A DNA stretch of 64,000 bases, from positions 1-64,000 of the forward strand of contig JAENZL010000011.1 of the NCBI GenBank assembly GCA_016841265.1. Direction: 5' to 3'. The translations under genes were made by a program, and so were the position numbers. The DNA is from Methanobacteriota archaeon (GTDB lineage Archaea; Halobacteriota; Methanosarcinia; Methanosarcinales; Methanosarcinaceae). Of this stretch, positions 1 to 64,000 are shown piece after piece (position 1 is the first letter of the stretch; each line of letters starts with the position of its first letter). Under the pieces are notes generated by a model. That model ran no database searches, was not told the DNA's origin, and worked only from the letters and a program-made list of their open reading frames with translations.

Positions 1-50
1 AAAAAGAAATGAAACGGATAAACAAAAAAAGAAATGAAACGGATAAACAA
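1..50. repeat. 25-bp direct repeat, two copies
   Basis: Two adjacent A-rich copies with a period of 25 bp; the core GAAATGAAACGG starts at 6 and again at 31. It lies just beyond the 3' end of the M42 peptidase gene. It resembles the short tandem arrays found in many other spacers of this window. No function can be read from it. Confidence 0.8.
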
Positions 51-71
51 AAAAAGGAAAAAACAAAAACA

Positions 72-114
72 GAGAACTGAACCGGGACTTTTCCCCGGCT
101 CAGAGGCAGTTCTC
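72..114 (-). terminator. Terminator hairpin of the M42 peptidase gene
   Basis: An outer 8-bp stem (72-79 with 107-114) encloses a GC-rich inner stem (82-86 with 94-98). Read on the minus strand, the structure lies directly after the stop codon of the M42 gene and is followed by a long T-rich run (positions 70 down to about 25). This has the form of an intrinsic-type terminator. Confidence 0.65.
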
Positions 115-116
115 AA

Positions 117-1190
117 TCAGAAATACCTGTCCACATTCTCTATAGCCTTCACAATGAGGTTTACACAGGCTTCCACGTCGGCCATATCCAGGACCTCCAC
201 AGGGGAGTGGATATAGCGGGTTGCAATACTGACGGTGCCCGTGGGAATGCCTTCCCGGGTCAGATGGATAGCAGTGGCGTCGGTGGTGCCTCCGGATCCT
301 ACTCCCAGCTGGCAGGAGATATCATTATTCCCGGCAGTTTCCCTCAGCCACCTGAGGACCTGAGGGTGGGCAATAAGGCCTCTCCCCGAGGCATCGGCAA
401 CCGTAATAACCGGCCCTTTCCCGATTTCAAGGTGGGAATCGTTCTTGCTGATACCGGGGTGATCTCCGGGGATCGTGGTATCGACGGCAAGGGCAACGTC
501 CGGGTTAAGCCCGTAAGCCGAAGTTCTGGCCCCTTTGAGTCCCACTTCTTCCTGGACAGTGCCGACGGCGTATACGTTTGCGTCGACATTAAGTTCAGAA
601 AGCCGTTTCATCACTTCTACAAGGATCACGACACCTGCCCGGTTGTCAAAGGCTTTGGAAGTTACTTTCCCATTTGCCAGAGGCACGAACTCCCGGTCTA
701 TAGAGACAGGGGTCCCGATCTCAACCCCGAGCATTTCGGCGTCTTCGGCGTCCTTTGCCCCTATATCGATAAACATGTCTTCGGCCTTTACAGGCTTTTT
801 CCGATCTTCATCTTTCATCACATGGGGAGGCTTGGACCCAATGACCCCGGGAATGGTACCATTCTTGCCGTGAACCCGGACCCGCTGGTTCAGAAGGGTC
901 TGGTCAAACCAGCCGCCTATTGTAACAAAACGCAGGAACCCGTTCTCGTCAATATACTTGACCATGAGCCCGATTTCGTCCATGTGCGCAGCCAGCATTA
1001 CGGAAGGCCCTTTTCCCTTTTTAGTTGCTATAAGGTTCCCCATAGTATCGGTCCGGGTGCCGTCAACGTAAGGTTCGAGCTCCTTTTCCAGAAGTTTCCG
1101 GACCTCCCCCTCGGAACCGGAAATCCCATGAGCGTTTGTATACTTTTCAAGAAGATCCTGAATTTCATCAAATTTCTTGCCTTCTTCCAT
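117..1190 (-). CDS. M42 family metallo-aminopeptidase (TET-like)
   Basis: Predicted cytosolic aminopeptidase of the M42 (tetrahedral, TET) family, which removes N-terminal residues from peptides, probably downstream of the proteasome. Metal-ligand and catalytic motifs are present in the family order: AAHMDE (His/Asp), KAFDNRAG (bridging Asp), VQEEVGLKGA (catalytic and ligand Glu), and AVDTT (Asp), with a late His in RYIHSP. The length of about 357 residues is usual for the family. The ATG at 1190 is preferred over a TTG at 1205, because GGAG lies about 9 nt upstream of it. The gene stands alone, with a tandem-repeat spacer upstream and a strong hairpin downstream. The family call is firm; the exact peptide preference is not readable. 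Confidence 0.93.
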   Translation of the reverse strand: MEEGKKFDEIQDLLEKYTNAHGISGSEGEVRKLLEKELEPYVDGTRTDTMGNLIATKKGKGPSVMLAAHMDEIGLMVKYIDENGFLRFVTIGGWFDQTLLNQRVRVHGKNGTIPGVIGSKPPHVMKDEDRKKPVKAEDMFIDIGAKDAEDAEMLGVEIGTPVSIDREFVPLANGKVTSKAFDNRAGVVILVEVMKRLSELNVDANVYAVGTVQEEVGLKGARTSAYGLNPDVALAVDTTIPGDHPGISKNDSHLEIGKGPVITVADASGRGLIAHPQVLRWLRETAGNNDISCQLGVGSGGTTDATAIHLTREGIPTGTVSIATRYIHSPVEVLDMADVEACVNLIVKAIENVDRYF

Positions 1191-1210
1191 TATAAGTATC
1201 TCCAAAATTT

Positions 1211-1377
1211 TCAGTTACTTATTATTCCCAGTTACTTATTATTTCCAGTTACTTATTATTTCCAGTTACTTATTATAATCAGCAATTATTAATTTTCAGT
1301 TATTTATTATAATCAGCAATTATTAATTTTCAGTTACTTATTATAATCAGCAATTATTAATTTTCAGTTATTTATTA
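1211..1377. repeat. Two nested tandem arrays (17 bp and 34 bp)
   Basis: Four copies of a 17-bp unit, CAGTTACTTATTATTTC-like, start at 1212, 1229, 1246 and 1263. They run into three copies of a 34-bp unit (starts 1275, 1309, 1343) that contains the same CAGTTA..TTATT core. The longer unit therefore seems to derive from the shorter one. The array sits directly upstream of the minus-strand M42 gene, so it probably separates or contains its promoter. The rest of 1378-1614 is AT-rich, with no gene seen. Confidence 0.85.
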
Positions 1378-1614
1378 TTTTATCACTTATTTGTCACTTA
1401 TTTATATTCAAGACACTCTATTTACAGGAGTTTAATTTGCCCGGTGTTGTCATATTACTTCGAGTACTATCTTTTCATTAGGTACAATAGTTGTTTAAGC
1501 TTTTGACCGCAGGACCTGAATATTATTTTAAGGCATGTAAGGCATTTTCGGGAGCTGGAAGGACAGAAACATTAAAATCCCTTCAGGTGTATTCTGGAGA
1601 CAGGTGAAAATCAT

Positions 1615-1968
1615 ATGACAGCAGAATTACCTCCGCAAATCCAGAACCAGATTGCACAACTTCAGCAGGTTCAGCAGCAGATCCAGGCACTTGCAATGCA
1701 GAAATCCCAGATCGAAGCTATGCAGAAAGAGTCGAAGATGGCTCTTGAAGAACTCGAAAAACTCTCAGACGATGCGCTGGTCTACCGGACAGTCGGGGAA
1801 CTGGTCATAAAAACGGACAAAGTGGAATCTATCGCCAAACTGAAAGACAGGGAAGAGACCCTCTCACTCAGGCTCCAGTCCATTACAAGGCAGGAAGAAC
1901 GGCTTACAACCCGCTTCAAACAGCTCCAGGAGCAGATCCAGCAGGCATTGGGTCCCAGGACACAATAA
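1615..1968 (+). CDS. pfdB: Prefoldin subunit beta
   Basis: Beta subunit of the archaeal prefoldin hexamer, a cytosolic holdase chaperone that hands unfolded proteins to the thermosome. The 117 residues are almost entirely two long Gln/Glu/Lys-rich coiled coils (about residues 5-45 and 75-115). A short central beta segment, ALVYRTVGELVIKTDK, forms the hairpin that builds the prefoldin barrel. GGTGA lies about 10 nt before the ATG. The DHH phosphoesterase gene follows in the same direction after 138 bp, so the two may be co-transcribed. Confidence 0.93.
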   Translation: MTAELPPQIQNQIAQLQQVQQQIQALAMQKSQIEAMQKESKMALEELEKLSDDALVYRTVGELVIKTDKVESIAKLKDREETLSLRLQSITRQEERLTTRFKQLQEQIQQALGPRTQ

Positions 1969-2106
1969 CTTTTTATTTTTCCTTTTACATACTATTGTAC
2001 AGACACCTGAAATGTACATTAGTGAACGCCGGGTATGCACAGAAACCCGGCATCCAGTCCCTGGATGTATCGATACCTGAAAGAAAAGCGACAGCCAGAG
2101 TGAACA

Positions 2107-3105
2107 ATGCAAGTAGACGAAGCGGAGTTTTTCAACCGGCTCCTTGACTATCAAAATATTTTATATTTGTGCCACCGGAACGCAGATCCGGATGCTGTAA
2201 GCAGCGCTTTTGCTCTTTCCGAAGCCGTGGGGGGGACCGTAGGACTTGTAGACAGTTGCAACCGGGTAGCTTCCGTCCTGGTCGAGAAGCTGGAGATAAA
2301 GGTTGTAGAAAAACCCAACCTGAGTGACTACGGCTTTGTCGTGGTAGTGGACACTTCTACAAAAGCACAGCTAAACGACCTTGAACTAACCAATTACTGC
2401 GTGATAGACCACCATACCACCACTGCCCTTACAGAAAATGCCGAGTTTTACCTGCACCGCAATGCCACCTCCACCGTTGAGATTGTCTACGATATCTTAA
2501 AGTCCATTGGTGCCCCCATCACCCGCAGGGTGGGAATAGGGATGATCACCGGGATTATCACGGACACCGGCCATTTTAAGCACGCGGCGGTGGAAACATT
2601 CCGGACCGTAGCAAACATTATAGAAGCCAGCGGTGTGGAATACGGAGAGGTGCTTGACATAATGGCAGCCACCCCCCAGGATATTTCTATGCGTATTGCG
2701 ATCCTGAAAGCCGCAAGCCGATCAGAAATATATCGGGTGGGAGACATGCTTATTGCAACTTCCCACGTGAGCTCTTACGGGGGTTCGGCCTCGTCCATGC
2801 TAATTAACATTGGGGCTGATGTAGCCTTTGTCGGCACTGCCAGAGACGGAAGCGTAAGAGTAAGCGCCCGGGCAAAGCGAGATGCCGTAAACTCAGGAGT
2901 CAATCTCGGACAGCTCATGGAAGATGTCAGTAAAGAATACAACGGCACAGGAGGCGGACATTCCGGAGCCGCGGGGATCGAAGTGATCGCAGACATGGAC
3001 GAAGTGCTCAGGAAATGCAAGGATGGGACCCGGAAGATATTTGAAAATTCCCTGGGAAAAACGCCCGGAGACATCTCTATAGAGGACGAAAAGGAAGAAA
3101 ATTAA
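2107..3105 (+). CDS. DHH/DHHA1 family phosphoesterase
   Basis: A cytosolic DHH-superfamily phosphoesterase of 332 residues, in the RecJ/NrnA-like group that cleaves phosphodiester bonds in nucleic acids or small nucleotides with Mn2+. Visible motifs are CHRNADPDAVSSAFAL (motif I), VVDTST (motif II), VIDHHTTT (the DHH signature) and, in the C-terminal DHHA1 domain, GGGHSGAAG, which binds substrate. It follows prefoldin beta, a pairing that resembles other methanogen genomes. The sequence alone does not separate a nano-RNase or pAp phosphatase role from a DNA-repair role. Confidence 0.88.
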   Translation: MQVDEAEFFNRLLDYQNILYLCHRNADPDAVSSAFALSEAVGGTVGLVDSCNRVASVLVEKLEIKVVEKPNLSDYGFVVVVDTSTKAQLNDLELTNYCVIDHHTTTALTENAEFYLHRNATSTVEIVYDILKSIGAPITRRVGIGMITGIITDTGHFKHAAVETFRTVANIIEASGVEYGEVLDIMAATPQDISMRIAILKAASRSEIYRVGDMLIATSHVSSYGGSASSMLINIGADVAFVGTARDGSVRVSARAKRDAVNSGVNLGQLMEDVSKEYNGTGGGHSGAAGIEVIADMDEVLRKCKDGTRKIFENSLGKTPGDISIEDEKEEN

Positions 3106-3587
3106 ACGTTAGAAAAACAGGCAGACGGAAAATACATTTTCCAGGGATCCTGGGAAAGTTATTTTTCAAAAGGTCCATCGAGGCCTTTTTTAAACAATAT
3201 AAAAAATAGAAAGTCAAAATAAAAAGTCCGGATGGATTTTACGGGATTCCGGCTTTGAAAATAATCAGAACTCTTTTCTCTTTTGATACGCGGAACAATT
3301 TTGATACGCGGAACAATTATTTTTTATATGAGAATCCAGCTTAATTCTCACAATGCCAGATCTACCGGAAATTAGTATCCGCCTGAAGGAAACCTGCCGC
3401 AGGACACCAGAATATACTTAGGGCGACAGGCAGGCGATGCATGAAGTGAGGGGAGAGCTGGCGTGAAAAAACATGACCTGAAAGGGGCATGAAATGAAAA
3501 ACATGACACGGAAAAAGCAGATTAAAAATAAAGGCCTGCAAAAGTACAGCCTCAAATAACGTTTAAAAAATACAGAGCGTGAAAAAA
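3106..3587. other. Spacer with an 18-bp direct repeat and a TATA-like element
   Basis: No gene was seen. TTTGATACGCGGAACAAT occurs twice in direct tandem (3282-3299 and 3300-3317), immediately followed by a TATA-like run (about 3318-3328). This is a plausible promoter for the downstream ligase gene, with a repeated upstream element. The short open frames here lack a ribosome binding site and are not called. Confidence 0.5.
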
Positions 3588-4892
3588 ATGCCAGAATACT
3601 GGGATCCTGAAATCGAAACAATGCCTGTAGCAGAACTTAAAAAACTACAGGAAGCAAAACTGAGAGAAATAGTGCACTATGTGTATGAGAATTCTCCTTT
3701 TTACAGGAACAGGTTTGACGAACACGGCGTCAGCCCGGATGACATCCGGACCCTTGAAGATGTCAGGAAATTACCTTTTACGTTTAAGCAGGATCTCAGA
3801 GACACCTACCCCACCGGAATGTTTTGCGTCCCCAATTCAAAACTGGTCCGCTTTCACGCCTCTTCGGGGACAAGCGGAAAGCCGACAGTTGTGGGTTACA
3901 CGGAAAAAGACATCGACAACTGGGCTACGTCTCTTGCCCGGGCATTAACATCGATAGGGATCGGAAAAGAGGACGTGCTTCAGGTCAGCTACGGATACGG
4001 ACTTTTCACCGGGGGGCTTGGAGCGCATTATGCCGCAGAGAAAGTAGGAGCTACAGTGCTCCCTACAAGCTCCGGAAATACGGAAAAGCAGATTGAGCTG
4101 ATGAAAGACCTGGGAAGCACGGTTATTGCCTGCACCCCCTCTTACTTTGCCTACATGATCGAAGCAGCCAGGGAGCAGGGAATCAGCATAAAAGATGACA
4201 CGAAAATGAAGGCAGGAGTTTTCGGTGCAGAGCCCTGGTCCCCCGAACTCAGGGAACGGATCGAAAAGGAATCCGGAATAAAAGCCTATGACATATACGG
4301 GACTTCGGAAATGAGCGGCCCACTATTCACCGAATGCAGCGAACAGCACGGCATTCACATCTGGGCAGATATGTATCTGGTAGAAATCCTGGATCCGGAA
4401 ACAGGAGAGCCGGTCCCTGACGGAGAAACCGGAGAGCTCGTAATAACAACCCTTGCCAAGGAAGCCCTTCCTCTGATCCGATACAGGGTCAAAGACCTGA
4501 CCAGAAAGACAGAGGAACCCTGCAAATGCGGCCGGACCCACCCAAGGATCATGCGGATTACAGGCAGGACGGACGACATGCTCATTATTCGCGGAATCAA
4601 CGTCTTCCCCGGCCAGGTCGAGTCAGTCCTGATGAAGATCCCGGAAGTTGGAAACCACTTTATGATGATTGTGGACCGGGTGGGGGAACTGGATACCATT
4701 ACATTGCAGATTGAGATGAACGAGTCTGCCTTCAGCGACCGGATGTCGGACATGATGTCCCTGGAGAAGAAAGTTGCAGGTGCACTGAAAAGCGTGCTGA
4801 ACCTGGCGGTCCGGGTGGAGCTTGTGGAACACGGATCCCTCCCCCGCTCCATGGGCAAGTCGAAGAAAGTAATCGACAACCGGAAACTTTGA
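3588..4892 (+). CDS. Phenylacetate-CoA ligase family protein (PaaK-like)
   Basis: An adenylate-forming ligase that activates an aryl-acetate (phenylacetate or indoleacetate type) to its CoA thioester with ATP. The 434 residues show the AMP-binding loop SSGTSGKPTVVGYT, then GAEPWSPELR, YGTSEMSGP, and the late hinge and C-terminal motif RTDDMLIIRGINVFP, in the order of the PaaK family. The ATG at 3588 is preferred over the GTG at 3579 because the family usually begins at about MPEYWD. The next gene encodes an ACT-domain protein; in archaea such pairs often accompany indolepyruvate oxidoreductase and aromatic amino acid metabolism. That pathway role is inferred. Confidence 0.88.
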   Translation: MPEYWDPEIETMPVAELKKLQEAKLREIVHYVYENSPFYRNRFDEHGVSPDDIRTLEDVRKLPFTFKQDLRDTYPTGMFCVPNSKLVRFHASSGTSGKPTVVGYTEKDIDNWATSLARALTSIGIGKEDVLQVSYGYGLFTGGLGAHYAAEKVGATVLPTSSGNTEKQIELMKDLGSTVIACTPSYFAYMIEAAREQGISIKDDTKMKAGVFGAEPWSPELRERIEKESGIKAYDIYGTSEMSGPLFTECSEQHGIHIWADMYLVEILDPETGEPVPDGETGELVITTLAKEALPLIRYRVKDLTRKTEEPCKCGRTHPRIMRITGRTDDMLIIRGINVFPGQVESVLMKIPEVGNHFMMIVDRVGELDTITLQIEMNESAFSDRMSDMMSLEKKVAGALKSVLNLAVRVELVEHGSLPRSMGKSKKVIDNRKL

Positions 4893-5439
4893 AATCCTGA
4901 AGGCTCGAAGGGACCGGAGAGTTTCTGAAAAAGATTTGAAGAGGAATTCGAGAGAAAAGTCAGTAAAAACTCAAAGAAGAGACTCGAGCAAAAAAAATCA
5001 AGTATAAACTCAAGCAAAAAGACCCGGGTTAGAAAGATGCTTCTGCAGAAAAGGAATCCTGCAGAACGTATCTCCCTCTTCTTTACGATTCCTTTTTGGC
5101 CCCTATGTTCCTGATTATCGCACAGATCAGTATTCAAAATATTAACATGTAAGTTTAAAATATAAACAGCAACTTATATTATATTCTGGAAGAAGAAATT
5201 CCCGAATAAAACTCCTGAACAGGTATTAGAGGGTCAGGATTATAACAGAAAGGGGCTAAAACAGGATTAAAGTAATATAATAAGGATAATAAGGGATTCA
5301 TAGGGATAATAAGGAATTCATAAGGTCAATAAGGATTCAGAAGATCAAGAAGAATTCATAAAGTTAATGGGAATTCATAAAGTTAATGAGAATTCAAAAA
5401 AGAAGAATATTCAGGGATGTGAAGGATATGGGTGCTGAA
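4893..5439. other. Spacer with hairpin and short degenerate repeats
   Basis: No gene was seen. Downstream of the ligase, TTCTGCAG (5041-5048) can pair with CTGCAGAA (5059-5066). An alternative pairing joins AAAAGGAAT (5050-5057) with ATTCCTTTT (5088-5096), and the two overlap. Positions 5281-5400 are a degenerate tandem array with a unit of roughly 17-18 bp built on AATTCATAAAGTTAATG. The ACT-domain gene starts at its right edge. Confidence 0.5.
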
Positions 5440-5877
5440 ATGGAAGACAAAGTCATAAAGCAGATTTCCCTTTTTGCGGAAAACAAACCCGGCAGACTTG
5501 CAAGCGTGGCCAACAAGCTGAAAAGCACCGGGATAAATATCAGGGCCTTTACCATAGCGGAATCGGGTGACTTCGGGATTATCCGCATGGTGGTTGACAG
5601 GTCTGACTATGCCCACACCGTCCTCCACGACGCCGGGTTCACGGTTTCGGAGACTAACGTACTGGGGATCGAAATGGACGACGTTCCAGGTAGCATGTCC
5701 CGGATTGCAGAGGTTTTCGGAGAGGCAGAAATCAATCTGGACTACGCCTATGCCTTTGTCACCAGGCAACAAAAAGCCCTCCTCATCGTCAGAGTAAACG
5801 AAATAGAGCGGGCGATCAAGCTTCTGGAAGAAAGTAATATCAAGCTCGTCGGCATGGAAGAGCTTGAAAAAATCTGA
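5440..5877 (+). CDS. ACT-domain amino-acid-binding protein
   Basis: A small cytosolic protein of about 145 residues made of two ACT modules: KQISLFAENKPGRLASVANKL at the N-terminus and LGIEMDDVPGSMSRIAEVFGEAEINLDYAYAF in the second half. ACT modules bind amino acids and serve as allosteric sensors. There is no catalytic domain. It follows the PaaK-like ligase, and stand-alone double-ACT proteins are commonly linked to such ligases, so a role in sensing aromatic amino acids is inferred. GGTG about 7 nt upstream favours the ATG at 5440; in-frame starts exist at 5428 and 5386. Confidence 0.85.
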   Translation: MEDKVIKQISLFAENKPGRLASVANKLKSTGINIRAFTIAESGDFGIIRMVVDRSDYAHTVLHDAGFTVSETNVLGIEMDDVPGSMSRIAEVFGEAEINLDYAYAFVTRQQKALLIVRVNEIERAIKLLEESNIKLVGMEELEKI

Positions 5878-6131
5878 AATTTAAAGAAAACGGATTCCCG
5901 AAAAGGAAGTTTATATTCCAGGAAAAAAAGCTTTTTTAAGCGAAAAAAGGAAAGAATCCAGAAACCTGAGACCGTATATTTGTTCCAGGCTTTCTGGAAA
6001 GCTCTCTATTTTTAGATCGCCCGGATCTTATCCCTGCAACTCATCATTCTTAATTCAGGATAAACGTTTCATAGAGTAAACATATTATAAACGGCCTTTT
6101 TTATGGGTTATCGACCCTTCGATTGAATATA

Positions 6132-6194
6132 CCCACTAAATATAAAAAAGGATTAACCAGATCCCACTAAATATAAAAAAAGGATTAACCAGAT
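6132..6194 (+). promoter_or_regulatory. Duplicated 31-bp element with TATA-like core
   Basis: A 31-bp segment starting CCCACTAAATATAAAAAAGG occurs twice in tandem (6132-6162 and 6163-6194; the second copy has one extra A). Each copy holds an AAATATAAA stretch like an archaeal TATA box. The next gene starts at 6277, so the segment may be a duplicated promoter. The rest of 5878-6276 is AT-rich spacer with no gene. Confidence 0.5.
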
Positions 6195-6276
6195 TAAGAA
6201 AAACTGCAGTGGAACAAAAACCCAAAAAGATGAGCAACAAGGAAGAAGGCATAAAAAGCCGGGTACCTCAATTACA

Positions 6277-6630
6277 ATGACTGAAAGTGTCGAAATTTCG
6301 CACGAAAGTGGAAAGAACTTCTTAAAAAGTAAACTTGGAGGAGCACACACCACCATTATCGGAGGGCGGACAGGAAAAAAGCTCGTGAGGCTTGTAAGCC
6401 AGCACCCCGAAATAAAAAAGATCATCCCCTCAGTGATTTCCGTCAAAGGGACGGCAGGCGGAAAACTCTCCGGAAAAATACTGCGCACCGATGCCAGGGG
6501 AAACCTGAGGATGCTTCTTTCGGAAGGAAGAAGTTTCCAGGAACTCAGGCTCGTAACAACAGTTGGGACAGCTGAAGAAGGGGATAGGATCATGAATGAA
6601 TTAAACGAAATTTTAAAAGAGGCCCTCTAA
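6277..6630 (+). CDS. Conserved archaeal protein, DUF2103-like
   Basis: A 117-residue soluble protein that I place, with moderate confidence, in the DUF2103 family of predicted archaeal metal-binding proteins. It has a glycine-rich start (LGGAHTTIIGGRTGKKLVRLV), an SVKGTAGGKLSGKILRTDARGNLRMLL core, and an acidic C-terminal helix. No catalytic motif is recognisable, and only one cysteine-free basic/His pattern could bind ligand. No Shine-Dalgarno sequence precedes the ATG. Twenty-three bases separate it from the marker-12 gene, so the two are probably co-transcribed. Confidence 0.6.
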   Translation: MTESVEISHESGKNFLKSKLGGAHTTIIGGRTGKKLVRLVSQHPEIKKIIPSVISVKGTAGGKLSGKILRTDARGNLRMLLSEGRSFQELRLVTTVGTAEEGDRIMNELNEILKEAL

Positions 6631-6653
6631 GGCATTTAAGGAGAGATGGCTGC

Positions 6654-7634
6654 TTGGCATTTATAGGGATTGACCACGGAACCACAGCAATGCGTTTTGC
6701 CCTGATAGAAGGAAAGGAAGTACAGACTTTTGAACTTGCCAGGGCTGAAGCGGCTGCCATGTCGGAAGAGGATGTACTTGCATCCATAGAAAAGAATTTT
6801 GGCATTCGCCGCGAAGACATAGAGTTAATTGCCGCCACATATTCCATGGGGGACGGGTTTTCTACAATAAAAGATATCCGTGCCCTGGAAGAAAGAGGGC
6901 TCAGGAGCCTGGAGGGGGCAGGGAAAAAAACAGGCGGAGGCACAAGGGTCTTTGATGCGGTCCGAAACTCCGGTATTCCGGCAGTGGCAATCCCCGGCAT
7001 CCACACGGAAAGCCGGGTAGACCCCCGGATGAAAGTTTTTTCCCACCTCACAAGCCCGGAAAAACTGGGAATAGCTTACCACATCAAATGCCTGGGCTGT
7101 GAGGATTTTGTGGCCTCTGATATAAGTTCCAATACCGTAACCCTCGCCGTCGCAGGAGGGAAGCTGCTTGGAGCAATTGACGCCTGTATCTTTGCCCCGG
7201 GGGTGCACCACGGCCCCCTTGACCTGCAGGCAATCCGGGACGTAGACGCAGGAATTATGAGCGCAAACCAGGCATTCATAGAAGCAGGCACCCTGAAGAT
7301 GACTCCCTATGAAGACCGGGAAGAAATGCTCGCAGCAGCCGAAAAAGGAGAGGCTCCCGCCCTGCTCGCCCTTGACACCATAGCCCTCTTCGCAGCCATG
7401 GAAATCGTCTCCATGCAGCTTCTCCTCAGGGACTACGGGGTTTCGGGAGAAACGGTCTTCCTTGCAGGTTCGGTAGGGGAAGTGGAATATGTCCAAAAGA
7501 AGATCAGCCGACACCTTAACCAGGAGTGCCGCTGCCTCGGGAAATGGCATGCTGCGATCGGCTGTGCCGAGATTGCCAGGGACATTGCCGGAGGAGCAGA
7601 GCAGATCCTCGGTGTGGACGTGGAATATCCATGA
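6654..7634 (+). CDS. Methanogenesis marker protein 12
   Basis: A 326-residue protein of the family called methanogenesis marker 12, present in essentially all methanogens and of unknown function. It has the ASKHA (acetate kinase/Hsp70-like) fold signature: an N-terminal phosphate loop IGIDHGTTAMRFALI, and a second glycine-rich motif VFLAGSVGEVEYV near residue 265. This implies ATP binding. The start is TTG at 6654 with AAGGAGA about 9 nt upstream; an ATG at 6646 is out of frame. It sits just after the DUF2103-like gene. The substrate is unknown. Confidence 0.88.
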   Translation: MAFIGIDHGTTAMRFALIEGKEVQTFELARAEAAAMSEEDVLASIEKNFGIRREDIELIAATYSMGDGFSTIKDIRALEERGLRSLEGAGKKTGGGTRVFDAVRNSGIPAVAIPGIHTESRVDPRMKVFSHLTSPEKLGIAYHIKCLGCEDFVASDISSNTVTLAVAGGKLLGAIDACIFAPGVHHGPLDLQAIRDVDAGIMSANQAFIEAGTLKMTPYEDREEMLAAAEKGEAPALLALDTIALFAAMEIVSMQLLLRDYGVSGETVFLAGSVGEVEYVQKKISRHLNQECRCLGKWHAAIGCAEIARDIAGGAEQILGVDVEYP

Positions 7635-7666
7635 AAAAGAATATCATGTGGCAAGATATCCTTAAT

Positions 7667-7715
7667 GGAAGAGACTGAAAGCGGACAAACTTAAAGGAAG
7701 AGACTGAAAGCGGAG
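7667..7715. repeat. Direct repeat, two copies of about 19 bp
   Basis: GGAAGAGACTGAAAGCGGA occurs twice, 26 bp apart, in the short spacer between the convergent marker-12 and NYN genes. It is one of several local duplications in the spacers of this window. Confidence 0.65.
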
Positions 7716-7753
7716 AAAAGGGAGAAAGGAAAAGAAAAAAGATCGGATCAGAC

Positions 7754-8329
7754 TTATTCCGTGCTTTCCTCCTGTCCGTCTTTCGGGTACTTTTCGAGTT
7801 TCGAGGCGTCCATATCCTCGGGGCCCTCGATTATGTCATACCCGCTCATACTGTCCTTGCTCATCAGGATGACGTAGTCCGCGGAATTCTTAAGCGCCGT
7901 GGAAAATCCGGGTTCTACCCCGAAAATAATCGTTTCTTTCCCGTGTTCATTCGCCTTGTTAAGGAGAGGTTTGAAATCCGCGTCCCGGGTTACAATCGCC
8001 AGGGTGTCAATGTTGGGGTTGTAGACAAGCTCCATGCCTTCCACTGCAAGACGGACGTCCACATCACTTGAACAGATGATGGGTTCAAGGCCATGGTTTT
8101 CGATTGCTTCCACCAGTTTGTCAGAGGCATACTGGTTAAGGAAAACCCTTCCGATCTTGATATTCCCATAATCTTTCAAAACATCCCTTATTTCTTCCAG
8201 GTTCACGTCGAACTCTTTCCTGAGAATGTTCGGACCGTCCACAAGAAGGCCAATCTTCCTCCTCCCGACCTCTTTTTTCGTGCGAAGGTACCTTGAAATC
8301 GAATCGAGTCCGCTTTTTACAGGTTTCAT
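7754..8329 (-). CDS. NYN-domain protein (TIGR00288/LabA-like family)
   Basis: A 191-residue protein with a NYN domain, a PIN-like nuclease fold. The acidic residues expected of the active site are visible: GLLVDGPNILRKEF (first Asp), SDVDVRLAVEGM, and VTRDADFKPLLNKANEHGKETIIFG (Asp pair before the last strands). Families of this type act on RNA or are suspected to. The last 30 residues are acidic and probably disordered. It is transcribed alone on the minus strand. A ribonuclease activity is inferred from the fold only. Confidence 0.82.
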   Translation of the reverse strand: MKPVKSGLDSISRYLRTKKEVGRRKIGLLVDGPNILRKEFDVNLEEIRDVLKDYGNIKIGRVFLNQYASDKLVEAIENHGLEPIICSSDVDVRLAVEGMELVYNPNIDTLAIVTRDADFKPLLNKANEHGKETIIFGVEPGFSTALKNSADYVILMSKDSMSGYDIIEGPEDMDASKLEKYPKDGQEESTE

Positions 8330-8763
8330 TATCGGAATCCTCTATAAATGTTACAAACTCCGGGACTGACAAACCTCTTGCCTTCACGTCCGGCGGATAT
8401 TTCAGAGCAACGCCATAGGAGAAAATAAAACCATTAAACCCTCCGCAGGCCGCCCTGAACCATCTTCACGCTTCAGCCCTGCCTGGCACGGCTTTTAAAG
8501 CATTCGGGATGGTTATTTTTAGTTTGCAGTCCAGGCACCCGAATATTCGGATAACTATCCTATAATATCTATATTTTCTATTATGTAGTAAAGATTTGCA
8601 TCATCAGGCAATTCCGAACCTGAACCCCGGCCTCACTGTCCGAAATGGGTCAGGACCGAGAGGCACTTAATATAGGAATCGGAAATCCCGGAAACGTAAA
8701 TCAACCCGCTAATTATGTGACGTATCATACAATTTTATGTGGTGTGATATATAATTGATAGGA
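8330..8763. other. Intergenic region with no recognised feature
   Basis: This is a 434-bp gap between two minus-strand genes. The half next to the NYN gene should hold its promoter, but no clear TATA box was singled out. The half next to 8764 is AT-rich. No RNA gene or conserved reading frame was seen. Confidence 0.4.
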
Positions 8764-9189
8764 TTATAATTTATCGGAAAAAAGACCATTTCTCACTTCC
8801 CTGATAATATAAGGAGCCTCCTGTAATTCAAAGACATTTTCGGTTTTACGTCCTTTTTTCTGCCGGCAGTACCTGATTTCCCCGGAGTTCTGAAGAAACG
8901 CCTCATACACTTCCGTAAATTGCTCGAATTCCTCTACGGTGAGCTCAATTATTCCTTCCCGGCTTGCCAGCCAGTCGTAGACCCTTAGAAGGACGATATC
9001 TCTCACCCGCTTCAAACACTCTGCGTCAGGTAGATTTTCAAAATAGAGGCTTTTTTTCAGGTCAGGAGACCAGGCCGCAAAAAGCCTTCGAAAATCAACA
9101 ACCTGGACAGGTATTTTCTCTCCCGGTTCGGGCCTGGGATAATAATGATTCTTTCCGGAGGGGAGCCCTGCCTCTTCCAGGCTCACCAC
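8764..9189 (-). CDS. Hypothetical protein translationally coupled to rhomboid
   Basis: A 141-residue soluble protein I do not recognise. It has a proline-rich start (LPSGKNHYYPRPEPGEKIPVQVVDFRRLF), a helical middle with conserved-looking WLASREGIIELTVEEFEQFTEVYEAFL, and a basic segment, YCRQKKGRKTENVFEL. There is no signal peptide, membrane segment or cysteine motif. Its ATG overlaps the last 7 bases of the rhomboid gene (9183-9189), so it is probably translationally coupled to it. That arrangement is the only hint to function; it could be a partner or regulator of the protease. Confidence 0.65.
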   Translation of the reverse strand: MVSLEEAGLPSGKNHYYPRPEPGEKIPVQVVDFRRLFAAWSPDLKKSLYFENLPDAECLKRVRDIVLLRVYDWLASREGIIELTVEEFEQFTEVYEAFLQNSGEIRYCRQKKGRKTENVFELQEAPYIIREVRNGLFSDKL

Positions 9190-9851
9190 CTACCGGCGTA
9201 CTGTGACCCCTTCCAGTACCTTTCCTGAATTTTCTTGATTCTGTAGCCCATGTAGAGCCCGACAAAAAGCCCGCTCAGGTGAGCGATATGGGCTACCATA
9301 TCCGTTGAATGTATCATGAGGAAGTCGAGTGCGGCAAAGAGCACGAGGGCATTTTTCAATTTCATGGGAATAAAGTAGACATAGACACGTGCATTCGGCT
9401 CAAGCACCGCCAGGGCTGCAAAGACCCCGTAGATTGCTCCGCTAGCTCCGACGATTGGGCCTGGGTAGATCCCGAAGATAGGCATACTCATCAGGGCATG
9501 CCCCACTGCCGAGAGGATTCCTGCCGTAAAAAAGATCCCCAGAAGCTGCTTATTTCCAACCCTCTGTTCAAGAGCCCTTCCGATAAAGAACATGACAAGC
9601 ATGTTGACAAAAAGATGGGTAATGCCATTGTGCAGGAAGATGTAGGTTACAAGAGTCCAGGGCCTGCTAAGGACATGGGAAGGGTCAAACCAGAAAGTCT
9701 GTACATACAGAGACCCTATCCCCGGCACCAGTTCCACCAGGAAAGAAATTACACAGATGGCTATAATTGCCATGGAAGGGCTGGATGACACCGAACGCTT
9801 TATCCTGTCCGCCATTCCGCCGGACCCATAAGGAGTGCTGTTTTGATACAT
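9183..9851 (-). CDS. Rhomboid family intramembrane serine protease
   Basis: A 222-residue integral membrane protein with about six hydrophobic helices after a short polar N-terminus. The rhomboid hallmarks are clear: HNGITHLFVN (His79 and Asn83 of the HxxxN oxyanion motif), GASGAIYG with nucleophile Ser137, and AHLSGLFVG with general base His191. The short extension fits the minimal six-helix form. Members cleave membrane-embedded or membrane-adjacent substrates; the substrate here is unknown. A TATA-like TTTTATATAGTATAAA lies about 20-35 bp upstream of the start. Confidence 0.92.
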   Translation of the reverse strand: MYQNSTPYGSGGMADRIKRSVSSSPSMAIIAICVISFLVELVPGIGSLYVQTFWFDPSHVLSRPWTLVTYIFLHNGITHLFVNMLVMFFIGRALEQRVGNKQLLGIFFTAGILSAVGHALMSMPIFGIYPGPIVGASGAIYGVFAALAVLEPNARVYVYFIPMKLKNALVLFAALDFLMIHSTDMVAHIAHLSGLFVGLYMGYRIKKIQERYWKGSQYAGRW

Positions 9852-9983
9852 GTTTCCTGATTCTCATTTCTTTTTATATAGTATAAATCTACCTGAATGT
9901 AACAATGAATAACAGAAATTATTTGCTAAAAGTTCCATTTAAAAGAATCCACACCGAAGGTCAGCATATCAATCCATGAACTA

Positions 9984-10009
9984 CCCGCTAAATCTAAAGA
10001 TTTAACGGG
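9984..10009 (-). ncRNA. IS200/IS605-type right-end hairpin (possible omega-RNA 3' element)
   Basis: CCCGCTAAATCT and AGATTTAACGGG flank a 2-nt loop. On the DNA one pair is C/A, but in a minus-strand transcript it becomes a G-U wobble, giving a fully paired 12-bp RNA hairpin. It lies directly at the 3' end of the tnpB remnant and overlaps its stop codon. This matches the right-end hairpin of IS200/IS605 elements, from which TnpB guide RNAs are processed. Expression is not shown. Confidence 0.5.
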
Positions 10010-10706
10010 CTGCTTGCTTCATTTTCCCTAGTATCCTGGACGAATCCACAAGCTTAACCCCACGTTCCATAGGGATTATATGAATATTAGATTTTGATCT
10101 TGCAAAGCAAACTTTTTAATGTTTATGGCTGCGTTTATTTCCCTGTCATATTCTGTTTTACATTCAGGGCAAACCCATTCCCTTATTTTCAGGGTAATGT
10201 CCTTATTTGGGATTATCAATTTTTTCCCCATTTGACAAAACAGCAAAATCCTTTATTCCAACATCAACCCCAATAGTATTTTGTTCTGTGAATTTAGGCT
10301 TTTCAGGAACTTATTTTTCATCATCCACAAGAATACTAATAAAATATTTTCCTGTCGAAGTTCTGTATACGGTTGCCATTTTTGTCTTGCCTTCAAAAGT
10401 CCTGTGAAGTACTGCTTTAACTTCTCCGATTTTAGGAAGTTTTATTATATGTTTATCAAAGTCAACGGTGTAATGTTGAGGTATTTCAAAGGATTTAACA
10501 GGATTCTTTTTTGATTTAAAGTTTGAAAAACCTGCTTTTTCTTTATAGAACTTAGTAAAAGCATTTTCTACATTTTTAGTCATTGCTTGCAATGACTGAG
10601 AATTTGATTCCTTTATTTTGTTAATGCACCATATTATTTTTGTGTGCAAATATAGAAAAAATGTTTCTTTGGGCACAACTAAAGATAATTCTATGAGATC
10701 ACACAT
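10002..10706 (-). pseudogene. tnpB: Decayed tnpB (IS200/IS605 family, IS1341-type)
   Basis: A broken TnpB-like gene readable in several frames. The upstream piece (10706-10311) ends in FTKFYKEKAGFSNFKSKKNP and the SFEIPQHYTVDFDKHIIKLPKIGEVK region of TnpB. A frame change leads to TIGVDVGIKDFAVLSNGEKI, the first RuvC motif (about 10305-10217). Then the middle of the gene is missing, and reading resumes at WVCPECKTEYDREINAAINI, half of the zinc finger plus the last RuvC Asp (about 10190-10100). A further frameshift precedes the typical basic tail ending at 10002. RuvC motif II and the first CxxC are lost, so nuclease activity is excluded. Confidence 0.88.
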
Positions 10707-11317
10707 GTAGACGTATCATCAAAGCCTTTCAGACGTAGATATTGTTCACGGATACATTATTCAGGGGATATGAGTCCGACTGATGCAAAAGCCTTGCTAT
10801 TTAAAATAATGATTAAATAGAATATAGATATATTCAAATCAAATAGATTTAGAAGCGGATATAATAGTTAAATAATTAATACCGTGTTTGACCAGGCTGG
10901 AAAGGTAAAATCGGTTTACGGCGTTTACTATTGAAAATTATGCCAACTCTTTTCTAATATATATAAATTTTGGTAATTTAATCAGAAACAATTTTATAAA
11001 AAATAAATAAATTAAATCCAATATATGTTAAAGGATATATAAATCTGTTTTGATTAATATGCTCTTAGAATATATTTCCAAATAAGAAATATCTGGCGAA
11101 TTACTTACCCCAAATGAGAAAGAAATCAAACAGAAATCAGAATTAATAATATTATAATTCTAATTATTCATACTAAACAAAGGTTATTACAAAAATCGAT
11201 ATCGTATGCCTGTTCACAACGATTTAGTAACTACGCTGTATTGATTCGCCCATTGACGAACTAGTTGGACTTTCCACACTTAACCCATCTCGAAATGGAT
11301 GTTACAAATTAGAAAAT
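10707..11317. other. AT-rich region upstream of cdh operon 1
   Basis: There is no open reading frame of note. The first 100 bases next to the tnpB fragment may be the decayed left part of that element. The remainder is AT-rich and leads to the candidate cdh1 promoter. Confidence 0.4.
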
Positions 11318-11330
11318 GTTATATAGATTT
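11312..11330 (+). promoter_or_regulatory. Candidate promoter of cdh operon 1
   Basis: AGAAAATG followed by GTTATATAG (11318-11326) looks like a purine-rich BRE plus TATA box. Transcription would start about 25 nt further, near 11346, giving an untranslated leader of about 370 nt before cdhA at 11719. A leader of that size has been described for the Methanosarcina thermophila cdh operon, which supports this choice over nearer AT-rich sites. The start site is inferred, not shown. Confidence 0.5.
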
Positions 11331-11345
11331 GGTACATTTACACCG

Positions 11346-11718
11346 TTAATTAGTGTTTATTATCCATCGGTAGTGGCCTCTTTCTAGAAAGACGGATCGC
11401 AATCGCTGGTAAAAACGGTTTTTAAAGAGAAAAGGGCATAAAAAAAGTAATTTAGAGATTAAAGCCCTAAAAACGAGTTTTGATTAAATATATTTCCGAA
11501 AAAACGTTTTAGTTGGGAAAAACGTTCAGTTAAGGACTGAATATTTGAAAAAAACGATAAAAACGTTTTGCCAGTTAAGTTCGGTTCAGACGATTAAAAA
11601 TATGAATTTTAGAACAAGATTTGTAATTTATAATCGTTAATGTTATGCCGGACTATACTATAATTTGCAATCGTTTCAGCGAAGTCGACTCTAAACAAAT
11701 CTAGGAGGAAAAGCTCAG
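11346..11718 (+). promoter_or_regulatory. Long 5' leader of cdh operon 1 with repeated AAAACGTT motifs
   Basis: This is a gene-free stretch of about 370 nt ending in the strong ribosome binding site TAGGAGG (11702-11708). AAAACGTT occurs at about 11500, 11518 and 11560, followed at a short distance by AGTTGGG, AGTTAAGG and AGTTAAG. This gives three similar modules. Long cdh leaders in Methanosarcina are known to affect expression at transcript elongation, so these modules are candidate RNA or protein-binding elements. It shares no obvious similarity with the operon 2 leader. Confidence 0.45.
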
Positions 11719-14130
11719 ATGAGCAAACTAACTACCGGGAGTTTTTCTATAGAAGATCTGAAAGACGTTCAGATCACAATTAATAGTATTGTAGGGGCAG
11801 CAAAAGAGGTGGCTGAAGAAGAAGAACTCGGCCCCATGGGCCCGACTCCTTTTGCTGGCATAGCAGATTACAGGAGCTGGAACTTAACCCTGCTCGACCG
11901 CTATGAGCCTGTAGTCACCCCCATGTGTGACCAGTGCTGCTACTGTACCTATGGACCGTGTGACCTTTCAAAGAACAAGAGAGGAGCCTGCGGTATCGAC
12001 CAGATGGGCCACAACGGAAGGGAATTCTTCCTCCGTGTAATTACAGGAACTGCCTGCCACGCCGCCCACGGTCGCCACCTGCTTGACCATGTGATAGAAG
12101 TATTTGGAGAAGACGTCCCCCTCAATCTTGGAGAATCAAACGTCTTAACACCAAACGTCACAATCTGCACAGGGCTCTCTCCAAAGACCCTTGGGGAATG
12201 CAGAGCTCCGATGGAGTATGTTGAAGAACAGCTCACCCAGCTCCTTGCAACCATCCACGCAGGGCAGGAATCCGCAGAAATTGACTACGACTCAAAGGCC
12301 CTCTTCAGCGGCAGCCTGGACCACGTCGGCATGGAAGTTTCCGATATCGCCCAGGTCACAGCATACGACTTCCCGAAAGCCGACCCTGACGCCCCACTTA
12401 TTGAAATCGGAATGGGGACCATTGACAAGTCCAAGCCACTTATCGTTGCCATCGGGCACAACGTGGCCGGTGTAACCTACATCATGGACTACATGGAAGA
12501 CAACGACCTGACCGATAAGATGGAAATCGCAGGTATGTGCTGTACCGCGTTCGACATGACCAGGTACAAGGAAGCTGACAGGAGAGCCCCCTACGCCAAG
12601 ATCGTCGGATCCCTGGCAAAGGAACTCAAGGTCATCCGCTCAGGGATGCCTGATGTCATTGTTGTTGACGAACAGTGTGTCCGTGGAGACGTCCTGTCAG
12701 AATCCCAGAAGCTCAGGATCCCTGTGATCGCTTCCAACGAGAAGATCATGGCCGGACTGCCTGACCGCACAGATGCCGATGTTGACGCAACCATCGAGGA
12801 ACTCAAGTCCGGAGCAATCCCGGGTTGTGTGATGCTTGACTATGACAAACTCGGAGAACTCGTCCCGAAGCTTGCCAATATAATGGCTCCGATCCGTGAC
12901 GCAGAAGGTATCACCGCAATTCCGACAGAAGAGGAATTCAAAGTATACGTCGACAAGTGTGCAGATTGCGGAGCTTGCCTGCTGGCCTGCCCGGAGGAAC
13001 TCGACATCCCCGAAGCCATGGCATTTGCGAAGGATGGAGACTACTCCTACCTTGAAGGTCTTCACGACATCTGTATCGGCTGCCGCCGCTGTGAACAGGT
13101 CTGTAAGAAGGAAATCCCGATCCTCAATGTGATTGAAAAGGCCGCACAGAAGGCAATTTCCGAAGAGATCGGTCTGGTAAGAGCTGGCAGAGGCCAGGCA
13201 AGTGACGCCGAAATCCGTGCGGAAGGCCTGAACCTCGTTATGGGTACAACCCCGGGTATCATCGCAATCATCGGATGTCCGAACTACCCCTCCGGGACCA
13301 AGGACGTCTACCTCATTGCCGAAGAATTCCTGAAGAGGAACTACCTCTTAGCAGTAAGTGGATGTTCCGCAATGGACATCGGCATGTTCAAAGATGAAGA
13401 CGGCAAGACCCTCTACGAAAGGTACCCCGGTGGCTTCTATGGTGGCGGACTGCTTAACACAGGTTCCTGTGTATCCAACGCCCACATCAGTGGAGCAGCT
13501 GAGAAAGTAGCCGGAATCTTTGCAAGCAGAACCCTGGAAGGCAACCTGGCAGAAATTGCAGACTACACCCTTACCCGTGTAGGCGCCTGCGGACTTGCCT
13601 GGGGAGGATACTCCCAGAAAGCAGCCGCAATCGGAACCGGATGCAACATCTACGGTGTCCCTGCAGTGCTCGGACCTCACGGCTCCAAGTACAGGAGAGC
13701 CCTGATCGCCAAGAACTACGACGAATCCAAGTGGAAAGTCTACGACGGAAGGAACGGCGAAGAGATGGCAATCCCACCAGCACCGGAATTCCTGCTGACA
13801 ACCGCAGAAACCTGGCAGGAAGCAATCCCGATGATGGCAAAGGCCTGCATCCGTCCATCTGACAACAACATGGGCCGGTCCATCAAGCTGACTCACTGGA
13901 TCGAGCTTTCCAAGAAGTACCTCGGCGTAGAGCCGGATGACTGGTGGAAGTTCGTCAGGAACGAAGCCGACCTCCCACTTGCCAAGCGTGAAGAACTTCT
14001 CAAGAAACTCGAAGCAGATCACGGATGGGAAATCGACTGGAAGAGGAAGAAGATCATTTCCGGACCGAAGATCAAGTTCGACGTCTCGGCACAGCCTACT
14101 AACCTCAAGAGACTCTGCAAGGAGGCCTGA
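11719..14130 (+). CDS. cdhA: CODH/ACS complex alpha subunit (CO dehydrogenase), copy 1
   Basis: Catalytic CO dehydrogenase subunit of the acetyl-CoA decarbonylase/synthase complex; it oxidises CO or reduces CO2 at a Ni-Fe-S C-cluster in the cytosol. The 803 residues include the N-terminal cysteine cluster [12 protein letters not shown] (about 71-82), which binds inter-subunit and B-type clusters. Two ferredoxin-like 4Fe-4S motifs peculiar to the archaeal enzyme follow: [12 protein letters not shown] (about 414) and [11 protein letters not shown] (about 452). C-cluster cysteines are near [14 protein letters not shown] and GACGLAWG. It begins the six-gene cdh1 operon; cdhB follows after 2 bp. 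It is clearly related to, but not identical with, the copy at 24255. Confidence 0.97.
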
Positions 14131-14132
14131 AA

Positions 14133-14645
14133 ATGGTAGACACCACCAAGAACACCAAACTTTTCACGACCTACGGTGTGACCACCTCCAAGGCAATTAC
14201 CCCCGAGATAGCAGCCAAGATGATTTCAAAGGCAAAGAGGCCGCTCCTTGTTGTAGGAACCAAGGTCCTTGACCCTGAACTTCTTGACCGCGCAGTAAAA
14301 ATTGCACAGAAGGCAAACCTTCCGATTGCAGCCACCGGCAGCTCCATGCCTGGCTTTGTTGGCAAGGAAGTAGATGCCAAATACATCAACCTGCACCAGC
14401 TAGGATTCTATGTAACAGACGACGCATGGCCAGGCCTTGATGGAAACGGGACCTATGACACCCTCATCGTCCTGGGACACATCAAGTACTATGTCAACCA
14501 GGTGCTGTCCGGAACCAAGAATTTCTCCGATGTAAAAGCAATTTCAATCGACAGAGGCTACGTCCAGAACGCTACAATGTCCTTCGGGAACCTGAGCAAG
14601 GCAGACCACTATGCCGCCCTGGATGAAATAATAGAGAACTTATAA
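14133..14645 (+). CDS. cdhB: CODH/ACS complex epsilon subunit, copy 1
   Basis: A 170-residue small subunit that forms the alpha2-epsilon2 CO dehydrogenase component with CdhA. It has a Rossmann-like fold ([35 protein letters not shown]), and suggested roles include flavin or electron-transfer docking. It has no cysteine cluster. Its ribosome binding site, AAGGAGG, lies inside the end of cdhA, so the two are translationally linked. It differs from the operon 2 copy at many residues, for example [11 protein letters not shown] here against [11 protein letters not shown]. The zone of perfect identity between operons begins 10 bases after its stop codon. Confidence 0.95.
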
Positions 14646-14670
14646 ATTTGATAAAGGAGGCGAAAAATAA

Positions 14671-16080
14671 ATGGCAGACGAATTCCCATTTGAAATTTCC
14701 CCAATGTATGAAGGCGAAAGAGTAAGAAAAGACGGCATGTTTGTCGAACTCGGTGGACCCAAATCAATGGGTCTGGAACTCGTCCGGGCAGCAGAGATGG
14801 ACGCGATTGTAGACGACAAAGTCACAATCGTCGGGCCTGACATCAAGGACATGGAAGAAGGCAAAACTTACCCCTGGGCAATGGTCTTTAACATCGGCGG
14901 AGAACTTGTCGAACCTGACCTTGAATCCGTTGTTGAAAGGCGTGTCCACGACTTCGTGAACTACTGCCAGGGTGTCATGCACCTGAACCAGAGGTATGAT
15001 GTCTGGATGAGGATTTCCAAAGACACAGCCGGAAAGATCGACTCCCTCGAGGCCTTCGGTCAGGCAGTCATGATGCTCTTCAAGACCGAACTTCCCTTTA
15101 TCGAGAAGATGCAGGCAACCTTCTACACCGATGAAGCAGCAGTCAAGGAGCAGCTGGACAACGCAATGGACATCTTCAAAGCCAGAGACGCCAGGACCAA
15201 GGACCTCCACGATGAAGACGTTGATGTCTTCTACGGCTGCACACTCTGCCAGGCATTCGCTCCAACCAGTGTCTGTGTGGTCACCCCTGACAGGGTTGCT
15301 CTCTGTGGTGCAATCAACTGGTTCGACGGCCGCGCTGCCGCAAAGGTAGACCCAGAAGGCCCACAGTTCGAGCTGGCCAAGGGAGAAGTAATCGACGAGC
15401 TCAGCGGTGAATACACCGGAGTCAACGAGATTGCAAAGAAACTCTCCGGCGGAGAATTTGACAGGATCAAGATCCACTCCTTCTTCGAGTTCCCACACAC
15501 CTCATGCGGCTGCTTCGAAGTTGTAGGGTTCTACATCCCTGAAGTCGACGGTATCGGATGGGTTAACAGAGAATTCCAGGGAATGTCCCCCAACGGACTC
15601 GGATTCTCAACCATGGCAGGTCAGACCGGTGGTGGGAAGCAGGTAGTAGGTTTCCTCGGTGTTGGTGTGAACTACTTCTACTCCCCCAAGTTCATCCAGT
15701 CTGATGGCGGATGGAACAGGGTTGTCTGGCTCCCCGCCTCATTCAAAGAGAAGATTGCAGAAACCATCCCTGCTGACATCATCGACAAGATCGCAACCGA
15801 AGCAGATGCTCCGGATGTCGACGCCCTGAAAGCCTTCCTGCTGGAGAAGAACCACCCCGTTGTTGCAAACTGGGCAGCAGAAGAGGAAGAAGAAGAGGAA
15901 GAAGAAGAGGAAGAAGAAGCTGTCGCAGCAGCCCCAATGATGATGCCTGCAGCAGGCTTCCAGATGCCCGCAATGCCAATGGTCTCCGGTGGATCAGGCA
16001 GTGGAATCAAGCTGACCTTCAAGAACGCAAAGATCACCATCGACAAGATGATCATCAGCGAGAAGAAAGCAAAGAAGTGA
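14671..16080 (+). CDS. cdhC: CODH/ACS complex beta subunit (acetyl-CoA synthase), copy 1
   Basis: Acetyl-CoA synthase: joins CO, a corrinoid-bound methyl group and CoA at the Ni-Ni-4Fe4S cluster A. The expected ligands are present as Cys190 and Cys193 in YGCTLCQ and Cys279 and Cys281 in TSCGCF; these correspond to the 189/278/280 ligands of the family when Met is not counted. Residues about 404-417 form an uninterrupted Glu-rich linker of about 14 residues followed by an Ala/Met/Pro-rich segment, as in Methanosarcina CdhC. It lacks the large N-terminal domain of bacterial AcsB. AGGAGG lies 10 nt upstream. The gene appears identical in both operons. Confidence 0.97.
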   Translation: MADEFPFEISPMYEGERVRKDGMFVELGGPKSMGLELVRAAEMDAIVDDKVTIVGPDIKDMEEGKTYPWAMVFNIGGELVEPDLESVVERRVHDFVNYCQGVMHLNQRYDVWMRISKDTAGKIDSLEAFGQAVMMLFKTELPFIEKMQATFYTDEAAVKEQLDNAMDIFKARDARTKDLHDEDVDVFYGCTLCQAFAPTSVCVVTPDRVALCGAINWFDGRAAAKVDPEGPQFELAKGEVIDELSGEYTGVNEIAKKLSGGEFDRIKIHSFFEFPHTSCGCFEVVGFYIPEVDGIGWVNREFQGMSPNGLGFSTMAGQTGGGKQVVGFLGVGVNYFYSPKFIQSDGGWNRVVWLPASFKEKIAETIPADIIDKIATEADAPDVDALKAFLLEKNHPVVANWAAEEEEEEEEEEEEEAVAAAPMMMPAAGFQMPAMPMVSGGSGSGIKLTFKNAKITIDKMIISEKKAKK

Positions 16081-16130
16081 GTGACACGCAGGTGCTCTAA
16101 AACCGAAAAACAATTCCAAAGAGGTATTCT

Positions 16131-16892
16131 GTGACAAAAGTTATTGCAATAACGGGAAAAGGCGGGACAGGTAAAACAGCGGTAGCGGCTCTTCTTATCC
16201 GCTACCTTTCTAAAAATGACAACTTTTTACTTGCAGTTGACGCAGATGCGGATACGAACCTGCCCGAAACCCTGGGCTGTGAGGTAGTAAAGACTATCGG
16301 GGACGCAAAGGAGGCACTCCAGGAGGAGATTACAAAGCCGAAACCTGACCACCCCGACATGAATAAGGAATCGATACTCCAGAGTAAGATCTACGAGATT
16401 ATTGAAGAGATGCCAGGCTACGACCTCCTGGTCATGGGCCGGCCCGAAGGTGCAGGCTGTTACTGTTATGTAAACAACCTGCTTCGGGGCATCATGGACA
16501 AATTAGTTGTCAACTATGATGTGGTGGTCATTGACACGGAAGCCGGACTCGAGCACTTCAGCCGGAAGATCATCCGGAACGTCGATAACCTGATCGTGGT
16601 GACTGACGCCTCCCGCAGGGGTTTCAGAACTGCCGAAAGGATTCATGAACTTGTGGATGAACTGGAATCTAATATTAGCAATATACATGTTATTGCAAAC
16701 AAGGTCACAGATGCCAACCGCGATAAGATCGAAAAACTTGCCGGGGATCTAAAACTTGACCTTATAGGCATGGTTCCCCTTGACCCGAAAGTTGAGGAAC
16801 TGGACATAGGGGGTATCCCCCTCTCCGAACTTCCAGAGGATTCGGCTGCAGTGATTGAAATCGAAAAGATTGCAAAGAAACTGGGGTTCTAA
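16131..16892 (+). CDS. CooC-like nickel-insertion ATPase, copy 1
   Basis: A P-loop ATPase of the MinD/CooC group, 253 residues, likely to help load nickel into CODH or acetyl-CoA synthase. It has the deviant Walker A GKGGTGKTAVAAL at residues 9-21, the signature VDADADTNLPETLG, and the metal-binding style motif GAGCYCYVNN. The switch region VIDTEAGLEHFSR and the MRP-type VVTDASRRG segment follow. The start is GTG at 16131 with GAGGT about 8 nt upstream. Its place between cdhC and cdhD is normal for Methanosarcina cdh operons. A 182-bp gap separates it from cdhD. Confidence 0.93.
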   Translation: MTKVIAITGKGGTGKTAVAALLIRYLSKNDNFLLAVDADADTNLPETLGCEVVKTIGDAKEALQEEITKPKPDHPDMNKESILQSKIYEIIEEMPGYDLLVMGRPEGAGCYCYVNNLLRGIMDKLVVNYDVVVIDTEAGLEHFSRKIIRNVDNLIVVTDASRRGFRTAERIHELVDELESNISNIHVIANKVTDANRDKIEKLAGDLKLDLIGMVPLDPKVEELDIGGIPLSELPEDSAAVIEIEKIAKKLGF

Positions 16893-17074
16893 CCCCGGTT
16901 TCAAACAATTTTACGAACCTGTGGACACTGCAGGACAAAATGGGGGTTCCGGAGATACTGGACCCTCTGGCATGCAATTGAGATTTAAGCGGACCTTACA
17001 GATTCATACAAAACACATCGCATTAACTCAGTCACTCGTGAAAACGGATAATCAACTGAAACGGTGAGGTTTAC

Positions 17075-18385
17075 ATGGCAAAGAAGATGAAATTAACTGA
17101 CATTACAAACATGTTCTCGGGCATGGACATAGAAGCCCTTGAAGGTGTCACTATTGAAGGGGACATTGAACTTGACCTGGGAGGTCTTGGCGGTGGCTCT
17201 GACCCGATGCTTGCTGCAGCCCTCGGCCAGGAGAGTGCAGTACTTGCCCAGCACTTCGCAAGGATTGCAGGCATGTTCGGTTACCCGGTAGGGATCGGAG
17301 GTCCTGCAGCCGCTGCACCAGCAGCCGCTTTAGCTGCACCCAAGTTTAAGGATCTCATCCCTGCAAAATTCGATGTCGCAAACATGGCAGATTGGGCAAC
17401 CCCAATACAGGAAGTAAGGATAGGGAACACTTCCGCAGACGGTGGAAGCCGTGGAAAGGCAGTCCACGTTGGTGGAGAGAAGGCCCTTCCGTTCTACTTC
17501 GACGCGGACATGCCTAACAGGAACCAGGTTACCATCGACGTATTCGACATGCGCATCGGCCTTGCAAAGGCTGTAAAGCAGAACTACGACGAGGTCATGG
17601 ACAGCCCAGGAGAATGGGCAAAGAAGAACGTTGAACAGTTCAACGCTGACATGATCACAATCCACCTGATTTCAACCGACCCGCTCATCAAGGACACCCC
17701 GGCTAAGGAAGCAGCCAAGACTGTTGAAGAAGTTCTGCAGGCCGTTGACGTCCCAATAGCGATCGGTGGATCAGGCAACCCACAGAAGGACCCCGAAGTA
17801 CTCGCAAAAGCAGCAGAAGTTGCAGAAGGCGAACGCTGTCTCCTTGCATCTGCAAGTCTGAACCTGGACTATGCAGCAATTGCAGAGGCCGCATTAAAGT
17901 ACGACCACGATGTGCTTTCCTGGACACAGCTGGACATGAACTCCCAGAAGGAACTCAACAGGAAGCTCATGAAGCAGTGCAACGTGCCCAGGGAAAGAAT
18001 CATCATGGACCCAACCACGGCAGCACTAGGGTATGGTCTCGACTACGCTTACACCAACATGGAGCGCATCAGACTTGCAGCCCTTATGGGTGATGACGAA
18101 CTGACATTCCCAATGTCTTCAGGTACCACCAACGCATGGGGTGCCCGTGAGTCATGGATGGTTGGATCCCCACTAAAGGAAGACTCAGACTGGGGACCGA
18201 GAGAATACAGAGGCCCGATATGGGAGATTGTCACAGGTCTGTCCCTTGCACTTGCAGGAAACGACCTCTTCATGATGATGCACCCGACATCGGTTGCTTT
18301 CCTGAAGAAGGCCACACAGACACTCTTTGGTTCGATAGATGAAGAGCCTGTTGACATTTCCAACTGGATCGCAGCGGAGGTGTAA
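17075..18385 (+). CDS. cdhD: CODH/ACS complex delta subunit, copy 1
   Basis: The 436-residue delta subunit of the corrinoid iron-sulfur protein. With CdhE it receives the methyl group from methyl-tetrahydrosarcinapterin and passes it to CdhC. After an acidic N-terminal part ([17 protein letters not shown]) and an Ala-rich linker, the rest is a TIM barrel typical of CdhD/AcsD, with [24 protein letters not shown] and [18 protein letters not shown] strands. It has no cysteine cluster, as expected for the small subunit. GGTGAGG lies about 8 nt before the ATG. cdhE starts 3 bp downstream. Confidence 0.96.
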
Positions 18386-18388
18386 ACA

Positions 18389-19798
18389 ATGAAAATAAAC
18401 AGCCCATTACAAGCCTACAAGTACCTGCCCCAGACCAACTGTGGAGAATGTGGGGAACCCACCTGTATGGCCTTTGCCTCCAAACTGATCGACAGATCCT
18501 TCAAGACTGCAGACTGTCCACCCCTGGTTAAGGAAAAGAAGTTCGCAAAGAAGCTTGCAGAACTCGAAGGCCTCCTTGCCCCGGAAATCCGTGAAGTGAT
18601 CATCGGTGTTGGGGAGAAAGCAGCAAAGATCGGGGGGGACGATGTCCTTTACCGCCACAAGTTAACTTTCTTCAACAAGACAAAGATGTTCTTCGATGTG
18701 GCAGACAACATGGATGAAGCTGCCATTGTGGAGAGAGTAAAGCAGATTGCAGACTTCAGGAAGTTCTATGTAGGCAACTACCTCCTCCTCGACGGTATAG
18801 CAGTAAGAGCCGCGTCCGGCGACCCTGCAAAGTTTGCCGCAGCAGTCAAGAAGGTAGGAGAGACAACAGATCTACCCTTAATCCTCTGTTCTTTTGACCC
18901 TGCAGTCCTAAAAGCAGGCCTGGAAGCAGCAAAGGACAAGAACCCACTGCTCTATGCCGCAAACAAGGACAACTGGAAGGAAGTAGGAGAACTTGCCCTC
19001 GAGTACAAGGTACCTGTGGTAGTATCTGCCATCAATGACCTTGACACACTCAAGACCCTTGCAAAGACATTTGCAGATGCAGGAATTCAGGATATTGTCC
19101 TTGACCCAGGCACAGTGCCGGTAGGCAAGGGACTGAAGAACACCTTCACCAACTTCCTGAAGATCAGGAGAGCAGGAATCGATGGAGACGTCGAGATTGC
19201 TTACCCGATACTGGCCCTTCCGTTCACAGCATGGATGGCAGGAATAGAGGACCCTGTAAATGCATCATACTGGGAAACCGTGATGGCTTCAATGTTCACC
19301 ATCAGATACGGCGACATAATGATCCTCCACAGCATGGAGCCATATGCGGTACTGCCGGAGATGCACCTGGTAGATACCATCTACACTGACCCGAGAACTC
19401 CGGTAGCTGTAGACGGCGCCATGTACAAGGTAGGAAGCCCGACAGCAGATTCCCCGGTATTCTTCACCACCAACTTCGCCCTTACCTACTACACGGTAGA
19501 GAGCGATATCGCATCCAACGGAATCGACTGCTGGTTGCTTGCAGTTGACACCGACGGTATTGGTGTGGAAGCTGCCGTTGCCGGTGGCCAGCTGACCGCC
19601 GACAAGGTAAAGGACGCCTTTGATAAGTCTGACTTCGACCTTAAGAAGGACGTAAACCACAACACCGTTATCATTCCGGGTCTTTCAGCTCGCCTGCAGG
19701 GCGACCTTGAGGACTCCCTCAGTGCAAGCATCAAGGTAGGCCCAATGGACTCCGGCCGGATCCCCGGCTGGATGGAAAAGAACTGGCCAGCAAAATAA
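18389..19798 (+). CDS. cdhE: CODH/ACS complex gamma subunit, copy 1
   Basis: The 469-residue large subunit of the corrinoid iron-sulfur protein. The N-terminal domain carries the 4Fe-4S motif NCGECGEPTCMAFASKL plus a later Cys in KTADCPPL, which is needed to re-reduce the cobalt. A TIM barrel follows (DGIAVRAASGD, VPVVVSAINDLDTLKTLAKTF, DIVLDPGTVPVGKGL). The C-terminal domain, from about residue 330, binds the cobamide. AGGTG sits just upstream, overlapping the end of cdhD. It is the last gene of operon 1, followed by a hairpin terminator. Confidence 0.96.
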   Translation: MKINSPLQAYKYLPQTNCGECGEPTCMAFASKLIDRSFKTADCPPLVKEKKFAKKLAELEGLLAPEIREVIIGVGEKAAKIGGDDVLYRHKLTFFNKTKMFFDVADNMDEAAIVERVKQIADFRKFYVGNYLLLDGIAVRAASGDPAKFAAAVKKVGETTDLPLILCSFDPAVLKAGLEAAKDKNPLLYAANKDNWKEVGELALEYKVPVVVSAINDLDTLKTLAKTFADAGIQDIVLDPGTVPVGKGLKNTFTNFLKIRRAGIDGDVEIAYPILALPFTAWMAGIEDPVNASYWETVMASMFTIRYGDIMILHSMEPYAVLPEMHLVDTIYTDPRTPVAVDGAMYKVGSPTADSPVFFTTNFALTYYTVESDIASNGIDCWLLAVDTDGIGVEAAVAGGQLTADKVKDAFDKSDFDLKKDVNHNTVIIPGLSARLQGDLEDSLSASIKVGPMDSGRIPGWMEKNWPAK

Positions 19799-19824
19799 AT
19801 AAAAAAACAAATGTGAATATTAAA

Positions 19825-19849
19825 ATTCCGTGTCACTATGACACGGAAT
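19825..19849 (+). terminator. Terminator hairpin of cdh operon 1
   Basis: ATTCCGTGTCA and TGACACGGAAT form a perfect 11-bp stem with loop CTA, 26 bp after the cdhE stop. The downstream sequence is only mildly T-rich in this copy. The equivalent in operon 2 shares the stem but has a strong T-run. The 5.2-kb identical repeat ends inside the stem. Confidence 0.7.
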
Positions 19850-20495
19850 AAAATTTATTCCAACTTTTACAAAACGCGATTGACAACATTCCGAAAATGT
19901 TCTGAATTGAAAAAAAGTGGCATAAAAATCGACTTTTTTGCCTTACTGCCATACAGATTTGCTTGTTTTTTACATCCGAATAATTAGCTCAGTAGAAATT
20001 CTCAATTAATGCAAATTAGTTCTTCAACTTTTTTGATTATATATTTCAGGCCATCACGGGGAATTTATTTTGCAAACATTTATAGTAAGTGATTCGGGAA
20101 AAGCAGCCCGCTGAGGCTGGTGGTGAGAGCACTGGAACGGTAAGAAACTAGAGAACAACCGGTTTGAAAACTGAAATAGAACCCGGGCACAAACAGGAGT
20201 TTTTTCATAAATACACCAGGGTTTCTACGGGACAGAAAAATCTTCTTTGACGTGAGAAGTCACTTTGCTTGCACGAATACGCCAGCTAAACTTTGATTGA
20301 GTCGGTTTAAGCCTCAACTAAGAAGTTACTCAACGTCATCAGACTTATTATCGATTGGCTTCAAAACAAACATAACTGAAATCGGTTAATATTGTCACAT
20401 TTACTTCCAATCTCGACATTTTGCGATTTCAAGTTCTCGAAGGGGCAGCACAATTGTGTTCGCCATAGGGTGCCCTGTTGCTTATAGTTCTAGTT
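19850..20495. other. Spacer after cdh operon 1 with a possible structured segment
   Basis: No complete gene was seen. Positions about 20090-20330 are less AT-rich and contain local stems such as CAGCC...GGCTG (20105-20120) and GTGA GAAG TCAC (about 20261-20272). The segment could be a decayed mobile-element end or an uncharacterised RNA. The part nearest the DUF134 gene (20440-20490) has GC-rich inverted pieces that may act as its terminator. Confidence 0.3.
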
Positions 20496-21014
20496 TCAGT
20501 AATGGCTATTGTTGCCACTTTTTTTGCTTCCTTCACTACATTCCTGCTGCTTTTCTTTAGGGCAACAATAATTATTATCAATAAACCTTTTTCCTTTTCC
20601 ATCACCGCCGATTCTGAAAATTAGAGTGGAACCACAATTAGGACAGACTGTGGGACGACACTTGTTGGACTTTGATTCCCACACATGATCGCATTCTTTG
20701 CAGAGAAAATTGACCTTACATTCACCACTATTAACGTATTCTCCACCGGAGATCTCGATCGCTTTTCCGTTGACAAGAGCATCAGCCACCTTCTGTCGTG
20801 CCTTTTGAAGGTCGTTCCAGAAAGTTTTCCGGGATATTCCCATTTTATTAGCAGCCTCGCTCTGCTCCATCTGGAGAAAGTCGCAAAGACGAATAGTCTC
20901 AAGCTCTTCTATGGATAGGTTGGCGATTTCCAGACAGCAAAGAGGAATTTCTCTGGGCTTGTAATAGGTGGCCTTTGGAAAGCAAGACACCCTGCGTTTA
21001 ACTCTATTGACCAT
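20496..21014 (-). CDS. DUF134-family DNA-binding protein with C-terminal zinc ribbon
   Basis: A predicted transcription regulator of about 172 residues. The N-terminal half is a DUF134-type sigma-region-4-like helix-turn-helix: LSIEELETIRLCDFLQMEQSEAANKMGISRKTFWNDLQKARQKVADALVNGKAIEI. The C-terminal half is a zinc ribbon: CKVNFLCKECDHVWESKSNKCRPTVCPNCGS. The start is uncertain: ATG at 21014 gives the family-like MVNRVKRRVSC; a GTG lies at 21035. Two decayed copies of the same gene lie to its right, each next to cdh leader sequence. Control of cdh is therefore an attractive inference, not shown. Confidence 0.85.
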   Translation of the reverse strand: MVNRVKRRVSCFPKATYYKPREIPLCCLEIANLSIEELETIRLCDFLQMEQSEAANKMGISRKTFWNDLQKARQKVADALVNGKAIEISGGEYVNSGECKVNFLCKECDHVWESKSNKCRPTVCPNCGSTLIFRIGGDGKGKRFIDNNYCCPKEKQQECSEGSKKSGNNSHY

Positions 21015-21093
21015 CAAATTGCACTTATGCGACACGTAATAAATAGCTATCGATATATTTTTTTAAAAGTGGCCAATTATAGGTACATGTCGA

Positions 21094-21210
21094 ATAGGAG
21101 TTACGCACTTAAAAAGTAAAACCAAGCACATAAGAACTTGCTATTGATGATGTGCTTTAGATAGTTAGGTGCCTCATGCCACTGTTTATATTCAACTGCG
21201 TAAGTCCTAT
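21094..21210. mobile_element. MITE-like element, family A, copy 1
   Basis: A 117-bp non-coding element bounded by near-perfect inverted repeats: left ATAGGAGTTACGCACTT, right AACTGCGTAAGTCCTAT. A second member lies at 23475-23586. It has no coding capacity. No convincing target-site duplication was found. Confidence 0.7.
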
Positions 21211-21396
21211 TGAACAAGAAAAAGACCCTCTATTTTTATTGAATCTATAAAATTTGATAAATAAGTTCCACCAGTACTTTAATAGCTTCCATCTAGTGTA
21301 TAAATACGCCGAATAAGTTTTACATCCAGATTCTTCAAATCTGCAACTAAATTCTTGATTTCGGTGAACACTTGAGTCAACTACCCGCCACTAAAG

Positions 21397-21509
21397 AGGC
21401 TGTCCAGCAATTCAATTGCAGGGCAAAAACGTGCAAATAAGGCATATAAAGCCTTTAAATCGAAAAAAAAGGAATTTAAATATTACTGGTGATAATTGTC
21501 GGACAGCCT
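21397..21509. mobile_element. MITE-like element, family B, copy 1
   Basis: A 113-bp element with terminal inverted repeats, left AGGCTGTCCAGCAATT (one mismatch) and right AATTGTCGGACAGCCT. Its interior is similar to the element at 57516-57633 (TTCAATT.CAGGGCAAAA near the left end). The left flank reads CTACCCGCCACTAAAG, which resembles the right end of an IS200/IS605 element. It may have inserted into an older remnant. Confidence 0.75.
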
Positions 21510-21603
21510 ATAAAAACAGGGGTATCCTGCTTAGTTTTTCATGAATTATCCTCTAAACCCTGAGCTGCAATTACATTAGATAGATGTTGATATCCGGGCG
21601 GTG

Positions 21604-21946
21604 CATTGAGGCATGAAATCCTCTAAGTTTCAATATTCTCTTTCTCAGTCTGTTTCCTGCATCTTTTTTAAGGTATTCCCCTCCAGAAGTCTCGATCACG
21701 TTTTCATTGACAAGAGCATCATTTGCATTCTGTCGTATATTTTGGATGTTGTTCCAGAAAGATTTCCGGAATACTCCCATTCTGTCAGCGGCCTCATTCT
21801 GCCCTACTGGAGAAAGTCGCAAAGAAGAATGCCTCAAGTTTTTCCAGGGACACATTAATAATTACGAAAACACTTTAGCTGAATTTCACAGAGTTTGTAA
21901 TAAGTAGCTTTTAAGATTCTTGATACTCCACTTAACTCAATCGAGC
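21604..21946 (-). pseudogene. Decayed DUF134 gene, remnant 1
   Basis: The minus-strand translation keeps the DUF134 core in one frame: NEAADRMGVFRKSFWNNIQNIRQNANDALVNENVIETSGGEYLKK (about 21810-21660). It matches SEAANKMGISRKTFWNDLQKARQKVADALVNGKAIEISGGEYVN of the intact gene. Upstream, stop-interrupted VKWSIKNLKSYLLQTL corresponds to VKRRVSCFPKATYYKP. The zinc-ribbon part is lost. Confidence 0.82.
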
Positions 21947-22309
21947 ATCAAAATACGCAAATGAGATGTGATATAAATAATTAACGCTTTGCAGATTAAA
22001 CTATTGACAAAATTAATAAGCCCCGAATCAATTTTTAGGATTCTGTATTTTAAGTACAAAACAAATAGCAATAAACACATAACTGTAAAAAATACGATAA
22101 TAACTATGACGTTTACTTAATAGTTTTGTATCACACATCCGTTAGTAAGGGGACTATTTTTGTCCTTTTTACACATGATTTAACGAAAAAATTCTGCTAA
22201 TCACCGGTACTTTAGTTTTGCCTCTTATTCGAATAAGTTCAGGTTAATTTCGGCTGAAAAATAAGCACATGATGCCTTTTTTTATGTTATTATCACGAGT
22301 CAGCAACTC

Positions 22310-22735
22310 TTAAGAGTTTAGCCAGGATTTATACAACCGAATTGATTTATTATTATAAATATACCAAACAAAAGTGAAAAGTATTTATACTACGTCGCTT
22401 AAGTGTAATTTAGGGGTCTATCCCAAAAGTGCTGTGACCTATTGTAACTTACACTATCGACGAATCATGAATGAACGATTCCGGATAATAAACACTAATT
22501 GTCCAATTGTAATTTTACAACAAGCATAGAACTTTTCGGATAGTCCCTAAGATCTCTTTTTTCTGAGATCTCAACTACTGTTATAACTACTATTATAGGA
22601 CTTGCCCACTTGAGGTCTAAAACAAAAGCAGTGAAATCCCAACTCTTAAAAAATTCAAGTTTTAACTGCTTATTTTACTGTACTTGATTTTGTAGTGCAA
22701 GTGTGCAAATTTTATAAAAAGTTAATAAAGCTAAA
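22310..22735 (+). other. Decayed cdh leader, copy 1
   Basis: This AT-rich sequence is clearly similar to the region upstream of cdhA copy 2 (about 23590-24040). Shared landmarks include GTGTAATTTAGG, AAAAGTGCTGTGAC, CACTAATTGTC, ACTATTATAGGACTT and TTCAAGTTTTAACTGCTT. It lacks about 195 bp that precede cdhA in the intact operon, including the 69-bp tandem repeat. It leads into a cdhA start remnant. Confidence 0.75.
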
Positions 22736-22840
22736 ATGAGCAAATTAACTACCGAAGTTTTTCCATAGAAGATTTTGAATCCGTTCAGATCATTATCAGT
22801 AATATTGTAGGGACGGCAAAGAGGCTGTGAAGAAAAAGTA
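22736..22840 (+). pseudogene. cdhA 5'-end remnant (third cdh copy)
   Basis: About 105 bp corresponding to the first 30-35 codons of cdhA. It begins ATGAGCAAATTAACTACCG, and AGAAGATTTTGAATCCGTTC and ATTGTAGGGACGGCAAAGAG align with both intact genes. A small deletion after codon 6 puts it out of frame. It ends abruptly at about 22842, where DUF134 remnant 2 sequence begins soon after. Some positions match cdhA1 and others cdhA2. Confidence 0.85.
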
Positions 22841-22872
22841 AAAGACCTCATTAAAGCAGGTTCCAAACTGTT

Positions 22873-23090
22873 ACAGGACTTTTGGAGACCTTTCCAGAAA
22901 ATTTTCCGGGATACCCCCATTTAGTCAGCAGTCTCATTCTGCTCTACCTGGAGAAAGTCGCAAAGGCGAATGTCTCAAGCTCTTCCATGGATACGTCAAT
23001 AATTACGAGAAAACTTAGCTGAATTTCGCAGAGTATGATAAGTAGGTTTTAGGATTCTTGATACTCCGCTTAACTCAATCGACAATCAAA
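22873..23090 (-). pseudogene. Decayed DUF134 gene, remnant 2
   Basis: Minus-strand sequence matching the N-terminal half of the DUF134 gene, more closely related to remnant 1 than to the intact gene. It includes MGVSRKIFWKGLQK at the helix-turn-helix (about 22920-22880) and stop-interrupted VKRSIKNPKTYLS upstream. It is cut in the middle of the helix-turn-helix region, right beside the cdhA 5' remnant. Confidence 0.8.
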
Positions 23091-23474
23091 ATACACAAAA
23101 GTGAGGTATTATAAATAACTAACGCTTAAACAATTAAATGATTAATAAAATAAATAAGCTCTGAATTCATTAATAGAATTAGGCATATCAAGTACAAAAA
23201 CAATAGCAATAAACACATAACGCCATAAAATAAGATTATAACTATGACGTTTACTTAATAGTTTTAGATCATATATCCGTTAGTCCTGTGGCTATTTTCT
23301 GCCTTTTAGACCTGATTTAACGTAAAAGTTTTGCTAATCGCGAGTACTTTCGTTTTGCATCTTATTCGAATAATTCCAGGTTAATTTCGTATGAAAAATG
23401 AGTACATGATACCGTTTTTCAAACTTGAGTAGGAATGAAAGACTGTTATGAGATTAGAAAGAAATTATAAAACT

Positions 23475-23586
23475 AGGACTTACGCACTTGAACTATAAAA
23501 TCAGGCACATGCGAACTCTTCAACATTATTCATGTTTATGCAGTTAAGTCTTTACGCTCGTGGTTTTCAGTCCAACTGCGTAAGTC
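23475..23586. mobile_element. MITE-like element, family A, copy 2
   Basis: A 112-bp element with inverted ends AGGACTTACGCACTT and AACTGCGTAAGTC, of the same family as 21094-21210. The corresponding place in the older copy of this spacer block (around 22290-22310) has no element. Insertion therefore seems to postdate the duplication of the block. Confidence 0.68.
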
Positions 23587-23681
23587 ATAAAAACATCATT
23601 TTTTTATTAATATATTTATATCGAACAAAAATGAAAATTATTTATAATACGTCGCCAATGTGTAATTTAGGAGTATATTCA

Positions 23682-23800
23682 AAAAGTGCTGTGACATGCT
23701 GTAAATACTACAATTGGCGATCATAAATAAATGGATTCCCCCAAAAGTTATGAGACCTGCTGTAAATTATACAACTGGAGATCATAAATAAACGGGTTCC
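23682..23800 (+). repeat. 60-bp tandem duplication upstream of cdh operon 2
   Basis: Two imperfect copies of about 60 bp (from about 23682 and 23742), each with AAAAGT..TG.GAC, CTGTAAAT, ACAA.TGG and GATCATAAATAAA. The decayed copy of this region (about 22430-22490) carries only one unit, so the duplication is specific to the operon 2 upstream region. Confidence 0.65.
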
Positions 23801-23900
23801 GGATAATACGCACTAATTGTCTAATTGTAATTTTACAACATGCATGGAACTTTTTGGGCAGTCTCTAAGATCTCCTTTATTATTCTGAGATCGCGACTTT

Positions 23901-23910
23901 ACTATTATAG
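23901..23910 (+). promoter_or_regulatory. Candidate TATA element of cdh operon 2
   Basis: ACTATTATAG lies about 350 bp before cdhA copy 2. It would place the transcript start near 23930 and give a leader of about 325 nt, similar in size to that inferred for operon 1. The same element is kept in the decayed leader (about 22591-22600). Weak support: other AT-rich sites are present. Confidence 0.35.
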
Positions 23911-24008
23911 GACTTACCCACTTGAAATCTAAAACAAAAGCAGTAAACTCCCAAATTTATAAAAATTCAAGTTTTAACTGCTTGATCTACTGTATTTAAT
24001 TTTGTATT

Positions 24009-24145
24009 GTAAGTGTGTAAATTCTATAAAAAGTTAAAAAACGATCTACTAAAAATGTCGTTTAAATAGCTGGAACTGTAAGTGTGAAAGTTCTATGAAA
24101 AGTAAAAAACGACTTACTAAAAATGTCATTTAAATAGCCGGAACT
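24009..24145 (+). promoter_or_regulatory. 69-bp tandem repeat with hairpins in the cdh operon 2 leader
   Basis: Two tandem copies (24009-24077 and 24078-24145) beginning GTAAGTGTG and ending GGAACT. In the first, AAACGA can pair with TCGTTT across about 13 nt; the second has one mismatch. It lies within the likely untranslated leader, 110-250 nt before cdhA. It is absent from operon 1 and from the decayed leader. Confidence 0.6.
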
Positions 24146-24254
24146 TTCAAGCAGACGCCAATATAAATTGCACAGTTAGAATCGGTATGCCGAATATCGT
24201 AAATACAATCCTCTGAGAAAGTGGCTTTAAGCGTATTTAGGAGGCAAAGCTAAA

Positions 24255-26669
24255 ATGAGTAAATTAACTACCGGGAGTTTTTCTATAGAGGATCTGAAAG
24301 ATGTTCAGATCACAATTAACACTATTGTGGGGGCAGCAAAGGAGGCTGCCAAAGCAGAAGATATCGGTCCTATGGGCCCATCCCCGTTCCCGGGTCTTGC
24401 AACCTACAGGGACGACTGGAACCTCAAATTACTTGACCGTTATGAGCCCGTAATCACCCCCATGTGTGACCAGTGCTGTTACTGCACATACGGCCCCTGT
24501 GACCTCTCCAACAACAAGAGAGGTGCCTGTGGAATTGACATGGCCGGACACAACGGCAGGGAATTCTTCCTCCGTGTGATCACCGGTACTGCCTGCCACG
24601 CAGCCCACGGCCGTCACCTGCTTGACCACCTGATCGAGACCTTTGGCGAAGATATCCCTCTTGACCTTGGTCAATCCGACGTCCTGACCCCGAACATCAC
24701 GATTACAACCGGGCAGAGCCCCAAGACCCTCGGGGAAATCAAGCCTGCAATGGAATTCGCAGAAGAACAGCTCACCCAGCTCCTCGCAACTGTCCACGCA
24801 GGCCAGGAATCCGCAGAGATCGACTACGACTCTAAGGCTCTCTTCAGCGGCAGCCTGGACCATGTCGGAATGGAAATTTCCGATATCGTACAGATCGCAG
24901 CCCTCGACTTCCCCAAGGCAGACCCCGAAGCCCCCCTCATTGAGATGGGTATCGGAACTATTGACAAGGAGAAGCCATTCCTCTGTGTAATCGGGCACAA
25001 CGTAGCCGGTGTCACCTACATGATGGACTACATGGAAGAGAATGAGCTGACCGACAAGGTAGAACTTGGTGGACTCTGCTGTACCGCAATCGACCTGACC
25101 AGGTACAAAGAAGCCGATAGAAGACCTCCATACACCAAGGTCGTCGGTTCCATGTCCAAGGAGCTAAAGATCATCCGCTCCGGAATGCCTGACGTCATTG
25201 TTGTTGACGAACAGTGTGTCCGTGGAGACATTGTACCCGAAGCCCAGAAGCTCAATATCCCTGTGATTGCATCCAACGCCAAGATCATGTACGGCCTGCC
25301 CAACAGGGACAACCAGGACGTCGATGCAACCATCGAGGAACTCAAGTCCGGAGCAATTCCGGGTTGTGTGATCCTTAACTACGAGAAGCTCGGAGAAATC
25401 TCCGTAAGGCTCGCTCAGGAAATGCACCCGATCCGCGAAGCAGCAGGAGTCCGGGAAGTCGCATCCGATGAACAGATGAAGGAATGGGTCGACAAGTGTG
25501 CCGACTGTGGCGCCTGCTACCTGGCATGCCCGATTGAGCTGGACATTCCGGAAGCCATGAAGTTCGCCAAGGAAGGAAACTACAGCTACCTTGAAGATCT
25601 CCACGACGCATGTATCGGCTGCCGCCGCTGTGAACAGGTATGTAAGAAGGAAATCCCAATCCTTAGCGTCATCGAAAAGGCATCCCAGAAGATCATCGCT
25701 GAGGAGAAAGGCTGGATGAGAGCCGGCAGAGGTCAGGTATCTGACGCCGAAATCCGTTCAGAAGGCCTGAACCTGGTCATGGGTACAACCCCGGGTATCA
25801 TCGCAATCATCGGATGTCCGAACTACTCCGATTGCGCCAAGGGTGTTTACTACATCGCAGAGGAGTTCCTGAAGAGGAACTACATCGTTGTCGGTACCGG
25901 CTGTGGATCCATGGACATGGGTATGTACAAGGACGAGAATGGCGAAACCCTCTATGAGAGGTTCCCCGGTGGATTCGTATCCGGTGGACTTGTTAACATT
26001 GGATCCTGTGTCTCGAACGCCCACATCACCGGAGCCGCCCAGAAAGTCGCCGGTATTTTCGGTGGCAGAACCATGGAAGGCAACCTCGCAGAAATCTCCG
26101 ACTATATCCTGAACCGTGTTGGGGCCTGTGGCCTTGCATGGGGTGCATTCTCCCAGAAAGCGTCCTCTATCGGAACCGGATGTAACATCTATGGTATCCC
26201 CGCAGTGCTCGGAGCCCACAGTTCCAAGTACAGGAGAGCCCTGATCGCAAAGGACTATGACGAGTCCAAGTGGAAAGTCTACGACGCCAGAAACGGTGAA
26301 GAGATGGCTATCCCACCAGCACCGGAATTCCTCCTGACCACCGCTGAAACCTGGCAGGAAGCAACCCCGATGATGGCAAAAGCCTGCATCCGCCCGTCTG
26401 ACAACAACCTGGGAAGGTCTATCAAACTGACCCACTGGATGGAACTCCACGATAAGTACATCGGCGGACTGCCCGATGACTGGTGGAAATTCGTCAGGGG
26501 TGAGGCTGATATCCCACTTGCCAAGCGTGCTGCCCTCATGAAGATACTCGAAGAGAAACACGGCTGGGAAATCGACTGGAAGAGGAAGAAGATCATTTCC
26601 GGTCCAACGATCAAGTTCGACGTCTCGGCACAGCCCACTAACCTCAAGAGACTCTGCAAGGAGGCCTGA
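24255..26669 (+). CDS. cdhA: CODH/ACS complex alpha subunit (CO dehydrogenase), copy 2
   Basis: The second CO dehydrogenase catalytic subunit, 804 residues. All cluster motifs match copy 1: [24 protein letters not shown] and [11 protein letters not shown], plus the [14 protein letters not shown] and GACGLAWG regions around the C-cluster. Substitutions are spread along the whole length rather than clustered, and one residue is inserted near position 52 (YRDDWN against YRSWN). The last 25-30 codons are nearly the same in both copies. AGGAGG lies 9-14 nt upstream of the ATG. Both copies look fully functional, so two isozymes with different CODH components are expected. Confidence 0.97.
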
Positions 26670-26671
26670 AA

Positions 26672-27184
26672 ATGGTTGACACTACAAAGAACACCAAGCT
26701 CTTTACCAGCTACGGGGTGACCACCTCCAAGGCAATCAACCCTGACATGGCAGCCAAGATGATCTCCAAGGCGAAGAGGCCGCTTCTTGTGGTCGGATCC
26801 GGAGTTCTTAAGCCCGAACTCCTGGACCGTGCAGTTAAGATTGCACAGAAGGCAAACCTTCCGATCGCTGCCACAGGTCACTCCCACGTAGGATTCCTGG
26901 ACAAGGACGTAGATGCCAAGTATATCAATGTGCACCAGCTCGGGTTCTACTTAACCGACCCCAACTGGCCCGGACTTGATGGGAAGGGCAACTACGACAT
27001 GGTTATCGTCCTGGAATTCAAGAAGTACTACATCAACCAGGTACTGTCCGGAACCAGGAACTTCTCCAACTTGAAAGCAATTTCAATCGGTAGAGACTAC
27101 ATCCAGAACGCAACAATGTCCTTCGGGAACATAAGCAGGGAAGACCACTACGTTGCCCTGGATGAATTAATCGACAACTTATAA
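26672..27184 (+). CDS. cdhB: CODH/ACS complex epsilon subunit, copy 2
   Basis: A 170-residue partner of CdhA copy 2, starting 2 bp after it with AAGGAGG inside the end of cdhA. It keeps the [10 protein letters not shown]...[20 protein letters not shown] core. It differs from copy 1 in the loop after this core and in the C-terminal third ([30 protein letters not shown] against [29 protein letters not shown]). Together with CdhA it forms the diverged half of operon 2. Perfect identity to operon 1 starts 10 bases after its stop codon. Confidence 0.95.
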
Positions 27185-27209
27185 ATTTGATTTAGGAGGC
27201 GAAAAATAA

Positions 27210-28619
27210 ATGGCAGACGAATTCCCATTTGAAATTTCCCCAATGTATGAAGGCGAAAGAGTAAGAAAAGACGGCATGTTTGTCGAACTCGGTGGACCCA
27301 AATCAATGGGTCTGGAACTCGTCCGGGCAGCAGAGATGGACGCGATTGTAGACGACAAAGTCACAATCGTCGGGCCTGACATCAAGGACATGGAAGAAGG
27401 CAAAACTTACCCCTGGGCAATGGTCTTTAACATCGGCGGAGAACTTGTCGAACCTGACCTTGAATCCGTTGTTGAAAGGCGTGTCCACGACTTCGTGAAC
27501 TACTGCCAGGGTGTCATGCACCTGAACCAGAGGTATGATGTCTGGATGAGGATTTCCAAAGACACAGCCGGAAAGATCGACTCCCTCGAGGCCTTCGGTC
27601 AGGCAGTCATGATGCTCTTCAAGACCGAACTTCCCTTTATCGAGAAGATGCAGGCAACCTTCTACACCGATGAAGCAGCAGTCAAGGAGCAGCTGGACAA
27701 CGCAATGGACATCTTCAAAGCCAGAGACGCCAGGACCAAGGACCTCCACGATGAAGACGTTGATGTCTTCTACGGCTGCACACTCTGCCAGGCATTCGCT
27801 CCAACCAGTGTCTGTGTGGTCACCCCTGACAGGGTTGCTCTCTGTGGTGCAATCAACTGGTTCGACGGCCGCGCTGCCGCAAAGGTAGACCCAGAAGGCC
27901 CACAGTTCGAGCTGGCCAAGGGAGAAGTAATCGACGAGCTCAGCGGTGAATACACCGGAGTCAACGAGATTGCAAAGAAACTCTCCGGCGGAGAATTTGA
28001 CAGGATCAAGATCCACTCCTTCTTCGAGTTCCCACACACCTCATGCGGCTGCTTCGAAGTTGTAGGGTTCTACATCCCTGAAGTCGACGGTATCGGATGG
28101 GTTAACAGAGAATTCCAGGGAATGTCCCCCAACGGACTCGGATTCTCAACCATGGCAGGTCAGACCGGTGGTGGGAAGCAGGTAGTAGGTTTCCTCGGTG
28201 TTGGTGTGAACTACTTCTACTCCCCCAAGTTCATCCAGTCTGATGGCGGATGGAACAGGGTTGTCTGGCTCCCCGCCTCATTCAAAGAGAAGATTGCAGA
28301 AACCATCCCTGCTGACATCATCGACAAGATCGCAACCGAAGCAGATGCTCCGGATGTCGACGCCCTGAAAGCCTTCCTGCTGGAGAAGAACCACCCCGTT
28401 GTTGCAAACTGGGCAGCAGAAGAGGAAGAAGAAGAGGAAGAAGAAGAGGAAGAAGAAGCTGTCGCAGCAGCCCCAATGATGATGCCTGCAGCAGGCTTCC
28501 AGATGCCCGCAATGCCAATGGTCTCCGGTGGATCAGGCAGTGGAATCAAGCTGACCTTCAAGAACGCAAAGATCACCATCGACAAGATGATCATCAGCGA
28601 GAAGAAAGCAAAGAAGTGA
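27210..28619 (+). CDS. cdhC: CODH/ACS complex beta subunit (acetyl-CoA synthase), copy 2
   Basis: The encoded 469-residue protein is identical to the product of 14671-16080, including the cluster A cysteines (190, 193, 279, 281) and the Glu-rich linker. Third positions also agree, so purifying selection on protein alone cannot explain the match. The two bases just before its AGGAGG differ from copy 1 and mark the left edge of the identical block. It would serve with CdhA/CdhB copy 2, or be pooled with product from operon 1. Confidence 0.97.
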   Translation: MADEFPFEISPMYEGERVRKDGMFVELGGPKSMGLELVRAAEMDAIVDDKVTIVGPDIKDMEEGKTYPWAMVFNIGGELVEPDLESVVERRVHDFVNYCQGVMHLNQRYDVWMRISKDTAGKIDSLEAFGQAVMMLFKTELPFIEKMQATFYTDEAAVKEQLDNAMDIFKARDARTKDLHDEDVDVFYGCTLCQAFAPTSVCVVTPDRVALCGAINWFDGRAAAKVDPEGPQFELAKGEVIDELSGEYTGVNEIAKKLSGGEFDRIKIHSFFEFPHTSCGCFEVVGFYIPEVDGIGWVNREFQGMSPNGLGFSTMAGQTGGGKQVVGFLGVGVNYFYSPKFIQSDGGWNRVVWLPASFKEKIAETIPADIIDKIATEADAPDVDALKAFLLEKNHPVVANWAAEEEEEEEEEEEEEAVAAAPMMMPAAGFQMPAMPMVSGGSGSGIKLTFKNAKITIDKMIISEKKAKK

Positions 28620-28669
28620 GTGACACGCAGGTGCTCTAAAACCGAAAAACAATTCCAAAGAGGTATTCT

Positions 28670-29431
28670 GTGACAAAAGTTATTGCAATAACGGGAAAAG
28701 GCGGGACAGGTAAAACAGCGGTAGCGGCTCTTCTTATCCGCTACCTTTCTAAAAATGACAACTTTTTACTTGCAGTTGACGCAGATGCGGATACGAACCT
28801 GCCCGAAACCCTGGGCTGTGAGGTAGTAAAGACTATCGGGGACGCAAAGGAGGCACTCCAGGAGGAGATTACAAAGCCGAAACCTGACCACCCCGACATG
28901 AATAAGGAATCGATACTCCAGAGTAAGATCTACGAGATTATTGAAGAGATGCCAGGCTACGACCTCCTGGTCATGGGCCGGCCCGAAGGTGCAGGCTGTT
29001 ACTGTTATGTAAACAACCTGCTTCGGGGCATCATGGACAAATTAGTTGTCAACTATGATGTGGTGGTCATTGACACGGAAGCCGGACTCGAGCACTTCAG
29101 CCGGAAGATCATCCGGAACGTCGATAACCTGATCGTGGTGACTGACGCCTCCCGCAGGGGTTTCAGAACTGCCGAAAGGATTCATGAACTTGTGGATGAA
29201 CTGGAATCTAATATTAGCAATATACATGTTATTGCAAACAAGGTCACAGATGCCAACCGCGATAAGATCGAAAAACTTGCCGGGGATCTAAAACTTGACC
29301 TTATAGGCATGGTTCCCCTTGACCCGAAAGTTGAGGAACTGGACATAGGGGGTATCCCCCTCTCCGAACTTCCAGAGGATTCGGCTGCAGTGATTGAAAT
29401 CGAAAAGATTGCAAAGAAACTGGGGTTCTAA
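28670..29431 (+). CDS. CooC-like nickel-insertion ATPase, copy 2
   Basis: Identical in sequence to the gene at 16131: GTG start, GKGGTGKT P-loop, GCYCYVN motif. Since each operon has its own copy, dosage follows the operon in use. It lies between cdhC and cdhD with the same 50-bp and 182-bp spacers as in operon 1. Confidence 0.93.
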   Translation: MTKVIAITGKGGTGKTAVAALLIRYLSKNDNFLLAVDADADTNLPETLGCEVVKTIGDAKEALQEEITKPKPDHPDMNKESILQSKIYEIIEEMPGYDLLVMGRPEGAGCYCYVNNLLRGIMDKLVVNYDVVVIDTEAGLEHFSRKIIRNVDNLIVVTDASRRGFRTAERIHELVDELESNISNIHVIANKVTDANRDKIEKLAGDLKLDLIGMVPLDPKVEELDIGGIPLSELPEDSAAVIEIEKIAKKLGF

Positions 29432-29613
29432 CCCCGGTTTCAAACAATTTTACGAACCTGTGGACACTGCAGGACAAAATGGGGGTTCCGGAGATACTGG
29501 ACCCTCTGGCATGCAATTGAGATTTAAGCGGACCTTACAGATTCATACAAAACACATCGCATTAACTCAGTCACTCGTGAAAACGGATAATCAACTGAAA
29601 CGGTGAGGTTTAC

Positions 29614-30924
29614 ATGGCAAAGAAGATGAAATTAACTGACATTACAAACATGTTCTCGGGCATGGACATAGAAGCCCTTGAAGGTGTCACTATTGAAGGG
29701 GACATTGAACTTGACCTGGGAGGTCTTGGCGGTGGCTCTGACCCGATGCTTGCTGCAGCCCTCGGCCAGGAGAGTGCAGTACTTGCCCAGCACTTCGCAA
29801 GGATTGCAGGCATGTTCGGTTACCCGGTAGGGATCGGAGGTCCTGCAGCCGCTGCACCAGCAGCCGCTTTAGCTGCACCCAAGTTTAAGGATCTCATCCC
29901 TGCAAAATTCGATGTCGCAAACATGGCAGATTGGGCAACCCCAATACAGGAAGTAAGGATAGGGAACACTTCCGCAGACGGTGGAAGCCGTGGAAAGGCA
30001 GTCCACGTTGGTGGAGAGAAGGCCCTTCCGTTCTACTTCGACGCGGACATGCCTAACAGGAACCAGGTTACCATCGACGTATTCGACATGCGCATCGGCC
30101 TTGCAAAGGCTGTAAAGCAGAACTACGACGAGGTCATGGACAGCCCAGGAGAATGGGCAAAGAAGAACGTTGAACAGTTCAACGCTGACATGATCACAAT
30201 CCACCTGATTTCAACCGACCCGCTCATCAAGGACACCCCGGCTAAGGAAGCAGCCAAGACTGTTGAAGAAGTTCTGCAGGCCGTTGACGTCCCAATAGCG
30301 ATCGGTGGATCAGGCAACCCACAGAAGGACCCCGAAGTACTCGCAAAAGCAGCAGAAGTTGCAGAAGGCGAACGCTGTCTCCTTGCATCTGCAAGTCTGA
30401 ACCTGGACTATGCAGCAATTGCAGAGGCCGCATTAAAGTACGACCACGATGTGCTTTCCTGGACACAGCTGGACATGAACTCCCAGAAGGAACTCAACAG
30501 GAAGCTCATGAAGCAGTGCAACGTGCCCAGGGAAAGAATCATCATGGACCCAACCACGGCAGCACTAGGGTATGGTCTCGACTACGCTTACACCAACATG
30601 GAGCGCATCAGACTTGCAGCCCTTATGGGTGATGACGAACTGACATTCCCAATGTCTTCAGGTACCACCAACGCATGGGGTGCCCGTGAGTCATGGATGG
30701 TTGGATCCCCACTAAAGGAAGACTCAGACTGGGGACCGAGAGAATACAGAGGCCCGATATGGGAGATTGTCACAGGTCTGTCCCTTGCACTTGCAGGAAA
30801 CGACCTCTTCATGATGATGCACCCGACATCGGTTGCTTTCCTGAAGAAGGCCACACAGACACTCTTTGGTTCGATAGATGAAGAGCCTGTTGACATTTCC
30901 AACTGGATCGCAGCGGAGGTGTAA
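29614..30924 (+). CDS. cdhD: CODH/ACS complex delta subunit, copy 2
   Basis: Identical to the product of 17075-18385, a 436-residue TIM-barrel subunit of the corrinoid iron-sulfur protein. The 182-bp upstream spacer is also identical, including the GGTGAGG ribosome binding site. The spacer is unlikely to be constrained base by base, so its identity is a good indicator of recent sequence exchange. Confidence 0.96.
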
Positions 30925-30927
30925 ACA

Positions 30928-32337
30928 ATGAAAATAAACAGCCCATTACAAGCCTACAAGTACCTGCCCCAGACCAACTGTGGAGAATGTGGGGAACCCA
31001 CCTGTATGGCCTTTGCCTCCAAACTGATCGACAGATCCTTCAAGACTGCAGACTGTCCACCCCTGGTTAAGGAAAAGAAGTTCGCAAAGAAGCTTGCAGA
31101 ACTCGAAGGCCTCCTTGCCCCGGAAATCCGTGAAGTGATCATCGGTGTTGGGGAGAAAGCAGCAAAGATCGGGGGGGACGATGTCCTTTACCGCCACAAG
31201 TTAACTTTCTTCAACAAGACAAAGATGTTCTTCGATGTGGCAGACAACATGGATGAAGCTGCCATTGTGGAGAGAGTAAAGCAGATTGCAGACTTCAGGA
31301 AGTTCTATGTAGGCAACTACCTCCTCCTCGACGGTATAGCAGTAAGAGCCGCGTCCGGCGACCCTGCAAAGTTTGCCGCAGCAGTCAAGAAGGTAGGAGA
31401 GACAACAGATCTACCCTTAATCCTCTGTTCTTTTGACCCTGCAGTCCTAAAAGCAGGCCTGGAAGCAGCAAAGGACAAGAACCCACTGCTCTATGCCGCA
31501 AACAAGGACAACTGGAAGGAAGTAGGAGAACTTGCCCTCGAGTACAAGGTACCTGTGGTAGTATCTGCCATCAATGACCTTGACACACTCAAGACCCTTG
31601 CAAAGACATTTGCAGATGCAGGAATTCAGGATATTGTCCTTGACCCAGGCACAGTGCCGGTAGGCAAGGGACTGAAGAACACCTTCACCAACTTCCTGAA
31701 GATCAGGAGAGCAGGAATCGATGGAGACGTCGAGATTGCTTACCCGATACTGGCCCTTCCGTTCACAGCATGGATGGCAGGAATAGAGGACCCTGTAAAT
31801 GCATCATACTGGGAAACCGTGATGGCTTCAATGTTCACCATCAGATACGGCGACATAATGATCCTCCACAGCATGGAGCCATATGCGGTACTGCCGGAGA
31901 TGCACCTGGTAGATACCATCTACACTGACCCGAGAACTCCGGTAGCTGTAGACGGCGCCATGTACAAGGTAGGAAGCCCGACAGCAGATTCCCCGGTATT
32001 CTTCACCACCAACTTCGCCCTTACCTACTACACGGTAGAGAGCGATATCGCATCCAACGGAATCGACTGCTGGTTGCTTGCAGTTGACACCGACGGTATT
32101 GGTGTGGAAGCTGCCGTTGCCGGTGGCCAGCTGACCGCCGACAAGGTAAAGGACGCCTTTGATAAGTCTGACTTCGACCTTAAGAAGGACGTAAACCACA
32201 ACACCGTTATCATTCCGGGTCTTTCAGCTCGCCTGCAGGGCGACCTTGAGGACTCCCTCAGTGCAAGCATCAAGGTAGGCCCAATGGACTCCGGCCGGAT
32301 CCCCGGCTGGATGGAAAAGAACTGGCCAGCAAAATAA
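30928..32337 (+). CDS. cdhE: CODH/ACS complex gamma subunit, copy 2
   Basis: Identical to the product of 18389-19798, with the NCGECGEPTC iron-sulfur motif near the N-terminus and the cobamide-binding C-terminal part. It is the last gene of operon 2. It is followed by the shared hairpin stem, and here a T-rich run completes a stronger terminator than in operon 1. Confidence 0.96.
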   Translation: MKINSPLQAYKYLPQTNCGECGEPTCMAFASKLIDRSFKTADCPPLVKEKKFAKKLAELEGLLAPEIREVIIGVGEKAAKIGGDDVLYRHKLTFFNKTKMFFDVADNMDEAAIVERVKQIADFRKFYVGNYLLLDGIAVRAASGDPAKFAAAVKKVGETTDLPLILCSFDPAVLKAGLEAAKDKNPLLYAANKDNWKEVGELALEYKVPVVVSAINDLDTLKTLAKTFADAGIQDIVLDPGTVPVGKGLKNTFTNFLKIRRAGIDGDVEIAYPILALPFTAWMAGIEDPVNASYWETVMASMFTIRYGDIMILHSMEPYAVLPEMHLVDTIYTDPRTPVAVDGAMYKVGSPTADSPVFFTTNFALTYYTVESDIASNGIDCWLLAVDTDGIGVEAAVAGGQLTADKVKDAFDKSDFDLKKDVNHNTVIIPGLSARLQGDLEDSLSASIKVGPMDSGRIPGWMEKNWPAK

Positions 32338-32363
32338 ATAAAAAAACAAATGTGAATATTAAA

Positions 32364-32388
32364 ATTCCGTGTCACTATGACACGGATT
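32364..32388 (+). terminator. Terminator of cdh operon 2
   Basis: The stem is the same as after operon 1 (ATTCCGTGTCA with TGACACGGAT), with 9-10 pairs. It is directly followed by TTCTTTTTCTATTTTTA. The hairpin plus T-run lies 27 bp after the cdhE stop. Confidence 0.8.
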
Positions 32389-32834
32389 CTTTTTCTATTT
32401 TTAAAGTTATTTTTCAGTTATTCCTGCATTTGAAGCGTGTATTTATTCAATTACAAAAGGAAGTTCCGGAGGGGCTAGCCTCCGATTTCAAATCCAAAAA
32501 ACGACCAAAAAACAAACCTCCATTTTTTACACAACAATTACCGGTCAAAATGCCGGTTCAGAACAAAGTTTCGGTTTAGAACAAAGTTCCGGTTCAGAAC
32601 AAAGTTTTCATTGTCGTGCAAAGAGCCCTGCTGTGCAGGGACTGGCTCATGCAAAGGGACTTTACAAAAAGTGGGGCGTAAAGGTGTAGAAGAAATCCAC
32701 GGTTTAGTCTTGAGAGTAGTACTCCTTACAGTTAAATAGTATAACCGTACTTAAACTGGTGGATCGTTCAGGTTCTCGTATAAGCCTTATTTCCCGAACG
32801 AAAAGCCAAAAGGACATTTTAGCAAGGATTACAG
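32389..32834. other. Spacer before nmd3 with a repeat and a hairpin
   Basis: No gene was seen; the short reading frame from 32352 looks spurious. GGTTCAGAACAAAGTTTC-like units of about 19 bp repeat about three times at 32550-32608. A perfect stem CCCTGC TGT GCAGGG lies at 32626-32640 and is nested in GAG...CTC. It is flanked by TGCAAAG on both sides (32617 and about 32650), which could be a small RNA or leader structure upstream of nmd3. Confidence 0.4.
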
Positions 32835-33872
32835 ATGAATTATGTAATATGCCCGAAATGCGGCAAAGAATGTGAGAAACTCCTTGATTCCGTTTGCAAG
32901 GACTGCTTCTTTGAGAACTTCAAACTTATCGAACTTCCCCTGGTAATAAGCCTGAGGATCTGTTCCCGCTGCGGGGCGTACTTCCACAAAAGCCGCTGGG
33001 ACGATTTCGGCAACCTGGAAGAAGTGGTGGAAAAAGACGTAGAAGACGCCCTCTTAATCCATGAGGAAGCAGAGGATATCGAAGTCTACCTTGAACCCCG
33101 GCAGCTTACGCCTTACATATATATTGTGAGGGCGGAGGTCGATGCCCTGGTGAGGGGAGAGACCGTACATGCCGAAGCCGAAACCGAGGTAAGGGTCCGC
33201 AGGGAAGCCTGCGACATGTGCAGCAGGGAAGCCGGCGGATACTTTGAAGCAATTATCCAGGTCAGGGCGGCAGGGAGACTCCCCACCGAAGAGGAGAAAA
33301 GACGTTCCCTTGCAATAGCAAGGGAAACCATGCAGCAGATGAAGAAAAAAGGAGATCGCCTTGCCTTCATAACCGACACCCAGGAACTCAAAGAAGGGGC
33401 AGATCTTTACATGGGTTCCATGAACGCCAGCAAACAGGTCTGCAGGCTCATTACCTCGGAAATGGGGGGCAGCTATTCCGAATCCCCGAGCCTCGTGGGA
33501 ATGAAAGACGGAAAAAACGTCTACCGAATAACATATGCCATACGCCTGCCCGAGTTTCGGTCCGGGGATATAATAAGGTACAGGGAAAAAGTAATCGAGA
33601 TCAAGAATTCCGGGAAAAGGATTAACGGCATATACCTGGAAGACGGGTCCCGCTTCACAATCCCCGCGGAGGAACTGAAAGGTGCTGAAAAGGTGGCACA
33701 TATCAACGATGCAGTCATGACCGTGCTGGTCTCCATCGAAGAACATGCAATCCTGGTGCTTGACCCCAGGACCTATGAAACCGTTGCAATAAAAAAACCG
33801 GTTTCCTTCAGTGCCAGAGCCGGGAGCGAGATCCCTGTCCTGAAGACCTATTACGGGCTTTTTGCAATTTAA
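32835..33872 (+). CDS. NMD3-related protein
   Basis: An archaeal homologue of NMD3, the eukaryotic adaptor of the 60S ribosomal subunit; in archaea it probably acts in late large-subunit assembly. The 345 residues start with the zinc-binding CPKCGKECEKLLDSVCKDCF and ICSRCGAYF. A later CDMCSREAGGYFEA is followed by the IQVRA strand typical of the family. The C-terminal half has the OB/SH3-like beta strands (RSGDIIRYREKVIEIKN). The ATG is at 32835. No nuclear export region is present, as expected. It begins a run of same-strand genes ending with fttA. Confidence 0.88.
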   Translation: MNYVICPKCGKECEKLLDSVCKDCFFENFKLIELPLVISLRICSRCGAYFHKSRWDDFGNLEEVVEKDVEDALLIHEEAEDIEVYLEPRQLTPYIYIVRAEVDALVRGETVHAEAETEVRVRREACDMCSREAGGYFEAIIQVRAAGRLPTEEEKRRSLAIARETMQQMKKKGDRLAFITDTQELKEGADLYMGSMNASKQVCRLITSEMGGSYSESPSLVGMKDGKNVYRITYAIRLPEFRSGDIIRYREKVIEIKNSGKRINGIYLEDGSRFTIPAEELKGAEKVAHINDAVMTVLVSIEEHAILVLDPRTYETVAIKKPVSFSARAGSEIPVLKTYYGLFAI

Positions 33873-34006
33873 AACTATGACTTTCCCCAGAAAAAAAGAC
33901 AGACAGAAAAACGAAAGACCTGAAATTAGATCCGGAAAAAATAAAATAGGGAAAACTAAACCCTGAACAAAAATCCGGAAAAAATAAAATAGGGAAAGGA
34001 AAAAAC

Positions 34007-35203
34007 ATGCAGAATATCCTGGTTATCGGCTTTGACACCCGCAACATTGTATGTTCCGCAAAAAGGGCAGGATATACTGTCTGCTCCATTGACGCCTTCA
34101 GGGACCATGACCTCCGAAAATGTGCATACTCTTCAGCCCTGCTTGAGTGCACGGACCCTGTAGAGCTTCGGAAACTTGACCCTGCCCGCATCCAGGAACA
34201 GATGGAAGGCTTCGGTCTGGATTTCGATGCTGTGGTCCCGGGGTCAGGGCTTGAATACCTGGACTGCCGGAGTTTTCCCTGCCCCGTGCTTGCCAGCAGC
34301 CCTGAAGCCGTAAAAGAAGCTTCTGACAAGCGGCGCCTGGCAAAAAGGCTTGAAACCCTGGGAATCCCGCATCCTGCATGCTATTCCCCGGACGAGACCG
34401 ATGCAATCGAATTTCCGGTAATGCTCAAGCCTGCAGCAGGTGGGGGAGGAATATTTAACAGGGTTGCCAGAAACCGGGAAGAATTCCGGACCGTGCTCGA
34501 GGAGTTCTCACTCCTGGACCCGACAGGAGAAACGGACATAATGGTGCAGGAATTCCTTGAAGGCACCCCGGCAAGCGTTTCCTTACTTGCAACGGAAAAA
34601 GAAGCCCTTTCCCTGGCTGTAAACGAACAGCTTATCGGCACCTCCTGGCTGTCAAGGATGCCTTTTGCCTACTGCGGGAACGTTACCCCCTTCAAGACGG
34701 AACATGCAGGGGAAATGGAAAAACTGGCAGAGGAACTAATGCTCGAATTCGGGCTCCTGGGTTCTAACGGTGTGGACTTCCTGCTAACGGAAAAAGGACC
34801 GGTAGTGCTTGAAATAAACCCCAGGTTCCAGGGAAGCCTGGATACGGTTGAAAGAGCCACGGGCCTGAACCTTTTCGAAGCCCATGTAAACTGTTTCCGC
34901 GGGGAGATTCCGGAAAAACCCTCAGCAAAACGTTTTGCTGCCAGGGGAGTTCTCTATTCGGATCGAGAACTTTTTATAGACCGGACACTCATGGACGTCA
35001 TCATCGGGGAAGAAAGTGCAGACATCCCATGCCTGGGATCCGTTGCCGGGCCTGACGGGCCGCTGACGTCTCTCTTCGCGTGTGCTCCGACCGGGGAAGA
35101 GGCCCTCCACTCCCTTAAAGCGGGGGTAGAGAGAATAAAAACTTTTATTGACAGAGAAATGGAAAAACAGGGGGAGTACCTGAGCCCTGCCGGGAAGACC
35201 TGA
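34007..35203 (+). CDS. ATP-grasp carboligase-like protein (COG2232 type)
   Basis: A 398-residue cytosolic ATP-grasp enzyme that would join a carboxylate to an amine or thiol using ATP. The N-terminal Rossmann-like domain starts NILVIGFDTRNIVCSAKRAGYTVCSIDAF. The ATP-grasp core shows MLKPAAGGGGIFNRVARN (ATP-binding lysine and glycine-rich loop), MVQEFLEGTPASVSLLA, and EINPRFQGSLDTVERATGLNLF (Mg ligands Glu and Asn). It belongs to the group annotated as predicted ATP-dependent carboligases related to biotin carboxylase. Neither the substrate nor the pathway is known. It lies 103 bp upstream of tfe. Confidence 0.8.
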   Translation: MQNILVIGFDTRNIVCSAKRAGYTVCSIDAFRDHDLRKCAYSSALLECTDPVELRKLDPARIQEQMEGFGLDFDAVVPGSGLEYLDCRSFPCPVLASSPEAVKEASDKRRLAKRLETLGIPHPACYSPDETDAIEFPVMLKPAAGGGGIFNRVARNREEFRTVLEEFSLLDPTGETDIMVQEFLEGTPASVSLLATEKEALSLAVNEQLIGTSWLSRMPFAYCGNVTPFKTEHAGEMEKLAEELMLEFGLLGSNGVDFLLTEKGPVVLEINPRFQGSLDTVERATGLNLFEAHVNCFRGEIPEKPSAKRFAARGVLYSDRELFIDRTLMDVIIGEESADIPCLGSVAGPDGPLTSLFACAPTGEEALHSLKAGVERIKTFIDREMEKQGEYLSPAGKT

Positions 35204-35323
35204 AGCAGGGGTATGCTTCTGCATGCCAAAATATCTCGGGCTGAGGAAAGCTCCGGAAAAGTATCCAGAATGTAAACTTTAATACTGGTATGTCCCATTC
35301 TTATAAGGATTCACGAGGTGAAC

Positions 35324-35821
35324 ATGTTGGTCGACTTAAAAGATAAGGTTATTCGAGGGTACCTTATGAGCCTTGTAGGGGAAGAAGGGCTCAAGATGAT
35401 TGAGAACATGCCCGAAGGCGAAGTTACGGACGAAGAAATTGCAGAAAAAAGCGGGGTATTGTTAAATACGGTAAGAAGAACTCTATTCATACTTTACGAA
35501 AACAAATTTGCAATAGTCGCAAGGGAGCGGGATTCCAACAGCGGGTGGCTTACATACCTCTGGCACCTCAACTTTTTGGACATCGAACACCAGCTGATGA
35601 GGGAAAAGAAAAAGCTGATGAGAAACCTGAAAACCCGCCTCGATTTTGAAGAAGGCAACGTATTTTATGTCTGCCCCCAGGGCTGTGTACGCCTCCTCTT
35701 TGACGAAGCCACAGAGACCGAGTTTCTCTGCCCGATGTGCGGAGAAGACCTCACCTACTATGACAACAGCGTCTTTGTAGAAGCCCTTAGAAAACGCCTG
35801 GATGCCCTGGGTTCTGCCTGA
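35324..35821 (+). CDS. tfe: Transcription factor E (TFE, archaeal TFIIE-alpha)
   Basis: A general transcription factor that helps RNA polymerase open promoters together with TBP and TFB. It has about 165 residues. The N-terminal winged helix carries VTDEEIAEKSGVLLNTVRRTLFILYENKFAIVARERDSNSGWLTYLWHLNF. A coiled linker and a C-terminal zinc ribbon follow: FYVCPQGCVRLLFDEATETEFLCPMCGEDL. The first zinc pair is C-x3-C rather than the usual C-x2-C. ATG at 35324 is preferred; a GTG at 35318 overlaps the GAGGTG ribosome binding site. The HD-domain gene follows after 15 bp. Confidence 0.93.
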   Translation: MLVDLKDKVIRGYLMSLVGEEGLKMIENMPEGEVTDEEIAEKSGVLLNTVRRTLFILYENKFAIVARERDSNSGWLTYLWHLNFLDIEHQLMREKKKLMRNLKTRLDFEEGNVFYVCPQGCVRLLFDEATETEFLCPMCGEDLTYYDNSVFVEALRKRLDALGSA

Positions 35822-35836
35822 AAGGGGTTTCGTTTA

Positions 35837-36349
35837 TTGATCTCAAGAGCAAGAGCAATCCGGATCCTCGAAGAGACGGGTTGTGCTCCGAACGTAATAG
35901 AACACTGCAAGGCGGTAGCTTCACTGGCCGTTGAAATCGCAGAGAAAATCAGGGCAAACGGAAAGGAAGTGGATATCGGGCTGGTGGAGACCGGGGCCCT
36001 ACTACATGATCTTGGGCGCAGCAGGACACACGGGATTTCCCACGCAATTGAAGGATTCGGGCTGGCCAGGGAACTGGGACTTGACCCGAAAATTGCCGAG
36101 ATCATAAAAAGGCATATAGGAGCCGGGATTTCAGAGAAGGAAGCAGAAAATATAGGGCTTCCGACCTATGATTATTTCCCCCGGAACCTTGAAGAAAAGA
36201 TCGTCGCCCATGCCGATAACCTGGTAAGGGGCACGAGAAGGATAACGATTGAAGAAAGGGTCGGCAGAATGCAGAAAAAGCATATAGGCAAAGAAGTGAC
36301 CCAACGAGTTGAAAAACTCGCAGAAGAAATAGAGGAAATTATCTGCTAA
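35837..36349 (+). CDS. HD-domain phosphohydrolase (TIGR00295 family)
   Basis: A 170-residue HD-superfamily protein, probably a metal-dependent phosphohydrolase acting on a nucleotide or RNA end. Visible residues are His in NVIEHCKAVA, the HD pair in GALLHDLGRSRTHGISHAIEG, KRHIGAGI, and the late Asp in VAHADNLVRGTRR. The pattern fits the archaeal TIGR00295 group. The start is TTG at 35837, without a clear ribosome binding site, so translation may depend on the tfe gene 15 bp upstream. The substrate is unknown. Confidence 0.82.
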   Translation: MISRARAIRILEETGCAPNVIEHCKAVASLAVEIAEKIRANGKEVDIGLVETGALLHDLGRSRTHGISHAIEGFGLARELGLDPKIAEIIKRHIGAGISEKEAENIGLPTYDYFPRNLEEKIVAHADNLVRGTRRITIEERVGRMQKKHIGKEVTQRVEKLAEEIEEIIC

Positions 36350-36390
36350 TTAAAGTGCACCTGCATGGAACGTTTTTATGAGATGGTTGA

Positions 36391-36586
36391 ATCTCTGCGA
36401 AAAGGTTCTATAAGAAGGTTGTATCAAACGGTTCTGCGGAAAGGTCCTATAAGACGACTATATCAAACGGTTCATATCAAACGGTTCATATCAAACAGTT
36501 CATATCAAACGATTCATATCAAACAGTTCATATCAAACGATTCATATCAAACAGTTCATATCAAACAGTTCATATCAAACGGTTCG
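36391..36586. repeat. 14-bp tandem array, nine copies, with a longer flanking duplication
   Basis: TATCAAACGGTTCA-type units of 14 bp are repeated nine times at 36461-36586, varying at two positions (GG, AG or GA). Just before them, a segment of about 40 bp with TCTGCG, AAAGGT.CTATAAGA and TATCAAACGG is present twice (from about 36393). The array is open in one frame for 78 codons because 14-bp units shift frame, but it has no coding character. The rest of 36350-36936 is AT-rich spacer containing the psmB promoter. Confidence 0.9.
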
Positions 36587-36936
36587 AAAACGAACCTATG
36601 AAAAACGCTTCAAAAAAGTTGCTTTGCAGGAAGGACCTTTGCAGGAAACCTGCAGGTTGCATTTGTGAGACTGCATTTGTGAGACGAAAAAGAGTTTTAT
36701 AGAATTTTTCGGAAGCAGCCTCCTGAAGATACATTAAAACACTATTATTAAAAAAATTAGAGGAAAAGTTATATATATCGAAATTAATAATGAGATAATG
36801 GGTTGCTAAATCTTGCAGTTCAAACTAAAAATTGAATTGCCGAATCCTTAATTCAAGCTAAAAATGCTCACCTCAACCAAAACATTTTTTTTAGCAACAT
36901 TTTCTCATTTTAAAGTTTAATTATGAGGGTATGTTT

Positions 36937-37569
36937 ATGGATAATGAGAAATATCTGAAAGGCACAACTACCGTAGGAGTAGTATGTACCGACGGTATAG
37001 TGCTCGCAAGCGAGCAGAGAGCCACAATGGGGAACTTCATTGCAAGTAAAACTGCAAAGAAAGTTTACCAGATAGACGACCTGGTTGGGATGACAACTGC
37101 CGGTTCTGTCGGCGACGCCCAGCAGCTGGTCCGACTCATCAGTGTGGAGTCGAAACTCTATAAGATGCGCAGAGACGAATCCATGACAATCAAAGGGATC
37201 ACCACTTTGATGTCCAACTTACTTAGTGCAAACCGCTATTACCCAATGATGGTTCAGCTCCTTATCGGAGGCATGGACAAGAATGGGCCTTCCATTTATT
37301 CCCTGGATCCGCTTGGAGGAAGTATTGAAGAGACAAAGATCTCAGCCACAGGTTCCGGTTCACCCATGGCTTACGGCGTCCTTGAAGACCACTACAGGGA
37401 AGACATGACAGTAGAGGAAGGTCTTGACCTTGCAGTCCGGGCGATCCACAACTCAATGAAAAGGGACTCCGCTTCCGGAGAAAATGTTGATGCGGTTGTA
37501 ATCACAAAAGATACATTCACAAGGCTGGATCCAGAAGCTATAAAGGCCAAGAGGGCATTATTCAACTAA
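36937..37569 (+). CDS. psmB: Proteasome subunit beta
   Basis: Catalytic subunit of the archaeal 20S proteasome, a threonine protease in the cytosol. It begins MDNEKYLKG followed by [21 protein letters not shown]; self-cleavage after Gly9 would expose Thr10 as the nucleophile. The Asp and Lys needed for catalysis are in the DG...EQRAT...[10 protein letters not shown] region. The short propeptide is like that of Methanosarcina thermophila PsmB. ATG at 36937 is preferred to 36931 because GAGGG lies 7 nt before it and the known propeptide begins there. fttA is the next gene. Confidence 0.96.
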
Positions 37570-37687
37570 CAAAAAAATTAAACTGTTGGTTGTTTATTTT
37601 AAAATATAAACTAACATCTTTTTACCAATACAATTTTTTTCCATCATTTTACATTTTTTGATTTTTTGACAAAAAGGAAGATTTTTA

Positions 37688-39601
37688 ATGCCTATTGAAG
37701 ACGTGCTATTAGACCTCAAAAAGAAAATTGAGAAAAATCTACCGGCAGGAGTTACGATAACCGACGTCGAATTCGAGGGGCCCCAGCTCGTACTTTATAC
37801 AGAAGAACCCCGCAAATTCGCTGACGACGGAAATATCATCCGCAACCTGGCAAAGGAACTCCGGACGCGCATCGCCATGCGCCCGGACCCGAGGGTACTT
37901 GCAACTCCCGAAGACTCTATTTCTATCATTGAAGATGTTGTTCCAAAGGAATCCGTAATCTCAAGCTACTACTTTGATCCTGACTCTGGAGAAGTGATAA
38001 TCGAAGCCGAAAAACCGGGACTTGTCATAGGAAAGCACGGCGCAACCCTCCGCGAGATCACAAAACAGATAGGTTGGATCCCCAAGGTTGCCAGGACCCC
38101 ACCTATCAAATCCCGTACTGTTAAGAACATTAGAGAATTCATGAGGAACAACCTCAAGGAAAGGAAGGAAATCCTGAAAACCGTGGGGAGGAAGATCCAC
38201 AGGGAGTGTACCTCAAAAGACCAGTGGGTCAGGGTCACCACACTAGGGGGATGCAGGGAAGTTGGAAGAAGCTGTTTCCTGCTCTCTACCCCGGAGTCCA
38301 GGGTCCTGATTGACTGCGGAGTCAACGTAGGTTCCGACGAGAACATGACTCCTTACCTCTATGTCCCTGAAGTATTCCCATTGAACCAGATCGACGCGGT
38401 GATAGTTACCCACGCCCACCTGGATCACCAGGGCCTTGTCCCGCTGCTTTTCAAGTACGGTTATGAGGGGCCTGTTTACTGTACCCCTCCAACCAGGGAC
38501 CTGATGGTGCTGCTCCAGCTCGACTACATCGACGTGGCAGCAAAAGAAGGGAAGAAGATCCCCTACGAATCAGCGATGATCACAAAGACCCTCAAACACA
38601 CCATCCCCCTGGACTACGAAGAGGTTACGGACATTGCCCCGGACATCAAACTGACCTTCCACAACGCAGGCCACATCCTGGGCTCAGCAATTTCCCACTT
38701 CCATATTGGGGACGGGCTCCACAACGTGGTCTTCACCGGGGACTACAAGTACGAAAAGACCAGGCTCTTTGACCCTGCAGTCAACAGGTTCCCGAGAGTT
38801 GAAACTGTGATTTCGGAAGCCACATACGGGAATGCGAACGCCTTCCAGCCAGCTCTCCGGGACTCTGAAAAGAACCTCCAGCGGATTGTTAAGGAAACCA
38901 TTGAGAGGGGAGGACTCGTCCTGATCCCGGCTTTTGCGGTAGGACGCAGCCAGGAAGTCATGATCGTGCTCGAGGAGTCCATAAGGAAAGGAATCATCCC
39001 CAATATCCCAGTCTACCTGGACGGGATGATCTGGGAAGCTACCGCTATCCATGCGACTCACCCCGAATACCTGAACAACGACCTGAGGAAACTGATCTTC
39101 CAGAAAGGCCAGAACCCCTTCCTTGCAGAGTGTTTCAAGCCAGTGGATTCCCACGATATGCGCCAGAAGATTATCCAGAACCCGCACCCCTGCGTGATCC
39201 TCTCTACCTCCGGTATGATGAACGGTGGGCCGGTTATGGACTACTTCAGGAATTTTGCAGAAGACGCCCGCAACACCCTTGTGTTCGTCGGGTACCAGGC
39301 TGACGGGACAACCGGGCGCCGGATCCAGAAAGGATGGAAAGAAATCCCCATGACCGGAAAGAACGGAAGCACCGAAATCCTCAAGATGAACATGGAAGTG
39401 CAGGTCGTGGACGGTTTTTCCGGACACTCGGACAGAAGGCAGCTCATGGACTACATCAAGAAAATGCAGCCCCGTCCCGAAAGGGTCTTCACCGAACACG
39501 GAGACGAAAAGGCCTGTATCGACCTTGCAAGCTCGATTTACAAGAAACTGAAGATCGAGACCAGGGCACTTACAAACCTGGAAACCGTAAGGCTGCTGTG
39601 A
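37688..39601 (+). CDS. Transcription termination factor FttA (aCPSF1), beta-CASP ribonuclease
   Basis: A 637-residue archaeal homologue of CPSF73 that cleaves nascent RNA at U-rich sites and terminates transcription. The N-terminal KH domains (about 1-150) include [23 protein letters not shown]. The metallo-beta-lactamase core has [11 protein letters not shown] (about residues 242-252), [10 protein letters not shown] and FTGDYKYE. The beta-CASP domain shows [22 protein letters not shown] and [12 protein letters not shown], with a last metal His in FTEHGDE. All active-site residues are present. It follows psmB after 118 bp. Confidence 0.96.
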
Positions 39602-39620
39602 CCTCCTCCGGGAGAGTCAC
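39598..39620 (+). terminator. Terminator hairpin of fttA
   Basis: GTGAC (39598-39602) pairs with GTCAC (39616-39620), with an inner CTCC TCCG GGAG stem. The structure overlaps the fttA stop codon and is followed by CACTTTTCTTTTA. It lies between convergent genes. Confidence 0.65.
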
Positions 39621-39689
39621 CACTTTTCTTTTACCTTATTCCTTTTTCCCTAAAAACAGAATTTTTTACAAAAAACACTTTTGTGATAT

Positions 39690-39800
39690 GAATTAGATTT
39701 GTTTTTAAAGCAATTGTAGCTGTTTTCAAAGTTATTAGAGCTGTTTTCAAAGCCATTTGAGCCATCAAAAGCTATATGAACTGTTTTCAAGGAAATTAGA
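39690..39800. repeat. Degenerate repeats based on AGCTGTTTTCAAAG
   Basis: Four imperfect copies of a unit of roughly 24-30 bp containing AGCTGTTTTCAAAG lie between the convergent fttA and HAD genes. The units are diverged, and some have lost internal bases. Confidence 0.6.
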
Positions 39801-39813
39801 TAGAAGGAGAAGA

Positions 39814-40452
39814 CTACAGGCTCAGCAAATGCTCCATGAGTTCCCTATGACCACCGACCACCAGGTCAGCCCTGTCCAGCTGCTCAAAATCGACATATGT
39901 AGGAACTCCAATGCAGTAAATATCCGCCCTCTTTGCCGATTCCACCCCAAAAATAGCATTTTCAATAACAAGGCATTCTTCTTTCCTTACCTGCAGGAGT
40001 TCGACAGCTTTCAGGAAAGGGTCGGGATGGGGCTTTGCGTAGATAACATCATCTCCCGTGACCACGGCATCAAAGACCCCCGGGAAAAGCTGCCCTAGGA
40101 TTCCGTTAACGATCAACCTGTCCGAGCCCGAGACAACTGAGAGGAGGTAGCGGCTTTTCAGGGTTTCAAGGCATTCCTTCATCCCTTCGAAAGCCTTTAG
40201 CTCAAAGATCTTTCCAAACTCCTGACGGTAAATTGCGGTGATTTCTTCAAAATCAAAGGCTTCAGGGTCTTCCCCTGCACATCTGATAAGCAGAGGCAAC
40301 CCGGTGTTAGGGTTTGAACCTTCGATTGCATAGATATCTTCATCCCGGATTACCATGCCCATTTCCAGAAAAGCTCTTTTCCAGGCAGCCGCGTGAAAGG
40401 GCATTGAATCCACAAGGACGCCGTCCATATCAAAAATTAACGCTTTTAACAC
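39814..40452 (-). CDS. HAD-family phosphatase (beta-phosphoglucomutase-like)
   Basis: A 212-residue haloacid-dehalogenase superfamily hydrolase. Motif I is LIFDMDGVLVDSMPFHAAAWKRAF (nucleophile and acid Asp). A helical cap follows, then motif II VVSGSDR, the motif III lysine in YAKPHPDPFLKAVELL, and motif IV CLVIENAIFGVESAKRA. Motif IV has ENA where many relatives have EDS. The cap type and the motif I context match sugar-phosphate phosphatases or mutases of the PGMB group. It is alone on the minus strand. The substrate is not readable. Confidence 0.88.
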   Translation of the reverse strand: MLKALIFDMDGVLVDSMPFHAAAWKRAFLEMGMVIRDEDIYAIEGSNPNTGLPLLIRCAGEDPEAFDFEEITAIYRQEFGKIFELKAFEGMKECLETLKSRYLLSVVSGSDRLIVNGILGQLFPGVFDAVVTGDDVIYAKPHPDPFLKAVELLQVRKEECLVIENAIFGVESAKRADIYCIGVPTYVDFEQLDRADLVVGGHRELMEHLLSL

Positions 40453-41040
40453 TATTTTAGCCCCATTGAGAAGGTTTGATAAAGTAGGAATAGTTTTCAG
40501 GCTTTAAAGCTTTCCCAGAGAACTATTTGAATTGTTATGCGTAAACGACCCCTTGCCAGCTACAGCTGTCGAAGAAGTGAGGATACTTTGAAACATTATT
40601 TAGAAGTGAAAGGAATAATAAAGGGGGAAAGTTGAGCCATAAAGAATTGTATATGTGCACCATAAACAGATAAATATTTTTATTGAGTTATTTGGTATCT
40701 TATAAAAAAATTGAAAGATTGCCTTCAAATTTTTGGCAGGTACCACAAAACATATAAATTTAAGGATTCTACTTAAATACTACTAATATTAACGATATCA
40801 CCAGATTTGAAATTCAGGATTTAGATGGCCCTGGGTTCGAACAAAAATAGAATTAGTAGTATATATATAAAATAAAAAAACGTAAACGATATAAATAAAC
40901 GAAGCAACAAAAAATTTGCCCTGACAGGTCAGGACAGAGAAACTTTCTTTAGAAACGAGATATTTCGTGGAAGGTTTCGACAATCACATATAACGTTTTC
41001 GGCACATCCCGGATAAATGTCATCCAAAAATCCCTGGATT
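40453..41040. other. Spacer between the HAD gene and ftsZ
   Basis: AT-rich, with no gene recognised. The minus-strand reading frame at 40798-40983 has no ribosome binding site or family resemblance and is not called. A short palindrome, CCTGAC AG GTCAGG, lies at 40920-40933. The left edge contains the promoter of the HAD gene. Confidence 0.4.
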
Positions 41041-41055
41041 CGGGATGGGAAAAGG

Positions 41056-41095
41056 AAACACATATAAAATTGATGGGTGACATATATAAACTTGA
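41056..41095 (+). promoter_or_regulatory. Candidate ftsZ promoter region with two TATA-like boxes
   Basis: CACATATAAAATTGATGGG and GACATATATAAACTTGAT lie about 28 bp apart, 220-255 bp before ftsZ. Either could be a TATA box, and the similar surroundings suggest a small duplication. A long leader of about 200 nt would follow. Confidence 0.4.
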
Positions 41096-41311
41096 TATAC
41101 AACTTAAGTATAATCCATAAATAGGTCCAAAATATTTAAGTTCAGTTGAGTGCCAGCTTTTTAAAGATAACGGATGAAAAGATTCATAGATGTTTTATTG
41201 GTTATCTCTCAAAATTCACTCAATAGTATTCCAAAATAATTGACCTCCTGAACACAGGGTGGGGAGTTGAAGGAACACAATTATTAAAAAAGATCCAGCA
41301 GAGGGGATGAA

Positions 41312-42490
41312 TTGCAATCTATAGTACAGGAAGCAATGAAGTATACTGAAAAAGAGAAGGAATTCCGGAAAAAAGCGGCATCCGAGGAAGATTTTGAAGA
41401 ATTCGGCCAGCCGAGGATCATGATCGTAGGCTGCGGGGGTGCCGGAAACAACACCATAAACCGACTCTACAATATCGGGATCGAAGGTGCGGAAACCGTC
41501 TGCATCAACACTGACAAGCAGCACCTGGACAACGTAAGGGCTGACAAGAAGATCCTGGTGGGAAAAACCCTCACAAGAGGTCTGGGAGCTGGTGGGTACC
41601 CCGAAACCGGGAAGAAAGCCGCCGAACTTGCAAGAGGCACTCTTGAAGAAGTATTAAAAGACGCTGACCTCGTATTCATTACCGCAGGCCTCGGGGGAGG
41701 TACCGGGACCGGAGTTGCCCCCGTAGTCGCAGAAGTCGCAAAAGAGCAGGGAGCCATCGTAGTAGGCATGGTCTCCAGCCCCTTCAGGGTTGAGAGAGCC
41801 CGCACTGTCAAGGCAGAGGAAGGACTTGAAGAACTCCGCCGGGCAGCGGACACCGTTATCGTCCTGGACAACAACAGGCTGCTCAACTACGTGCCCAACC
41901 TGCCAATAGACCAGGCCTTCTCCGTCATGGACCAGCTCATTTCCGAAACCGTAAAAGGCATAACCGAAACCATCACCGTGCCTTCCTTGATAAACCTCGA
42001 CTACGCCGACATCAGGACCATCATGAGCTGCGGTGGGGTTGCCGTAATGCTCGTAGGCGAGTCCAAGAGCCAGGACAAGAGCACGGAAGTAGTTCGGACT
42101 GCCCTGAACCACCCCCTGCTTGACGTAGATTATAAGGGTGCAAGCGGAAGCCTGGTGCATGTGACCGGAGGACCGGACCTGAGCCTGAAGGAAGCCGAAG
42201 AAATCGCCTCCATGCTCACCTACGAACTTTCATCCAACGCCAATGTCATCTGGGGCGCAAGAATCAGGGACGATTACGAGGGCAAGGTCCGTGTTATGGC
42301 AATCATGACCGGCGTCCAGTCAGCCCAGATCCTCGGACCCCAGGCAGGTGCCGGAATCCTGGAACCCCAGAGCGAAGCCGAAGCCTTCCGGGCAAAGAGA
42401 TTAGGTAGAGTGAACCAGGACTCCAGAAGAGGAGAAATGGGTGAGATAAGGAAAAAGAACGACAATTCAATCATTGACTTCATAAACTAA
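41312..42490 (+). CDS. ftsZ: Cell division protein FtsZ
   Basis: A tubulin-like GTPase that builds the division ring at mid-cell. The 392 residues show [18 protein letters not shown] (first GTP loop), the tubulin signature [18 protein letters not shown] at about 128-145, DNNRLL, and the catalytic-loop segment [26 protein letters not shown]. The C-terminal tail ends [10 protein letters not shown], the short conserved peptide expected to bind an anchor such as SepF, whose gene lies at 52704. The start is TTG at 41312, right after GAGGGGATGA. An ATG at 41336 is an alternative. Confidence 0.96.
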
Positions 42491-42677
42491 AACAGGTTCA
42501 GGCAAAAGCCCGGAAACTCCGCTTCGGGTCCGGAAGGGCCCAATCCCTGCGACAATGCAAAGGTAAGACGCAAAAAAGCCGGGAAAACTCTTTCGGACAG
42601 TAGAAGCAGCTGCAAGCAGGAGTACGGGTTTTTCCTGAATAGATACTCTTTTTAATTAGCGGTTCTATGTAAAAAAC

Positions 42678-44159
42678 ATGAATACTTTAATTGCAACCGG
42701 GAGGCTTGCAGAAAATACCGTAAGAAAAGCAGCCGGGAAAAAAGCCGACATCCTTGTTGTTGACATAGACATCGCCGCCTTCATTACTCCTAAAAAACTA
42801 TTAAAAGCCATTCAGGAAGCGAATTTTTCAAAAAAAATCGAGCTGATCCTGGTACCGGGACTGGTTGCAGGTGACTTTTCAAAAGTTTCGGAAGAACTCG
42901 GGTGCAAAATCCGGCTCGGCCCAAAGCACGCCTACGACCTGAGTTTCGTGCTACCCTTTGCAGGGAAAGTGGAGTTTTCGAAAACCATCCCTGCCTGTGA
43001 GCTCCTTGCGGACGTGCGGAAGGAAATGGCCCTGAAGCTCTTAAAGGAAGCCGAAGAAAATACCCACCCCCTCCTGACCCTAAAGGAAGTAAAACTCGGG
43101 GGTGGAGCTCGCATGAAGGTAATGGGAGAAATTGTAGGAGCTACCGAAATTGACCCCGGAACCCTTGAGAAGAGAATCGAAGCTTTTATCGCCAGGGGTG
43201 CGGATATAATCGACCTTGGAGCTTCCCTGAACACCGAGCCAGGGCAGGTTGGCAGGACGATTGCCCTGGCAAAAACCCGGACAGGGGTCCCTATTAGCAT
43301 CGACACCCTCGACCCCGTACTTATCAAAGAAGGAATCGAAGCCGGGGCTGACCTGGTCTTGAGCCTGAACGGGACGAACATGGAAACCGCAGGGCCCACA
43401 GTGGCAAAAGCTGGAGCTTCCGCAGTGGTAATCCCTGATGAGGGAGAAAGCCTGGATAGCCTTGTCCGAAACATCGAAACAGCCCGCAAGCTCGGGATTG
43501 AAAAAATAATTGCAGACCCTGTCCTTGATCCCATCGGGCACAACATCACGGAGTCAATTGTCCGCTACCGTGAGTTCCACAAAGCCTACCCGGAAATCCC
43601 CGTATTCTTCGGGGTTGGAAACGTAACAGAGCTAATGGACGTGGACACAATAGGCGTCAACGCCACCCTTTGCGGGATCGGAGCTGAAGTAGGGGCAAGC
43701 ATCCTCTTTACCCCCGAATTCAGTGACAAGGCCCAGGGTTCCATAGAAGAGCTGAAAAGGGCTTCCGAAATGATGCAACTTTCAAAAACAAGGGAAAGCT
43801 CCCCCAAGGACCTGGGGCTCGATCTCCTCCGGATCAAGGAAAAACGCAGGCGTCCAGACGGGATCCTGCCCAAAAATGCAGTTCAGGCAAAGGCTTCGAA
43901 AAACTGGCGCCTGGACCCCGCAGGTCCCATCCGCATCTGGATCGTGCCGAACAGGGTTCGCGGAAACGGTGGGCTTATCGTAGCTGAACATGAAAAAACC
44001 TCCGTGGCAGGAAAAAGCGCAAGAGAAGTCATGGACACCCTGCTCGAACTCGAACTGATCTCCCGCCTTGACCACGCAGCCTATCTGGGACGGGAGCTCG
44101 AAAGGGCCGAAATTGCCCTGAAATTTAACAGGAGCTACGCTCAGGACGACGAGTTCTGA
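42678..44159 (+). CDS. Dihydropteroate synthase-like protein (TIGR00284 family)
   Basis: A 493-residue protein typical of methanogens, with a pterin-binding TIM barrel resembling dihydropteroate synthase. The barrel core includes MKVMGEIVGATEID, GADIIDLGASLNTEPGQVG, VPISIDTLDPVLIKEGIEAGADLVLSLNG and VDTIGVNATLCGIGAEVGASILFTPEFSDKAQG. The N-terminal 140 residues are an extra domain not found in bacterial FolP. Archaea of this group use methanopterin rather than folate, so a role in sarcinapterin biosynthesis is often suggested but not proven. The gene appears monocistronic. Confidence 0.85.
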   Translation: MNTLIATGRLAENTVRKAAGKKADILVVDIDIAAFITPKKLLKAIQEANFSKKIELILVPGLVAGDFSKVSEELGCKIRLGPKHAYDLSFVLPFAGKVEFSKTIPACELLADVRKEMALKLLKEAEENTHPLLTLKEVKLGGGARMKVMGEIVGATEIDPGTLEKRIEAFIARGADIIDLGASLNTEPGQVGRTIALAKTRTGVPISIDTLDPVLIKEGIEAGADLVLSLNGTNMETAGPTVAKAGASAVVIPDEGESLDSLVRNIETARKLGIEKIIADPVLDPIGHNITESIVRYREFHKAYPEIPVFFGVGNVTELMDVDTIGVNATLCGIGAEVGASILFTPEFSDKAQGSIEELKRASEMMQLSKTRESSPKDLGLDLLRIKEKRRRPDGILPKNAVQAKASKNWRLDPAGPIRIWIVPNRVRGNGGLIVAEHEKTSVAGKSAREVMDTLLELELISRLDHAAYLGRELERAEIALKFNRSYAQDDEF

Positions 44160-44313
44160 GCCGAAAACTGGCCAAAAAATGATAAGTTCAAACATATCCT
44201 TTGAAATTCAAATGTAACCTTAAAACATACCCACTGACATTCAAACACGATATTCAAACATACCCTCTGAAATTCAAAAATGGATCGAATAAAACATTTC
44301 AGGTGTGAAGAAA

Positions 44314-44772
44314 ATGAAACTCGAATGCGAAGACAAGCAGGCAATCTTTGAAATCGTGGCAGCCCGCTATTTCAAGACGCAAAACTGGAAATGGGTAAAC
44401 CTGAGAACGGAAATCAACAAAATATTCAAAGCTTACGAGGAACTGAACGAACAGTACGCCTCTTATTCCTACGTGAGCCGGGACTGGTACGTGGAAAACA
44501 TGGGCTCCAAGAACATCCACATGTGCAGTACCTGGGAAGAGCTGAAAAACCTGGTCGCTTTCCTGAATACCCATGCAGAAGTCTTTAATTTCCTGGTGAA
44601 CACGGGAAGCAGGAAATCTTTCTGCATCGTAAGCGACTCAAAAGACCTGACTGAGCCCCAGGCAATGGCAATCAAAGAGGTTCAGAAACTGAGCTATAAC
44701 ACATTTGTCTTCCTGGCCACGGTCCCGGATGAAATAGAATTCCAGCTTCTCCGGGTAAAGGGCGTGAACTGA
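44314..44772 (+). CDS. Hypothetical protein
   Basis: A 152-residue soluble, acidic, aromatic-rich protein that I do not recognise. It starts MKLECEDKQAIFEIVAARYFKTQNWKWVNLRTEI. It contains YVSRDWYVENMGSKNIHMCSTWEELKNLV and ends with LSYNTFVFLATVPDEIEFQLLRVKGVN. There is no signal, membrane segment or metal motif. ATG at 44314 is preferred over GTG at 44305, because AGGTG lies 8 nt before it. Degenerate TTCAAACATA repeats fill the spacer upstream (about 44190-44285). Confidence 0.65.
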   Translation: MKLECEDKQAIFEIVAARYFKTQNWKWVNLRTEINKIFKAYEELNEQYASYSYVSRDWYVENMGSKNIHMCSTWEELKNLVAFLNTHAEVFNFLVNTGSRKSFCIVSDSKDLTEPQAMAIKEVQKLSYNTFVFLATVPDEIEFQLLRVKGVN

Positions 44773-45308
44773 AACGCGCCTCCTTAAAAAACGGACATCC
44801 TGAAAAAACCGTGGTCTTTACGTGACACTTAATAAAGAAACGTCCTCTTACCCCCGAAGCAGGGGTTAGAGAAAGAGATGAAAAAAATCGAGATTAACCC
44901 CGACCACACCCGGACCCCCAACCTCAGATACTTTCAGGGTCAAGCGAAAACTCACGAAACGTCCGTTTTAACCGCTTTCCCTCAGACATAATATTTTTCA
45001 CCGGCTTCCCGGGACCCTGTAGTTCTACCTGTTTTTGAAAGATCCTATCATTTTGATAGAATTAATTTGCCTTCGAGCAGATATTGGACATAATTTTTTT
45101 ATTGGTCTCGAAATTAAAGCGAATTATATCGGGAAATCTCCGAATATCGTGAAATGACAGCAGAGAAAAAAACCCGAGCTAGAAGAATTGCATCAAAAAA
45201 TCCGAACAGGAGAATAGAGACAGAAAAATCCAAACGATGGGAAATAACAGCAATCAAAACAAACTTTGAAAAAATAAAAAATATAAAAAAGGAAAAACGT
45301 GGGGGAAA
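44773..45308. other. Spacer with a hairpin, otherwise no clear gene
   Basis: An imperfect inverted repeat, CTCTTACCCC / GGGGTTAGAG, lies at about 44844-44873 and may terminate the upstream gene. A 37-codon frame starts with ATG at 44878 but has weak support. The part near 45300 is the 3' flank of the minus-strand pyrophosphatase gene. Confidence 0.4.
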
Positions 45309-47354
45309 TCACACGATAAACAGGGGTGCAAATACAACAGCCACAATTGTCATGAGCTTAATGAGGATGTTGATTGCAGGACCTGCTGTGTCCTTGAAAG
45401 GATCTCCCACAGTATCGCCGGTGACACCTGCCATGTGGGCACCGGAACCTTTTCCACCGTAGTTTCCGAGTTCAATATACTTCTTTGCGTTGTCCCATGC
45501 GCCGCCGGCATTGGACATCGTGATTGCGAGCATGAAACCTGAAACCACCGATCCTGCGAGGAGTCCGCCAAGTGCGCCGGGGCCAAGTACAAGTCCGACT
45601 AAAAGTGGGGCTACAACGGCCAGTACACCGGGTGCGATCATCTCTTTCAGGGCAGAGTGGGTTGAGATTGCAATACATTTCTCGTAATCAGGTTCAGCTT
45701 TTCCTTCCATCAGGCCCTTGATCTCTTTAAACTGCCTCCTAACTTCAACTACGACCTCACCTGCAGCTTTTCCGACTGCCAGGATAGTCATAGAGGAGAA
45801 GAGGTACGGAAGCATAGCGCCGATGGTAAGCCCGATAAACACACTGGAGTCCATAACGTCAATGGACTCGAGACCCACTGCAATCCCGTATGAGGAGAAG
45901 AGGGCAAGTGCGGTAAGAGCTGCCGAGCCAATTGCAAAACCTTTCCCGATAGCTGCAGTGGTGTTTCCTACTGCATCAAGGGTATCGGTGATTTCACGGA
46001 CTTCTTCTTTCTGGTGGGACATCTCTGCGATTCCGCCGGCATTATCTGCGACAGGACCGTATGCATCGACTGAAAGGGAAATCCCGAGGGTTGCGAGCAT
46101 CCCCACGGCTGCAATAGCTATGCCGTAGAGACCGGAGAGCTGGAATGCAATATAGATTGTAATAGAAATAATGAGTACAGGCCATAGAGTTGATTCCATT
46201 CCCTTTGAAAAACCTGTGATGATGTTTGTAGCTGAGCCGGTTTCACAGGAATTTGCAATCATAAGAGTTGGCTTCCGTTCATATGATGTGTAGTACTCGG
46301 TGATTTGCCCGATGAGGAAACCTGAGAGAAGTCCTGCAACCGTTGCAAAGAAGACATTCAATCCGTAATCCCCGAGAAGCATATCCGTAACGAAATATGA
46401 TGCAATGACTGCAATAGCGATTGCAACTATCAACCCGGAATTAAACGCTCTGTGGATTGCAGAAGATTCAGTCTTGTTTGTACGGACAAAAAAAGTACCG
46501 ATGATGGATGCAAGAATTCCGAGGGCCGAAATTAGCAAAGGCACCAGAATTACGTTCTGAACCTCGATTCCGGGGAAAGTAGTTGCTGCTGTTGCGGCTG
46601 CAAGAAGCATTGTTGCAAGAATTGAACCGACATATGATTCGTAGAGGTCGGCACCCATTCCGGCAATGTCTCCGACGTTATCTCCGACATTGTCAGCGAT
46701 TACGGCAGGATTTCTCGGGTCGTCTTCGGGGATTCCGACTTCAACCTTTCCTACAAGGTCTGCCCCGACATCAGCAGCTTTGGTAAATATTCCGCCACCG
46801 ACACGGGCAAAGAGAGCAATGGATGAAGCTCCGAGTGAAAAGCCTGCCAGAATGTTCACGGAGGTTAAGGTGTTCAGGTCTGTAAAAACACTTGTAATGA
46901 ATATGAATAAGGAAGACAGTCCTAAGAGACCGAGACCTACGACACTCATTCCCATAACAGTGCCCGATGCGAATGAAACCTTAAAAGCCGGACCAATACC
47001 CCTTGTGGCAGCATTCGTGGTCCTCCCATTCGCACTGGTGGCTGTAAACATCCCTATATATCCGGCCGTAGCGGAAAGCACTGCACCAAGGACAAAACAT
47101 AACGCAGTGAGGGGGCCATTTGGCAGAATTAATGCAATTACAATTGCAAGTATAACGACAAAAACAGCGATTGCACGGTATTGCCTGTTAAGGTAGACCA
47201 TAGCCCCACCGTGGATCGATGCAGTTATTTTTTTGATTAGATCGTTGCCTTCGCCTTCTTTTTGGACATTTTTGTAGGACAGACCTGCAAAAACCAGACC
47301 AATTAGGGCACATATTGGTGCAAGGTAAATTAACATATCCATAAGTTCAACCAT
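45309..47354 (-). CDS. hppA: Membrane-bound, ion-translocating pyrophosphatase (K+-dependent type)
   Basis: A 681-residue integral membrane enzyme that couples PPi hydrolysis to ion export, with about 16 membrane helices. The substrate-binding motifs [35 protein letters not shown] are intact. The segment [21 protein letters not shown] has Ala where K+-independent enzymes carry Lys, so K+ dependence is expected. K+-dependent enzymes of Methanosarcina include a described Na+ pump, hence Na+ rather than H+ is likely here, but the pumped ion is inferred. The start is ATG at 47354; a second ATG at 47342 is possible. Confidence 0.95.
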
Positions 47355-47949
47355 CCTGCCGGAGAACTACATAAAAAATACATTTGGGTATTAACACTCC
47401 GAAATAGATTATGTGGTATTGAATTGAGTCTTGGTATATAAAGTCATATTCATTTTTCTGATTAAAAATCCGAGGAAACTGTCAATTTCAGTTCCTCATG
47501 ACACTTAATGTTTCACCATGAGCACAGACGTAGTTACAATTATCTTATTTATATCTTATCTTGAGATTATTATCAGAAGATAATTATAAAAGACACTTGT
47601 ATTATTTATTTTGCTTACCGTTTAGACACATTACAAATTTGTAAGGATACACGTAGAGGAAGAACCTTAACCCCCCCACCTATGACAAGAATGCGGAAAC
47701 TTGTTACCGGATTAATTATATATAAAAGTGCCTGAGAATTGAAGAAGCAAAACATGAAACTCATTAAATAATAACCCTTTTTGACCCATGGTCCCGATCC
47801 CCTGCACATCCCACTCATAGTATATATTTCGACAAAACAAAAAGTGCCAACAAAATTCGTGAAAGATATCTAATACCCCGGATTAAAGCATCAGACCGGA
47901 AGTATATTTATTCCAAAACCAGGGCTATTCAGGCCTTAATAGTTATTTT

Positions 47950-48345
47950 TAGCCACCCAATCCACACCTGATCCTTACCCATTACATCCAATCCTTAACC
48001 ACTCCACATACATCCATCCCGCCCCCCATCACATCCAATCCTTGACTTCTCCACCTACACCCCGCCCCCATCACATCCAATCCTTGACTTCTCCACTTAC
48101 ACCCCGCCCCCCATCACATCCAATCCTTAACCTTCCCACCTATATCCAACCTGCCTCCCCATCTACATTCAATCCTTAACCTCCCCACCTATATCCAACC
48201 TGCCTCCCCATCTACATTCAATCCTTAACCTCCCCACCTATATCCAACCTGCCTCCCCATCTACATTCAATCCTTGACTTTTCCACCTACACCCCACCCC
48301 CATCACATCCAATCCTTAACCACTCCACCTACACCCCTTACCCCC
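47950..48345. repeat. C-rich tandem array with 42-43 bp and 49-bp units
   Basis: About 400 bp with almost no G on the plus strand. Units of 42-43 bp (CCCCATCACATCCAATCCTT core, from about 48026, 48069 and 48112) flank three copies of a 49-bp unit containing CTATATCCAACCTGCCTCCC (starts near 48139, 48188 and 48237). All units share CAATCCTTAACC or CAATCCTTGACTT. There are no CRISPR features: the repeats are contiguous and lack unique spacers. It lies in the 2-kb gene-free region between hppA and the first MFS gene. Confidence 0.88.
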
Positions 48346-48766
48346 TTTTTGACCCGAAAGCAAAAAGCAAAAAACAAAAAGCAAAAGTAAAGTGGAACAG
48401 CAGAGTGGCTATTTTTAAACAGGTGTCTTATTGAAGAAATTCTACCCTACAATAGAACTTTTGGGACCTATTTTCCTACAATATTTCCAAAAAAATTCAA
48501 AAATATTTACCCCCTTAAATGACACCATCTGCCCTACCCAATGTGAAAAAGTAATCAGGATAAAGGAAAGGGCGAGGTAAGGAATCTTACCAATGACATG
48601 GCCATTTTAATAGCGGCATTGTAACACCAACATAACAATAAAATTTAGTAAGTTTGGGATGGGGAAGGAAAAAATAAATAAAAAATAACCTAAAAAACAA
48701 CCAGATAAACAAAACAACCGGATTCAAAAAAGAGCATCTTGAAATCGGTTTAACTTCACCCAACCC

Positions 48767-48790
48767 AAAGTTTAACTTTCGTTAAACTTT
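48767..48790. promoter_or_regulatory. Perfect inverted repeat (possible operator or RNA hairpin)
   Basis: AAAGTTTAAC and GTTAAACTTT are separated by TTTC, giving a 10-bp stem with a 4-nt loop. It is AT-rich and lies 24 bp before the G-run motif. No gene begins nearby except the MFS gene, 570 bp further. Confidence 0.45.
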
Positions 48791-48813
48791 ATTAAAGGGA
48801 TTGTGAGCGGGTT

Positions 48814-48845
48814 GGGGAGTGGGGGGTCATATGGGGAGTGGGGGG
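48814..48845 (+). other. G-quadruplex-like motif
   Basis: Two copies of GGGGAGTGGGGGG are separated by TCATAT, giving four runs of 4, 6, 4 and 6 G within 32 bp. This satisfies the usual pattern for an intramolecular G-quadruplex on the plus strand. It is exceptional in this AT-rich spacer. The remaining parts of 47355-49358 show no gene. Confidence 0.6.
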
Positions 48846-49358
48846 TATGGTATGTGAAAAAAGTTTCCCGCTCACAATATATTCTATGCAGATTTATTGT
48901 ATAAATAGCTATCCATTTTCTTCAAGTTATTATAATATAAAAAATATCATGAACAAAACTGGCAATAAAATCTACAATTTCACAGATATATTTATTGGAT
49001 GTGTTAGGGTGAAACCGATTCCCATTATTACTAAAAGTCGAACATATAAATAAACAGCAGACATTTAATAGATGCATAATGGCACGGATCTGAAATAATC
49101 AAAAGTTTTGATTTATTATTAGGGAGTTAAAATTTAGAAGAATGCATAAGTTCTTATTAATAATTATAGATGAAAAAATTAAAGGTATCAGAAATATTTT
49201 GATAAACTTTACATCCGTAAACCCGAATTATCCGACGCATGGCTCCAAAAAAGAAACGCATTCAAGGATGGGCTGCAGAGGGGAGAGCGCAGTGAAAAAC
49301 GGGAACAAAAAAGAAGAAGCGAAAGGATTATTTACCCTATCAACAGGGTGTAAGTGCC

Positions 49359-50564
49359 ATGAACCCTGAAAGGTTTTTGATATATACAACGGTTCTCACA
49401 ATCATGGGGCTTTCAAATGCCGTAATCCCCATCCTTCCGGAACTTGCAGCCCAGGACCACAGTAGTTTCGGGACGTTTGCTTCCAGTCTTCTCTTTTCGG
49501 CTTATTTCCTGGGAGCCCTCGCGACAATGCTCCCATTCGGAATCCTTTCAGATAGGTTCGGAAACCTCAGGTTCATAGGGCTCGGCATTCTCCTTACAGC
49601 AGGTTCGGGGCTGATCATGCTGCTTTCCAAAAACCTCTGGGTCCTTCTGCTCGCAAGGTTTGTGGAAGGCTCGGCCTGCGGAGCGTTTTTCCCGGCAGCC
49701 TTTTCCACCCTTTCGGAATACCGGAACCCGGGCCGTCACATGGGAGAATTTACATTTCTGCTCAACGCCGGCCTGGCCGCAGGTACCCTTTTCTCAGGAT
49801 TGCTGGCTGAAACCCACCTGAAAGGAGCAATTTTTATCTTCACGTTCATGTCATTTATCCTTATCCTGCTCATTCTGCCCAAACACCGGGAACTTAGAAG
49901 TCCAGGCCAGGTAGGGAAGAAAACCACGGAAAACAGAGCCTTGTTAAACAGCATTACAGGGGACCAAGATACAGGGGACCAAGATACAGGAAACCGAAAT
50001 ACAGGAAACCGGCCGGATTCCATTCCAGAATCCTTCAAAAGCGCCTTCGTGACCCTTAGTTCCGTTTTTCAGGGAAAACATTCCAGAATACTGCTCCTTT
50101 CGGTACTCCTGAACGGCGGGATAGGGATTCTCATAGCCAATTACCCGGACTATAGTGCGGACTTCCTGACAAAAGCCCAGCTTGGGGGTTCCATTGCAAG
50201 CCTCTACATCTGTGCCATGATAACCTCACTCCTTATAGGCCGCTATTCCATAGGGGAAAAAACCATGATAAGGATAGGGATTGCTTTTTCTGCACTTGGA
50301 GCCTTTCTTGCAATCCAGTACCCTTTACCCGGCTTCTCCTGTCTGGGGGGAGGCTCCGGAATTGCCATTGTAGGGTTTTCCCTGGCCTTTGCCCGGATGG
50401 ACATAGACAGAGGCCTTGCCATGGGGCTCTTTAATACCACAATATATGCAGGGCTTTCCCTTGCCCCGATAATAGCAGGACTTTTTACAGGGATCCTGAA
50501 CCTGGAAGAAATCTTCCTGGCAAACAGCTGCATCCTAACAGGGGCTTTTTTCCTGAAAGAATGA
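49359..50564 (+). CDS. MFS transporter, first of a tandem pair
   Basis: A 401-residue major facilitator superfamily transporter with about 12 membrane helices. The loop between helices 2 and 3 carries the MFS signature-like GILSDRFGNLRFIGLGI. The end of helix 4 and the start of helix 5 show FVEGSACGAFFPAAFSTL. The central cytoplasmic loop contains the repeated GDQDTGDQDTGNRNTGNR (about residues 205-222), encoded by about 3.5 copies of a 15-bp repeat that the paralogue downstream lacks. A putative drug or sugar exporter; the substrate is unknown. GGGTG precedes the ATG. The paralogue follows after 64 bp. Confidence 0.88.
   Translation: MNPERFLIYTTVLTIMGLSNAVIPILPELAAQDHSSFGTFASSLLFSAYFLGALATMLPFGILSDRFGNLRFIGLGILLTAGSGLIMLLSKNLWVLLLARFVEGSACGAFFPAAFSTLSEYRNPGRHMGEFTFLLNAGLAAGTLFSGLLAETHLKGAIFIFTFMSFILILLILPKHRELRSPGQVGKKTTENRALLNSITGDQDTGDQDTGNRNTGNRPDSIPESFKSAFVTLSSVFQGKHSRILLLSVLLNGGIGILIANYPDYSADFLTKAQLGGSIASLYICAMITSLLIGRYSIGEKTMIRIGIAFSALGAFLAIQYPLPGFSCLGGGSGIAIVGFSLAFARMDIDRGLAMGLFNTTIYAGLSLAPIIAGLFTGILNLEEIFLANSCILTGAFFLKE
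49959..50010 (+). repeat. In-frame 15-bp tandem repeat inside the MFS gene
   Basis: The unit GGGGACCAAGATACA is repeated about 3.5 times, the later units changed to GGAAACCGAAATACA. Since it is a multiple of three, it adds five residues per copy in the loop between the two halves of the transporter and keeps the reading frame. Confidence 0.85.
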
Positions 50565-50628
50565 AAGGAAAATAGGGATGAAGAAAGAAGAAATAACAGT
50601 AAAAAAGAAAAATCAGAATGAATAACCT

Positions 50629-51786
50629 ATGAACTCGAAAAAACTCATATTATACTCCTCGGTCTTTGCAGTCCAGGGGCTCTGCAATGCAGCGATTCCT
50701 GTCCTTCCGGAACTTGCGGGAGAGAGCGCAAACTCTGCCGCAGCCTCGAACCTGATCTATTCCGGGTATTTTCTGGGAGCATTTATCACCCTCCTTCCCT
50801 TCGGGATCCTTGCAGACAGGATAGGGAACCTGAAAGTTGCGGGACTCGGGATTCTGCTGACCGTCCTCTCGGGCCTTTCCATATTCCTATCGGACAACCT
50901 CTGGGTCCTGGGGATTTCCAGGTTTGTAGAGGGCATGGGCTGCGGGGCATTTTTCCCGGCCGCCTTTTCCATGATAGCCGAATGGAAAGACAGCAAAAGT
51001 AGCCTGGGAGAGTTCAATTTCCTGCTAAATGCCGGGCTTGCGGCCGGGGTTCTTTTAGCAGGGCTGCTCGCAGGACAGGGTATTAAGACCGCAATAGGAA
51101 TCTTCACCCTGCTGGCAGGACTTTCCACCGCATTCCTTCTCACGGAAACCGGGGAACTTCTTACCTCAGGGGGAAATGCAATAAACCAATCCACAGGTTT
51201 TCGAAAAGCCAGCCCTGCCAAAAGGAAACAGGGAATGTCATTCTTTTCCGAACTTGGCCGCCAGCTGAAAAAAAGCTGCGAAGCACTTTTCGGAAGGAGC
51301 TTTGGGAAAATCTGGATCACTTCGGTCCTGCTCTACGGGACCACCGGACTGCTGACTGCAAATTTCCCGGAATACAGTGCGGACTTCCTGACAAAACCGG
51401 AACTGGGAATTGCGATTTCTGCTTCATACCTGGCCGCAATGTTGAGTTCTCTTGCCGCAGGCAGGACTCAGGCAGGATATAAAAGTATAATCAGGATAGG
51501 GATAACCTTTGCAGTTGCCGGGATCCTGCTTTCCGTAAAGGTGCCCCTGCTGGCTTTTGCCTTGATAGGGGCAGGAGGAGGAGCCGCAGTGGTTGGCCTG
51601 GTCACTGCCGTATCCAGGATCAGCTCCAGCGGCTTTGCAATGGGGCTTTTCAACACAGGAATCTATGCCGGCCTGGGCCTGGTCCCTGTTTTAGGGAGTC
51701 TCTTCCTGGGCCATTTCAGTTACGAAGAGGTTTTCATGGGAAGTGCCCTGGCACTCCTCCTGATGCTTTTTGTAAAAATTGATTGA
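50629..51786 (+). CDS. MFS transporter, second of a tandem pair
   Basis: A 385-residue MFS transporter clearly paralogous to the preceding gene: LYSSVFAVQGLCNAAIPVLPELAG, GILADRIGNLKVAGLGILLTVLSGL and FVEGMGCGAFFPAAFSMIAEWKD align along the whole length. Its central loop is plain and lacks the repeated GDQDTG stretch. The pair arose by tandem duplication and has diverged well. They may act separately or as partners; the substrate is unknown. A T-poor, purine-rich spacer of 205 bp follows. Confidence 0.87.
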   Translation: MNSKKLILYSSVFAVQGLCNAAIPVLPELAGESANSAAASNLIYSGYFLGAFITLLPFGILADRIGNLKVAGLGILLTVLSGLSIFLSDNLWVLGISRFVEGMGCGAFFPAAFSMIAEWKDSKSSLGEFNFLLNAGLAAGVLLAGLLAGQGIKTAIGIFTLLAGLSTAFLLTETGELLTSGGNAINQSTGFRKASPAKRKQGMSFFSELGRQLKKSCEALFGRSFGKIWITSVLLYGTTGLLTANFPEYSADFLTKPELGIAISASYLAAMLSSLAAGRTQAGYKSIIRIGITFAVAGILLSVKVPLLAFALIGAGGGAAVVGLVTAVSRISSSGFAMGLFNTGIYAGLGLVPVLGSLFLGHFSYEEVFMGSALALLLMLFVKID

Positions 51787-51991
51787 CTTGCTTAAGTGAA
51801 TATTAAACAGACAAAAGCAAGAGCTCCGGGGCAAAAATACCCGGAGGAGAATAAGGGAACTCAGGGAAAAAAGACAAGAAACCTTGCCCCTGAAAGAATG
51901 AAGGAAGTTGCAAAAACTTCGCACAAGCTTTAAAAAGCCAAAAACCCCTATGCTATAGCAATATAGAATTTTTTGACATTTGGGTGATTGG

Positions 51992-52477
51992 TTGAAAATA
52001 AAAGCCAGAGTTCAACTAAGGAAAAATGCGAAGAACAAACTTGTAAAGGAATTTGTTTCCCTTTTCGGGGACGGAATTTCCGGACTTGCCGACAGCAGCT
52101 TCGAAAAGCTCACCACGGACGAATACACCCTCATCCTGGTGGGAGGCAAACCCCTGATTTTTGAAGTGGAAGGAAAGCTTTTCCCTACCGTCCGCGGAGC
52201 CCTTGAACTGGGGCTCAAACAGCGTCTTGTTGTCGTGGATAAAGGGGCAGTCCGCTTTGTTTCAAAAGGAGCGGACATTATGAGCCCCGGAATCGTAAAC
52301 GCAGACCCTGAAATAAAAGAAGGGGAACTGGTGATCATCGTGGAAGAAACCCACGGAAAAGCCCTTGCAATAGGGAGAGCCCTGATGGACGGGGCCAGGA
52401 TGACAGAAACAGATTCAGGAAAAGCAGTCAAATCAATTACTTATGTTGGAGATAAACTCTGGAACCTGGAAATGTGA
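51992..52477 (+). CDS. PUA-domain RNA-binding protein (MCT-1-like)
   Basis: A 161-residue protein with an N-terminal pre-PUA part and a C-terminal PUA domain, an RNA-binding fold found in MCT-1, archaeosine transglycosylases and pseudouridine synthases. PUA residues include KGAVRFVSKGADIMSPGIVNADPEIKEGELVIIVEETHGKALAIGRALMDG. It has no catalytic domain. A role in rRNA or tRNA binding or in ribosome recycling is inferred from MCT-1. TTG at 51992 is chosen because GGTGAT lies just upstream; an in-frame TTG at 51980 would include the ribosome binding site. Confidence 0.85.
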   Translation: MKIKARVQLRKNAKNKLVKEFVSLFGDGISGLADSSFEKLTTDEYTLILVGGKPLIFEVEGKLFPTVRGALELGLKQRLVVVDKGAVRFVSKGADIMSPGIVNADPEIKEGELVIIVEETHGKALAIGRALMDGARMTETDSGKAVKSITYVGDKLWNLEM

Positions 52478-52703
52478 GAAAACCCGGCCCCTCCACATAA
52501 AGGGGCTAAGGGCTCCAGAAAAAGACCTAAAAACGATCAGACCTAAAAACGATCAGACATGAAAACGACCCGGTAACAACCCAAAAAAGGACATCTTATG
52601 TAAAGGGAATCAGGGCCTTTTTTAACAGCAAATTTAATTAGTTATAGATTTCAATATAGGAAAGTACTATCTAAATTAAAAAAAATAGAAAAGGCGTGCA
52701 TAG

Positions 52704-53084
52704 ATGGCGAAACTCATAGACAAGATCCTTGGCAGCAACGTAAAAAGTGCGACCAGTGCCGACGACTACACGGAAATTGACCTCAGCAAATATGAGGAGG
52801 TCCTTGAGGACGAACCTGCGGAAACCTACATAAAAATTGCAGAAATAACGAATATCAACCAGGTAGCCGCATTGAAACAGGAAGTGTACAACGGGAACAT
52901 CCTGATGATCGACATTTCGAACATCCGGAGTGACGAACTTCTGAGGGATAGGGTTTTAAAAGAGCTCAAAGATGTAGTGGTTGACGTCCACGGAGACATT
53001 GCAGGAGTTAAAGGAAGTACTGTGATCGTAACCCCCACGGGCGTAAAAATAGACAGATCAAAAATCATTGGTGGAAGATATTGA
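52704..53084 (+). CDS. sepF: Cell division protein SepF
   Basis: The archaeal membrane anchor of FtsZ, 126 residues. The N-terminal MAKLIDKILG is a short amphipathic helix for membrane binding. A flexible acidic linker (about 15-40) and the SepF core (YIKIAEITNINQVAALKQEVYNGNILMIDISNIRSDELLRDRVLKELKDVVVDVHGDIAGVKGSTVIVTPTGVKI) follow. The length matches archaeal rather than bacterial SepF. The zpr1-like gene overlaps its last four bases. ftsZ itself is 10 kb away in the same direction. Confidence 0.93.
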   Translation: MAKLIDKILGSNVKSATSADDYTEIDLSKYEEVLEDEPAETYIKIAEITNINQVAALKQEVYNGNILMIDISNIRSDELLRDRVLKELKDVVVDVHGDIAGVKGSTVIVTPTGVKIDRSKIIGGRY

Positions 53085-53725
53085 ACAAGGATTTTTTTAC
53101 ACAGGAAAGTTTTGAGACCCGGGTATCCTGCCCACTCTGTCACAGTGAAATGGTGATGCACTGGCAGAGGGATAATATTCCATATTTCGGGGATGTCATG
53201 TACATAAGTGCGAATTGCAAATGCAGTTTCCGCTTTGCAGACACCATGATCCTCGCAAGCAAGGAGCCCGTGCGTTATGAACTGACAGTTGAAAGCCCGG
53301 AAGACCTGGATGCAAGGGTCATACGGTCGACCTCAGGAACTATCCGTATCCCGGAGATGGGGATCGATATCGAGCCTGGTACGGTTTCGGACTCATACAT
53401 AACGAACATAGAAGGTGTACTGCAACGGGTCCGGAATGTCCTGGAAATGGCAGGTAGATGGGCAAAGGATGATGAAGAAAAGTTAGCCCGCAGTCAGGAG
53501 CTTCTCGGAATGCTCGACGAAGTGCTTGAGGGCAAAAGAACGATTACGGTCATAATCGAAGACCCCATGGGAAACAGTGCGATAATTTCAAAGAAAGTCA
53601 AGGAATACAAACTCACGAAAGAAGAAGTTGAAAAGCTCAATACAGGCATGATCGTATTCGATGTTGATAAATCCGAACTTGAGATGGACGTCTCGGACAA
53701 TATCAAGCCTCTCGGAGGAAACTAA
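53081..53725 (+). CDS. ZPR1-type zinc-finger protein
   Basis: A 214-residue single-module version of the ZPR1 family. The zinc finger is CPLCHSEMVMHWQRDNIPYFGDVMYISANCKCSFR, with the CxxC and CxC pairs. The beta-rich domain follows (PVRYELTVESPEDLDARVIRSTSGTIRIPEMGIDIEPG), with a helical insertion, IEGVLQRVRNVLEMAG. Eukaryotic ZPR1 has two modules and acts with translation factor eEF1A; a chaperone-like role is possible here. The start is TTG at 53081, overlapping sepF by TTGA, so translation is coupled. Confidence 0.9.
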   Translation: MNKDFFTQESFETRVSCPLCHSEMVMHWQRDNIPYFGDVMYISANCKCSFRFADTMILASKEPVRYELTVESPEDLDARVIRSTSGTIRIPEMGIDIEPGTVSDSYITNIEGVLQRVRNVLEMAGRWAKDDEEKLARSQELLGMLDEVLEGKRTITVIIEDPMGNSAIISKKVKEYKLTKEEVEKLNTGMIVFDVDKSELEMDVSDNIKPLGGN

Positions 53726-54127
53726 TTCTTTTTTCCCGATAATTCAATAGTTCGAAAAGGGGCCCGGGGACCAGGAAACCCTCATAGTTATAATACAGCG
53801 CTCGCTCGGTACTCATATAGTGTTAATATAGTGCTAATATCGTACCCCGTATGGCTCCGGTATCTACCCAAATAGTTATCAACTTTTATCCCTGTATGCT
53901 AAGCTTTTATTTAAAACAAAACACTACATTTAGCCCTATATGTGCACTTGCACCCTTCACGGTGAAGTTTGCACCCCTTAAAATTACGCTTATAACTCCA
54001 CACAATTAAGTTTACATCCCCTAAATTAACTTAAAACCCCCATTACAATTCAAATCGGGAATCCCTGCATCCCTTCCGAAATTACATTTGAACCCTTAAT
54101 CCCTTCAATATTACATTTACACTCTTC
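53726..54127. other. Pyrimidine-rich spacer before proS
   Basis: No gene was seen. The right half is made of degenerate TTACATTTGCACCCCT-like units that grade into the 16-bp array. The promoter of proS is not obvious. Confidence 0.35.
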
Positions 54128-54210
54128 ATAATTTGAATCCATCATAATTTGAATCCATCATAATTTGAATCCATCATAATTTGAATCCATCATAATTTGA
54201 ATCCATCATA
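54128..54210. repeat. 16-bp tandem array upstream of proS
   Basis: ATAATTTGAATCCATC repeats five times with a period of 16 bp (GAATCC at 54135, 54151, 54167, 54183 and 54199), nearly without mismatch. It ends 35 bp before the proS start, so it lies in the promoter or leader of that gene. Confidence 0.92.
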
Positions 54211-54245
54211 AGAATTAATTGATATTACGGTAATACGGTGAAGCT

Positions 54246-55688
54246 ATGGCAGAAAGTGAAAAAGAAGCAGCACTTCCTCCAAAAGAGGAATTTAGCGATT
54301 GGTACAACGACCTCCTGTGGATGGCTGAGATCATGGACGTCCGCTATCCGGTAAAGGGGCTCTATGTCTGGTACCCCTTTGGTTTCGCCATTAGGAGGAG
54401 CACTTACGGGATTATCCGGGAAATCCTTGACGAAAGCGGACACCAGGAAACCCTCTTTCCCCTGCTGATCCCCGAAAACGAGTTCATGAAGGAAGCCGAA
54501 CATATCAAAGGCTTCGAAGATGAGGTTTACTGGGTGACCCACGGAGGAAAAGACCCCCTGGACATTCCCCTGGCACTTCGACCCACCAGTGAGACTGCTA
54601 TTTACCCCATGTACAAGATATGGATCAGGTCCCATGCAGACTTCCCTCTCAAGCTCTACCAGGTAGTAAACACCTTCCGCTATGAGACAAAGCACACCCG
54701 CCCTCTGATCCGGCTCAGGGAGATCACATCTTTCAAGGAAGCCCACACCGTGCACGCCACCTGGGAAGATGCCGAAGCCCAGGTAAAGGAAGCCGTGGAG
54801 CTTTACACCGAGATGTACCGCAGGCTTGCGGTCCCGGTACTCCGTTCAAGGAGACCTGAATGGGACAAGTTCCCGGGAGCGGACTACACCGATGCCATTG
54901 ACGCCATGATGCCGGACGGAAAGACCCTCCAGATAGGGACCTGCCACCACCTTGGGGACAACTTTGCAAAGACCTTTGAAATCACTTATGAGGACCCCGA
55001 GGGGGAACAACGCTATGCGCACCAGACCTGTTACGGGATTTCCGAGAGGTGTATTGCAGCTACAATTTCCATCCACGGAGACGACAAAGGCCTGGTCCTG
55101 CCCCCGGAGATCGCCCCTATTCAGGCAGTGATCATCCCGATCATTTTCAAGAAAGGTGCAGAAGAAGTCCTTGCAGCCTGCAAAGACGTCCAGGCCCGGC
55201 TGAAAAGGGTCGGCGTCAGGGTAGAAATCGATTCAAGTGACCTTCGGCCCGGAGCAAAGTACTACAGGTGGGAAATGAAAGGAGTGCCGCTGCGCCTTGA
55301 AATTGGCCCCCGCGATCTGCAGAACAACGTGGCAGTGGCAGTCCGGAGAGACACGGGAGAAAAAGAGCAGATCCCCCTCCCGGAAATTGAAGCAGGAGTG
55401 CTTTCCAGGTTCGAAGCGATCCACACCAGCCTCTATGAAAAGGCGAAGGCAGAACTTGAAAGCCGGATCTTTGCCTGCTCAGATCTCGAAGAAGTCAAGG
55501 AAAAACTCCCGAAAGGCGTGCCTACCATCCACTGGTGCGGCAAGAAGGACTGCGGACTTGCTATGGAAGACCGTATCGGAGCTGGAATACTCGGCATCCC
55601 CCTGGACCAGGAAGGAACGGATGAAGGAAAATGCCCTATCTGCGGTGAAGAGACAAAAACCCGCGTGTATGTGGCAAGAACCTACTGA
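54246..55688 (+). CDS. proS: Prolyl-tRNA synthetase (archaeal/eukaryotic type)
   Basis: A class IIa aminoacyl-tRNA synthetase that charges tRNA-Pro. The 480 residues include motif 1 near [23 protein letters not shown], the proline-site motif [20 protein letters not shown], and motif 2 [25 protein letters not shown]-like ([13 protein letters not shown]). Motif 3 is [22 protein letters not shown]. The C-terminal zinc-binding domain has CGKKDCGL and CPICGEE and ends in a Tyr, as in archaeal enzymes. It lacks the bacterial editing insertion. A perfect palindrome terminator follows. Confidence 0.96.
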
Positions 55689-55764
55689 AAAAAAACTTTA
55701 TACTACTACCGCCTGCTCCCGGAAACCAGGGGCATGCGAAATATATTATTGAAACTGGAATTGA

Positions 55765-55786
55765 GGATGTCCTCCGGAGGACATCC
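55765..55786 (+). terminator. Terminator of proS (perfect 22-bp palindrome)
   Basis: GGATGTCCTCC is directly followed by its complement GGAGGACATCC, with a T-rich stretch (CTTCTTTTTTT) about 15 nt later. It lies 76 bp after the stop of proS. Because it contains GGAGG and its complement, the perfect symmetry is notable, but the position fits a terminator. Confidence 0.6.
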
Positions 55787-55799
55787 CTATTCACAGGAA

Positions 55800-56405
55800 A
55801 ACTTCTTTTTTTAAACGTTGGCATTTGCCCATAAACCGAAAAGATATAAAAGATTTTATAAATAAAAATAGTTATATAATTTGAAGAATTGTTCTTTTGA
55901 TATATATAACATGAGAGATTATTGTTATATCGGCATCATCCACCGGAATCTGTCAGCCAATAAATCGGTCAGTGAATCAGGGCAGAATAAATAAGGCAGG
56001 TAGGTAAAAATCAGACGTAGGAACAGAAAGCTAGAAGGTAAAGGGTTACTGACAGGAACACTGACTAAAAGTATACGCAATTGATCTTTATTTGACGTTA
56101 AAAAGAAATTGGCCACACGAACTTGGAATTAAGCAAAAATAAAGTAAAGTTAACTTTATCATGAGTAAATATTATTTTATTGTTGATTAAGATTAAATAT
56201 TATTTAATCGATAAATCCTTCCTATATTATCAGATTTGTATTCACCCTTCAAGCACTATTCAAAGATCGCAGAAATCACATTATTAAACCACATTATTAA
56301 ATCACATTATTAAATCACATTATTAAATCACAACATTAGTACGAAATATTACATATTTATTGAAAATTTACCTGGAATTAATTTTACATATAAAGGAGAT
56401 ATTAT
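55800..56405. other. AT-rich spacer before cobT with short repeats
   Basis: No gene was seen. It contains a 12-bp palindrome AAAGTTAACTTT (56146-56157) and four to five copies of CACATTATTAAAT at 56277-56330 (period 14). The leader ends with AAAGGAGATATTAT, a good ribosome binding site for the next gene. Confidence 0.5.
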
Positions 56406-57452
56406 ATGGCCTGGATTGAACCGGAAATACCAGCGAAACCTAAAAAACCGTTGTTTTTATGCGTGCTTTCAAACACAAAGACCGCGCACATCCCGAAACT
56501 TTCAGCCGCAGGAAAAACTGCCGAACTTACGGACTATACACCTGCTGGGGACGCGGAACTCATGGAAACCGGAAACATAATCAGTGTACCCGTGCTACCC
56601 ATGACGCCCCCCTATGACACCCCGACCCCTGCGATTATGACCCGCTCGGCGCTGAAGCTCACCGGAGCTCCTTACCATTTTGTAAATTCCGGCCTTATCG
56701 TGACTCCGGAAGTTCCATGCATCGATCTGAAAGCAAAGCCAGGAGAAGACATCCGGGAAGCTATTGCTGTAAGGGATGTGCAGGGAATCTACGAACGCGC
56801 AAAGTTCCTTGCCAAGAGGCTCAGGGACCACACCGACCATGTGGTCATAGGGGAAAGCATTCCTGGAGGAACGACCACTGCCAAGGGGGTCTTGAGCGCA
56901 CTTGGTTATAACGGGAATGTCAGCAGCAGCGCAGACGAAAACCCACTGGAACTGAAAAACAGGGTAGTTGCCGAAGGACTGGAAGCCTCAGGCCTGACCT
57001 TCGGAAGCCTGAAAGACGACCCCATGAAAGCCATTGCCTGCATGGGAGATCCCATGATGCCTGCAGTGGTCGGCCTTGCTGCAGGATTCCAGGAAAAGGG
57101 TGTAAAAGTTGTTCTTGCGGGCGGGACCCAGATGGCAGCTGTCTATGCCCTGATCAAGCATCTGGGAATCAACACCGAAAATATCTCCATCGCTACCACC
57201 CGCTATGTAGTTGAAGACAAATCGGCAAACTTTATGGAAATTGCCAAAAATCTGGGCGTGCCCGTCTATGTTGCAGACCCCGGATTTGGGAAATCTACCC
57301 TGAAAGGGCTCCACAGGTACGAAACGGGTACCATCAAAGAAGGGGCAGGGGCAGGGGGAGCCATGTACCTTGCAGGCCTCCACGGAATCAGCCAGGACGA
57401 GTTTCGGGGCGAAGTAGAAAACGTCTGCAAAACACTCAAGGCAGGGGAATGA
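56406..57452 (+). CDS. CobT-like nicotinate-nucleotide phosphoribosyltransferase (archaeal)
   Basis: A 348-residue protein of the archaeal family TIGR00303, related to bacterial CobT. CobT makes the alpha-riboside phosphate of the lower cobamide base from nicotinate mononucleotide. Visible features are [67 protein letters not shown], and a glycine-rich C-terminus [18 protein letters not shown] cobamide role fits an organism with CdhD/CdhE and methyltransferases, but the base attached in Methanosarcina differs from dimethylbenzimidazole. AAAGGAG lies about 8 nt upstream. Confidence 0.87.
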
Positions 57453-57515
57453 GATTTTCGGACTCTTATGCCCCTCACCTTTTACATGGGACAGCCAGAA
57501 AGCCCCACAGCTTTA

Positions 57516-57633
57516 CAGGCTGTCCGACAATTCAATTTCAGGGCAAAATCATGTAAAAAAGAAGGCATTTAAAGCATTTAATTCGAAAAAGAAGGAAATT
57601 GAAAATTACTACTGGTAATTGTCGGACAGCCTG
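57516..57633. mobile_element. MITE-like element, family B, copy 2
   Basis: A 118-bp element with perfect 17-bp terminal inverted repeats, CAGGCTGTCCGACAATT at the left and its complement at the right. It is bounded by TTTA on both sides, a likely 4-bp target duplication. Its interior resembles the element at 21397-21509. It has no coding capacity; an autonomous partner elsewhere in the genome would be needed for movement. Confidence 0.8.
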
Positions 57634-57676
57634 TTTAGCGTGGGGTAGTTCACAAAATTGAAATTCATACAGGATT

Positions 57677-57832
57677 TCTTCAAACCTTTTTCTTCAAACC
57701 TTTTTCTGCAAACCTTTTTCTGCAAACCTTTTTCTGCAAACCTTTTTCTTCAAACCTTTTTCTTCAAACCTTTTTCTTTAAACCCTTTTTCTGCAAACCC
57801 TTTTCTGCAAACCTTTTTCTGCAAACCTTTTT
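57677..57832. repeat. 14-bp tandem array, about eleven copies
   Basis: Units CAAACCTTTTTCTT or CAAACCTTTTTCTG repeat every 14 bp from 57681 (57695, 57709, 57723 and onward), with slight length changes at the right end. The Phe/Leu/Lys/Pro-rich frame through it is an artefact of the repeat. It lies between the family B element and the small zinc-ribbon genes. The rest of 57453-57990 holds nothing else recognised. Confidence 0.9.
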
Positions 57833-57990
57833 TTCAATAAAGTCCAAACGGATAAGAGAAGCTTAAAGAAGAGAAAAAAACCGCAAAAAAGTTGAAAAAA
57901 GGTATTGAGAAGCAAGAACCTGTTAAGGCTCATCTTCAAAATTATTTAATTTTTTGATCGGGCCGAATTGTAAGATATATTTTTCCGGAA

Positions 57991-58224
57991 TTAACTTTCA
58001 GTCACAAACTCCGGGTTACTCTCAGCACATTCCATAGTCGTGAGAGCGCTAACCCCGCTTACAGTCGCCTGCTTCTTAAGTACACTGGATGTTTCGAACA
58101 GGCAGGCAGCCGAACTCATGCGCCCGCATTTTCGACAGTAGTAGAGAACGTTTGAACCTACTACCTGACGTTTCAGGCGGGTATCGCATGTGCTGCAGTA
58201 AACGGAGGCATTTAATTCATCCAT
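57991..58224 (-). CDS. Small zinc-ribbon protein
   Basis: A 77-residue protein with one zinc ribbon, VYCSTCDTRLKRQVVGSNVLYYCRKCGR (CxxC, 14 residues, CxxC), after a short acidic start MDELNAS. A less ordered tail follows, with two further cysteines. Such small ribbons bind nucleic acid or act as protein adaptors; no function can be assigned. It is followed upstream on the same strand, after 10 bp, by a second small ribbon gene of similar design, so the two form a small operon of paralogues. Confidence 0.7.
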   Translation of the reverse strand: MDELNASVYCSTCDTRLKRQVVGSNVLYYCRKCGRMSSAACLFETSSVLKKQATVSGVSALTTMECAESNPEFVTES

Positions 58225-58234
58225 TTAAGGGCCC

Positions 58235-58492
58235 TCATTCGTAAATCATAATTGAGTCAAGTCTTGCAGTTCCTATTCGGGTCCAGTATTTGCAGATCGG
58301 ACAATATTGGAGTTCCCTGCTTGCACTCATTTTCAGTTCTGCATTACATTTTGGGCATGTTTTAAGATATTTCGTTTGATAAACCCCCTTAGATCCATAT
58401 TTAGCGGTCGGACCGGAACAGGACCAAAAAGCTCGAAACAGCACCGTAAAAAGCCGTATACTGCTCAAATCGAAAAAGGCCACACTGCTCAA
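58235..58492 (-). CDS. Small zinc-ribbon protein, start uncertain, possible frameshift
   Basis: The well-formed part is YLKTCPKCNAELKMSASRELQYCPICKYWTR, a CxxC-CxxC zinc ribbon like that of the downstream neighbour. The upstream part of the open frame (MSSVAFFDLSSIRLFTVLFRAFW) does not look like part of it. An ATG at 58398 reads MDLRG, which would match the MDELN start of the paralogue, but it is one base out of frame. One G more in the GGGGG run at about 58385 would join them. This is either a real frameshift (pseudogene), a sequence error or a different start. Confidence 0.5.
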   Translation of the reverse strand: MSSVAFFDLSSIRLFTVLFRAFWSCSGPTAKYGSKGVYQTKYLKTCPKCNAELKMSASRELQYCPICKYWTRIGTARLDSIMIYE

Positions 58493-58498
58493 AACAGT

Positions 58499-58912
58499 AC
58501 CTGAAAGTACCGGAATAGCATTGTCCCCATATCCTCAAATGTTCGAAAGGCGCGCGAGGGCCATCCCTGGCTCCACACGATTCAAATTCCCCCAGGCAGG
58601 TTTCAGCATAAAGCAGATTAAATTGACCGGAACAAAACCATTCCGAGGTCAAACCTGTCCATTACGTCGCATAACGATGCAAACGTAATCTGACATATTG
58701 TTCCCAAAAGCATATAAGGTTTGGTATGTAGCTAAGGAACCTGAACCAGAAGGACATAACACAGAACAGCCCACCTCACTCACCGGAACACAGAATAAAT
58801 AATAGAAAACGGATTGCGACACTGAGACAGGGAGAAATCTTTTACAATTCACCAAACTTCTGCAGTCTTAAGTTGTTTGGCCGAGATTTCCCAGAACAAG
58901 CCCCTCAAAGCG
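58499..58912. other. Spacer between zinc-ribbon genes and tRNA cluster
   Basis: No gene was recognised. Reading frames on either strand lack ribosome binding sites and family resemblance. It should contain the promoter of the small zinc-ribbon operon. Confidence 0.35.
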
Positions 58913-58925
58913 TAATATATAAATA
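58913..58925 (+). promoter_or_regulatory. TATA box of the first tRNA-Asn gene
   Basis: TAATATATAAATA lies 64-76 bp before the tRNA, a typical archaeal TATA element with CG-containing flanks. Transcription would begin near 58945 and give a short 5' leader. Confidence 0.55.
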
Positions 58926-58988
58926 CTATTATCGCTTTAGGAGTGTTCGCGACAGGGTGAGCAAAAAAGGGCACACCCGATACCAAGA

Positions 58989-59061
58989 GCCGCTTTAACT
59001 CAGTTGGTAGAGTGTCTGGCTGTTAACCAGGATGTCGTAGGTTCGAGCCCTGCAAGCGGCG
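58989..59061 (+). tRNA. tRNA-Asn (GTT), copy 1
   Basis: A cloverleaf of 73 nt with acceptor GCCGCTT/AAGCGGC and anticodon loop CTGTTAA (anticodon GTT). The T arm is GTAGGTTCGAGCCCTGC and the discriminator is G. No CCA is encoded. It is almost identical to the tRNA at 59348. Confidence 0.95.
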
Positions 59062-59124
59062 TAAGTCATTTACAATTTTTATGACAATTTTTCAAGCAGT
59101 TCAAAAATTATAAAGAAGCGCTGG

Positions 59125-59199
59125 GGGCCTGTAGCTCAGTCCGGTTAGAGCGCTCGGCTCATAACCGAGTGGTCGCTGGTTCAAATCCGGTCAGGCCCA
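59125..59199 (+). tRNA. tRNA with CAT anticodon (elongator Met or Ile2)
   Basis: Acceptor GGGCCTG pairs with CAGGCCC, the anticodon loop is CTCATAA and the T loop is TTCAAAT. CCA is encoded directly after (59200-59202), unlike in the two flanking tRNA-Asn genes. A CAT anticodon outside the initiator may be elongator Met or the AUA-reading Ile tRNA, whose C is modified in archaea. The GC-rich GGG acceptor start is not that of the initiator. The identity is left open. Confidence 0.85.
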
Positions 59200-59347
59200 C
59201 CATAAACTATTTATTAAAAAACTCAATAGTACGAGAGCCTGAAATTACCCGTACGATCCAGGTCTGTGTGACTCAAGTCCGTACGATTCAAGGCAGTACA
59301 ACTCAAAACAAAAACTTCCTTTCGAGGAGCAAGTTTCCAATCCGAAT

Positions 59348-59420
59348 GCCGCTTTAACTCAGTTGGTAGAGTGTCTGGCTGTTAACCAGAATGTCGTAGG
59401 TTCGAGCCCTGCAAGCGGCG
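59348..59420 (+). tRNA. tRNA-Asn (GTT), copy 2
   Basis: Differs from copy 1 by one base seen in the variable-arm side of the anticodon stem (CAGAATG against CAGGATG). Otherwise it is the same gene, with no encoded CCA. The flanks are unrelated, so only the tRNA itself is duplicated or conserved. Confidence 0.95.
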
Positions 59421-59468
59421 TAAAATTCTTTTTTGTTATTGTTCTACTTTTTTAGGGTCTTATTCCCC

Positions 59469-59584
59469 ATTCCGGAGCATACATAATTCTTATGACCACG
59501 TCATATTTTTTATGATCACACCCCCAATTCCGGAGCACACATAATTCTTATGACCACGTCATATTCTTTATGATCACATCATCT
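59469..59584. repeat. 58-bp tandem repeat, two copies
   Basis: ATTCCGGAGCA.ACATAATTC begins at 59469 and again at 59527, with few differences. A third, partial and diverged copy follows at about 59604-59636. It lies between the tRNA cluster and the aldolase gene. Confidence 0.85.
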
Positions 59585-59639
59585 CCTTATGACCGCATTC
59601 CCCATTCCCGAACATACCATTCTTATAGCCACACCCCTT

Positions 59640-60079
59640 TAAACCACCATATCATTTCACCTCAATCAACAAGGTTTACACCAATTCCCTTGCATTCAAC
59701 CCCCGAAATACTTAATAATTCCAAATAGGATATTCATAATGTAGAAAAGTGGGGACATTAGAAAGTCACTGACATTTATAAACTAGCAGCAAAGAGGGAA
59801 AATTAAAAGAATATCGCGGGTACTTTACCCGGCCAGCCTTAGACATATAGTTCCATTGCCAGAATAGATTCCATTAACAGAACCGGATTCCATTACCGGA
59901 GAACTGACTAAACCCCCTTTTTGCCTCCGGCTCTGATCCTGATTATTGATACAGAACACGTTTTTGTAAAAATAATTAAGCCAGTTAGAAAGATATAGAT
60001 AAATACGGTTTCAAAGTATCTACTAGCATCAATCTCGCAAATTATCATAACAGCATCAATCAAAAAGAGGTTTACAGAC
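59640..60079. other. Spacer before the aldolase gene
   Basis: No gene was seen. GAAAGATATAGATAAATACG at about 59988-60007 contains a TATA-like core about 80 bp before the start, and AGAGGTTT precedes the ATG. ATTCCATTA..AGAA-type units repeat about three times near 59850-59900. Confidence 0.4.
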
Positions 60080-61003
60080 ATGGTTTCAATTAGAAGTGAA
60101 GACGTAATCGTACCTTTAGACGTGCCAAAAGCAATGCGCGAAACATACGTAAAAAATTATATGGAAATCACCAGGGAAACCGGCAAACTCATGCTTTTTG
60201 CGGGAGACCAGAAGGTTGAACATTTAAACGACGACTTTTTCGGGGAAGGCATCCCTGAAGACGACGCTGACCCAGAGCACCTCTTTAAGATCGCAGCCGG
60301 AAGCAAGATAGGAGTCTTTGCAACCCAGCTAGGCCTGATTGCCCGCTACGGCATGGACTATCCCGACATACCCTATCTCGTGAAGGTGAATTCCAAGACC
60401 CACCTCGTGAAAACCGCACAGGCAGACCCCTTCAGCAACCTCTGGCTTGACGTTGACCAGGTTGCCGAGTTTAGGGAAAACAGCGAACTCAAGATCATGG
60501 GAATAGGGTACACCATCTACCTGGCCAGTGAGTTCGAAGCCGAGATGCTCGTACAGGCCGCACAGGTCGTTTACGACGCCCACCAGCATGGGATGGTCAC
60601 AGTGCTCTGGATCTACCCCCGCGGAGAAGCCGTGACAGACGAAAAGGACCCGCACCTCATAGCCGGAGCAACCGGAGTAGGGGCATGCCTGGGAGCCGAC
60701 TTTGTAAAGGTCAACTACCCGAAGAAAAACGGCGAATCCTCTGCCGAGACCTTCAAGGAAGCCGTAAAGGCAGCAGGACGCTCTAAAGTGGTCTGTGCCG
60801 GCGGTTCAAGCGACGACCCCGAAGCATTCCTGAAGAAACTCCACGCCCAGATCCATATCTCAGGAGCCAAAGGAAACGCAACCGGCCGGAACGTCCACCA
60901 GAAACCCCTGGACGAAGCCATCCGCATGTGCAACGCCATCTATGCAATAACAGTGGAAAACACAAGCGTGGAAGAAGCCCTGAAAATCTATAAAGGCGAA
61001 TAA
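60080..61003 (+). CDS. Archaeal class I aldolase (fructose-bisphosphate aldolase family)
   Basis: A 307-residue DeoC/FbaB-type TIM-barrel aldolase. It retains GKLMLFAGDQKVEHLND at the N-terminal strand, VTVLWIYPRGEAV, the likely Schiff-base lysine in GADFVKVNYPKK, and the phosphate-binding GGSS and GAKGNATGRN loops. It probably cleaves or forms fructose 1,6-bisphosphate in gluconeogenesis. The related ADH synthase (used for aromatic amino acids in some methanogens) is a less likely alternative. Pyruvate kinase lies 123 bp downstream on the same strand, which favours a role in central carbon metabolism. Confidence 0.87.
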   Translation: MVSIRSEDVIVPLDVPKAMRETYVKNYMEITRETGKLMLFAGDQKVEHLNDDFFGEGIPEDDADPEHLFKIAAGSKIGVFATQLGLIARYGMDYPDIPYLVKVNSKTHLVKTAQADPFSNLWLDVDQVAEFRENSELKIMGIGYTIYLASEFEAEMLVQAAQVVYDAHQHGMVTVLWIYPRGEAVTDEKDPHLIAGATGVGACLGADFVKVNYPKKNGESSAETFKEAVKAAGRSKVVCAGGSSDDPEAFLKKLHAQIHISGAKGNATGRNVHQKPLDEAIRMCNAIYAITVENTSVEEALKIYKGE

Positions 61004-61126
61004 TCATAATTACCATTAATGCCCGGACCTTAAGGGCATCATGTAATTGAAAGAATAAAGATCCCAAAAACGACTTTGAAAAACGACTTTGAAAAACGGC
61101 TTTGAACATTAAAAGGCCGTGAAAAT

Positions 61127-62560
61127 ATGCAATTTCCGGATCACAAGACAAAGATCGTATGCACCATAGGCCCTGCCTCCTCTTCCGAGAGCATGCTCAG
61201 GGAAATGGTGCTTAAAGGCATGAACGTGGCAAGGATCAACTTTTCCCACGGGGACTTCGAGAGCCACGGAGAGATAATCCGGCGGGTCCGCAAGGTAGCG
61301 GAAGAGCTTGATAGGGTCGTGGCCATCCTTGCAGACCTCCCGGGTCCCAAGATCCGCATAGGCAAGCTTGAAAAAGAACCCGTTATGCTTTACAAAGGGA
61401 AAAAGGTCACCCTGACCGTCGAAGATATCCCGGGCACTGAAGAACGCATCCCGGTCAACTACGAACAGCTCCCGGAAAGCGTGGAGAAAGGAAGCCTCAT
61501 TTACCTGAGGGACGGCTTCATACAGCTCCGCTGTCTCGAGGTTTCCGGGAAAGACGTTCTCTGCGAGGTCCTTATAGGAGGAGAACTCTTTTCCCACAAG
61601 GGGCTGAACCTACCCGGGGCGAAGATATTCATGGACACCGTGACGGAGAGAGACCTTGAAATCATGGAGTTTGCCCTTGAGGAAGGATTGGACACCTTCA
61701 GCATCTCTTTCGTGGAAAAAGCCGAGGACATAAGGAAGGTCCGGAACTTTGCGGCAGACCGGGGAAAAGCCGTCTACATCGTTGCCAAGATCGAACGCGG
61801 GCAGGCGGTCCAGAACATAGACGGGATCCTGGAAGAAGCCGATGCCCTGATGGTTGCCAGGGGAGACCTCGGGGTGGAAATCCCGATCCAGGAGATGCCG
61901 GCAGTTCAGAAAGAACTCATTTACAAAGCCAAACTCCTCGGGATCCCGGTGATCACGGCCACCCAGATGTTGATATCCATGACCGATAACATCCGCCCCA
62001 CCCGGGCCGAAGCGACGGACGTTGCCAACGCCATCCTGGACGGCACGGATGCGGTAATGCTCTCGGAAGAAACCGCAGTCGGGAGCTATCCGGTAGAAGT
62101 CGTGGAAATGATGGCAAAAATCGCAAAAGCCACCGAGAACTGGCGCGTCAAGACGAAATGGGGGCTCGACACGATTCTCCAGGGCATCCTGGCAAGGGAA
62201 ATGTCCGTGGACGAAGTTATCACCCTCCAGGTCCACGAAGCGCTCCAGAAACTTCCCGTGGCTGCCATCCTTACCCCGACCCGGAGCGGGGCAACCCCGC
62301 GCAGGATCTCCCGTTTCAAACCCGAGCCCTGGATCCTGGCTTTCAGCCGTTTCCCGAAAACCTGCAGCTGCCTCTCCCTGTCCTATGGAGTCTACCCGAT
62401 CTATGTCAAAGACCCGATTGAAGGCTGGGAGGAAAAAGCTACGGAAAAGGCAAAAGAGCTCGGCTTAGCAAAGACCGGAGACCTTGTAATCTACACACAG
62501 GGCCCAGCCTCCGGAAAACCGGGAGGAACCAACGTGCTAAAGATCCTCACGCTGGATTAA
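61127..62560 (+). CDS. pyk: Pyruvate kinase
   Basis: Converts phosphoenolpyruvate and ADP to pyruvate and ATP. The 477 residues begin TKIVCTIGPASSSESMLREMVLKGMNVARINFSHGDFE. The B domain is at about 70-165. Key motifs are VAKIERGQAVQNIDGILEEADALMVARGDLGVEIP (active-site Lys and Mg ligands) and TATQMLISMTDNIRPTRAEATDVANAILDGTDAVMLSEETAVGSYPVE. The C-terminal allosteric domain has TPTRSGATPRRISRFKP. It is complete and intact. With the aldolase gene just upstream it forms a small glycolytic group. Confidence 0.96.
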   Translation: MQFPDHKTKIVCTIGPASSSESMLREMVLKGMNVARINFSHGDFESHGEIIRRVRKVAEELDRVVAILADLPGPKIRIGKLEKEPVMLYKGKKVTLTVEDIPGTEERIPVNYEQLPESVEKGSLIYLRDGFIQLRCLEVSGKDVLCEVLIGGELFSHKGLNLPGAKIFMDTVTERDLEIMEFALEEGLDTFSISFVEKAEDIRKVRNFAADRGKAVYIVAKIERGQAVQNIDGILEEADALMVARGDLGVEIPIQEMPAVQKELIYKAKLLGIPVITATQMLISMTDNIRPTRAEATDVANAILDGTDAVMLSEETAVGSYPVEVVEMMAKIAKATENWRVKTKWGLDTILQGILAREMSVDEVITLQVHEALQKLPVAAILTPTRSGATPRRISRFKPEPWILAFSRFPKTCSCLSLSYGVYPIYVKDPIEGWEEKATEKAKELGLAKTGDLVIYTQGPASGKPGGTNVLKILTLD

Positions 62561-62878
62561 TCCTCATGATGGATTAAATTCAGAAAACCCCAAAATCCAT
62601 AAACCTTTATATGTAACTTTAGCTTTTGACTCTTAACTTTATTTTTAGATTTAATTTTTAGCTTCAATTTTACCTTTAACTTAAAAGTTAATTTAAAACA
62701 TCAATTCAAAAAATCAGTTTAAAACACCATTCAAAAAATCAATTCAAGCTATCAATTCAAACCATTTTCGGAATTCAGGAAATACAAATACGAAAAATTT
62801 TTCATGCCAATAAATTTAGATACCAGATGTATGTTTTTACCTTCAGAGTAATTTACCTGATGTTATGAGGAGTCATTA
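62561..62878. other. Spacer with degenerate TCAATTCAAAA repeats
   Basis: No gene was seen. Positions 62690-62765 consist of about six degenerate units around ATCAATTCAAAA. The following stretch to 62878 is the upstream region of the next gene. Its ribosome binding site is weak (TGAGGAGT). Confidence 0.5.
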
Positions 62879-63790
62879 ATGAAACAGAAGAAGGACTCAG
62901 CAACAAAAAACCAGAAATATTTGGCTATTTTCCTAGCCGCAACGATGTTTCTATCAGTCTTTGTGGTCTTAGTCAGTAATAACTCAAAAACAGATGAGGA
63001 AAAATATACCCCGGTTCCTGGAGAAGGAACAGAGGAAGCCCAGATTATCGCGTTTAACCAGGTCCCTGGAAAGCAAGTCCAGCATGAATTTAATTCCCTT
63101 GCCGACGGGCTGGAAATGTCTCCCGGAGAACCGGTCAACGCCCTCTATGTTGATCTCCAAAAAACGGAAGGCACGCCCTTTGAAATGGCCCTCGGGGACA
63201 TGGAAATGATAAATAACTTCTATGGTGCCGAAGTTACTAAGAGGTACAGTGCAAATTACGCTGACGGGGAAGGTTTTGAACTTCACCAGATCCCTGAGCA
63301 GCAGATTATTATGCCCTGGGGTGCGGTCGATTACAGCGGCTACCAGCTCCTTGCCAGGACCAACAACACTTACGACATCTGGAACGTTGTCGGAAGCCCC
63401 GTGATCCTCGGTTCCCGCCAGAATGTTGAAAGCGTAATCGATGTAATGGAAGAAAACGCAAGTTCTGCCCACGAATACGACCAGCTCCTGAACCTGGCGT
63501 CTCCGGAAGACAGCATCTACCAGGAAGTCTTCACAAACACAGGGTTTGAAGAGGTCCCCTTCGCCCAGTACTACAAAGACCTCAGAAAACTCGATGACGG
63601 GAGTTACAGCCAGACAACCATCTTCCAGGACCCCGAACCCGAGCTCACTGAAAAGATAACGACAATGCAGGCAAACTGCAGCGAGCGCAATGTCAGCTAT
63701 GAAGTGACCAGCGAAGGTAACATTACCAAACTCATAATAACCGCAGACTTCGTGAGCCTGAACAACGAAACCAGCCTGCTTCTGGCATAA
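62879..63790 (+). CDS. Membrane-anchored protein of unknown function
   Basis: A 303-residue protein with a polar, basic start (MKQKKDSATKNQK), one hydrophobic segment at about 15-34 (LAIFLAATMFLSVFVVLVSN), and then a long outward-facing domain. The orientation is expected to be inside-to-outside. The domain is acidic and rich in Glu, Asn and Gln, with PGEPVNALYVDLQKTEGTPFEMALGDMEMINNFYG and IWNVVGSPVILGSRQNVESVIDVM. It has no lipobox. I do not recognise a family beyond conserved methanogen hypothetical protein. Confidence 0.7.
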   Translation: MKQKKDSATKNQKYLAIFLAATMFLSVFVVLVSNNSKTDEEKYTPVPGEGTEEAQIIAFNQVPGKQVQHEFNSLADGLEMSPGEPVNALYVDLQKTEGTPFEMALGDMEMINNFYGAEVTKRYSANYADGEGFELHQIPEQQIIMPWGAVDYSGYQLLARTNNTYDIWNVVGSPVILGSRQNVESVIDVMEENASSAHEYDQLLNLASPEDSIYQEVFTNTGFEEVPFAQYYKDLRKLDDGSYSQTTIFQDPEPELTEKITTMQANCSERNVSYEVTSEGNITKLIITADFVSLNNETSLLLA

Positions 63791-63872
63791 AGCAGGTTAA
63801 ATTTTTCTTTTTTTAATTCGTTTTTATGATTCGTTTTTATGATTCGTTTTTATTTATCCAGTCATAGATTAG

Positions 63873-64000
63873 TTATTCTTTCCTGGCTTCGCTCTCAATT
63901 CTCCCGAGCAGGACTTTGAGGCTTTCTTCGAACTCCTTTCCTACAGGGATCCCGTTCCGGACCATGTACTCTAGCTGAGAAATAGCACTGTCAAGTTCCG
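63873..64000 (-). CDS. 3' end of a gene continuing beyond the window
   Basis: An open minus-strand frame runs from the window edge to a TAA at 63873-63875. It reads ELDSAISQLEYMVRNGIPV, then GKEFEESLKVLLGRIESEARKE. The helical, charged character looks real. T-rich TTCGTTTTTATGA repeats (63818-63855) lie between this stop and the preceding gene. No family can be named from 42 residues. Confidence 0.6.
   Translation of the reverse strand, partial: ELDSAISQLEYMVRNGIPVGKEFEESLKVLLGRIESEARKE

Follow-up and report, generated by a model that had tools for sequence, protein, structure and literature searches.

Methane formation from acetate centres on the enzyme CODH/ACS, of which many Methanosarcina have at least two copies. 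The cdh genes of Methanosarcina are preceded by a long 5' leader with a role in expression (Anderson et al. 2009, as cited in PMC5112694). In RNA-seq of M. acetivorans, both cdh operons reached higher levels with acetate than with trimethylamine (PMC12918732). MreA is reported to be a global regulator of methanogenic pathways that acts on acetate catabolism genes (PMC3600222). The DUF134 family is still named for its "unknown function", and judged by title, none of 22 papers mentioning DUF134 concerns the gene studied here, cdh or regulation in methanogens.

The window, a stretch of 64,000 nt, comes from a 3.65-Mb genome of the Methanosarcina group (G000). It contains two cdh operons in tandem on the forward strand, at 11719-19798 (promoter/leader at ~11270-11718) and at 24255-32337 (placed from the ORF listing and the named loci given below), which we call the unlinked and the linked operon, respectively. 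Between them lies, on the reverse strand, an intact gene for a DUF134 protein with a zinc ribbon (20496-21014, 172 aa), our candidate regulator. The ORF listing puts the start of this gene at a GTG at 21035, which we rejected, as the codon is GCG, ACC or GTA in orthologues. Since this GTG is not conserved and the orthologue in genome G080 has a stop codon immediately 5' of the ATG, the ATG at 21014 is the correct start, in agreement with the sequence-only reading. PF02001 was matched at five places genome-wide, three of them at this locus, namely, the intact gene and two relics. Profile search and repeat analysis bear out the earlier description of one intact and two decayed DUF134 genes between the cdh operons, with each decayed copy divergent from a copy of the cdh promoter/leader. 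In relic 1 (21571-21926, reverse strand), residues 16-101 are still recognizable, with a PF02001 match at 21670-21807; relic 2 (22849-22977, reverse strand) contains stop codons. Tandem copies of one repeat unit fill much of the stretch. The unit runs from a reverse-strand DUF134 through a spacer and a cdh leader to a cdhA start; in the middle unit, this last part is a truncated cdhA that starts at 22736. The two operons themselves are base-for-base identical over ~5.2 kb, from cdhC to just past cdhE (14655-19847 and 27194-32386), which reflects either gene conversion in the recent past or an artefact of the assembly. The proteins encoded by cdhA and cdhB of the two operons are only 78-79% identical.

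The protein belongs to DUF134 (PF02001, 85 bits against a cut-off of 27), with a C-terminal zinc ribbon, and falls outside the NCBIfam equivalog PRK04217 (58 bits against a cut-off of 115). Its helix-turn-helix (HTH) matches sigma region 4 and SigZ-type HTH domains weakly in both sequence and fold. A fold search from a low-confidence predicted model hit HTH domains and sigma region 4 domains, in every case with E >0.01, and a sequence search of the PDB gave weak zinc-ribbon matches only, among them a weak RNA polymerase subunit P-like ribbon (E 0.003). The architecture proposed at the outset, a sigma-like HTH joined to a zinc ribbon, was confirmed, with the likeness of the HTH to sigma region 4 being weak. 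We rejected a sigma factor identity, because this archaeal protein gave region-4-like matches only, with no sign of sigma region 2. Eight cysteines are shared by all 26 sequences: C105, C108, C124 and C127, which form the C4 ribbon, and C11, C26, C44 and C99, which the other DUF134 types in the comparison lack. Given the C4 zinc ribbon and the four additional invariant cysteines, the protein could plausibly respond to a metal, Fe-S or redox signal. Matches to DUF134 in a plasmid collection were all distant, at <60% identity.

We then searched 112 genomes of the family with PF02001 and the cdhA model TIGR00314. In 16 genomes from three genus groups, a DUF134 gene with a zinc ribbon and a cdhA point away from each other on one contig, ~1.7-3.7 kb apart, and the DUF134-cdhA stretches of these 16 genomes were retrieved and inspected. 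Proteins of such similarity occur in 3 of the 39 genera of the class. In the Methanosarcina group, every genome with at least two assembled cdhA loci and their upstream flanks (16/16) has DUF134 divergent from exactly one cdhA; the co-localization with cdh elsewhere, whose lack the sequence-only reading had named as grounds for giving up its proposal, is thus present. In G003, the relevant contig begins within cdhA, and fragmentation prevents classification of G089, G100 and G102. The cdh-linked DUF134 clade is absent from 11 genomes with a single cdhA (G075, G079, G081, G083, G085, G086, G087, G088, G091, G098 and G103). Moreover, upstream of 26 unlinked or single cdhA genes, over mostly 2.7-3 kb searched, we detected no DUF134 gene, either intact or decayed. 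The divergent arrangement is also seen in the named loci of Methanosarcina sp. 2.H.T.1A.6, MSH10X1, DH2, STD2_179 and the MAG BL5_bin.6, five records already among the surveyed genomes that add names and not numbers. The linked cdhA resembles cdhA1 of the window in some genomes and cdhA2 in others; coding regions thus seem to have been exchanged between copies, with the promoter type staying with the locus.

Alignment of the regions upstream of linked cdhA genes revealed a 30-nt element, TATTTAT-N6-TCGC-N4-GTGTAATTT, which consists of a TATA box followed by a second box. This element is present in the promoter of DUF134 itself, in the decayed copies and in every linked cdh promoter (0-1 mismatch). 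In the window, it lies at 23639-23668 in front of the linked operon, the predicted target site (forward strand, no mismatch), and at 21016-21045 in front of DUF134 (reverse strand, one mismatch), where it ends 1 nt before the ATG. Further copies precede relic 1 (21950-21979, three mismatches) and relic 2 (23088-23117, two mismatches) on the reverse strand and face away from the cdh-type boxes at 22382-22411, an upstream copy on the forward strand without mismatch that is conserved in linked genomes, and at 23639-23668. The spacing within the element is identical in DUF134 and linked cdh promoters, and similarity stops near its borders.

The element is nearly specific to this locus. The whole source genome contains three copies of the 17-nt box TCGCNNNNGTGYAATTT and, when up to three mismatches are allowed, five of the 30-nt form, all of them at the DUF134-cdh locus; 100 shuffles of the window gave no site of the 30-nt form. 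In 24 genomes, which are related, so that linkage and site counts do not represent independent events, the 30-nt form was found at 68 sites at the DUF134-cdh locus, at 7 sites in DUF134 promoters of a sister clade (intact or decayed, one of them assigned by sequence alone) and at 1 site beside a DUF134 remnant in G103. Seven other sites each had three mismatches; a reversed-pattern control gave 15 in all, and these few remaining sites match the chance level. No site was found in four complete genomes lacking both DUF134 clades (G079, G081, G083 and G098). A longer, 33-nt form matched at 29-33 positions in each linked cdhA promoter tested and was at chance level in the 26 promoters of unlinked or single cdhA genes, among them that at 11300-11720 of the window. 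By conservation, the linked cdh promoter element ranks in the top 0.5% of 30-nt windows, with 93% pairwise identity versus ~50% for the nearby DUF134 relics. It is less conserved in the DUF134 promoter, in which 18 of 21 copies scored 16-20 of 20 (the maximum in 163-nt stretches of the window sampled outside the locus was 15) and the other three had indels or a score of <16. In one linked genome (L105, G097:C41:54000-68000), the module has multiplied: four cdh-type boxes stand in tandem ahead of the linked cdhA, and DUF134 relics could not be detected between these boxes.

The linked and unlinked operons also differ in their leaders. The promoter/leader at 11300-11720 belongs to a different, common family of cdh promoters that lacks the box; unlinked and single cdh operons can be aligned with one another over ~450 nt of this region. 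With its promoter at ~23639 and a start site inferred from the TATA box, the linked operon would have a leader of ~585 nt (23669-24254). The sequence-only reading had placed this leader at 23880-24255; according to the aligned promoter, it would begin upstream of 23880. Only its last ~140 nt are common with the unlinked family, and we therefore rejected the idea that the linked promoter is a mere copy of the other cdh promoter. The simplest history would be that, in a duplicated cdh operon beside DUF134(-NifX), the common cdh promoter was replaced by one of the DUF134 type. A 68-nt tandem duplication (24030-24145) makes the linked leader longer than in most relatives, and genome G001 has further copies of it. 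Genome G074, with a DUF134 orthologue at C1:1217171-1217677, is presumably M. acetivorans C2A. If it is the strain of the RNA-seq study (PMC12918732), an unlinked, box-free cdh operon responds to acetate without the box.

The upstream module comprises, behind its cdh-type box, a leader copy and the truncated cdhA start (22412-22760, ATG at 22736). Among 15 aligned loci, a reverse-strand site is paired with a forward-strand site in the upstream module in 14 and in the cdh-proximal module in 11, almost always at a distance of ~400 nt. Conservation of the upstream module extends from the reverse-strand site through the forward-strand site and ~165 nt past it and then drops to the neutral level. 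These first ~165 nt of the linked leader are found in both modules (22412-22600 and 23669-23900) and are conserved across species in the upstream one, although cdhA has decayed there. They fold around a long closing stem, in which ATCCGAAAAG is paired with CTTTTCGGAT, with a consensus energy of -19.1 compared to -1.4 (standard deviation, 1.5) for shuffled columns. For most pairs, 26-30 of the 30 sequences retain the pairing; two-sided changes occur at four pairs only, consensus folding gave no covariation bonus, and Rfam had no credible match within 19800-24400. The fold weakly suggests a candidate structured or small RNA. Because conservation reaches ~165 nt past the forward-strand site and a structure signal is present there, the upstream module is probably a working part rather than debris; a pure relic would be at odds with its conservation profile.

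In a protein tree, the cdh-linked DUF134 clade is separate from the sister clade, in which DUF134 is followed by a NifX-like gene, DUF169 and, in some cases, an ABC protein. Traces of NifX persist in the cdh-linked clade: one genome has it fused in frame to DUF134, and several more retain remnants. The window has such a remnant of this ancestral partner at ~20435-20506 on the reverse strand (tblastn, 83% identity over 24 aa), overlapping the 3' end of DUF134. The fusion, which joins DUF134 and its zinc ribbon to a NifX-like domain beside cdh, lies in Methanosarcina sp. 2.H.T.1A.6 (L046:6941-7813) and may hint at a signal linked to Fe-S or metalloclusters. DUF134 itself evolves under purifying selection, with a dN/dS of 0.18 as the median of 105 orthologue pairs. 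The ancestor probably had DUF134-NifX, of which NifX decayed and DUF134 was retained; this pattern argues that the retained role is with cdh and not with NifX.

The back-to-back position of DUF134 and the linked operon, together with an element nearly confined to their two promoters, points to a private regulator of one operon. We consider it likely that the DUF134 protein acts locally, regulating transcription of the neighbouring cdh operon alone and probably that of its own gene. Its sigma-region-4-like HTH would bind the box. Since the box sits downstream of the TATA box and ahead of the expected start of transcription, a protein bound there would get in the way of the transcription complex, and repression of both DUF134 and the linked operon would be the likeliest sign of control. 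A duplicated cdh operon under a DUF134-type promoter would thereby provide two separately controlled isoforms. The protein might instead activate the linked operon through the box, as the sigma-region-4-like HTH and the ribbon, which weakly resembles that of RNA polymerase subunit P, would be well suited to contacts with the transcription machinery. In archaea, the usual binding site of activators is upstream of the TATA box. The position of the box downstream of it speaks against activation, which we regard as rather unlikely. The proposal in its original form, regulation of both cdh operons, could appeal to the same enzyme being encoded by each; it was rejected as extremely improbable, because box and linkage are missing at 11300-11720 and at every unlinked cdhA. 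What stands of it is the candidate regulation of the linked operon, which is backed by conserved linkage, the common element and purifying selection.

Two further readings do without regulation of cdh by DUF134. The box might be read by something else, for instance a global acetate regulator or some promoter factor, with DUF134 merely co-regulated with the linked cdh; co-regulated neighbours likewise have promoter elements in common, and MreA reportedly acts directly on acetate genes (PMC3600222). However, the box is restricted to the promoters of DUF134 and of DUF134-linked cdh and is missing from the four complete genomes without these DUF134 clades, and the unlinked operon, which is also higher on acetate (PMC12918732), has no box, so that we judge this reading distinctly improbable. 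Alternatively, DUF134 might have come to lie beside a duplicated operon by chance and had its promoter copied, so that linkage and element are leftovers with no regulation today. Tandem duplications and decayed genes indeed abound in the region, and the similarity of the elements could partly stem from an old promoter duplication. Still less probable than a foreign factor in our view, this reading conflicts with an element far better conserved than the DUF134 relics around it, with the low dN/dS and with the retention of DUF134 while NifX was lost.

Local regulation by DUF134 would give one CODH/ACS copy a candidate regulator with a precise predicted operator and offer a testable reason for having two copies; it would also be the first proposed target for the widespread DUF134 family. 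On a more speculative and, to our mind, doubtful extension, DUF134 proteins with a zinc ribbon would constitute unrecognized cysteine-rich, possibly Fe-S- or redox-sensing archaeal repressors, the duplicated CODH/ACS operon would have been rewired by capturing a DUF134 promoter, and the upstream module would be kept for a separate leader RNA or a second operator pair.

Compared to known systems, the protein shares the DUF134 domain with PF02001 and PRK04217 and adds the zinc ribbon and four invariant cysteines that are missing from the short DUF134 type of the same genome. Its likeness to sigma-70 region 4 and SigZ-type HTH domains is weak, and no counterpart to sigma region 2 was detected. 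A related system is the sister DUF134-NifX-DUF169 operon of Methanosarcina, whose DUF134 protein is 63-80% identical and in which, as in the window, the box directly precedes the start codon; that operon does not lie beside cdh and has an intact NifX, whereas beside cdh NifX is decayed, fused or lost. The linked operon resembles the cdh operons with described 5' leader control in having a long leader, but the 5' part of this leader is unlike the common cdh one. Finally, MreA acts globally and, as far as the available text shows, is not linked to cdh, whereas DUF134 has one predicted local target.
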